Shown here piece after piece: positions 1 to 64,000 of a stretch of DNA of 64,000 nucleotides (within the stretch, counting starts at the first letter, position 1; every line of letters begins with the position of its first letter). The position numbers and the translations under genes were made by a program. The stretch covers positions 24,738,080 through 24,802,079 of the forward strand of contig NC_091929.1 of NCBI RefSeq assembly GCF_041260155.1. Direction: 5' to 3'. The notes under the pieces are model-generated. The model was not told the DNA's origin. It ran no database searches and saw only the letters and a list, made by a program, of their open reading frames with translations. Source of the DNA: Ptychodera flava (taxonomy: Eukaryota > Hemichordata > Enteropneusta > Ptychoderidae).

Positions 1-3000
1 GGAAGACAATTTCAGGGAATCGGAAGACCAAGCTACTACAGATGATGTAAGTCACAGTAAAAACTATGTACTTGATCATAACTTTGTCAAAGACTGTTGA
101 TCGTAAGTCAGTATTTTTTTTCAAGAAGTGAGAAAATAAAATACTTCTTTACCAAAACAACAAAAGAATGATGAATAAATTTTATGCACAAATACCGATA
201 TAGGAAAGACTTAGTGCATGTATTAACTGCTTATTCGAGAGAGTAGGTAAAAGTTTCTCCAACTTCAACAACTATGATATGTCAACGGCGCAAATTTGCT
301 GATTTGCATGGATATAAAGGCATTGTTTTCCTCGAGAGTTGATTGTTATTTACATCGTAACTATGTTTAAAGTAATAATTGTTATTATTGAAATACCACA
401 CAAATTTTGTCAACACACTTTGGTACTTTTATTCCAGTCAAAGGAAACTTGTATCGACGAAGAAAGACCAACAGAGATCCAAGAAACTAAAGAACCCTTG
501 CTCCAAAGCAAGGATCACCATCAAGAACCGTTCGATGTTGGGTCTGAATTCAATTACAATCGACTTCAATTCCCAAAAGACAACATTCTTGGCCGTGGAG
601 AGTTTGGCGTCGTTCGGAAAGCTTTTGTGTCGAACGCATACCATCCGTCTGGACGTATTGCAGTTGCAGTGAAGTGTCTGAAAGGTGAGAAATGTATTGT
701 TAGCACAAAATATAGCATTGAAGTTGTATCTAGAGTAATTATTGATGGCTGAACTTTGCACGAAATTTATTTTCGTTTATTATAGTAAAACTAACATTTT
801 TGTTCTTGAATTTGACCTCGGTACTAATGTAACAAATTACTGTTTGTACGTACAGGGAACGCGTCTGTCGGCGATCGAGAAGATTTTCTTCGGGAACTAA
901 ACATAATGAAATTATTGCAATCAGGCCACCCTAACGTCGTAAAACTACTCGGTTGCTGTACTGCAGATGGTAAGTAAGTTCCCAATAAATTCCAACCCCT
1001 CTGTGTACATTCTGCATCAACGAAGTTGAAAGCTATGAACATTTATTTTATGCATGCTCATTTTCAGTGTCCCTTTGGAGGAATCTATTACTTTATTGGG
1101 AGACGCTATAGAGTTGAGCTCACCACCAGCAACTCTGCTTGGTTATTTCAGATCCAAATGAATCTCTGTTGGTTAACTTTATTAGTTACTTGTGAGAAAA
1201 CACACCTATTACTGTAAAATGAACGGTGTTAAGCCAAGTTTTGCAGAATTGGTGTCTTTCACACGACGGATATATCAGATAGAGAACTTCATTGCCAAAA
1301 GAATAAAAGGATGACAGCGCACTTGGAAAAGTGGTCTCCTATATTATTATTTGTGCGATAATTGATGTATTTACAGAGAAAAACTAGTACATTAGCATAA
1401 AGAATTGTAACATTTTAAGGAAAATACCCAATAAAATTCTTTATAAAAAAGTTCTGTTTGGCATTACAATGTATGATGGAAGAAATATGAAAATAAAGTA
1501 ATTCTAAATGACCGAGGAAAATCTGAAATAGCTCCCTGAATTAAACCAAAAGAGCTTTTGTTCATACAACAGATGTTAAATTTATGGACTGTAACTAAAT
1601 AACCATTTGTCTTTTGCTTTAAAGCTCATCCGCTTTGCATAATATTGGAATTGGCACCGTATGGAAGCCTTTCAGATTACCTCATGAAGAACAGAGCCAA
1701 GGAGTCATATGAAAACATCATCCCAAACAGTCGAGATATAACATCATATGTTTTACTTCAGTTTGCTTGGCAAATCGCTAAAGGGATGAGTTTCATTGCT
1801 TCTAAAAAGGTATTTAACAGCTACAATCATATCACTGACACGTCTACTTATGAATATTAAAATCACTTATTTAAGCTGACTAGACATTAAACTGCACCTG
1901 ATATTTTACACATTCAACGTATACAGACATTACTCATTACTAGGGCTTACGGTTATTAACTTTTGTCTTATCACTATTAAAACAGTGTATCCACAAGGAC
2001 TTGGCGACAAGAAATATTCTTCTTGGACGGAATAAGTGCTGTAAGATATCAGACTTTGGTTTGGCAAGACACGTCAATGATAATTTCATAGAACGGCGCA
2101 CAGCTGAGGTGAGAAACAAAAATTTAAGATTAGTTTGTAACTTGAAAATTCTCATTTTGTACACTGCTATGTCGAATATATTGTCTTTAAATTGTGTGGT
2201 ATGGCACTAATGAAAGTAGAAGATCACAATGGAAACGTTATAACTAATGTGCAGGGGAATTTATTCAATAACATCTTATGATAATTACAGATGCGTTTGC
2301 CGATAAGATGGATGGCTTTAGAGTCTCTGGTATTCTCAGTGTACACAACAGAAAGTGACGTTTGGTCATACGGTGTCGTTCTGTGGGAGATAGTTACACT
2401 TGGTGAGTCCACTATTATTCTAATAGCTTTTCCTTCCTTCTAATCACTCAAAATCACCAAACCTTATTTCATGTATAAATATATGTCAAAATATAGATGA
2501 AATACATGGGGACGCAGAAACGATCAAAGATTTACTAAGAAACAGTATTGATGCCCTACAAGACATTGCCTATCTACGAAGCATTCTACAAGAAGTGTTC
2601 TTGCCATTTTGTAAATTAAGGCTTACCTTACCGTCAATGGCTGCAAAAATGTATAAAGTTTATGATTTTATCAAAGGATGTTTTTTGCGGAGAGTTTATT
2701 TCCATATGTAATGATACAGTTTAATATGAAAAAGAAGCCCAATAGTGTTTTAATGTCCTTCATTTGTTAGGATCAACGCCATACGGGAGGTTATCACCGT
2801 CGGAGATTGTTCGTAAAGTAAAAGATGGCCACAGGCTACCAAAGCCCATTCATTGCAGTGATGAATTGTGAGTAAAAATGTGTTATAATACCTTGTTTTC
2901 AGTTGGCGAAAATAATTATCTTAAATTGCTCCATCTGATACCAAGTTCCACTGTGTGACACCGACTTATTTACAGCTGAAAAATTGTACGAATTCAAACA

Positions 3001-3639
3001 ATAGAGGTGTTACTTGTAGTGTTTACTTCAGTCACTGTGTATATAGATATGATATTATTTGAACACTTGATTTTTTGTTAATGTAGTTACCAGGTCATGC
3101 AAGCGTGTTGGAAAGAGCAACGGGAGGAAAGACCCACCTTTTCTGATATATGCTTGACGGTTGGGCAATTAGCCAATGACGGCGCACAGGTATGGCAACA
3201 GCTGCGTTTGTTGGTTGATGGTTGCAGTGTTTTTTCTTTAATGAATGTAACAACTTGTAACTGTATCGTCAATAAATCTCACTAACATTAGCTCTCTGAA
3301 TCAACTGTCAGGTACATTGCTCTTACTCTTATATGACTTTGTTTTCTTCTTTTTATGTGGCGAAACAATTCATAAAGTTGGTCTTAATGATCATGCACTT
3401 TTATTTATTATTTGGCATTCTTATTCATACATCCATTTTCTCGTTACGTTCAAAGTACCAGTGTTATCAATAGTTATCGTTTCATTTCAACTTCTCCAAA
3501 GTCCCACCGATGTATATGTGATGATAATTTCATGTGTTTTCGTTAATAGGATCATCTGACCATGGAAGATTTTGACGATCGTGACTATGTAAATATACAT
3601 GTCTTACCAGGTAACTGGTCTCAAGATGAAAGAATATGA
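1..3639 (+). CDS. Receptor tyrosine kinase gene A, 3' part (kinase domain and C-tail)
   Basis: Exons by reading frame and GT-AG sites: <1-46, 438-684, 856-969, 1625-1809, 1986-2108, 2291-2402, 2771-2867, 3087-3189, 3550-3639 (TGA stop). All phases join without a break. The ectodomain and membrane helix lie left of the window. The product is a membrane receptor kinase that phosphorylates tyrosines in the cytoplasm. Visible: Gly loop GRGEFG, beta-3 AVK lysine, alpha-C Glu (FLRELNIMK), catalytic loop [18 protein letters not shown] in place of the usual [16 protein letters not shown] and the closing RPTFSDIC block. The family is closest by eye to RET/Tie/FGFR/VEGFR kinases. Oddities: HRD is HKD, and the activation loop has Phe (NDNFIERR) where relatives have Tyr. 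A kinase-insert YENI and tail YVNI fit the Grb2-type pYxN consensus. All other catalytic residues are present, so activity is likely but unproven. Confidence 0.93.
438..684 (+). CDS. Gene A exon: juxtamembrane end and kinase N-lobe
   Basis: Phase 0 start after TTCCAG, phase 1 end at AAAG|GTGAG. It encodes an acidic linker (starting SKETCIDEE) and then the ATP-binding Gly loop and the AVKCLK lysine strand. The first exon of the window (1-46) ends in phase 0 and joins it in frame. Genes B (27045-27282) and D (58579-58813) have an equivalent exon with the same phases and a Cys near its start, and this comparison fixed the exon starts in those genes. Confidence 0.9.
1986..2108 (+). CDS. Gene A exon: catalytic loop and DFG, with HKD variant
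   Basis: A 123-nt, phase 0-0 exon encoding [10 protein letters not shown] through [19 protein letters not shown]. The catalytic Asp and the Mg-binding Asn are present. The HRD arginine, which normally contacts the phosphorylated activation loop, is Lys. The loop has no Tyr; Phe stands at the equivalent place. The exons at 28142-28264 (gene B) and 53561-53683 (gene D) have exactly the same length. Confidence 0.92.
3550..3639 (+). CDS. Gene A last exon: short C-tail with YVNI
   Basis: Starts after TTAATAG in phase 0 and encodes 29 residues ending DERI before TGA. The tail holds [10 protein letters not shown]; Tyr-Val-Asn fits the Grb2 SH2 ligand pYxN. The last exons of genes B and D align with it ([18 protein letters not shown]), which supports the exon despite its small size. 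Confidence 0.88.
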   Translation, partial: DHLTMEDFDDRDYVNIHVLPGNWSQDERI

Positions 3640-3881
3640 TATAACGACACGTCGTTTAGTGCACTGCCAAAATCAAAGATACAGTGTCTTAGAGATGTAT
3701 TGCCAACTCTACCGTATGTTTTTGTTCTATGATTTTGTTTTCAACGTCACAAACAATTCTGTTTTCCATGAGAGACGTTTTATCAATATGGCTAGGGGCT
3801 CGAAAGGACTTCTATTTTCTTACCCGCTGTGACTTACCTTCTGAAAAATTGTGAATTACATCTTTATATTTAAAAAGGTTA

Positions 3882-3887
3882 AATAAA
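3882..3887 (+). terminator. Poly(A) signal candidate, gene A
   Basis: AATAAA, 243 nt after the gene A stop codon, in AT-rich sequence; it is the first canonical hexamer I saw downstream of the stop. The cleavage site is not visible. Confidence 0.5.
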
Positions 3888-6800
3888 ATATAGATTTAGA
3901 AAAAATTGTGGTGATGGCGAAATACACATTTGAGTATTTCACAGTCACTGATTTGTATTTTCGTTGACAAAAACGCTTCATAATGGCTTTAATACAAAGA
4001 ACATTTTGGTTATGTTTTGAAAACCTCAAAGTCATGAACTTCTTCTTCACTGCCCAAAACGTTCAGTGCCACAATGTTAATTATATGTGCATGTTTTGAA
4101 TAGAAGTAATATTTAATTTCTCTAAAGTGATTTAGTGTATTTATAGCCACTCAAAATGGCATCTTTTTGCAATTTTGTTGTGATAAACTTGCGTGATCAT
4201 TTAATGTTAGAAGGTAACGCTTTGGTTCGCTTTGTCATCTCCACTGGAGATGTGAAAGAAGTGAAAAAGTTCATAAGCAAAATAAAACACTTCACGGTAT
4301 ATTATAGTAAGAGCATTTATGTCAGAGTCAAAGTTGCTGATATATTCAAGAAATATATTTTTGAAACTACCCTTGTTGCAAACATTGTATGATAAATAGC
4401 GTTCGAATAATTTTGAGACAAGATATTTTGTCGAAATATGTGTAAGTATACAAGTATACGAGTAGTAGTGGAAGAGTATTAGCTATATTTGATCATTCTT
4501 ATTTTTGGTCTGACCATTTCCATTTTTCTATTTTAACACTGTTTGCACATATGATGCAAGTAAGTGTATTCATTCAAAGAGAATGAATATCAAGACCATT
4601 ATATTATGCAAATCTATATTTTTAGCAGTATACATAATTGTGAAATAATTTTTCAAGAAAAAAGTAATATTTGAATTTTATTTCTTTGTTTGGGAGAAGC
4701 GTTGCACAAAGAAACTTCGTCAGAGTTAGTTTGTTGTATATTTTTTATGTTAAGATCCTCCTTTTGATCCATCGTTCCTGAATAAACATATTTATTAATA
4801 TACGATATATAAATTACGAAAGCAACAGTCCTCCTTTAGAGACACAGCAAGGTGATAAGACTAATGATTAAAGAAATGTATGCATGAACAAATAGACAGA
4901 TGAAAGAACGAACAAACAATCGACCAAGTTAGTGCTGGTTTAACGTACGAATGAATGTACAATGATTGAAAGAAAGTAATGATGGAAGGGATAGACGAAA
5001 AATAAGTTATAGATTCAGCCTCAGGTCGTGTTTAATTCTGTTGATCTCTGATATACCTACCAAATAGTCTCGTCCATAAATATGAGTTTATTTATCTCTC
5101 TTATTTTATTCCTAAATTAACATGCCTATGTAAAGGGAAGACGACAAGCGCCCTCACACGCCTCACATTTTGATGTCCAAATGATTAATGACTAAGCCTC
5201 GAAAAACATGGCCAAACCTCTTGCAAAGGTGGCGGTTTGGTGGCCAAAATCTGGTCCTTTGTACCATGCTATAATTCATCACCCTTGTGAATGAAATCTG
5301 GTTGAGCATTGCCAGTAACGAGGGAAGTCGCAACATCCTTTAGCGCTCAGTTATTGTTCTCAGGGACGAGATAAAATAAGTAATGAAGATAAAATATACT
5401 GAGGGTAGAAGCACTGAGAGAGAAAAGTCTGATAGATAGACCTTTAGACAGAAAGAAAATAATGAAAGCACACGTGTGACGGAGTGAACATTTCGCAAAA
5501 AAAAGCTTCGATTCGTGTAGAAAGCTAGCGTTTGGACTTTAAACACCCACTGTAATAATATTTGATGGTAGTAAACCCTTTCAAAGATTTAGTTTGCACA
5601 ATCTGAATACTGTTGACATAAATCCGGTTGGGACGTTTTTGTCTCGTAATGAGATCAAAAGTCTTGACACGGTTGATCTTTGTTCGGTTCGTCGAAATAA
5701 TTTTAACAGGCTTGCCTGAGGTCAAGTGTTAAACAAACGAAAAGAATGTTGGCTAATATATTTTCCTCATTGGCCATTAAAGTTACGCACAAAGCGATTC
5801 AGCTTATAATAACCACAAGTAGTCAACCCCTTGAGCATAAATTTATGATATCATCATTTATTTGAATTGAACCGCATTATCTACATGAAGCAAGAACTTT
5901 TTGTGAAAAAGTTGAGCAGTTTCCTATCCGCATGGACAAAAGAAGGAGTTTGGAATAGTCGTCGCTCTGTAAATCTTCACTGTTGGAAATCACGACCACA
6001 AACCGGGGCATTCATTGCGAGCTAAATTCGTTTAATTGTTTTCATATGCTCAATCATATGCTCAATTAGCCAAAAGCGAAAGCTCATGTATAGGATGAGG
6101 CACTTATATTTGTATTTCAGCATTGCGTTGCCTTGTATATGGTGGAATGTGTTGATGCCAGACAGGTGGGGCACAGGTGACGTCATGACCTGAAAGTTTC
6201 GGTGCGTTAGCAAATCATTCTGATACAACAGTTTAACATTTAACTTTCAAAACCTTCTTAACAAACCGCCTAGTTTGACATAACAAACATCTGTCTGCTC
6301 GATTGTGAATGTGGTTTCTGCGCAAAATGCAGCTGAATTGTCTAATATAAATATACTCCTGGCTGAATCAAGCATTTACTCTTGACTGACGTTAAGAGGT
6401 TGTGAGGTGTCGTACATGCTTGCGCTTAACAAGTTATTTGCATTTGAAGTTTTGGAATGCGCCAAGTAGTTTCAACCTCTACAGGCTGTTAGCTTTATAG
6501 TCTATGTTTAACTGAATGTAATGCTGGCAGCTTTTTCATTCGGCGCATGCGTCCATGACACAATTTGCCGAAGTCAGAGCTGTCCATCGATATGTAGAAT
6601 CACGATTCCACAGAAGTGTTAACGTTGCTCAGACAGCAAATGAAAAGGACAAATGAAGTGGCAATATATACGGGCGTGGAGTTACTATGATAAAAGTACG
6701 GACTTAGCAGCAGACAGAAACTATAATAGGCATCTTCCTACGGTCATGCGTTATCCTGGCGTAACAGAAGTAGTGCTAGTATTAATTCAATAGTAACAAA

Positions 6801-7972
6801 ATTAAGTGGACATCGGTTCAAATAAGCACTTCCAGTAAGGCCACTGTCATAATTATTAAGCGTTTTTGCACAAAGAATCATGCAATAAAAATCGGTGCCA
6901 TCTCTTCATCGCCATCTTTCGAGACGAAAATTTAGTTATGTCAAATACTTCAGCCACAATATTAAACCACAAAGTCTTGCTTTTTTGACTTACACTATAT
7001 GAAAAATCTTACTGATAGCATTACAGATCGAGAACCATTGTTTCGTCAAAGCGTAGTTGGGTGTGTTTTTTAATTCATGCGGATACAACAAAATTGGTCG
7101 ATAAAGGCATTAGCTTATAAACTAAGGTGACAAAGATTCTAGACAGCAGGTGTACGACGTCGACGATTGATACTTTTTGTTCTCTTGGTATAGTGCTGAC
7201 AAGATTCATGTGAAAAGTAACTTACAGAAACAACTTGAAACCATTTCATTGCACTTCTACAATTTGTACATTTTCAGGTTTGTCGGTCATAGAGCTAGCA
7301 GTGAACAAGAACAGTCTCATGGAGTGATTCAACTGTCGAATTCCTTCGATTCACAGATTTCGGTGAAGGAGTAATTGTTTAGAGCGTGTAGCCAGAGAAG
7401 AGTCACTGTATGGAAGATGTGTCGTACATGTGTTTACACAGGACAACTAACGTATCCATCGTCAAGAGAACAGTTTGAACTTGGTCAGACATTTTATTTC
7501 AACACGAGTCTATTACAAAAAATAAGCTTTAGGCCAACTTGTCTTGTTGTACCTGCCGAGAGCGCGCAGGGAATTATCTTTGATAATCTCGTGTTTGGCC
7601 CAAATAGTTCGTATTGCCTTAAACAATAACACCAAAGAGTTTCTCCCTGATTGTGTGTCTCTGTGCTTTTGTCTGACTCCCTCTCTCCAAGTTATGCAGA
7701 CAATAACATGGAACCAAACATTAAAAAAACTTGTAATAATGTCTTTAATGTATATGAGACGTTACTGTATATGAAACGTAAAGAGGACATCCATCCAACA
7801 TTTAGCGCAGAAGATTTGATAATAAATGTAGCCATTGAACCCGGATAGAATAACTATAATCATAAATTATTATCACTATATTATTATACAAATCGACGTT
7901 TTAGCTGCGAAGGCAGTCTTATACAGGCGATGTAATTGGGCCATTAAATCGTACATTTGTGAAGAGGACGCG

Positions 7973-7974
<2 letters not shown>

Positions 7975-8036
<62 letters not shown>

Positions 8037-8098
8037 TGTGTAGGTGTGTGTGTAGGTGTGTGTGTGTGTTTGTATGTAGGTGTGTGTGTATGTGTGTG
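7975..8098. repeat. (GT)n microsatellite
   Basis: About 30 uninterrupted GT units followed by a degenerating tail of GTGTGTAG variants. It produces false Cys-Val or Thr-His reading frames on the two strands. Confidence 0.95.
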
Positions 8099-10979
8099 CT
8101 TCTTGGCACCTCAAAGCCTTAAAAGGTCTATAATTATTATTTCTTTTACAGTCATTTAGAATTTAACAGTAGAAATGATTCGACAATATAAAATATACTT
8201 GATATCTTTAATTTTATTACCTAATAACAACGTTAACAACAACAATGACATTAAATATCCATATAATTGTATTCCCTGAGAGTGAACGCCCTCACTCGGG
8301 TAAAAGGCCTTAACATATATCATGTGGTCCTTCGGCCGTGAGGTCATATTCTGGAAAACAACACATTCTACCCTCCCCAGGATCAGGAGAGCACGTATTC
8401 TGAAGGAATACTTATGACACATTTAAAAATTGATTTAAGACTGACTTCCATTATTAAGTTGAAATCTTTACCGAAATTTGAGCAAAGAGATCATGTGATT
8501 TTATTGTAGCCTCGTAATCGGTGTTATGTCGAGTTATTATATTGTCTGACTTTGATCGAAACTTCTATTTAAGATGTTAGAAGACATAACTATACCAGAA
8601 GTGATGCGATTTTGATCAGTGATTGTTCGTATCTCAGACCTCAGTTGAACTTCTTTAGTTTGTCACTTTGCTTTAAGGTTGACTGCCATTTCAACTTGTT
8701 TGCTTATTGCTATTATGTGTCATTTTATAAATTTGCCTTCTATAACTTATCAGTATCGTTCATGAAGCCACCCAGGACAGAGTGAATCATTTATCACAGT
8801 AACATAGTGGGTATAGTCAAGTTGAACGTCTTTTGATTCAATTACCTTGTGTTCCACAGCCATGTATTGGTAATTGTAAACTTATGATCGCCAATCCTGT
8901 TATATGAAAGATCTGATTAGCATTTGCATGTAACGTGATAGATGGCCTCATGGAGTGTTAAGGACCAGATATTGTCTGCTATTATTTTGAATACAATAGA
9001 CTTCGTGGTTCGAAGGTCACCATATCTTCAGGTATCCTGATAAGCGACAGGGTGATATAACAATGAGCTTCTGGGATTGTTTTTTTCGCGATGAAGGACA
9101 GAGTTATCCCTTGAAGAGAAATTTGGCTAGACTTAAATGCGTCTGTTGAGATGATAATATGAATTCTATGAATACTATGAATTATTGTGAGTTTCAAGAG
9201 AATTTTGAAATTGTTTAAAAGGGAATATGTCAGAATATGCTGGTGTGATGTAACAGAAAGCCAAGCATTTAGTTTTTGACGTAACATTCAAACCTTATGT
9301 ACACAGAGAACAATATAAGTACGTCTGTCGTGTTACTAGGTATTTGAACAATCAGCAATTTCGAAAGATTTATTAAATAAAAGCTGGGTGTGTAGACGTT
9401 AGATGAGTACGGATAGAGAACAAAGGTTGTATCAAGACGCGAAATAAAACGCAAGATGTTTCGATGTTGTTCTTATAATCTGGTATGTGAAAAGGTATAT
9501 GCAGCAAATTTTTCAATTGTTATGCTATTGAATTGCCAACACCTTGTTGGCGTATGAGAAAGACTGTAGCTATGTGCAGCAAAAGAAGCCTGATTTGTAA
9601 TTCGAATCATTTTATATGTTAATGTTAAACGTTATGTATTCATGCGTTTATTTGTTTTTCAACTTCAGTACTACAGTAATCGAACATGTCTCCATCCAAA
9701 CATCTGGATTTTTTTCCAAGCCGTTGACGAGATAAAGACAACTGGCAGATTGCTTGCCAGTCCTTAGAAGAATCGATGTGCTCATAAGAATCAACAGTAA
9801 CTAGTTGAAATCAATTTTTTTGGTAATTACATTTTTTCGAACATGAATAGAGGTTAGTATTTATATCTTATCAATTACACTTTAACTTTTGTGTATTTTC
9901 AACGCGGAAAGATAAAAAGCCCCTTTAGCCAAACAAATAAAATCTGTTGTTTCTCATCAACGCGCGCGTGGATCTAGACTGGTGCGTCAGTCTGTTGTTC
10001 GCTTTGTAACCTACAAAAATTTGCATTAATTGTTTTGGTTTTTTGTTGTTGATAGGTATGTCTTATGAACTTGAACTACATGTATACAATTGTGCATAAT
10101 TGCATCAATTTGTAAGAAATCTAGGATGAGAAACATACTCTTTTTGGGTTCTGGCCAAACCTTTGTTCCCTTCATAAGGTGACAGGAACCAGCCAATGGA
10201 GGAACAAGGAAGTTTGTCATATGTCCGCCTATTCTTATTGACAGTCTTTGCAAGTTTGTTCTACCATGCAGTTGTCTTGGGGAGCTGCCCTAATGCTGGA
10301 AATATCATTTGTTCCATGGAGGTTAGTATTTATATCTTACCAATATCTCACTGTCATTTGCTTTCCTCAGATTAAACCCCAGGGATCCCTTGCGGAGATT
10401 TTTTTGTTTTCTGCATAAGAAAGTGCCATATTCTATATATCCAAAATACTTAACGCATGAAATGGGTGGAAATATGACAAAAGCTGACCTAAGATAAACA
10501 ACCTTGTCAAGATGTTAAACAACGAAAACAATTCAGAGATTCAAATAAATTAATAATGGCAAGTCATTTTGCACCATTGGGAGGGCTTACTTTAAATACC
10601 ATCAAAACTAAACATCTGGACAATAGAACATTTGTGTATTGTCAGCATGACTTTGTCAATGTAACTCAATTAAAGCATGTTTAATGAGATGTTTTTCACA
10701 CTTTACAGGATCCTGGCTTTGGAGCGAAACGGATAAATGTTGAACGCTTACGAAGACTGTCATGTGTACACTGCCTTGTCCTGCACACATACCTTTGATT
10801 ACAAGATCCTTGTTTATGTGGTGATCGCCGTCAAGGTGTCTCAAGGTGAACCCATCGCTACGCTAAGTTTTATTAAACTTTGTTTAGAATGTTTGATTGG
10901 ACATATTCGACGGATAGCAGTGCACGTGATCCTGAGATTTCTTTATCTGTTGCTGTTTTTGACGGAAGTCACTCCTTCG

Positions 10980-11150
10980 ATCTGCCTGTCTGTCTGTCCG
11001 TTTGTCTGACATATCTATCTATCAATCAAGCAATCAATCAATCTATCTGTCTGTCTATGTATCACTCTATCTATCACGCTATCTATCTATCCAAATATCT
11101 ATCTATCGATCGATCGATCGATCGATCTATCGATCTATAGATCTATCTGT
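10980..11150. repeat. CTGT/CTAT/CAAT/CGAT tetranucleotide tract
   Basis: A compound run of related tetranucleotides (CTGT, CTAT, CAAT, then pure CGAT) that grades from one to the next, as slippage-derived DNA does. Confidence 0.85.
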
Positions 11151-12978
11151 GTGAGTCTTCATGTTTGGCGTTTCGAGACTAATCAGTAACTGGATATTAG
11201 ATAGGTTGTAGAAATTTATAAATACGTCACCAGGTAAAATACTTGATATACATTATTGTATATTTACGCATATTAACGTATATGGCACATCACAGTGGTA
11301 TACGTAGCATTTGTTAATAATGTCGTTAATACCTTTCATGCGTCTTTGCATGAGTCAGTGTTTTTCTGTAATCTATAGACTATCTATCGTCTAAACACAG
11401 GTGCAATCTCGTAACTTTATCCGATAAATCTCCGTATGGTCCTCTTTGTTATTTTGTCATTTTGAATGTTTTCGGTCTCTACGTTTACGCACAACTGTGT
11501 CCCCTTCTTTAATATGTAGTTTAATGACGCTGCCAATAAACCGCGTGCGATCAGAAAAAAATAAACGATCAGAGTATATGGCAACTTCAGTTACCTTTTT
11601 GAAAAATAAATGTAGTAAAGTATATTTCAACTTCAGAAATATCTTTGAAAATATACTATCACCAAAACTATTCGTTTGAACATAATCCAATTTGTCAATT
11701 GAGGTACATTAACAAATCAAAGACTAAATTTAGAACAGTCTATAGCACAATTTGCACGGTTTCACACATATACTTAGAGTTGATGCTAGCTCATGATAGT
11801 GTCAATCTGATTTGTACATAACCTTTTCATACAATGGTAAAAAAAAATAATAGTTTTCTACAGTAATGCTTATCATTATTTTCAAAATCTTTGTAATTGT
11901 TCCTGAATATTTTCAAAACACACTATAATTATTATTTTCAAAAGGTCCCAATATATCATTTTAAATATTACATCAGAATATTATGAATCACATACATTTT
12001 AAAGATTAGTCCACATAGCAAATGCATTTATTGTGTTCTTTTAAAAGACCCCGTATTGAATTTGAGATAAGCCAAAAAACATCAAAGAACCCAATGTTAG
12101 TGGAGCTGCATGTTGCCAACACAGATTTTTTCAAAGCAATATTTCTTATCAAATATGACAAGGAAACCCTCTCATACTATATATTTTTAAAAAGCAGAGA
12201 CTCTAAAGTTTAGTATGGTAGAAGTAGTTTACTCGATAGATGAAGTGGGTGTGTATTTGGGGTAAAAAACCTCAATTATGGTATTAATGGTGAAAATGTA
12301 TTTAAGTCAAAATCTTGATGATATTTTCTGAAACGCAATATTTGATTTGAAAGAAGGGTATATGTAGAAAAAACGACTATTTTATTTTGCATTATCTATC
12401 CTCATAAAATGGCTTGGTTGAAGACTGACACTCCAGAAAAGTAATTAAAATCATGATTATCAAAATTAAAATGCCTCTTATTCAAAATGTAAGAACTTTA
12501 TTGCCAAACAAAATAGTCGTTTTGTTATACAGTATTTAAAGAACATACTGTGAAAATTTCGGAAAAACTGACCCAGCTACAGTGGAGTTAAATTCTTTGG
12601 AAATCTTGAAATTGGGAGAAAAAAAGAAGCCAGGTAATCGTGTTATTTGCATACATTTGCATAAATTAACACTTTTTTATCACGCAACTTACGACTGCTT
12701 GACAAGCTAAAAGGAAAACCCAACGAATATTTTAATTTTGGGTTAAGAAATTCATTAAAATTAAATGAATATTTGCAAAAAAGTGATTTTTGAGTAAAAT
12801 ACGTTGTCTTGGGTGCAGCGTCCTCTTAATAGATTAATTTTCTGAAAAGCTTGTAGTATTTCTACTGTTATGTCCATCTCCCCTTTATGATTATATCTTA
12901 TATTAAATCAATATTGTTTCAATGGGTACATTAATATTTTCGAGCAAAAAGATTGTCAATGCTCCATCTTACTATAAT

Positions 12979-13094
12979 TATAATCGCATGGTATTTTTCT
13001 CTGTTTGACGTCATCGTATATGAGTGTTTTTTTTCGCGGAGCCGCACAACTTCGTACGATGACGTCAAACAGAGAAAAATTCCATGGGATTATA
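12979..13094. repeat. Hairpin with 40-bp arms, each carrying a CRE octamer
   Basis: Arms 12979-13018 and 13055-13094 are inverted copies matching at about 38 of 40 positions around a 36-nt loop. Each arm contains the perfect octamer TGACGTCA (13006-13013 and 13060-13067), the consensus site for CREB/ATF factors. It lies about 2.2 kb upstream of the gene B start codon. It could be a small foldback element that happens to carry the octamer, or a paired regulatory site. Confidence 0.8.
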
Positions 13095-13299
13095 TTTATC
13101 ACATGAACAGTCTTCTTATTTTTCTTTGATGTGGCTGGATCAAAGTAATTGTAAAAAAAGCATGGTTTTTATCGCGATTTTGTGTTTTTCCTTACGCTGA
13201 TTACTTTCATTTATTGAGTAAGCGGCTCGTCACCCAGGAGATGTGCGAATGTTTACAGGTACACTTTCATTCATAAATCCGATTAAGCTGAACTTTTGA

Positions 13300-14350
13300 T
13301 ACATGGAATGGTATCTCCACCAATCAGCCATACGGATTCAGTCACGTGCGCGTGTCAATCATTGTCTCGCGCTCGATCGATGCCAAGGCAAGTCTGCCGC
13401 GCCATCGGCGGACATCGCTTTCACCGCGCTAGCGACGAATAACCATAGTATTTTGAGTTATTTAAAATATTTACAATTGTATTTATGAAACTAATGCAAC
13501 GACACGATCGAAACAGTAGTTATTATTCTTAGAGATGCTGTGGATTTTAAAATAACACAAGTTTACGACCTTTGCGAGCCTGAAAGATTCAGATCGATGA
13601 CGCACAGAGTGTACGCTTGTAGTGGGCACTGCCGTCACTAGTCTTCGCCGGTGGCCATCTCGGTCGTCAATTTTTCGTCTTACGGACTTTGATGTTTGCT
13701 GTGACACATTTTGTTACTTGACGGGAACTCTGTTCTGTTGTGAGTGTTGTCCGAGTCAACTTTCGAAATACATCGGATTCTACGGCGCTGCACTGTAGGT
13801 CGACAGCTTATGTTTTCACTATTAGCCTTACGCTGCAGGTTTGATTCCGATCGAGAAACGACGGAATAATTTGTGTGATGAAGGAAATTTATCGTTGTAC
13901 GTAAAATGACTTTATGCTTGTGCCTTCTATGTCGCTTTCCCGAAGATTATACGGTACTCATTTATTAAGTTGAACTTTCGTTGAGGTGTATATTTCGGGT
14001 TTATCGCCAACCTCGATCGCCATGCAGGTACGACGTCGCTTGGCGATTGCCAGGTACGACGACGTCCACTTTGAGCCTTACGACTGGAGCCGTGACGTTA
14101 CTGAGCCATTATAACGATCGTTCGATTCTTTGGAATAGCTAAAGCTTTAGCGACTCGAAATGTCGTTGGCATGCCTTCTATATTTCCATATCTGATTTAT
14201 CGGGTCACCTTTTTGTCAAAATGCCATGAGAGCCAGCATCGATCACGACAAATCGGTCTGTGTGGCAACGTGCATGTACGAACGGTACCATTGCAGGAAA
14301 AAAAGTTCCGGTTGATGACGTACAACAGCAGTAATATGGATTTCTTATCT
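13300..14350 (+). promoter_or_regulatory. CpG-richer stretch, possible gene B promoter region
   Basis: Against the AT-rich surroundings this kilobase has many CpG dinucleotides (CGCGCTCGATCG, TACGACGTCGC, CGACGACGTCC and others). It lies 0.9-2 kb before the first coding exon of gene B, so a promoter with a non-coding first exon would fit. No TATA box or clear 5' UTR exon was identified, and the role is inferred from position and composition only. Confidence 0.3.
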
Positions 14351-15267
14351 GTGGTGGTGTACGTCACACAGGTGGAGATACGGGCCAGTTCATGTGATAA
14401 TAATTAATATCTTACATATTTTCGTATATGTCTGTGATGCTTTACACTGTTTGAAATGATATTAGATGACTCTCTGTCTCTCAGTTTCTCTCTCCCTCTC
14501 TGTAACAATGATTTTCCGTTTATTCTAGCATCTTTATGCAATAGAACATTTTAATAAAAAACTTATTCAGCGCATGTCTTTCATCCAAACTCCTGGCCAC
14601 AGTACATGGCACAAGACCACTAATTAATTTCCCATAGGCCACCACAGTAGCGTTGAGCTCGATTTTCCTATTTTAAAACATTCAGCGGCACGAATCCTCT
14701 TAACAGGTGTTAGGTCAATGTCAGCTTGACTACTGATGAATTTTTCGTGTGGGCAAGTCCACGGAAATTTTGAGATAGCGATGAAATAGCGCCCTCAGTG
14801 GTGTTTTTGACAAAATTCAGGCTTATTGTTATGATTTCTATGGGCCTTAGAACTCCTCATATTACCACAAAATGCTTCAGCCATTATTCACAACAGTCTG
14901 CATTTTGATTCAGGCAGAAAAATATCTTTACAAAAATTCTTGACGTTAAAGTTCAAACTAAACAAGCATCCATGCAGATATCAAACCTTCAAGGTCTGCA
15001 CTATTTTCTTCCGAACTATCTTCGAACCCGGAAGTGAATTAGTGATCTTGGTCCACATCTCATAATCATTATCTCTTCCTTTCTAACGTGGCTTTAGATT
15101 TTTTCTGAAAAGAATTTTTTTTCTGAAAAGGCGAAAGTAGTTTGTTTATTACATGTTTCCATGATCGAGGTATGTTTTGATCGATTGTACTTTAAAATTA
15201 ATTATACCTTAAACTTTTTCTGCCGTTGTACTCAGATTAAAAGCCCCATGGAATCGAATTCGTCGGT

Positions 15268-15355
15268 ATGAATATTACTTCATCCATTATAGTGCTTCTA
15301 GTCACCCTCTTCAATTTTGGTAAATTATCAGATGAAGGATGTCCTACCGATAGAG
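15268..15355 (+). CDS. Gene B exon 1: signal peptide
   Basis: ATG at 15268 opens [18 protein letters not shown], a short polar start followed by a hydrophobic core, then [11 protein letters not shown]. It ends in phase 1 at GAG|GTAAGT, matching the phase of the next exon at 21853. Gene C begins with a similar signal-peptide exon that ends in the same phase after Cys-containing residues, which supports this start. Confidence 0.82.
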
Positions 15356-18300
15356 GTAAGTATTCTCATTTATTACATGCCTCGTATATGAATCGTCGCG
15401 CGCTCCATAGGATTCAATGGTAACTCGTCCATGACGTCGCGGGCCGCATAGTCATCATTGGACTGAAATTGAACCGGAACTATTTTCAACTTGACAACTT
15501 TTTGATGTAAAAATGTTGAAATTTCATGTTTTGCATAGGAAATCCGGTTTTTGGAAAATTTTGGAGCAAGAAATTGATAAACCGCATAACAGTAGTTTAA
15601 ATATATCATTGCGCCATTCGATGTTGAAAATCGTTCGATTTTTAACGGATTTTAAGATCGAAATAAAGCTTTGTTCATCATTTCCAATAAACCTTGTTAC
15701 GGCAGAGGGAAAACGAACAAAAGGGTGAACTCAGCAGTTACCGTTTAAACAAAATTTATTACGAAAATAAAACTAATGCTAAGTCAGGGATAGAGTACAA
15801 GCTTTAAAAGTGTACAGACTACTTATCTCAGCTGGGACGGCAAAGCTCCAGTCTCAGAGTTGTAACAGTCAGTTGGATGAATGAACAGTCCTTGGCTTGC
15901 AGGCTTGAAGCTGCACAAAGTCCACAGTATAAATCCAGCGTTGGCAGTGAAGGTCTTGAAAAGTCTGAGAATGACTACTGCTGGAGTTTAGTAACACACA
16001 AGAGACACGATCCCAAAAGTCTGACTGGAAGCTGAGCACGTCCCTTTTATAAAGGCATATAAGAACAATCTAGAACTTTTATTGACATGCTAATTACTGT
16101 TCTAAAATTATCTCCCTTACACAACTAATCAACTTTCCAGAACATTCCAAACATGACTAATTGAATTCAAGGTTGTGAGGTCATCAAGGGCAGTGACCTT
16201 GAGAATGTTCTAGACTAATTGAACTCAGGTCATGATGAGTGTGGGGGAAATGACCTACATAACACACCCCCTCTTCAAAAAAAGAAAATTTTTCAAAGAA
16301 AAATCTTTCTTTTGCAAATGTAATCTTGAAAAAGATTTAAGTACTCAATTTTTTTTTTTTTACTCTAAAGTAAAACTTCTTGAAAGTGAACAACAATAAA
16401 CTCTAAATACGAGAGAGACAGTCTGCAATTAAATTGTCTCTGCCTTTGATATGTCTAATATCAAGATTAAACTCCTGTAACATTAAACTCCATCTTAGCA
16501 ATCTCTGATTTTTGCCTTTAAATTTCTGCAGAAAAACAAGAGGGTTGTGATCAATATAAACCACTATTGGCTGATTTGAAGAAGTAACCAAAGAACTTCA
16601 AAATGCTGTAAAGCTAATATCAAAGATAAACACTCTTTTTCAATTGTAGAGTAGTTTCTCTGGGATTTGTTAAATTTGTGTGAAAAGTAGCAAACAGGAT
16701 GTCCCATGACTATCTTCTTGCAATTTGTTGTTGGAAAACTTGAAATGGCACTGAATTTGGCATAAAGTATGCACGGCAAAGTCCGGTTATTTTTACTGAG
16801 TTCGATAAAGTCATTGTTCGGCAAATACTTGGCTTCCTCCTGGAGATATTCCGCTTTCGCAGGATTCAGTCCGTCTGGATGTTGTTCCACTGGATTACTG
16901 TCGCAGACATCTTCGTTGTGGTAGATGATGTTTGTCCTCGTTGGAACATCTTGGACAAATGTTCATGGATTGGTTCTTTCAGCTGTTGTTGTTGTTCTGG
17001 CTGGAGGTGTGCCAACTTTGTAGACTCCAGCTTCTCCAGGATTTCTGAGTTCTGAAGCTTGACCGAGCCCAGCTTTGAGTTTAGAGTATTTTCACTCAAG
17101 TCAGTTTCAGTATCACTATCTTCATAATGGTTTGAACTGACTGCACTGACAGGCTGAGTTATAGTAGGATTATCCCTATCCAAATATGGCTTAAGCATAT
17201 TTATGTGACATAGCTGTTTTTGTTTTCGCCTGTCAGGTGTTATTATGATGTAATTTAAATCACTCAATTTCTTATCAATTAGGTATGGCCCAAAGTAACG
17301 AGCATGGAGTGGTTTGCCAGGAATTGGAAGTAGAACAAGAACTTTTTGACCTGGTTTCAAACTTCCGTTTTGAGGGTGTTTTTATCATATTGGTTTCATT
17401 GACTGCTGAGATGACTCAAGATTTTCTCTGGCTAATTCACATGCTTTAGAGAGTTTCGTACGAAAATCTGACACATATTGCAAAATATTCAGACAATCAT
17501 CATCGTCTGATAGGAATTTCTCTTTAACGAGCTTAAGTGGGCCACGGACTGTATGTCCAAATACAAGCTCAAATGGGCTAAAACCAAGAGACTCCTGAAT
17601 TGACTCTCTAACAGCAAAGAGCAAAAAATGAATTCCTTCATCCCACTGCTTCTCTGTGTCAAAACAGTAGGTCCTAATCATGTTTTTCAAAGTTTGATGA
17701 AATCGCTCAAGAGCACCCTGACTTTCTGGATGATAGGCGGATGACCTATACTGTTTAATGCCTAGCTGATCCATTACTTGTTGAAAAATACCAGACATAA
17801 AGTTGGAGCCTTGATCGGACTGGACACATTTAGGGAGGCCAAATAAAGTGAAAAATTTGACTAAAGCTCTCACTATAGTCTTTGTCTTTATATTTCTCAG
17901 TGGTATGGCTTCTGGGAACCGAGTTGATGTACACATAATTGTCAACATGTACTCATTTCCTGATCTTGTTTTTGGTAAGGGCCCAACACAGTCTATTAGA
18001 ATCCTACTAAATGGTTCTTGAAATGCAGGAATTGGCTGTAAAGGGGCCTTTGGAATGGTCTGATTCGGCTTTCCTACCATTTGACATGTGTGACAAGTTT
18101 TACAGAAATGTGTTACATCCTGCCTGAGATTAGGCCAATAAAAGTGACTGAGAATTTATGATAAGTTTTCCTTACTCCCAAATGACCAGCCCAGGGCGTT
18201 TCATGGGCCAGGCGCAATATTTCAGCATGGTAGGGCTTTGGAACCACAATTTGATGTTTTATAGCCCAGTCGTCATCAACCAAGACATCTGGAGGTCTCC

Positions 18301-21300
18301 ATTTACGCATGAGAATACCAGATTTTGTATAATAGGAAACAGAGCTATCTGAAGTTTTATCTTCATCATCTACCCTGTCAAACAAAGACAAAATATCTGG
18401 GTCTTTGTGTTGTTCTGCAATGAGATTTGATCTAGAAAATGTCTGACTTTGGTCAGCAGAAGTTTTACTGGAAGTTTCAAATCCACGAGGGATAACGGAA
18501 TGCTCCGTGTCAAACACCTGACTGAGAAAGGTGTCATTTAAGTCAACATCTGTGACATTATTTTTGAGAGTATTTTGATTCTCAGAAGTTTTCTTTGACA
18601 TGGCTCGAGTAATGGCACATGATGGGAAAAGGCCGGGAATGTCTTCCTCTATTGGCTCTGGATTTTGATCTAAACTAGGATTATCAGTCACAAGTGGATT
18701 AGTAATGACCTTGTCCCCAGCAAGGTCGTTTCCAAGAAGAAGGTGAATCCCTTCAAAAGGCAAAAAAGGCCTAATACCTAAAGTCACAGGTCCAGAAACA
18801 AAGTCCGAAGACAAATAGACATTATGGAGAGGAACAGGAATGTAGTCATTACAATCTACCCCCTTAATAAGAACTTTAGAACCTGAAAATGACTTTTCAG
18901 AAAACGGCAGGGTATCTGCCAACAAAAGAGACTGGGAAGCCCCGGTATCTCTTAAAATTTTGACAGGGGTAGCGGAAGAGAAATCACTAGAAAGTGATAT
19001 AAAACCATCATGAATAAATGGTTCGAAAATACCCATAATGCTATCTTGAGAAGAATTGACCTTGACCTCATTAATTGGGGATAAGAGGGGTTTAACCTCA
19101 GAAAATGTGTTGCACACATTATTAGACTCTAATTGAGTTGATGAAGAAATAAAGCCGGTTGGCTTAGATCCACTTTGACCACTTTGACCTTCACGTTTTC
19201 TTTTCAATTTGAAACACTCTGACATTAAATGGCCGTCTTTCTTACAATAATTACAAGAAAGTGTACCGAACTGTTTGTCAGAAGGAGATTGAGACTTGGG
19301 ATCTGATGATGTGGGAGTGTTACTTGAATTTTGTGAACTGTTGTCATTTGATTTTCTACTGTCCTTTGAGAAATTCTTGGATGAAAAGGAGGAGTTAAAT
19401 TTACCTGCATTGTTTCTGTATGAAAAGGACTGGGATGGTTTGCTGAGAAGAAGAAGATTTGTGGGTCAATGAATAATCATCGGCCAAACGTGCAGCAACC
19501 TCTAATGTATCTGCCTTTTGTTCATTGATAAACGTCTTGATGTCACTCCGGATGCACCTTTTAAATTCCTCAATCAAAACAAGTTGTCGTAATTTGTCAT
19601 AATTCTGACTGACCTTTTCCGAAGAGCACCAACGGTCAAACAGTTGTTCTTTTGTTCGAGCAAATTCAACGTAAGTTTGACCTTTCACCTTCTCACAATC
19701 CCTAAATTTCTGACGGTAAGCTTCAGGCACCAACTCATAGCCCTTGAGAATTAATTCCTTCACAGAATCATAATCTGAAGCCTGCTCTACTGACAAACTG
19801 AATGTAAATTTCTCTGGCTTTACCCACCAAAGCACTCTGCAAAAGCATAGACCAGGACTCCTTAGGCCAATTCAGACTCTGAGCAATTTTCTCAAAATGG
19901 AGAAAATATTTATCAACATCCTTTTCTTGGAAAGGGGGAACTAACCTGAAATGCTTAGTGATGTCAAAATTGTCTGAAGGGAAGAATTTCCTGACTTTCC
20001 AAGCTCTAAACGTCTCATTTCTAACTGCAGTCGGTGTTCAGCTAATTCTCTTTCCTTTTCTTTTTCCTCTCTTTCTTTCTCCCTTTGTCTTTCTTCCATT
20101 TGCAATTCTTTTCTTTCATTTCCAATTCCCTCTCTTTCTGTCTTTCTTCCATTTCTAATCTTTCCTGCCTTTCTTTTTCTTTCTGTCTTTCCTCCATTTG
20201 CAATTCTTTTTCTTTCATTTGTAATTGCATTTGTATTTTTTCTTTTTCTAATGCCAATTTTTTAAGCTCCAAATCTGCCTGAATTTCTAATTCTAATTTT
20301 TTGAGTTCGAAGGAAGACTCAGGCTCATAATCTTTTAAGGCAGACTCTTCAAAATGGCCAGAATTAACTAAATGTTTTGCAATCTTGAATTGAATTTCTC
20401 GCTTGCGCATAGATCTTTTGACATCTACTTTAAGGAAATTTGCCAGTGCTATGAGGTTGTCTTTTCTGAGGGAATTAAATGTGTCCTGATCAAGGTCATC
20501 CATAAATTCGTCTGGCTTGAATTCCGCCATGATTGAATTTCGCTGAGTTCACAGTATACAGTAGTTTTGAAAAGGCAGGCAAAATGTTGTCAAACGGCTC
20601 AAAATATTCGTCTCCCGGACGAGCCCCCAATTTTGTTACGTGCAGAGAAAACGAACAAAAGGGTGAACTCAGCAGTTACCGTTTAAACAAAATTTATTAC
20701 GAAAATAAAACTAATGCTATTGCAAGTCAGGGATAGAGTACAAGCTTTAAAAGTGTACAGACTACTTATCTCAGCTGGGACGGCAAAGCTCCAGTCTCAG
20801 AGTTGTAACAGTCAGTTGGATGAATGAACAGTCCTTTGGCTTGCAGGCTTGAAGCTACACAAAGTCCACAGTATAAATCCAGCGTTGGCAGTGAAGGTCT
20901 TGAAAAGTCTTGAGAATGACTACTGCTGGAGTTTAGTAACACACAAGAGACACGATCCCAAAAGTCTGACTGGAAGCTGAGCACGTCCCTTTTATAAAGG
21001 CATATAAGAACAATCTAGAACTTTTATTGACATGCTAATTACTGTTCTAAAATTATCTCCTTACAACAACTAATCAACTTTCCAGAACATTCCAAACATG
21101 ACTAATTGAATTCAAGGTTGTGAGGTCATCAAGGGCAGTGACCTTGAGAATGTTCTAGACTAATTGAACTCAGGTCATGATGAGTGTGGGGGAAATGACC
21201 TACATAACAACCTAAATATTTTGAGTGAAAATTGTGTAAGCGAGGCATGTAATAAAAACATTATAGCCCAAACATGGGACTATGTACCCTCGGGGCAGGA

Positions 21301-24300
21301 GACCATTTGCCCTCCTGACGTCGGGCAAATGGTCACCTACCCTGGGGCACATAGTCCCATGTTTGGGCTATAATATATAATATCAAATATACGAGCATTA
21401 AGGTTAAAGATTATGTTCTTTCTGTTTCTGTTTTTAGCATCTATGTGTTTCTTCCTCTCTCTTTTGTCTTTATTTTGTTACTGGTGTTACCTTTGGCGCT
21501 TAAACAATTGTATGTGACGGGTAATGCCATCAAATATCTAAACCAAATCGGAAATAGAAAGTAACATTATTTATTGTGCAAAGCTAGACAAAAACCTGGG
21601 GCAAAGCCCTTTGGTCGCCACCGTCAACTTGTAAAACACCATTCCGTGTTTTAATTCTTAAAATTCGACTTCTTACATAGATAACATGAATTTAAAATAT
21701 GGTTATATATTTTGTAACAGACCAAGTTCAATGCTGTGGATAAAAGTAATTTCATATACCTATATGGAAGTTTATCGAATGATCGCAATTTGTGGATGTT
21801 TGAACACCGTATCTAAGATATTTGTAACATTTCTGCAAATTTATTGGAATAGGCCCTCAAGTAAATGATGGAACGATTATACTAGCTGTCAATGAAGACA
21901 TTGCAGCACCAGCAGGGACAGCTGTCATACTTAACAGCGGTGTTAAGTTGGGCGAAACCAAAAATATTTGCATCGAGTTTACCCCTCAAAACGGTAAGTC
22001 TTTTACGACGAAAGCGTAGGCAAATAATTGGTGAATCAGAAGCGAGTTTCAAACACTTGTAATCTTAAAATCAGTGACTAGATATCCTAAGCATAAGAAA
22101 AACGAATAATGATGAAAGGGACCCCCCAAAAAGAAATAACTGACATTCCTCGGATACACAGTGTAGTATAATATTCACAAATAACCAACAATTTTGATCT
22201 TATGTTTTATCATATTTACACCTACTCGTGCTAAATCACGTTTGGAACAGCGTAGATGATACTTCTTATTAGCTACATTTACTTGCATCAATCTTATAAT
22301 GTCAAAGTATATACGTCATTGAATTCAAATATGTTTGATAAACTGTTCCTCTTTATAATTAAGATATTATTTTTGTTTAATTTTACGCAAGCATGTGAGA
22401 AACTGTAAAATCTTCTTATATGAATAACAAACGTTACATCAGGTACTCTAATTTACATATCCGAAATTTGTGAAAATTATAACAGCTTCAAATGTATCAC
22501 ATGTAATGAGACACTCAAACTTAAAAGTAACATATCCTCAACAATACTAGTATTGTATTTTGTGACATTCATCTAGGTGTTCCTGAATCGATAGACTGTT
22601 CGGGTAATTCTGGTGACAATAAATACTCACAGCTATCATTGCTTAGTATTGACGATTTCTGGGTGCTAATGATCGAAGAACTAAGAACAATGGAAGACAA
22701 AGCAGTGTTAACATGGTGGTCAGCTGATAAGGGTAGATTTGCTGAGACCATGGTAACAGTGCTAAGTAAGTAAAGTGTGACGAAGCCCGTCATGTGACCG
22801 TAACGCACGTACGAAGCAGGCCATTCCGCCTCAGCAAGTTAATGATCCATTCATAATGAAATCTTATCATTCGAACGACTCTTAAGTAATGTCTTGTGCA
22901 TAGGTTTGACATATTTACAAATGTTAACTCAACGTCTTCATGACAATACGTTGTAAGATTTCTACACCTTCTGTGATTAAATATAGTCCATTAAGCATTG
23001 ACAGAGATAGACACAGAATATTTAAACGATTAGCAGAATATGAAATAAAAATTGAAAAAGGGCCAAACTCACCTCTACCGAGAGGTAGAAAGCATGCCGC
23101 ATGAATAAATCAAATTGTTGGAATAGGTGCCGAAATTCGTTCTCACTTTGAACTACATACTCAAAGTAGTAGAAACACTATGGTCGATCTCTTGTCGATC
23201 AGTGATTTCACACCAACGTCAGACGCAAACTAATTCTTTACAAGACTGAGATGGCAAAGGTTATAATCCAATCGTTAAGTGTTTACTGTTCACCTTTTCT
23301 ATACAGACTATAAAGAGCGCTTAAGCTTTGTTTTTATCGCAACTCATGCACTGATCACATGTTCAGTGGCAGCGTAATGATCACGCATCTGAAAGGTGAC
23401 ACCAGTCACAAGGCAGTATTCGGAAATTGCACTTTGGAACATTCCTATATTATAGACTGTGAGGCTTATCACAGACTTCAAAGCTATTGAGGCAATGTAT
23501 AGTGTTTACTCAGTTCAGCAAGCCATGTGAGGTCGTGTTAAAGACCACTAAGGTTATTGTTTATTACAAATATTTGAATTATTTACGCTATTTCCATCGG
23601 CCGCCATAAGCTTACAGCATATAACTAGAACACGATCGTTTTCTTTCGTTTGATAATTTTGAGCACGCGTATCTTCTTTTTTTTTTCAAAAATCACCGGC
23701 AACACTAGTTAGCCCTTATCTTTTGTCATGTACTTTAATAACTCGATATTCACTGCTCTATCAGTTTAAAATGGATCGGGAAAACGTTCATGTACACTGA
23801 TTTGTTATGTCGTTGCTATGAAGTATCAACGTGAACCAATGACATACATTAACAAAGATTGACGATTTTCATGTGTTTGACAATTACCAAGTGGCCATAT
23901 TTAGTTTTTTTTTGTTTGCATCCGTAAATACATCACGACCAACTTTTGCCTTGAAACTTTGTCTTAAAATACATTTTATGACAAAATAAAAAGGACAATG
24001 GCAGAACGTAATATTATTTTGCCCACGCTAGCAAAGCGAAACACCACTGCAATACTGTATTTGGTGTTAAATCTTGGAAGTGTATGCTTCATTCTAACGA
24101 TTGTTCACTGAAAAAATACCGTACACTTATAACAAATAGAAATTAAAGCAGACCATTAGTTAATAGTGGATACATTTGCTAAACCATCGTTTATGAAATG
24201 GTTAAGTTCATTGATAGCAGACGTAAAAAAGGCATGTCAGGTAATTAATGGATATTGCAGCTCTATTTGTATGTCCGTACATGGAAGCAAAGAATTTCAT

Positions 24301-26687
24301 CATGTCATTTCTTGCTAGAACCGCGTTTCTGTCATTTTTCCCTTACAAGAATAAGTAACTCCGGAATTTTCTCTGGTTGTTTTATATTACTCAGATGAAG
24401 GAAGCAAACACGATGAAAACAATCATATCTATGTGAACGGACGGAAGGGTAGAACTATGCAACTTGTCTTCGATTTCAGCCCACAGCCAGTTGATGTTAG
24501 TCTCGTTGGATCGAACGACGACGATGTTTATAACTATCAATTCCAGACGTCATCAGAATCACGATGTTGGTCTAAAGGAGGAAACATTTCCCCTTCGTTT
24601 GCCGGACAATTTTACATGACAACGTTTAAAGATATCGACTTTACTATGCGTGATGAGTATACTTTCGCCGTGACTATACCCGACTATACAGAAGCTGTCA
24701 AGAAAAGAATCGTATTTGAGGTCCAAGGTAATTCAACTCTTATGCAATATAAACAACCCGATTAATTCGATGGAGATTGTTTAGTATTCTAACAAAGTAA
24801 TGTATTTCAAAGATGCTTTCTTTCCATTATTTTCAACCTCAGTTTCTCTTCAAAAGGTGCATGATAATTTCGAAACCAAACTGAGTTATTTTTGTTTTTT
24901 AGATATTAAAACCACCCCATCCTATACTTCTGACACAAGTGCTTTTGAAAAAACTGTTACTGAGACGACCCCATCTTATACTACTGGTACAAGGGGTAGT
25001 AGGACTAGAACACAGTACGATACCGGTAAGTTGTGCTTGCATGGTAACAAAGTGCGTACTTTTAGAAGCCAATTGGTGCTCTTGTCCTTCAGAAATTTAT
25101 AGGTATTATGTCAAGAAATATCTCTGTTGCACAATGATATGATTTGTGACTTCTTGGAAAAAAGACATATTTTGGCCCTCCATTTATGGAATGTTAAATA
25201 GAAAACGAGATATTCAGTCGATTATCCATGAAATTCCCCCTTCTTTATTTTCTAAGGTTTGTGTAGATATTTTATGGCAGCAGAATCGGATAAATAATGA
25301 GCTTTTGGGAAGCCACATCAAAAGATCTCGATAATTTATTTCAACCTCAGAAACATAGAAGACGTACACCTTTACTATAATGTCATGGTGATATTGATTC
25401 AAATATGCAAATTAACATTCACCAAGATTTGTTGGATCTGATAACTCTGAATAAAAACCAGATTTATACGTGTTTTTACATTAAAGGAGTCTCACAACCA
25501 AAGTCTACTGTCGCTACATCGACAATCGGTCCACAGAGAAATATATCGACAGTTGAACACAGCCATACAAATATTATCGACCAGAATTTTCACGGTAGGC
25601 GAAATCACCTATCTCACAATGCAAACAAGAAACATTGGCAAATGAATCTATTTCATGATATGTATTCTGATTTTACCTCAACTATCTGTCGGACATTGTT
25701 CCGAAACAGTATCCTTCATTTATATGTAGGGATTCTTATACCAACTTCCAGCTTGCTACATATTGTAAGTTAAGTTTCAAAACACTTATTCAGCATTAAT
25801 TTTTCGCCAATATAAAATGATTTTACGTACATTCTTCGTAAAGAAATATAATAGACGTATGACAAGTTCTAAGACTCACTGAATATCAGAGGTAAGGGGC
25901 AGCTTCATTAAGATAATCAAACGATCATGTCGATGATTAGAGAATGAACTTTTCAAGGTTTGAACCCTTGCAAAGAATGTAGCCTTGTCAAATTTTATCA
26001 TTGCAACTAAGAACATGACACATTCTTCTCTGCGCATTATAGATATACAAACTATAACAACTGTTAGTTCTATTGTCAATACTCAACAAATGACTTCCGA
26101 TGGACCACAAGGAAAGATAGGTATACTGCAAGGTAAGCTCTGAAATAATGGAAAATCATCCAAGTTTATCTTGAATATGAGTCATATCCTATGAATAACC
26201 TATTTGAAGAAGTTTAAGACACGTGCACGTAATTTTCTATTTACGCTTGAAATGAAAATTTGACAGAGGAGATACCTGTAATTTCATGTAATATGTGATT
26301 ATTTCGAAAGAACAACATACACTGCGATAACTATGATAAGGGACCCTTTGTAATCACGTTATGTCCCTCTATGTTGGTAATTAATGGAATGTAAATGACG
26401 TTGTACAAATATTAATCGCATTGCATATTCAAATTTCAATTGCTGCTTTCTTATTTTGATTAGTTACAGGCATATTGCCACCTAAGTCAGTAATACCAGA
26501 CGATGACAGAAGCTCTCTGCTTTATGTACTTTTATTTGTAAGCGGTATGTTAGTTGTATTAGCAGCTAATGGAATAATTTATGTCATCATTCGAAAAAGA
26601 AGAGGTACACATTCCGATGATATGTCCGAAGATGTCGAAGAAAGAGATGAGGTAATATTTCATTCCATCAATTATATAATTTCTTGC

Positions 26688-26752
<65 letters not shown>

Positions 26753-26756
26753 AGCG

Positions 26757-26798
<42 letters not shown>

Positions 26799-29700
26799 AA
26801 ACTGTCTCTTTTGACTACTTGAATTCTAACATTTTTCACAGGTTTCACAAGAATCGACTGATGTTTCTTATTCCTCATCAACGGAGGAGGATTTCGGTGT
26901 GCCAGAACAATTTTTTAATTCAGGAAACGTAAGTAAAAGTATAAATTGGATTTTAGCTTATATCATCGTAGATTCTGAAAATTTAAATGCTACGATTAAA
27001 ACGTCCGCCATCTCTTTACTGGTTTTGTATTCTTTTGACTGGAGGGAACTCTTGGCTGCCCAGATTCGACAGATATGCCAGACACTGTAGAGCCTTTAAT
27101 GACATACTATACGCAGTATTCAGAACCGTTCAGCAAGGCGAATGAATTCCAGTACAGTCAGCTTCAGTTCCCCAGTGATGACATCCTTGGACGTGGAGAA
27201 TTTGGCCTCGTTAGGAAAGCATATGTAACAAATGTGTATGACATGTCTGGAGAAAGTGAGGTAGCTGTGAAGAGTCTCAAAGGTAAGAAATCGATTGTTT
27301 GGATAATATGTCTTTTATAATGTATTTTCTTGAGTAAGTCTCAATTTGTGAAGGGTCACATATTGTAGTAAATATTAGTATCCTAAATATAGACAGTTGG
27401 AGACCTATGATATGTTCTGATACGCTGTAACTCATCAATAATAAGGACTTTAACCTTCTCATTGCATTTGCGTTGGTCTTGCAGAGAAGGCGTCTATAGG
27501 TGATCGAGAAAATTTTCTTCTGGAATTAAATGCCATGAAAACATTACAATCAGGTCACCCTAATGTCGTAAAACTAATTGGTTTCTGTACTGCACAGGGT
27601 AAGTCAATTTCGCGATCTTATTATGTTGATTCATGATGAAACAAGTAAAAATACTGTAACATAGGATGAAAAAGTCAGATGTGTCATAATTATAATCTTG
27701 CGCGAAATTAACCACTTTTTGAGACTTAAAGCCTTCTAGTGTTTGAGAATAAGTAAATGAACTAATATTTGTTGTTAAATTATGCAGATCCCATCTGCAT
27801 CATCGTCGAGTTTGCACCGTATGGAAGTCTTCACGATTATCTCATGAAAAACAGAGCCACAGAATCCTACGAAAACATAATTCCTAACAGTCGAGACTTG
27901 ACATCTCGTGACCTTCTGCAGTTTGCTTGGCAAATCGCTCGAGGAATGAGTTTCATCGCGTCTAGAAAGGTAAATAGTTTATAACCGTTTACATTGAACA
28001 ATGAAACATTCAGAATTGTGTACAAATTCCATAATTACCGAAGCTTAATGGATCTTCAATAAATTTCATTTTTCTCTCAGAGTGCTGAAATCAAACTGTT
28101 ATGTCCTACTGTATCAATGTGTTTCCCTTTATAATAAACAGTGTATCCACAGAGATTTGGCAGCAAGAAATATTCTTCTAGGAAAAGACAGATGCTGTAA
28201 GATTTCAGACTTCGGTTTTGCAAGACAAGGCAATGACAGTTTTGTACAGCGACCTGCAGCGCAGGTAAGAAACAAAAGGCAAGGTCACAATATGTTAAGA
28301 AACCAAAAATTGTCAATTTTGAACGACGTGTTTCACAAGTTTGCACTGTCTAACACAAACAGAAGATCAAAATGTAAACGTTTAAAGTATTAGAAATGCA
28401 TAAAATAGCATGCGCTTATCATTTCAGACGCGTTTACCGATAAGATGGATGGCTTTAGAGTCATTGGTATTCTCAATATACACTACAGAGAGTGATGTTT
28501 GGTCGTACGGTGTCGTTCTGTGGGAAATAGTTACACTTGGTAAGTTCTTGGTAATTTCTATTCTTATATAATGATAGTATGTATCGATAGTCATACAGAA
28601 GCAAGCAAACAAAGCAAGACGTTGAAGTGCAAATTCTCCCATGTGATTTTGCTTTATACGTGTGATTGTGGTTTATACTGAGATATATTTTTTTCTAAAA
28701 TGCGACAATCAGTGGTTATTGACCATGTGTCATCTTTTACAATAAGTGATACTCAGGGGTTATTACCTATTATTAAACAATATTATCTGTCGTACAGGAC
28801 AAAATCGAGTGTCTGACGCAGCACAAATAACACTCACCAGCCTGATACGACACAGGAACAGGCGCAATAACTTATTTATCATATAACACGATTGGAATTA
28901 ATTTGGGATAATTGGATTTTCAAATTTGTCAAATTTTCTCAAAAATGTTAGGTGCCGTATAGCTGAATGTTGCGATATTACAAATTACTCATAAAAACAA
29001 GTGTGAAACTTTTAAAAAAAGCAGATGAGCTTACATTTGCAGATCAAATAGACATAACTTCATCATCCAATTATCCCAAATTAGTTCCAATCGTGTTATA
29101 ATTCAAAATCAAGAATTTTACAAATAAAAGGAAAAACTTTAAATTTGGTAGACCGTAGAAAACACCGTAATTTAAACTCCCTTTATTTGTCAGCCTCAAC
29201 ACCTTATGGGAAATGGCAAGCATCAGAGGTGGTTCGTAAAATTAAAGATGGTTACCGGTTACCAAAGCCGAATCACTGCAGCAATACATTGTGAGTAAAT
29301 ACGTTACCATGTAGATGATCAAAGTTTGAACTGTGTATTTCGTGCTTTCAGTTTAATATTAATTCATAGTCCTTTAATTCACGAGAATCATCATATGATA
29401 TACAATGTAAGTTAATCCTTTGCTACTCTTTTATTTGTATGCATCATTTGTAGTTACCAAGTCATGAAAAATTGTTGGCAACAGAAACCCAAGGAAAGAC
29501 CAACGTTCTCTGACATCTGTTCGACGGTGGGAAATATCGCCGATGATGATTCGCAGGTATATGAAATGCTTAACTTGGGTTTCGATCTTGTTCAGCAGAA
29601 ACATTATTTGATTTTATGCAAAAGTTATATATCCAGAGATGGCTTTCGTGTTCTTTAGTCTCTCCTATTGTCATATATACACATAGATTACATCAACAAC

Positions 29701-29833
29701 AATTTTGCTATGTAAAATCCTGCTGACCCCGAGTCATTCTCTTTAACAGGATTACTTGAGCATGGAGGAGTTTGATGATCGCCTTTATGAGAACATAAGT
29801 CCTGAGGAGTGGCCTTCGGATGAGAGACTCTAA
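15268..29833 (+). CDS. Receptor tyrosine kinase gene B, complete
   Basis: Seventeen exons: 15268-15355, 21853-21993, 22577-22765, 24395-24727, 24903-25025, 25487-25594, 26043-26132, 26464-26651, 26842-26928, 27045-27282, 27485-27598, 27788-27969, 28142-28264, 28428-28539, 29194-29290, 29454-29556, 29750-29833. They sum to 2400 nt, 799 residues plus TAA, with every phase agreeing. Order: signal peptide; an ectodomain block of unrecognised fold (about 30-250) shared with gene C; Thr/Ser-rich stalk (about 251-357); membrane helix (about 376-398); juxtamembrane; tyrosine kinase with GRGEFG near 498, AVK lysine, HRDLAARN near 630, DFG near 650; short tail with YENI. Oddities: DFGFAR in place of DFGLAR, and activation-loop Phe (NDSFVQR) in place of Tyr. 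Likely a surface receptor; the ligand is unknown. Intron 1 contains an antisense LTR retrotransposon. Confidence 0.92.
15695..16264 (-). repeat. LTR (3' LTR in element orientation)
   Basis: Near-identical partner of 20634-21209. It is bounded by the inverted TGTTA/TAACA ends, next to the purine-rich tract on its inner side and the ACCT duplication on its outer side. Confidence 0.95.
20612..20629 (-). other. Primer-binding site, proline-tRNA type
   Basis: The minus strand reads TGGGGGCTCGTCCGGGAG, which differs only in the last base from the proline-tRNA primer site known from murine leukaemia virus. Its place just inside the 5' LTR fits the role. Confidence 0.8.
20634..21209 (-). repeat. LTR (5' LTR in element orientation)
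   Basis: Partner of 15695-16264. The inner edge is 4 nt from the primer-binding site at 20612-20629, and the outer edge meets ACCT at 21210-21213. Confidence 0.95.
21261..21373. repeat. Short foldback element, about 52-bp arms
   Basis: Near-perfect hairpin beginning TTATAGCCCAAACATGGG and ending with its reverse complement. The arms run through GACCATTTGCCC to a loop of only about ten bases. This is typical of a snap-back MITE. It lies about 50 bp beyond the LTR element in intron 1 of gene B. No other copy was seen in the window. Confidence 0.88.
21853..24727 (+). CDS. Gene B exons 2-4: ectodomain block shared with gene C
   Basis: Three phase 1-1 exons (21853-21993, 22577-22765, 24395-24727). 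Each has a counterpart in gene C: residues NEDIAAPAG with NICIEF against NEDVVVPET with NICVNE; a [13 protein letters not shown] segment against TWWSLDTGWLGDT; and DVYNYQF with a following Cys against the same string. I do not recognise the fold. The third exon has the length of an Ig-like or beta-sandwich domain but lacks the usual Cys-Trp-Tyr-x-Cys pattern. Confidence 0.88.
22766..24394. other. Gene B intron 3
   Basis: 1.6 kb without recognisable repeats or exons. Confidence 0.5.
24903..26132 (+). CDS. Gene B exons 5-7: Thr/Ser-rich stalk
   Basis: Exons 24903-25025, 25487-25594 and 26043-26132, all phase 1-1, so any of them can be skipped without a frameshift. The first carries an internal repeat (TTPSYTSDT, then TTPSYTTGT). 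The composition suits an O-glycosylated stalk holding the ectodomain away from the membrane. Gene D has short stalk exons at the same place (61344-61427, 60307-60375). Confidence 0.8.
26464..26651 (+). CDS. Gene B exon 8: transmembrane helix
   Basis: Encodes [19 protein letters not shown] followed by IIYVII and the stop-transfer cluster RKRR, then an acidic cytoplasmic stretch. It starts in phase 1 and ends in phase 0 at GAG|GTAATA. Length (188 nt) and phases equal those of the gene D membrane exon (59789-59976). A long GA microsatellite begins about 40 nt after its donor site. Confidence 0.92.
26693..26797. repeat. (GA)n microsatellite in gene B intron 8
   Basis: Two GA runs split by ACCGGAGCGAGAG, starting about 40 nt after the donor of the membrane exon and ending about 45 nt before the next exon. 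The intron is only 190 nt, so repeat length changes could affect splicing of this step. Confidence 0.95.
27045..28264 (+). CDS. Gene B exons 10-13: kinase N-lobe to DFG
   Basis: Exons 27045-27282, 27485-27598, 27788-27969, 28142-28264. The first was placed with the acceptor CTGGAG at 27039-27044 because only this keeps phase 0 with the preceding exon; the AGs at 27062-27063 and 27071-27072 do not. The result aligns with genes A and D, including a Cys near the exon start. Visible: GRGEFG, AVKSLK, alpha-C Glu, gatekeeper Val in [11 protein letters not shown], kinase insert with [20 protein letters not shown]. Confidence 0.9.
28884..29098. mobile_element. TA-flanked MITE, copy 1 (215 bp)
   Basis: Ends are inverted repeats beginning TAACACGATTGGAA, about 33 bp each, flanked by TA on both sides (28882-28883, 29099-29100). 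The interior closely matches copy 3 (58121-58329). There is no coding capacity. TA duplication and size fit a non-autonomous element of the Tc1/mariner type; the transposase source is not in the window. It sits in a gene B intron between kinase exons. Confidence 0.9.
29750..29833 (+). CDS. Gene B last exon: C-tail with YENI
   Basis: Begins after TTTAACAG and encodes [16 protein letters not shown] and a short end before TAA. Tyr-Glu-Asn fits the pYxN consensus of Grb2-type SH2 domains. A degenerate second copy of this exon follows directly at 29869. Confidence 0.9.
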   Translation, partial: DYLSMEEFDDRLYENISPEEWPSDERL

Positions 29834-29868
29834 AATATCGAACATTTATTTTTATAATTTTTCTTGCC

Positions 29869-29965
29869 GAGTCATTCTCTTTCTTGAGCTTGGAGGAGTT
29901 TGATGATCGCCTTTATGATAACATCTAAAATGTTGAACATTTATTTTTATAATATTTCTTGCCGA
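29869..29965 (+). pseudogene. Degenerate tandem copy of gene B last exon
   Basis: Sequence from 29731 to 29868 (intron end, last exon, start of the 3' UTR) is repeated from 29869 to about 29965. The copy keeps FDDRLYDNI followed by a stop but has lost the acceptor AG and the middle of the tail, so it lies as dead sequence in the 3' UTR. It ends with the same GAACATTTATTTTTATAA block as the original. Confidence 0.85.
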
Positions 29966-30777
29966 AATTAAATTTCTATTTTAAATGCACACTTAACACT
30001 GCCACGCCATGTATTTTACAGATTAATTCTAATCTGCGTAGGATGTTTTATTTTTGTATGATTCAGATGTTTTCTTGTACATAAATAGCTGATCTGTCTT
30101 TCTTTGTGAATCTTTCCTTTCTTCGAAGTGGCTAAAACTGTAATCTCTTGTAAATACAAACTGAATATTGTACTTGTTTAGCGATTTGGATCAGTTCATG
30201 GGTTAAGCATAGTATCATACATACACAGCTGGCATGGGTTTAGAAAACTCATACAACATCAATTGGACCGGCACTACAGTAAGTCCTACGGTTTTGCTGT
30301 TAAATTTGCCAGTCGCCTATTTACTATTTTTCGTGGAAGTGTGTTAATACTCGTTGTTCCACAAGTCTGTACGAATTTTATGCTAAGTAGTACGGATTAA
30401 AAATTTGAAAAACCGAAATGCAATACCATTCATTGTATTTTATAAGTTTTCATATATTTACATCTAACGAACATTTTATGCGGTTTCAAGAACAAAACAA
30501 AGCAAGACTGGAATAATGACTGTTCCAAAAAAACAGACTTCTTATTTGTTGCTGTGTGAATTGTGTTTGTTGCCAATAACTTAAACGGAGATAATTTTCT
30601 AGAGCTGTAACTTTTGCTTTTTGAAAATGTTCATGTGGATTGAGATGGGATTTGGTCGAGCGGTTCTGTCTGTGGAGTCTCCGCTAGATTTCTGGTTGCC
30701 ATATGTTATGATTTGGAACCAGATTGAATACTTACCGTAATTTGTGCTAAAATGCCCGTGATTAGACTGAGAAACGT

Positions 30778-30783
30778 AATAAA
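30778..30783 (+). terminator. Poly(A) signal candidate, gene B
   Basis: AATAAA about 945 nt after the gene B stop; no earlier canonical hexamer was seen. The 3' UTR length would be ordinary for an animal receptor gene. Confidence 0.4.
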
Positions 30784-31417
30784 GTTATATTAAAAACAAA
30801 GTCTATTATTGTGACTTAGAAATATTAGTGTTTAAAGAATCATTCGAGTCATCAATTATTGTTGTTTTACATTAAATCATCAGGCTTTTTGTAATAGTAT
30901 CATAAATCATCAAATTTTGTTATACACCTAATTAATACTATAAGAAGTTTAATATTTACATTTTTAAGTAAGTTCAGGTTTTTCTGGTTTCATTTAAATG
31001 TATTCATTAGAACAAAGTAAGGCTTTACAATAATAAGCAATGTTATGATCGTCCTGGAGAATGCAAATTTATAGAATAAAAACAAGTTTTATCTGCTAGA
31101 ATTGTATCTGATCTTATTACAGAATTAATTGTTGTGTCTACTAAAAGCCTTCTCAATGAATGAATGAATACTCAGTATTCCAGAACTCAGTTGTTGCTTT
31201 GTTCCGGGATGATAGATATGTCGGTTGTGTTCAGTTTCAGTGACATATAATGTGATGTTAGTTGAGTGACAAAAAAGAACCACCTTGGATGAAGAAACAC
31301 TGCATACATACGGATGATTATCCAACAGTAGGTGATCAGATGAATGAATGCATGTGAACAAAGACTAAGTAATCAAGTAATCATTTAAGTGATTAATCAG
31401 TAGACCATTGACACGCT

Positions 31418-31632
31418 AAATGAATGAATGAATGAATGAATGAATGAATGAATGAATGAATGAATGAATGAATGAATGAATGAATGGACGAAGGTACAAT
31501 TAATCAATAAATGAATGAATGAACGAAGAAAGAAGGAAAGAAGGGAAGGAAGGAAGGAAGCATTAATGAAGGCACGAATCTCATAATGATATACTTACTG
31601 ACTCAATCAATCAATCAATCAATCAATCAATT
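31418..31632. repeat. (AATG)n and (AATC)n tetranucleotide tracts
   Basis: About 17 AATG units at 31418-31486, followed by GAAGGAAAG variants and a short run of CAAT units ending near 31632. The same AATG motif recurs at 38.55 kb and 44.5-44.76 kb. Confidence 0.93.
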
Positions 31633-34223
31633 AAAAGATACAATAAACAACCATCATGAACACAATGAAATATAAGATATGAATATTTGACTGAGTGTTT
31701 GAGTAACTGACAGACAGACTTATGAAATGGATGAATCTATTGATAAATTTATCTTACAGTAATTGACTGAACAACTAAAGACTAAATTCATATCTGTATT
31801 TCTAAATTGACAAAATGGTGACTGGTTGGTTGACTGACTGATTGACTGACTGACTGACAGTGAAATGAAGAAATGAAACAATGACATGAATAGAAAATTG
31901 CTGAAAGAAGATATGGAAGAATAACTTACTGGATGTCACACTAGAGACATAAATGTAAAATTGCCCGATAATAAAAGGTCCTTATTCTAAATTAATTCTA
32001 TCAAAACTCTAGTCTGAAATGCATAGGGATGAAGATGTAAAGGCAGGTTGGTTGGGTCATTTATAACTTTTCAATGCCAAATGTATAGATGTTACGTTTG
32101 GGGGAGTTTGAAAAAAGTGATGAGCAAACATCAATACAGCGGGTTGAATCATCGTTCATCTGCCTTTAAGGTTGGTGTTATTTAATATTTTAGATGCATT
32201 TATGCAGTCAAACCGGTGTGAAATCAAAATAAAATACCACACACGGCATTAAAATGTTCTCTCTTTGCATATCATGATTAATCACTGTCAAGGTTATTCA
32301 TCGTTAATTTTGGTGCATGCGTCAATATGTAATAAAACAATCGATTGTTTTCTCACACTTATTGATGAAAGACATCTTCTAAAATATGTTGAATTTTTTC
32401 ATATTATACACAAACGTATTTCATATATAAAAGGCAAGTTACCGACGCAATATAAGTTACATTTATTAGGGTAATTCACGTTTCTAGATTCAAGATGCAA
32501 CAGTAAAATACTGACATTTGTTATTAGTAGACGTAAGGGAAGATTTTATTTTTTCTAGCCATAATGAGGTGTTTTTTCTGGGTAAAGTTTAATCCAGGTG
32601 GCGGTATTCAGAGAATATATAGATCTGTTAATGTAAAATGATATCAATATTTCACAAACTCTAGGACCTTGGGGTAAGATTTTGACATGCTTGAGGGCGC
32701 AGCTCGGAGGAAGGGGCTTAAAAGCATCTACCGAATTTAGTCTGCATATTAGTTTGCAATACGTCAGGGTAAAGGAATTTTGAAGTTTACATCACGTCAT
32801 TTAATAACACAGAGCGTAAATCAAAAACTGTGAAGGTCTAGCTACCTTACATACTTACCTCTAAAGGTCAAGCAGCTGCGTCTTCTAATCGTGGAATGTT
32901 TATTCATTGTTCGCATATTTCAGTTGGCTAAGATTATTTCTACCGAAGCTTATTTATTTAATGACAGACCATCTTCTGTGAGCATATCAGAAGCGTACAC
33001 AGTTACAATTGCATCAAAACAAATCATAAGGGAACTTTCGTAAAATACCAAATATGGTTCCCCAAGTAAGTATTACTGTCAGGTCGAAAGCAGAACAGAA
33101 CTTGTAATATACATAATAAACAAAGCGGCACTTTGCACAATTGACAGCACATGCATATTATGATTGTGAAAACATAATGTAAGATCCTTTTTCGAAAACA
33201 GCTGACATTTGTCTCATTAAGTGGTGATGTCATTTCGGCGCATGTCCAACTCTGCCAAAGGTAAAATGTCAATGTGGCTGGTGGTAGAAACCGAGTAAAC
33301 GTTGAATATATGTTTCCAAAAGTCCATTTTACACCTTTACCAACACAGAGAGTCAACATCTTAGGTGAAAATGTAACCTGTGCATAAAAAAACTGCAATT
33401 GCGTAAATTCAGTTTTAATGCCAAGGAGCAAACAGATATGCGTGACCACGTATAAAACTTGCTTTAGAATATTTAGTGTTTGATTGTACCAACATTAGAG
33501 TAATCGATTGCCGATGACTTGCGCAATGTGAAACTTTTAGAGCTACATTCAGGCAGATTAAGTTACCATAGCTGGTGGGCAATGTTGCGCTTTCGAAATA
33601 CAGCAAACAATTTTGCTATTGTCTCAAAGGTATTTAATCGGTCCTTTTATCCTTATACAGTGGGAGGTATTGTTGGACACGCATTTACATCCACTGGGAG
33701 ATGTTCAGGACATTTCAGTATTTTGTGAATAACCTTGTAATCATGCAAATTCTCTGTCGAATTAAATTTCAAAAATAAGCAGTGAAGGCAAACACATAAC
33801 AAAAACATGTTACTTTGCTGAAAACATAATAACAGATTTGAAGGGCAGCTGTTCAGACGTCTACAAATAAATCAGTATTGGATTGGCATGCACTATGTTA
33901 AATGTGAAGAGGTCAACAGGATAGCCTAGGTTATCATTTTGGAGTACATCCAACAGTTTCGATGGCGTAAACAGCAGTCTGAGATCAAGGACAAGCAAAC
34001 ACAAATAAATTTTGCCAATAATGTAGGTCTGTGTACTCTGGAAGCCACCGGACTAATGATTATAAATACAAAGTTTGGGCTTGCGGTGAGTTAACAAACT
34101 TTCTTGCCCAGTAACTATGGCCAACAGTAGCATATGATACGATTCTGCTCATGCTGAGACTGAGACAGACAATTAAGAAAGATGTTTTGAGACAGTGAGA
34201 AGCACAAATTACATAGTGATGCG

Positions 34224-34843
34224 TAAAAAAACTGATTGACCTGTAGACGATAACAAACCACTTTTCTTACTGAATGTTAATTTTCCGTTTGTGAAAGGGT
34301 CAAGATGATTATTTAGGATTAAACAAGTTCCCTCGTGTTGGTGCGTCTTAAAAAGACAGACCCGCTGATGAAACTGACCTGAAACAATGTTATAGCGAGG
34401 CAAGGATTAGTTGTGCAAAAGCTACTGGACGCAACCTAAAATTACGGACCATCTTCTATAGGCATGTTCAAGCGCATGGACTTCGTACAACTGAGTGTTG
34501 AATATTGCACTGAATACCCAAACACAATACCAAGAAACTAGCATAAACATATCAACAATCAATAGTCCAAGTAGCCCTGTTTGATCCACCAATAATGTAA
34601 AAACCTCTCTTACACACGATTGATTTAATGTTTTTAGCCAGATCTCACAAATAAAGTTAAATGCATATTGATTGGAAACAATTTAAAACTAGTGAATAAA
34701 GGGACTTTGTATTTTTAAGATGTACTAATACGAGGGAACTTATTTAATCCTAAATAGTGATCTTGACTCTTTCACAAAATGGATAATCAACATTAAATAG
34801 GACAAACGGATTGTTATCGCCTATAAGTCAATCAGTAAAAAAG
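34224..34843. repeat. Foldback element, about 130-bp arms
   Basis: The left arm at about 34224-34355 and the right arm at about 34711-34843 are inverted copies. Both contain ACTGATTGAC, GTGAAAG(G/A)GTCAAGAT and TATTTAGGATTAAA when read in the same sense. About 355 bp of unrelated sequence separates them. It has the form of a MITE and has no counterpart in the right duplication unit, so it may have inserted after the duplication. Confidence 0.75.
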
Positions 34844-37800
34844 CTACTGTAAGAATAAACGCGCATACTATTTGGGAAGTGTTTATTGAATCACTGGATC
34901 TTGAATTTACACGACTAAGATAAGTGGTACTGAAACTATTGGCTGTTATCCAAACAGATACCAATCTGCTTTTGGCTTCATGTCAAGCGTTCGTCAGAAT
35001 TTGTTTTGGTGAGTGGAGTATATTTGGCGCTCTGCGATCCCTATGTCAACAAATGCAAAACTCGTGACAATACCGTCAAAACAATTCGGCGATGCCCATA
35101 TAACTGTCAAATACCCAAAAGGTTGCAATAGTCAGCAACCCCAGGAGAACGAATGTATTGTCATCTATGTGACTCTGTAGTTTCATAGAACACTCCGACA
35201 TTGTTCGTCTTTTAGCTCCATTGTTTATTTAAGTGTACCAAATGGGCCTGATAAAATTGGCAAACTGCGTTATCACTTATCCATGGTACAAGCGTTAAGC
35301 GAGCAATGGTTGTAGAGAAAGAGCGAATACAATTCTTCAAACTTTTAGCCATGAATTTCCAAGAATGTGCGAGGGGAACTATTCTAGTCTGTGATCGAAA
35401 GTTTACATGGATTCTCCAATCCCGTTATAGACACTTTTACTAACCTACAAAACAACCAGAGTCCTGCCTTCCTTACATGGGATCATCAACTTATTTAACG
35501 AACGTTGGTTTGTTTCATGTAGTTGTGACGTTAAATCTTCGCACTTATCGCAGTCTCTCTAGCATACCAACAATAATGCGTTGAAAAGCGAAGACATAGA
35601 CATGCAGAGTTAAAAGGAGAGAAAGTTAAATGAAACATCACTGTGTACGGAGGACTGTGGACAAATAAACGAATTAGCCTGGATAGGTACTGTAATGAAC
35701 TCTACTCGTATTTATGTTTTGAGTTAACTGCGCAATTAGAAACTGTAGAGGTCAAACCAGGTAGCCGAGGTTATCGTATTAGGTGGGTATGGCTTATCAA
35801 TTTGGATAAGATCGAACATTGTCAACGTTGTTGTATATTACCTACAGTGAGAGATCAAAGGTCGATTTGACACACTTTAGCTAAAGTCTGATTATCATCA
35901 ATACTTGAAGTCAAAGGTATGTTTTACTCTGCCAACCAGCGAGTGTTAGTTAACTGTAGTGAGTCTAGTCAAAATTATCGTATTGATGATAAAAAATGAA
36001 GAATATATTGCGTAAATCAGAACAAGTAGTCAGGGAAAGCAATGCGTCGTTACTGACAAGTTTGATAATTGAGACATTTGGCCGATTGCCTTGTATTGGC
36101 AAAGTTTTAACATTGGCAAATATTATTAAACTGTTCGAGCTGCTGACTTCGGATTTCATTAGTCAGCAAGGATGATAACAATGTCATATTTACTGCAGTA
36201 ACTGTGTCAAAGAACACAGGACAGGACATCAATGAAGACGAATCACAATTTAGGTTTGAGTTAAATACGCATGAGAAACTGCAAAGGTCAAACCACGTAG
36301 CCGAGGTTATCGCACCTTATGGGTAGGCTTATCAGTTTGGCGAAGGTGCAGCATTGGTAATGTTGTTGTGCACTGCAAACAGCGAGAGACGGCTGCAAGC
36401 CGACCAGCGTTAGATGAATGTAATGCAACCAGTCAAAGATGGCGCATTTTCCATAAATAATGATTGCGTAATATAAGTGTAATCAGAAAAAAGTCCTATG
36501 TTCGTAGTTGAAAAAGAAAGCCATGTGTAACCACAGATAAGGTTATCATTAAGATGTGAGGGCTCAACTGTCTTGTAGAGGCAAGTTTTTAGGATGGACA
36601 TATCATATCAAAGTATTCAGGTTGCTGTCCTTTGATGTCAGAAGTGAGCAAGGTGTTGTAGAGATTCGAACACCTACTACAAAGAGAACGTTGACCTGTT
36701 TTGCAATACATCAATGGCGAGACAATGCCAGGTTTAATATCTAGTAAACATTAGGAGTATCGTGCCTTGGTCTGGACGAAATGTTTTGCCAGCAGACAAT
36801 TTGGTAAAAGAAGTCCTTAGTTGGACAGAGCATGCTGAAATTTAGGAAATGGAAAATTTTTAAAATCTTTTTTACAAACAAACCCTCACACATACATACA
36901 CAGAAGCCATTTTAGAAGCTTATGAGGACAATACAGCTGATAAAAAATACAATACAACGGTAAACATAATTAATAAACGCACAAAAATAAAATTACATTG
37001 TGGTTAGCGGCTGGTAACGTCTAGCCCAGCAACTATTGCTGAGTGACACTAACGAAGTGCGAGATCGAAAGTTAAAAACCATAAGAGGACCACGTCCGAC
37101 GTTCAGACAAAGCAGGGCAGAAAATCAAGCGGAAGAAACATGGGTGGGGGAGGTTGTGAATCGGCCAATGATTGCAATAAAGACTTGTTAAGCTTTAGCA
37201 AGTCTAAAACAATATGAGGAATAAAAAGCGAACATCGAATGACGATTAAGGAATGAAGCTAATGTCGTAAGCTTATAGTGATATATAAAGAGTGGAAATT
37301 AGAGTGATAACAACTTGAAGTCCCCAAGAATAGCCACTGTGTATAAGTTTTATAATTCCATTGTGTAAGAAACTGAGCACAAAAGTTGCCGTAACTTTGC
37401 GCACTATCTGACCATGTAAAATCATCCTCTTACATTACATATCTAACTAAGAGTAGGGTACAAGACAAATTTAAGTTCATTGACGTTTTTCAACTACATT
37501 CATACGCACACTAATGAATTCGACTGCATTTTGGCCATTTACTGAGAAGGCAGAAAGGTATGCATTTTCGAACCGGACGCAATTTATTTTAAGGTATAAT
37601 TCTATGAACAGAGATCACGAACGATAGCTAGGAAATTCCTAAGGTGCGAGAATTTACAGCCAACACATGTCAGTTCAATGGAACCGAAACAAATGAGACC
37701 ATCGAATTGTTATCGAAAAAAATAAGTATTGAATAGGACCAGCTCAACTTTATATTTGAAGATCAGTCAGGTAGGCAGCTGCCGTCTTAGACAAAAGGAC

Positions 37801-38343
37801 ATACCATTTGTGGAGTGTTTTCTTTGTGTATGAATGAAGTCATAATCTTAGCGAGTGACATTAAGTATGTTGGAACAATGGGACAAATTCAAAACTAATA
37901 AAACCGCTGGACTGGTTAATCTCGCACATTTGAAAACTTGGTGGAAGCCGAATCTATTGAGCTGAGAACAAGACATAGCAAGAAACGAAGAAAGACGGAT
38001 TAAAAATAGTTTCAAGGCAAACAGGTGATGCTAATACCTAACCCTTCTGCTTTGTTATTAAATACTGGTTGGTTGATGCCATATCGTGAATAAAGAAGTT
38101 GGTTTCGGTTTATGCCTTCTCACAAGTAGACCATTCACAATAAACAGAGATACCCCTTATCTAGACAATGCAAAACAGATTCGTTAGTTAGTACAAAGAA
38201 GAATCCCGCCGTTCTTGCGTCTTCAGTATAATGATAAGTCCGTGTTTTTACTCGGGTTCAAACGCACAATGCACTGCACTCGGTCACCTAGCGGAGAAAC
38301 CAAAGGCAAAGCCGCTCGGCCAAATCCCCAATCTCGAAAACTA

Positions 38344-38490
38344 GTGGTTCGTTCAAATTCTCTGCAATTTACATAAACATGATATTTATACTAGTATACG
38401 CCGAGATCATTCCTGGGTTAGTTTTGATGTTTTGAGGACCGATGACCGTCTCCTTCAGATGACTTTATGGTTTTATTCGGTCTATATTGG
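38344..38490 (-). pseudogene. Relic of the gene C Ig exon
   Basis: Reads along gene C exon 44243-44394 and into its upstream intron. Shared features: CAATATAGA at the acceptor, GGTCCTCAAAA and AATTTGAACG/GAATTTGAAAG near the end, followed on the left-unit side by the same AATG repeat. The frame is disrupted, the donor site is gone and no neighbouring exons are left, so it is dead. Confidence 0.78.
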
Positions 38491-38547
38491 AGAAGCATCA
38501 GCTCTCACGGTAAGCGGGTCGATAAATGGCTCACTTGAAGGAATAAA

Positions 38548-38640
38548 TGACGAATGAATGAATGAGTGAATGAATGAATGAATGAACGAATGGATGGATG
38601 AATGGATAAATAAAACTTGAATAACTAACTAACTAACTAA
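38548..38640. repeat. (AATG)n and (AACT)n tract
   Basis: Imperfect AATG units followed by five AACT units. It is the counterpart of the AATG tract at 44.5 kb in the duplicated unit. Confidence 0.85.
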
Positions 38641-38909
38641 TAAATATGACATTAAACTAGTCCAATAATCATTTCCATTCAAGGTAATATATTGCCAGGT
38701 CCATGGGACAATTGTGATTTACAAATTTAAGTAGGACCACCCTGAACCACTGATAGTTAGTGGAGGTACCAGGTGTCCGGAATGGGTAAGCATACCCTGC
38801 TAGCATGCTACACCCGTCAGGATTGGTCCCAAATTGTCTAAATATTGTATGAAAAGATACATTACATTACAACAACGTGTCAGTGTTACGAAAAAAGATG
38901 ACAGATTTG

Positions 38910-41690
38910 ATTGTATGGATTAGCATGCACTATTTGAAATGTGAGGAGGTCTTACAAGTTATACACATAGCCAAGAATATAGTTTTGGAGTGCATCCAAC
39001 AGTTTCGATGGCGCAAACAGAAATATGAGATCAGAGGTTGAGGTAACATGTAGAAAGTCTGTCAATAACATAAGCCTGTGTACTCTGGAAGCAAGGGTGT
39101 AATTGAATACGATGGTAGTGTCGGAGTCAAGGAATCGTAACGATCAGAAAAGAGCTATATTCCGAGTTATAGCACAAATTTACATAAGTCGACATTACTA
39201 TGACCTATAATATGAAGCTATCGTTCCATGTTTGAGATGTATTGTAAAATTTAGCCTATACATCGCATGGAGCTTTAACTATTGCTGATTTCTGATGAAA
39301 TAATTCGGCAATGAGACTACAACAATCGTATTTCTTGTAGTAAATATGCTAAAAGTACCTCTTCCACCGATCACCGGTCCACCGATCACCCCGACTCAAA
39401 TGGGAAGCTGGGCTACTGAGAAAAACGCAGTAGCCCTGCCTCCCGTAATATGGAATGCTGTGAATATTTTACCACTGTCGTTTGTTTTATATTGTTTTGA
39501 TGTTAAATCTTGGCTCTTATCACGGGCTTTGAGCACACCCAAACTATCGATCGAAAAGCGAAGACAGACTGAGTGAAAGAAAGAAAGAAATAAGAAAGAA
39601 AAGACAAACCGAAAAAAATAAATAAATAAGTATAAACAATAAATGAAACATAAATGAAAAAGCCTGATTAGCCACCCTAATGACGTATGTCCCTATTTAG
39701 GTTTAGAGTTTACTGCGCAATGAGAAACTGGAGAGGTCAAAACAGGTAGCCGAGGTTATCGTATTGTGTGGTTAGGCTTATCAATTTGGAAAAGGTCCAA
39801 CAATTAGAATGGTGTTCTGCACTGCGAACAGTGAGAGATCAAAGGTTGATGTAACATACTAAAGCTAAAGTATGATGGTCATCAATAATTGAAATCAAAG
39901 CCTTCGGGTGTTTGTAGTGAATGGGGTCAAAATTAACGTATTCTTGATATAAAAATGAAGAATATATGTGAAAATAAGAGAATGTCACATGTTCTTAGTT
40001 GTAGCGGAAACCTATGCTTAACCACTGATAAGTTTAATAATTCAGATGTTTGGCCGATTCTCTGGCATGGGCAAGGATTTACGATTGACAGAATAAGCCA
40101 GATTAGGCACTGTAATGACGTTAGGCTTAGCGTTTACCGCGCCATGAGAAATTGTTAAGGTCAGAGCAGGAAGTCGTATCATGTGGTTAGGTTTATCAAG
40201 TTGGAGAAGGTCCAACAGTTAAAATGTTGTTGTGCACTGAGAACAGTGAGAGATCAAAGGTTGATATAACCATACTGAAGCTAAAGTATGATGTCATGAA
40301 TACGTCTAACCTCCAGAGGACGTGTGAACAGAGCCAAAATTAACGTTTTGTTGATATAAAAATGAAGTATGTATAAATCCGAAAAAGCCATATGTCCTTA
40401 GTTGTACCGGAAAGCTATGCCTTACCACTGCTAAGTTTAATAATTCAGATGTTCTGGTATTGGCAAAGATTTAAGATTGACAGATTGACAAATTCTATCC
40501 AACTCTTCAGACCGTTGAATTTGGAAATCATAATTTAGCAAGGATGATATCGTATCAGTGTGAGTAACTATGAGAAGAAAGTTGGTGAATAGGGCAATGA
40601 ATGCAGTGTAAAAAACAACTTGTTTTTTTCTTTTTTTCACCAACCCGACGCAAATTTATTGGTGAGTTACGATTCTACGAAAGAGATCACAAACAATTAA
40701 AGAGAATTCCTTTGATACGAGAATTTATGGCCAACAACATGTCAGTTCAATGGAACCGAAACAGTTTAAATGAGATCATTCCATTGCTCTCGTACACAGA
40801 AAAAATAAGCATTCAATAGGACCAGCTGACTGTTTATATATTTACAGATCAGTTACTTAGGCAGCTGTCGTATAAGGTAGTTGAGATGCCATTCGTGGAG
40901 TGTTTGCTTTGTTGATGAATCAGGGCATAACAAGCGTAGGAACAATAACATGCATTAAAATTCATAAAACCGCCGGACTGGTTAATCTCGCACCTTTGAA
41001 AACGTCGTTGAAGTCAAATCTGTTGGATTGAGATTATGACTTAGCAAGGTGTGAAGAAAGGCGGGTTAAAATAGTATCAAAACAAACAGTTTACACTAAT
41101 GTCTAAGTGACTGTACACCATTTTAAGCGTTCTTATTGACACAGAAAATCAAACTGTTAAACTCGATGTACTTTTGATTTATTGTTTTAATTACCAACAT
41201 CGAAATGGTGCTGCTCAACAACATGCAACGTTCATGCCTTAAATAAATACTGTAACACAGTTACTTTTAAGTAATAATAAAGACAACAACAATGTTTTGT
41301 CCTTTTGTTTCGTAAATTCAAGCAATAGGTAACGAATATGCTGTATGGTGCATGTCTTTTAAGTTTGTTATTATGATAAACCTTCAAAAATAATTACAAT
41401 TTTGCAAACTTTCTGGTAGTATGTAACTGTAATTGAGTACTTGGCATTTTCTCATGGCTATGTGCCAAAAAACACCGGGACCTGCCCTTCTGTTATGGAT
41501 ACTTGCTGGTTGACGTCATTAGGCCTAAAATAATTTGGTTTCGGTCGATGCATTCTCATACGTACAGCATATTTTACAATTTACTCAAAGACGCTCCCTA
41601 TTTAGACAATACAAAACATGTTAGTACAAGGACCAATCCAATCGATCTTGCGTCGGCAGTACCAATGGTAACAATTTAGCCCTATAACAT
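38910..41690. repeat. Right unit of the tandem segmental duplication
   Basis: Partner of 33870-38600; it continues into the gene C locus, where the counterpart of the left unit's relic exon is the Ig exon at 44243. Within both units a roughly 400-500 bp module containing GAGAGATCAAAGGT-like sequence occurs twice in tandem (35.7 and 36.25 kb; 39.7 and 40.12 kb). No genes were seen in this part. Confidence 0.72.
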
Positions 41691-41906
41691 TCAGGTTTTG
41701 CTAATTTTTAAAGAATGCGCCCTGCATAATTTTGAACTTTAAAGTTAGTTATCAACTATATGTTGACAACGGTACCATGAAATAACTCATGCCATTTGTC
41801 AGTGTTCAATTAGAATTTGAATATGGGGAACGAAACATATACAAAATTTAGAAAATTTGTTTTGGTAAGAGGTCAATAGGAAACATCTCTGCCTCTGTGC
41901 GTTTGA

Positions 41907-41912
41907 TTTATT
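41907..41912 (-). terminator. Poly(A) signal candidate, gene C
   Basis: AATAAA on the minus strand, 4 nt after the stop codon. That is unusually close but compatible with a very short 3' UTR. Confidence 0.45.
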
Positions 41913-41916
41913 CCCT

Positions 41917-41970
41917 TCACAAGTCTAGCATTGGGTTGTCTTCACAGCGATAATTTTTCTTTCTGCTTTT
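41917..41970 (-). CDS. Gene C last exon: basic tail without kinase
   Basis: 54 nt, phase 0, after GTTGCAG: KSRKKNYRCEDNPMLDL and TGA. The fitting phase, the acceptor and the AATAAA right behind the stop make it a plausible terminal exon. It has no similarity to the juxtamembrane or kinase exons of the paralogues. It is short, so some doubt remains. Confidence 0.68.
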   Translation of the reverse strand, partial: KSRKKNYRCEDNPMLDL

Positions 41971-44900
41971 CTGCAACATGAAACAATGATAGTAAAAGGT
42001 GAGAACCGCAGTTAAAACAACATTAGGGTATGTTGTTGTTTTTATACCTACTGCTGGCACTATTTTCAAAGTTAATAAAACTCATACTAGGGTAAGATGA
42101 AGAAAAAACGCTTGGTAGTTCTAATACTCTATGATCTGTCATCATAATTGTCCCTCACATACATATCAGTGCGCATGTCAACTTCCTTACCTTCTTATTC
42201 CTGCATTTTACAGCGGCAAAGATTATCATCACAATTGTGCAAATAACAGCCATAGCGGCAATGAATTGAAGACCTATTGGTGTTTCAGCGGATTCGAAAT
42301 TCATCGTTTGGCCTGCAATCACAAAACATACGTCACTCTTTGCACGTATTTATCAGATAAAGATACACATATCAGCAAGGGCAAGAACGCCACAAATCAA
42401 TAAATATAGTTAGAGACGCACACACAGTAAAAAGGAAGAAAAACAATAAGACTTTAAGATCAGAGTTCGAATGAGAGTTAGAGTGAGAGTGAGGAATAAG
42501 TTAGAAAAGTTCAAGAAGACAAAATTAGAAGGTTCATACTGAACAATACACCTTTCCCTCGGAAACGTTCGGTTGTTGAGGATCAACTGACCTAAAAACA
42601 ACTTTTCTTAATATTATATCGGACCAAAATTTTCTAGGCCAAACCTGCATCAAACCCAAATGCCATTTTTTCCAATTTCAATATTAAATCTTTGTAATGG
42701 AATTATTAGGCATTGAATTTAGATAGCCAAAAGTCACCTAACTCGCTAACCAAACCTATTATTTACTTTTTGTCCCTTTTATATTGTTTGAATGTACGCC
42801 TGATGACATACGTGTGCTTGATTAGATAATGACAACGAACAAAATTGTTAAAGGTAATGTTCAATTTTACGACATTGCCACTACTTGGTCTTTTATCGAC
42901 TTGTTTGTTATAAGCAATGCGTTATAGAGCCGGTCACAGGCTAATTTACTTTAAGATGGTTTGTCTTTGCGAGCGCTGCTTCTAGTCCGAGATGATGTGA
43001 ACTGGATTTATGTTTAGCTTACATGTCTCGATGCGAGTTCAGTTATATATATTGTCGAGGTCAAAAGATCATAGATTTGATGATCATGCATATAATGACA
43101 TTGCTCACGACCAGAAATACATTAGAATAGAATCGATCATCATGTATATTAGTTTATTCAAGGAACATCAGTAATTTTTTATGTCGTGACATTTGTGTAA
43201 GTGCTTACCTTTTAAGGTAACGTACACATCTGAAGTTATCGTGATGTTCTCTGTTGTTCTAACACGACATTCGTAGAGCCCTGCATCGCCATATAGAAAA
43301 TGTAACACCCTGAGAGTAGAGGTGCCATTGTCCGTGTCGTTGATCATATATTTTCTATCAGTCTGAATGAATCGAGAAAAGGAGAATTAACACAATACCT
43401 CGTAAGTTGTAAAAGAAGTGATTAGTTACAAATTTGTCGTGATCAAAGAGAAAGCGTAGATTCTAAAAAGATATACGTGTTTCTGCTACTATAGCAAGAG
43501 AACTTTAAAACAAATTGACGATAATGAATTAAGTTATTTACATTGACCAGTTGATATGTAATTTGTTTGATAAATACTCTCTTTTGCAAAATCTATAAAA
43601 ACTTTCAAGTAAAATATAGTCATGTTCAGACGACTTCAGTTGTTTACCTTTAGCTCATGTCCCCGTAGAAACCAATGGGTTGATAGCAGCGAACCAGTTG
43701 CACTGCATAATAATTTGGCGGAGTTGACATACACAGTTGGTTGTTGCAATAATGACACTTGTACTCCATTTGTTTCTGAAACCGTTTTAAAATGGCATAA
43801 ATCTCTCTTCGAGAATATTTAAATCTCAAACCTTGGTATTAACTTTAATTATGGTAAAGTATTAGGTATACTTTACTTTTACTATCAGACCTGCCGATGG
43901 ATATCAACACTCCTCTTACTGTGAATATTTACCATACAGTACCCTTTAATGGTGTATCGAGAACTTTCAAATCGCACAATTAAATTATAATTTTTTTGAT
44001 GAAATAAACTCGGAGAATTATCATTTCTGCGTGCATTGTTTCAGGCAAAAATATTAGTTCCGCTAAAACACCATTGAATCAATTTGGTCATTTATTTTCA
44101 AAAGTACCACAATTGAATTTTTTTTATTTTCCTGAAATATTGGCAGTATGTGCACTCGTAGGAGGGACTTCTCTGACGTTGAACAATAAGAAAAGCTATC
44201 CGCTGTTTACAACATTATGGACTCCTGAATATACAAACTTACCTTTAATTGTTACATTGACCTCATAACTTTCAAATTCACTGCAATTTACGTAAACGTG
44301 GCACTTATATTCACCGAGATCATCTTGCGCAAAATCTGATATTTTGAGGACTGATGACTTTTCTCCGTCAATGAACTTTGTGGTTGTTATCGATCTATAT
44401 TGCAAAAAAAAACAAACAAACCAGTAGTGATCACGGTCAACAGATGGATGCAATGTTCGAGTTCATGAATGGATAAATGAAATAGATGGATGATATGAAC
44501 GAACGAAACGGATGAATGGATAAATGAAGGAAAGAACGAACGAACAGACGAATGAATGAATGAATGAATGAATGAATGAATGAATGAATGAATGAATGAA
44601 TGAATGAATGAATGAATGAATGAATGGGTGAATTGATGTATGAACTAACGAACGATCGATCGATCGAACAAACGAACAATTTAATGAACAAATGAATGAA
44701 TGAATGAATGAATGAATGAATGAATGAATGAATGATGAATGAATGAATGAATGAATGAATGAGCAAAGAGACAGAAGTTATTATTCAACCGGAATGGTTA
44801 TCAATGATCCCCTTTATCTTTAATGTTTTATCACCATCCTCATGTTACTAACATCTACATACTGCCCTTAAATTGATCGAACTCAAAATGGCGAGAAAGT

Positions 44901-47236
44901 TAATTCAAAGAATGCATTCAAAAATCTCATCATACCTGTAGTGCGTTTCCTTGGAATAGCCAATTAAATGATGAAACATCATTGGAAGCATTGCATTGCA
45001 ATTCTGTAAAATCTCCGAGTACAGACGGTTGATGGGAAATAGCTAAAGTCACACTTATATCCTCTGAAATATTGATAATAATGAGAGTGTAAGTCAGGTG
45101 AACTAGAAAGATCATAACTAATTACCCGATGTAATTGCTCAATTTTATCAAGTTTAGCATGTTTTATCAAACTGTATCAAAAACTGACGTACATTTTCAA
45201 TGTATCGTGTCGCATTTTGATGCAGAACGTTATACATTTTAAAGCAACTATTTCTAATTTCGAAGGTAGAGTTTTCAGACAGTACCTTGCAATTGGAGTT
45301 TCACAATCGCCTTTGTAACCGCGCTGGACTCATCTTCAAAAGTGGTAATTGCAAAAGTATACCAGTCGACTTCAGTGCAATCTAAGATCTCGAACGTCGT
45401 GATGTAGTATGGACCACCATATGTTGGATAGATGAACGGGTGGAAAGAAGAACACCTTGTCTGCTTTCCTGATATAAATTGGTAGTTGTACACGTCGACA
45501 GAATTTCCTTTAGTGAAGCTAACATCTTTATGAAGAGTTGTATCATGAGAAAACTTCAATATAATTGATAATGAACGACCTCTCCTCCCAGCAACAGGTA
45601 TCTCTAATGAAGTCTCTAAATTGTAAAAAAGTGATCGATATGATAAAGGTCATTTTCAGCACTTACTGAAGTGTATATATGTATCAATGAAATAGAAGCA
45701 TTAGGGTGGTTTTGTGTAGTAAAAAGGAAATGATAAATAAACTTATATAAAAATATTGGGATCATGAAGAAGAAACACAGTGACTTTTTTCCGTTTTTCA
45801 CAAGAAGGGTTCCATACTAAAATGTTGTTATGTTCTTATGTAGTACTGGTACGGATACGAGTAGTCTGACGTATCGTGACCTCCTTGCTCGGACTTGTTT
45901 GTCTGAGTATGAGTGTGGTAGGACTTTTTTTGTCAATTATTTATCAACGGAATTAGATGAGTGCACTATCAACAGGTATTAAGCTTTTTGTCTTTGTTCT
46001 GGGACTGGATACTGACCGTTCAGGGAAAATTCTGGTATTTGTAAATGAACTCTAAAGAAAATTGATACACGAGTCTATATGTATGATTTATTTCTTGTAG
46101 AACGCTTTCAATCAGTCCATCCTAATGTTACGGATATGCTGATTAAGCTCAAAGTTTGATTGAAATTGATGTACCTTGCAGTGATACTAATGTGTCCCCC
46201 AGCCAGCCAGTGTCTAATGACCACCATGTAAACAGAATCCTGTGGTCGCTTTCTTTTATTCCTTCAATATACAGCATTAAGTAGGCATCAACGTCTTGTA
46301 ATGACAACCGAGAGGAGCTAGCGTCAATAGAATCTGGATGGAACACCTCTGACAAACAGTATAATATATAGGAATTGCCTGCAGAACATGGAAAATAACA
46401 GAATGTTATTTAATACTTATAAGAACATATTTAAAAAATCTAGAACATAATTTTCCACATTTACTACGTGACTATAGGGCGTTTGATTGACAAAGCTTCA
46501 ACTGAAACATGCACTTCACGTGCATCAACTTTAGACTTTCCTTGAAAGCTTCTACTGTGAACAAAAGAATGGGTGTATCCAAGCCTTTTTAACAGAAGAT
46601 TGGAAACCATATCAAAGGCGATTACTTGTGAACGATCGATTGAATCTTACACTATGTTATATATCATCACGTCACCTCTCCAACAGACTTATCAATGCAT
46701 CTCGTGAATATTTTTATTTAAAGCTTACATAATTAATTGAGTAACTGCAGTGCTATTATAAAATTGCCTATTCTCGTTTTAAATATGCTTTTAACACATT
46801 AGCATTTCATCGTTTTATATACCATGGAGGCACAGACATATGTCTAAGTTTATGTAATTAAGAAGATGATTTTAAATGACTTCGTTTTACCTTTTCTCGT
46901 TTCGTTGACGCATATATTTTGACTATCCCTAATTTTCACATTGCTGTTTAACAGGAGACTTGTGGTTTCCGGTACCACGACATCCTCGTTGAAGGGTATG
47001 ATTATGGTAAATTTATCATCCAGAAAATGTGGCCCTGAAATAGAAAATGATAACGCTTTACATTCGTTAGAGTTATATGTTTTTCGTGATTGACGCAATG
47101 CTATTTATTGTCAACAGCTAAATTGACGTATTTTCGTCTTACCTTTTTGACGTTGGCATGGCTCTTCACAAGATGTTGGCACATTGCTAAAGATCGTGAT
47201 TAACGCCAGTAAAAGGAATTCGCATCCTTTCGCCAT
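41917..47236 (-). CDS. Kinase-less receptor gene C (Ig ectodomain, membrane helix, short tail)
   Basis: Exons in transcript order: 47236-47143, 47034-46891, 46348-46175, 45615-45286, 45063-44936, about 44394-44243, 43775-43648, 43362-43209, 42312-42191, 41970-41917 (TGA). About 493 residues: signal peptide MAKGCEFLLLALITIF; three blocks homologous to gene B exons 2-4; two Ig domains, each split over two exons with Cys-Trp then Tyr-x-Cys; membrane helix; tail KKKSRKKNYRCEDNPMLDL-stop. No kinase exons follow; AATAAA stands 4 nt after the stop. This suggests a decoy, co-receptor or adhesion role sharing gene B's ligand (inference). Oddity: the join 44936 to 44394 is out of frame with the only visible AG, so either the acceptor is unusual or the product is truncated after the first half of Ig domain 1. 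All other joins agree in phase. Confidence 0.85.
42191..42312 (-). CDS. Gene C exon 9: transmembrane helix
   Basis: Encodes GLQFIAAMAVICTIVMIIFA, a clean hydrophobic span, followed by AVKCRNKK. It starts in phase 1 and ends in phase 0, the same phases as the membrane exons of B and D, but it is shorter (122 against 188 nt). Confidence 0.9.
43209..45063 (-). CDS. Gene C exons 5-8: two immunoglobulin domains
   Basis: Each domain uses two exons. Domain 1: 45063-44936 (LQCNAS, then FNWLFQG) and about 44394-44243 (DLGEYKCHVYVN). Domain 2: 43775-43648 (LLCSATG, then HWFLRG) and 43362-43209 (DAGLYECRVR). The Cys, Trp and Tyr-x-Cys marks are complete in both. The two first-half exons are both 128 nt, so one domain probably arose by copying the other. 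Gene B lacks these domains. Confidence 0.88.
44470..44762. repeat. (AATG)n tract in gene C intron
   Basis: Two long runs of AATG (about 44551-44626 and 44692-44760), joined by GAAC and GATC variants, lie just upstream in transcript order of the exon 44394-44243 whose acceptor is unusual. They produce a false His/Ser/Ile/Phe-rich frame on the minus strand. Confidence 0.93.
47143..47236 (-). CDS. Gene C exon 1: signal peptide
   Basis: ATG at 47236 opens MAKGCEFLLLALITIF and continues SNVPTSCEEPCQRQK. It ends in phase 1 at AAAAG|GTAAG, as does the gene B signal exon. The hydrophobic core and the following Cys residues support secretion to the surface. Confidence 0.86.
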
Positions 47237-47239
47237 TCT

Positions 47240-48060
47240 TTGAAATCAACGGATAGAATAAACGAAAAAATAAAAAATATTAGTTACAATGAAATGGCTT
47301 GGATAAAGTCGCCAGTGTTAAGGGGCTTTCAGGGTACTGAAATTTGAGCCCTTGATGATATAACACTGAATAAAAACACATTCAAAGAGTTCTGTTTATA
47401 TAAATGGAAGTTCCACATATTAGTTTCCTGCCATGCATTAACTACACTTCTTATTCTACTTGGTGCAAAAGCTGAAATACCCAGAATTTAATTTGTCAAC
47501 GCAGTGTATCAGTCTGTAACATGTTATATGGATATTGCTGATTGTACACCACAGCATTAATCAGCCACAAAATGACAAAAGAGTGTTAGATAAATTTTCT
47601 CAATCACTTGTGAATATCATCAAACCTTCAGTGATCAATGATCCCCTGGCTTTTTCATTGTTGACAAATGAATTGTTGTCCGGACTTGAATTCAATTTTC
47701 AACAATAACAATGCTGGCTGTACACATATAGGATATGATAATAAGCAAAGGGACTGGACAAAAATTACAAAATTACAGGGGGAAAGCCGGTGTTTTCTGG
47801 GTGGGTCGCAATTTTTTCGCGCAAGCATTTTGGAAGGGACATGAAATTCACGCATGCCTTTCGGGGAGGGTTGTCAATTTTTGGGCAACTATAACAAGCC
47901 CAGATGGTGCTGATATAGTGCTTCTTCCATACATATCAAATAATAATACATGGGAGTCTATTGGGCAAACTAATAACAATTTTCCCCTACAAAGCGTAGC
48001 TATATCTGTACTTTTATATATATGTTTGATAGTTTATGTTAATGTACTTTGCTCGAAGTG
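47240..48060. other. Gene-free stretch upstream of gene C
   Basis: Probable promoter side of gene C. A 141-codon plus-strand frame (47735-48160) runs through here but has no recognisable domain and enters the satellite-like repeat. Confidence 0.5.
47395..47402 (-). promoter_or_regulatory. TATA-like box upstream of gene C
   Basis: TATATAAA on the minus strand about 160 nt before the gene C start codon. Such strings are common in AT-rich DNA; only the position supports it. Confidence 0.28.
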
Positions 48061-48067
48061 GGGGAGG

Positions 48068-48530
48068 GGGTTTAAAAGTGCATACGTGTGCAAAAAATTA
48101 ATATTTGGATTTCATCGAAAATTGATTCACTATATATGGCAGTCTACGAGAAAACGATGATATTTTTCCCAATATAAACTAGCAATATTTGTTAATTTAT
48201 AGACGTTTGATAATCTACATAAAAGTACTTGATAAGAATACGATGGTTAAAGTGCATATGTGTACAAGAGACTTGATTTTAAATTTCGACTGAAAATCAA
48301 CACGGTTGATCAACCATACATGGGAAAGCATGAAAACACTTTAATTTCTTTCTGATACAAAACTAGAATCTTTGTGCATTATAGACATTGGATAATTGAC
48401 ATAAATGTACATAATTACAATACGGTGGTTTAAAGTATATATAAGTACAAGAAATTTAATTTCGGAATTTAAAAAAGATGTTGATTTACTGTACATGGCA
48501 GTACTTTTGTGATTTTCTTGAAACAACTCA
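48068..48530. repeat. Degenerate tandem repeat, period about 178 bp
   Basis: Units start near 48069, 48246 and 48427, each opening with a form of GGTTTAAAGTGCATAYGTGTAC and containing a CAT(A/G)CATGGCAG-like segment and a GACRTTTGATAAT-like segment. A partial earlier unit may lie near 48.0 kb. It looks like a short, old satellite array. Confidence 0.7.
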
Positions 48531-48621
48531 AACAGACTTTGTATCCATCATAATCATAGCAAAGTGAAATGTTATCCTTCCACGGGCTGAGTTTGTAAAT
48601 CATGACCACCTAAGGCAAATT

Positions 48622-49310
48622 TAACACGATTGGAACTACATTGGGATAATTGGATTGGAAACATTTCTCAAGAATTTTAGAAAATTGTCGAATATTACAC
48701 CATATTTGCTTACCATCTTTAAGATTTTATTCAAAATTTACGATGCTGTTGAAATGTTATGAGTAAGAATCAGTGCATGATGGTATCTAATGCAATATTG
48801 CTCAAAACATATGACAATATTCAAATTTGAATGAAAATATGAGAGTTTGATTGTAGTTTCTTCATTCCTGAAACAATAGTAATAATCTCAGTTTGTCACT
48901 TTTCCTCGACAAAATGAAGCTTTTCGATTGATTTACAGTTAAGTCAGTCAGGTCATTTAAATATGCCCTGACTCAATTTAATGTTTATGAAGCCTTAAAT
49001 TCAGGAAAAAGTCAGGGGCATTTCAAAAGTGCCCTGACTCAAAAGTCGTCAAGTAGTGAAATTTTAAGCATTTTGTCTAATTTCTTTAGTACATTTACAC
49101 AAAAATGAACTTTTTTCATGAAAATGAGTCCGATGAAAGAGTTATGCAATAATCGTTGTGTTTTCGTTGTTTTGTTCGATGAGAACAATATTTCAAATTT
49201 TACACTATTCAATGATTTTGTAAAATTTCAGCTGTAAAAATTTCGATTTCGTTACATTTCCTTAATAATTACTCTCATCCAATTTTCCCAAATTAGTTCC
49301 AATCGTGTTA
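48622..49310. mobile_element. TA-flanked MITE family, long copy 2 (689 bp)
   Basis: The ends match the TIRs of copies 1 and 3 (TAACACGATTGGAACTA and its inverse), but the interior is longer and different, with a nested inverted repeat around GCCCTGACTCAA. The bases next to the ends are TT rather than TA. It may be a longer relative of the family or a copy with an internal insertion. Confidence 0.82.
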
Positions 49311-52292
49311 TTTGTAAAATGTATCCCCGAATTCCTCCGGCCCACCCCCTCATAATAACTGAAGGCCCCTTAATGCGCAACAACTGGCTGCTGTAATGTA
49401 TAGAGTTCAGCAGTTTCCAGAATAATTGAACTCACGACCGAAGTTAATATATAACCAGTCACTATGAAGAGATATCAAAGGTTTCCACTGAGTTCTTGAC
49501 AAAGCCAAATCTTGTACCTCCTGTTAAATATAAACACAATCGGCTTCAGAAAATGTCACTCAACGTTACTTACATGTACAGTTTATATCAAAACGTCTGC
49601 GGCATACTTAGCGAAACTGTAGGAACCCATTTGAAATGCAGAAACGAAGACTGTCACGCACGGTGGCAATATAGCACTCCAAAGAAGTGTTGAACATGGG
49701 ATGTTGTTCAAAACAGGCCACATCTGGGTAAGCCAATAGGTGTTCGCATACAGAGTCTGCGCACATTCTTCCTATTGTCGTTCGCAGATTATTACAGACA
49801 AAAAACAAACAGCAAACAGCAGGTAACAGCAAACAGCAACCAGTCTGTCCGTCCGCCCGTCCGCCCGTCTGTCTGTCCGGCTGTCTATCTGTATGTCTCG
49901 TCACTCAGAATCTTCTCAACCTCTCTCTTCTCTCTTTCAACCCCTTTCTCTTAAGCTCGTAATGTTGAATGCCCCGGGGATAGATTTTTGGACTGAAAAA
50001 TTGTAGTTCTTGGATAAAAAAACGCCGTCTTATCCTTTCGAAAATCGAACATTTCATTTTTCCATAAGGTTCACACAGCAGCCATATTAAAGTTAAAATA
50101 CAGGTAAATGTTAGGTAATTTGTTTCTCCAGTACCAACTAACACGGTGACCCTTTGATTTAATTCTTGATTTGATTAGAGATGGTTGAAAGTTTCATTCA
50201 GGAAAGCATGAGCAAATGCTCAAGACTTTCACTTGTGAGGTGCTACTTGTTTCATCTCTCTCAATCTTCTCAAATACGAACAAAAAATCTCTCCGACGCA
50301 GTTAAACAACTTTATTAAGTTTTTAATATATAATTTATTTTTCAATTTGAAAAAAAGAAATCCCTCACAATAAACGATCCACGGATTTATTTCTTAGTGT
50401 ATCAGCAGTATCCCGTAGAAAGCTTGAATAAAACACTATAGCATCGGCAATAAAACGTGCCTCTACAATATTGACACACAAGTATTACAAGAGAATAGGT
50501 AAAAGTATACCACACAAGGAGGAAAACATTACCTTTCAGCGAAGACTTGTGATCATAATATTGATAACATTAAGAAACTATAGGAATGATAACATTGAAT
50601 TTACAAATAATTTCTGGAAATGTCATATAAAAATGAACACATTTGTTAGGAAATTGGAAAATTTTGCGTCAAGCATAAAATGATGTGTGATTTTGATAAC
50701 AACGGCCAGTAAAGTAGTTGTCATGAGGTAAACGTAATACGTTTTGAGTTTCTCGATGAAATTAATTACGTATATCGAAAGAGAACGAACAGTAATTATC
50801 AATACTTCTTTCACAATATATATAGATATTTATCAAAGAGGTTGCGATACTTAAGTGAAAATATGTTATAAAAACTATGGTGTGTTTTACAACCGGGTTT
50901 ATTGATTGTGAAAAACTTGTTACAATTAGTTTCTTCTTCTATGCTGCTTATAAAGCGTGTTGTTATTGATAATGTTATGCTCAAAGGAAACATCACAGTC
51001 ATGGAAGAACATATTAAGCTGAAAGGTTGTACGTATAGTCTACTGAAAAACTCTCATTCGGCCTTGCAAAACATTGATTCATCAAGATGCAGAACAAGGA
51101 TTTACTGTACAAATTATTTGGACTCGAGAGAATAACATGTTTTTGACAGTTTGTTTCACAATATATAAATATCAACTACATTTGATGACGTTTGTGAATC
51201 GTAGTGACTCTGTTTTCCTGAATTCAGTAGCCGTGGCATAAGCTGACATCTATCAAAAGTGTAAGTGCTTGCGTCGTTGAATTTTATTATAAAATGTTAA
51301 TAATGTTTTAAAGCTATGGGAATACATTCAGCACGTACTCAACTACTAAACTTACTGAAAAATAAGTCTGCTGAGTGGCAAATAACTACAAATAGGAACT
51401 ATATCTCTTCACGATGCCACAATACAACTCTATGATGCATGCATCACATGTCAAGTTAAAACAAAACGATGAATACATTTGTCGATTTCGGCCTTCTAGC
51501 CCTATTACTAGTTAAACACAAAGGGCTAAACTACATGAAAATTGTATGTAATGAAAGACTTGATATGATTAATGACACATGTGTCTAATATAATCCCTTT
51601 ACGTACCGAAGTTTTTTTAAGTTAATTATTTCCTCTACCGCCACTTCATGTAACATGCCCAGAATTCGTCTATTTTCAATGTTTCATAGTATCACAGCAA
51701 TACAAAAATAACCATGAAGTATTAAAGAAAGTGTTTGAAATCGTTCACACATGACGAGAAGACAAATGATAATCCATACTAAGGAAATACAATTTAGTAT
51801 ACCAGGATACAAGTACAAATGTCACTAAATCTTGGATGTGAAAGCACCAAGCACAGTAAACCGCTATATCTTATCATAGTTACAAATAAAATATTTGAAA
51901 CTTACGTAAACTCGTAACACAGTCGCAATGCACTAAAAGAAACCTTTATAAAAGAAAGAAATTTTGGCTTTTAGCTGGTAATTGTTTAAATGATTGAAGA
52001 GGTTTAAATTATATGCCGATGCACTGACAAAAATACCCATTTAATCATTCGGTAATATAATTAAAATACCTGATCTTTTCCTAGTCAAATATTGTAAGCG
52101 ATATTTGGCATAAATTGACTTGAAGTTTACGTCATAATGAGGTACAATTTTAAGCACAATATTTTTTGTCATTTTTGACTCGTCCATACAGGCACTAATT
52201 CAACACATTAAACTTTAACCTGTTTGGCAGTGTTCCGTTCACGTACTGAATAAGTTAGACAATTATTCTATGTTCTTGAAAGTACGGTCGTC
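49311..52292. other. Gene-free stretch downstream of gene D
   Basis: About 3 kb between the MITE and the gene D stop. The part nearest 52.29 kb should be the gene D 3' UTR; an ATTAAA variant on the minus strand at 52040-52045 is a weak poly(A) candidate. A short CCGT/CTGT-type tract lies near 49.85-49.9 kb. Nothing else recognisable. Confidence 0.5.

Positions 52293-64000
<11,708 letters not shown>

Follow-up and report, generated by a model that had tools for sequence, protein, structure and literature searches.

What does a receptor without a kinase do inside a cluster of receptor tyrosine kinases (RTKs)? The question is raised by a window of 64,000 nucleotides from the hemichordate Ptychodera flava (contig NC_091929.1, positions 24,738,080 to 24,802,079), in which one gene, gene C, lies among three kinase genes, A, B and D (Table 1). 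The answer that we favour, though tentatively, is a joint one: that gene C is genuine and under selection and encodes a single-pass membrane receptor of this cluster, and that this receptor, an RTK paralogue without a kinase, serves as a decoy that sequesters ligand and is probably endocytic.

Results

Anatomy of gene C

Gene C consists of ten exons with GT-AG intron borders on the minus strand, from 47236 to 41917, and its splice sites are good at the exons other than exon 6. The top 19-residue hydropathy in exon 1, close to the start, is 1.54. As originally predicted, two Ig domains (two stretches matching Pfam Ig_3, E=2e-12) are followed by a membrane helix, at residues 455-473; the basic tail, expected to be about 24 residues long, measures 23, and the expected AATAAA indeed stands directly behind the stop (the minus strand of the window holds 84 copies of this hexamer, about 0.0013 per nt). 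Exons 1-5 and 7-9, 432 codons in all, run without a stop against 24.4 predicted from the local rate, a comparison that overstates the case because the exons were picked as open.

Table 1. Genes, exons and repeats of the locus, in window coordinates
Feature	Coordinates	Strand	Content
Gene A	1-3639	+	5' end outside window; kinase exons 438-3639
Gene B	15268-29833	+	17 exons, 797 residues: signal, block, Ser/Thr-rich stalk (24903-26132), membrane helix, RET/TIE/FGFR-like kinase
LTR retrotransposon, Gypsy-type	15694-21209	-	in intron 1 of gene B; integrase and SCAN matches
Partial tandem copy	33879-38645	-	covers the gene C 3' half plus the flank downstream of it; includes a decayed copy of exon 6 (38352-38481)
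Gene C exon 10	41917-41970	-	tail end KSRKKNYRCEDNPMLDL and stop; AATAAA begins 4 nt past stop
Gene C exon 9	42191-42312	-	membrane helix FIAAMAVICTIVMIIFAAV; phase 1 to 0, as membrane exons of B and D
Gene C exon 8	43209-43362	-	Ig domain 2, second half; Pfam Ig_3
Gene C exon 7	43648-43775	-	Ig domain 2, first half; Pfam Ig_3
Gene C exon 6	44243-44394	-	Ig domain 1, second half; acceptor problem (44394 vs 44375)
Gene C exon 5	44936-45063	-	Ig domain 1, first half; Pfam Ig_3
Gene C exon 4	45286-45615	-	shared block, exon 3 of 3, about 110 residues; 44/104 identical to gene B 24397-24726, z 19.7
Gene C exon 3	46175-46378	-	shared block, exon 2 of 3; 24/67 identical to gene B 22543-22764 (three of the 24 upstream of B's sole usable acceptor, 22577), z 13.8
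Gene C exon 2	46891-47034	-	shared block, exon 1 of 3; 19/45 identical to gene B 21855-21992, z 12.6
Gene C exon 1	47143-47236	-	start codon, signal peptide, Cys-containing N-terminus; ends phase 1
Gene D	52293-64000	-	5' end outside window; Ig domain 63658-64000, membrane exon 59976-59789, kinase to stop at 52293

The neighbouring receptor kinases

The tyrosine kinase of gene B matches Pfam PF07714 at E=8e-90 and carries the catalytic motifs VAVK, HRD and DFG. When PDB chains with a single kinase are compared, RET is the closest match to the kinases of B and D (255 and 259 bits), followed by TIE2 and FGFR1. The apparent top match to EGFR (9p9u) was rejected as artefactual: that chain contains the kinase twice, and each copy gives 158 bits. 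A phase-2 intron lies ahead of FYQVM in B and of FQVM in D, presumably the site of helix alpha-H. The passages of PMC8662651 that deal with such introns give a phase-2 intron at helix alpha-H as a feature of the long-DE receptor tyrosine kinase clade.

Outside its kinase, gene B matches no Pfam family at E values up to 1, neither an Ig nor a cadherin-like domain. Unlike RET, it combines an N-terminal block, shared with gene C, and a stalk of three Ser/Thr-rich exons with 37 S+T in 106 residues. For gene D the exons were placed in the Ig domain and from the membrane exon onward; behind the juxtamembrane mini-exon at 59365-59303 come a very weak donor and, just behind, an in-frame stop, and gene D may yield a similar kinase-less form through alternative processing.

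The extracellular block of genes C and B

That C and B have a three-exon block of 226 residues in common is confirmed by alignment of each exon pair against 500 shuffles (z = 12.6-19.7). Over the block 87/216 aligned residues are identical (about 40%), and identity at codon positions 1, 2 and 3 is 54, 66 and 34%; third positions are near-saturated and second positions constrained, and the block is therefore under constraint at the protein level. The earlier claim went further, to the same signal exon and a shared ectodomain. The signal exons are alike in position and phase, but their alignment score of 17.5 (z 3.2) stays below the best of 500 shuffles, 18.5, and we dropped this homology. Of the ectodomain, the N-terminal block is shared; to speak of sharing the whole was an overstatement, because the membrane-proximal halves differ, Ig domains in C being set against a Ser/Thr-rich stalk in B.

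No counterpart of this extracellular module turned up in the Pfam, NCBIfam and PDB sequence collections searched. The block has no Pfam match up to E=10 (the filters drop most matches above 0.1), none in NCBIfam up to E=1, a weak test since that library is prokaryotic, and none when its profile is run against PDB sequences up to E=10. Relatives of exon 4 sought in viral contigs gave 36 pattern matches, of which 0 were confirmed. Rfam gave 0 matches at gathering scores.

Could gene C then be an adhesion or recognition receptor in its own right, rather than a decoy for B, with the block shuffled between genes and serving a new binding partner? We regard this as unlikely, though it deserves consideration. 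It would fit the unlike membrane-proximal halves, the best PDB matches of the C Ig domains, which are titin, NCAM2 and CEACAM1 and not an RTK, and exon 10, which we rejected as a homologue of the juxtamembrane exons of B or D since it is no more similar to them than shuffles are. The evidence on the other side is circumstantial: gene C has related RTKs as its neighbours in the cluster, the intron phases of its membrane exon agree with theirs, and against 500 shuffles the C/B membrane exons score 6.0 where the best shuffle reaches 5.5 (C/D, 14.5 against 24.0), a similarity that does not convince because hydrophobic residues dominate it.

The frame slip in exon 6

Of the reading frame originally drawn, the tail followed by a stop holds; a one-nucleotide slip in exon 6 had gone unmentioned. 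The strong acceptor at 44394 scores 10.27, above 99.2% of 921 AG sites, and shifts the assembled frame of Ig domain 1 by one nucleotide, giving a product of 308 residues that ends in IDNNHKVH and a stop. The exon contains four in-frame acceptors, with scores of -8.23, -4.16, 0.37 and -0.69, none above 0.37, and the sole one that retains the entire second half of the domain, at 44375, scores worst, below 98% of AG sites.

The most likely cause of the slip is an assembly indel left uncorrected, a real lesion being the alternative. We say so because nearby LTRs, the pair of the retrotransposon in gene B that we used as a gauge of assembly errors, differ almost by indels alone (15694-16264 vs 20633-21209: 1 mismatch and 7 gap openings over 580 columns). 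LTRs, being repeats, may have been assembled less well than unique exons, and in the exons of the four genes only one or two flaws of this kind are visible. In the decayed exon 6 copy (38.4 kb) the distance from the acceptor to a common GTCCTC is 48 nt, against 49 in C, and thus consistent with the frame, a hint that the ancestor may have been in frame; the length is weak evidence because the copy carries further indels of its own.

If the slip is real, gene C might have been recently disabled and be turning into a pseudogene in the manner of the decayed copy that lies 6 kb downstream. We consider this improbable. That a strong acceptor lies out of frame and that a partial decayed duplicate, in which exons 7-10 of C were not found, adjoins the gene are what one would expect of such a locus; the open remaining exons with their good splice sites, and the indel-dominated differences between the nearby LTRs, are not. 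Very improbable, in our view, is a slip that is real and useful, yielding either a secreted 308-residue block protein as a soluble decoy or, through acceptor 44375, a 496-residue receptor with a shortened Ig domain 1. Either product can be translated from the assembled sequence, and low-scoring acceptors can be real, as with that of gene B exon 2, which was placed by homology and scores -2.89. The stop of the 308-residue form, however, precedes four exon junctions, so that its mRNA would be expected to decay, and the low rank of 44375 speaks against the longer form.

The 3' end and the missing kinase

A kinase profile built from genes A, B and D recovered 24/24 of their kinase exons (E<0.1) and, applied to stretches of at least 15 residues between stops, found no kinase exon on either strand of 30.5-41.9 kb (best E=4.8), in agreement with the claim that none lies between 41.9 kb and gene B. 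That C transcripts splice onward into kinase exons, making C an ordinary RTK, is barely credible: the exon 9 donor is strong (11.26), but the scan of 30.5-41.9 kb led us to reject such splicing, the next kinase downstream, that of gene B, lies on the other strand, and exon 10 has both a strong acceptor (9.45, above 98.8% of 921 AG sites) and AATAAA past its stop.

Discussion

The absence of a kinase from gene C suggests, from sequence, that its product may be a decoy or scavenger; it could plausibly serve as a decoy or as a co-receptor. How would the decoy that we favour work? C retains the extracellular block of the cluster, by homology with B, and adds two Ig domains, a helix and a 23-residue tail free of kinase. 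Through the common block it would bind the same class of ligand as B without signalling, and would keep ligand away from B or join B in non-productive complexes. A decoy has a ligand-binding module in common with a signalling receptor; here the candidate module is the block, about 40% identical in C and B, its ligand binding putative. Clathrin adaptors might then clear C through EDNPML, an acidic-dileucine-like motif in the tail. It departs from the strict consensus [D/E]xxxL[L/I], which has no match in the tail, and a relaxed motif like it occurs in 3.2% of 20,000 shuffled tails. EDNPML is reminiscent of NEQLPML in the MHC class II invariant chain, an acidic residue and then xxPML, a peptide stated in the relevant passage of PMC8620429 to bind AP-1 and AP-2 preferentially. 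Unlike a homologous signal, the likeness is that of a short motif, relaxed from the strict consensus.

FGFRL1 (FGFR5), the precedent cited in the original prediction, serves as an analogue and not as a relative. Like it, gene C is single-pass, related to a kinase receptor, without a kinase and short inside the cell. In the passages of PMC12026108 devoted to it, FGFRL1 was initially viewed as a decoy, is rapidly internalised and carries a conserved dileucine peptide in its tail; these and the corresponding passages of PMC2806250 give it three Ig domains and about 100 intracellular residues with a histidine-rich end. Gene C, on the other hand, has two Ig domains beside an unrelated block, and a 23-residue tail with no histidine. 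We therefore rejected its identification as FGFRL1: the best PDB matches of its Ig domains are titin and NCAM2, FGFR1 comes no better than E=0.04 (among the best 60 of 71 matches), and there is no FGFR-specific Ig match. The kinases of its cluster are, moreover, nearest to RET and not to FGFR. Kinase loss in C and in FGFRL1 look like independent events.

A broader proposal, which we think doubtful, is that a lineage-specific RTK family, carrying a block absent from the searched libraries, made its own endocytic kinase-less decoy within the cluster, independently of FGFRL1, and that gene D may similarly make a kinase-less form. The arrangement of C and B is not described in the excerpted text of the literature matches listed.

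If the slip in exon 6 is real, gene C would be a freshly disabled receptor, an ordinary case. If gene C is functional, on the other hand, kinase-less decoy paralogues would arise repeatedly and locally in RTK clusters, an active receptor, a decoy and a decayed partial copy would adjoin in a single cluster, and the block would be an undescribed ligand-binding module.

Results

Gene C is a membrane receptor gene that carries an N-terminal extracellular module (the block) homologous to that of gene B, a nearby receptor tyrosine kinase (RTK) gene, and that has no kinase. All its exon borders are GT-AG. As originally predicted, it has two Ig domains (Pfam Ig_3, E=2e-12, two stretches), a membrane helix (residues 455-473, mean hydropathy 2.91) and a short basic tail, here 23 residues long, with AATAAA starting 4 nt past the stop; the minus strand of the window holds 84 AATAAA, and we estimate that chance would put one this near in roughly 1% of cases.

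Features of the receptor cluster and its surroundings
Feature	Position	Strand	Remarks
Gene A (RTK)		plus	cut by window start; kinase exons
Gene A kinase	1986-2108	plus	HKD instead of HRD; DFG kept
Open stretch	10196-10321	plus	begins MEEQGSLSYVRLFLLTVFASLF, then GTTAGT; resembles signal-peptide exon of a further gene
Gene B	15268-29833	plus	17 exons, 797 residues
Gypsy-type LTR element	15694-21209		gene B intron 1; SCAN-like gag stretch, integrase
Open stretch near gene B exon 3	22442	plus	by look a possible extra exon; acceptor tested there scores -16 (tested border maybe a base or two off)
Partial repeat of gene B last coding exon	29824-29925	plus	directly past the stop; kinase profile E=0.014
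Partial tandem duplication	33879-38645 vs 38916-44557		3' half of gene C and flank
Copy of gene C exon 6	38352-38481		within the duplication; plainly decayed
Gene C	47236-41917	minus	ten exons
Signal peptide, then block		minus	block, exons 2-4
Two Ig domains		minus	exons 5+6 and 7+8, two per domain
Membrane helix		minus	exon 9
Basic tail		minus	exon 10
Gene D (RTK)		minus	upstream of gene C; single-exon Ig domain at window edge, membrane exon, kinase
Gene D juxtamembrane mini-exon	59303-59365	minus	donor gtagat, 2.84, weakest among 41 scored

The kinase search used a profile built from the kinases of genes A, B and D, run without filters on both strands over the 2895 stretches that stay open for at least 15 residues between stops. 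At E<0.1 it returned 25 rows, namely the 24 kinase exons of these genes and the partial repeat of the last gene B exon; since the profile was made from the same exons, all that their recovery proves is its ability to detect exons singly. Of the other rows, the best in the whole window (E=0.81, plus strand) lies inside an intron of gene C, and the best between 30.5 and 41.9 kb on either strand has E=4.8, which bears out the claim that no kinase exon lies between 41.9 kb and gene B.

How much of the ectodomain do genes B and C have in common? Identical residues number 19/45, 24/67 and 44/104 in exons 2, 3 and 4, where three of those in exon 3 precede the only usable acceptor in gene B, and the alignment scores of 91.5, 111 and 175 compare with best shuffles of 30, 23 and 17.5 (500 each). 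Over 216 aligned codons, 117 first, 142 second and 73 third positions are identical; with third positions near saturation and second positions kept, the pattern indicates constraint on both blocks at the protein level. No likeness beyond shuffles is seen for the signal exons or for the tail of gene C; membrane exons exceed shuffles only by a hair for C and B (6.0 vs 5.5) and fall below them for C and D (14.5 vs 24.0). The two genes therefore share the outer block and not a whole ectodomain: the common ectodomain of the original prediction stands for the three exons (87/216 residues), and for the rest, signal exon included, it was overstated. For the block itself, Pfam and a PDB profile search, both up to E=10, and NCBIfam up to E=1 returned nothing.

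In gene B the block is followed by three Ser/Thr-rich exons (S+T 37/106 residues) and a membrane helix, and the tyrosine kinase behind them is complete; no AG stands at the homologous start of exon 3, and 11 residues are lost if the in-frame acceptor at 22577 (score 3.17) is used. Genes C and B converge, with 12,084 nt between their stops, and genes D and C stand in tandem. Kinase identities are 211/284 (A/B), 175/283 (A/D) and 176/283 (B/D), and the best single-kinase PDB matches are RET first, then TIE2 and FGFR1. Gene B is RET-like in its kinase sequence but not in its ectodomain. In gene D, reading through the mini-exon donor meets an in-frame stop after two codons, and the mini-exon joins both the membrane exon and the kinase exon in phase 0, so that the gene could make a kinase-less form or leave the mini-exon out.

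As assembled, gene C has a one-nucleotide frame offset at exon 6 (Ig1), which the original prediction did not mention. We scored acceptors with a matrix trained on 40 of the 43 in genes A-D (those of C exons 6 and 10 and B exon 3 excluded). With a score of 10.27, the exon 6 acceptor at 44394 outranks 99.2% of 921 nearby AG sites, yet from it the Ig frame is off by one nucleotide and translation ends after 308 residues. Four in-frame acceptors lie inside the exon: use of 44375 (-8.23) would leave the second half of Ig1 in place, and use of 44357 (-4.16), 44303 (0.37) or 44261 (-0.69) would lose more of it. A low score is no proof against use, since the gene B exon 2 acceptor, placed by homology, scores -2.89. 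The upstream intron offers no in-frame open acceptor, and no alternative downstream donor of exon 5 rescues the frame, a TGA standing one codon behind that exon.

Discussion

Is the frame offset real? Natural divergence yields mostly substitutions, whereas the LTR pair of the retrotransposon in gene B intron 1 differs by one mismatch and seven gap openings in 580 columns; the assembly, or at least its repeats, therefore probably contains uncorrected indel-type read errors. Counted against an assembly error are a (CATT)n tract near gene C and the partial tandem copy with its decayed exon 6; exons 7-10 were not found in that copy. From acceptor to a shared GTCCTC there are 48 nt in the exon 6 copy and 49 in gene C, which hints at a frame-keeping ancestor, weakly so because the copy has further indels. 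The retrotransposon itself has reading frames that look broken in several places, and its integrase apparently precedes the RNase H-like end, an order we take to be that of Gmr1-like elements.

What might a receptor of this kind do? The sequence establishes the architecture, the common block and the missing kinase; beyond that, the block may bind ligand, genes B and C may meet the same ligand class, and gene C may sequester it. In the tail, EDNPML is similar to signals of the [D/E]xxxL[L/I] type, a class treated in PMC2882754, and the NEQLPML of invariant chain, of the same PML form, is described in PMC8620429 as binding AP-1 and AP-2 preferentially. The strict form is absent from the tail and so relaxed a motif occurs in 3.2% of 20,000 shuffled tails, so EDNPML is a lead only. 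Taken together, the presumed ligand sequestration and this lead make an endocytic decoy our best single guess, tentatively held and ranked first. Behind it, and rather unlikely, comes an independent adhesion receptor, with two Ig domains beside a block like that of gene B. Least probable of these three is a freshly disabled gene, as the frame offset might suggest: gene C otherwise looks kept, with no stop in 432 codons of eight exons against 24.4 expected from the local rate, although the exons were picked as open.

The nearest functional analogue of the putative decoy would be FGFRL1; membership of that family is ruled out by Ig number, Ig kind and tail. Organism-specific tyrosine kinase families are described for sponges, nematodes and choanoflagellates (PMC8662651), so an RTK cluster private to one lineage would be nothing unusual as such. 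The original prediction is sound, apart from the overstated ectodomain and the missed frame offset; its value turns on that single base, and gene C would represent a variant of a known receptor type.
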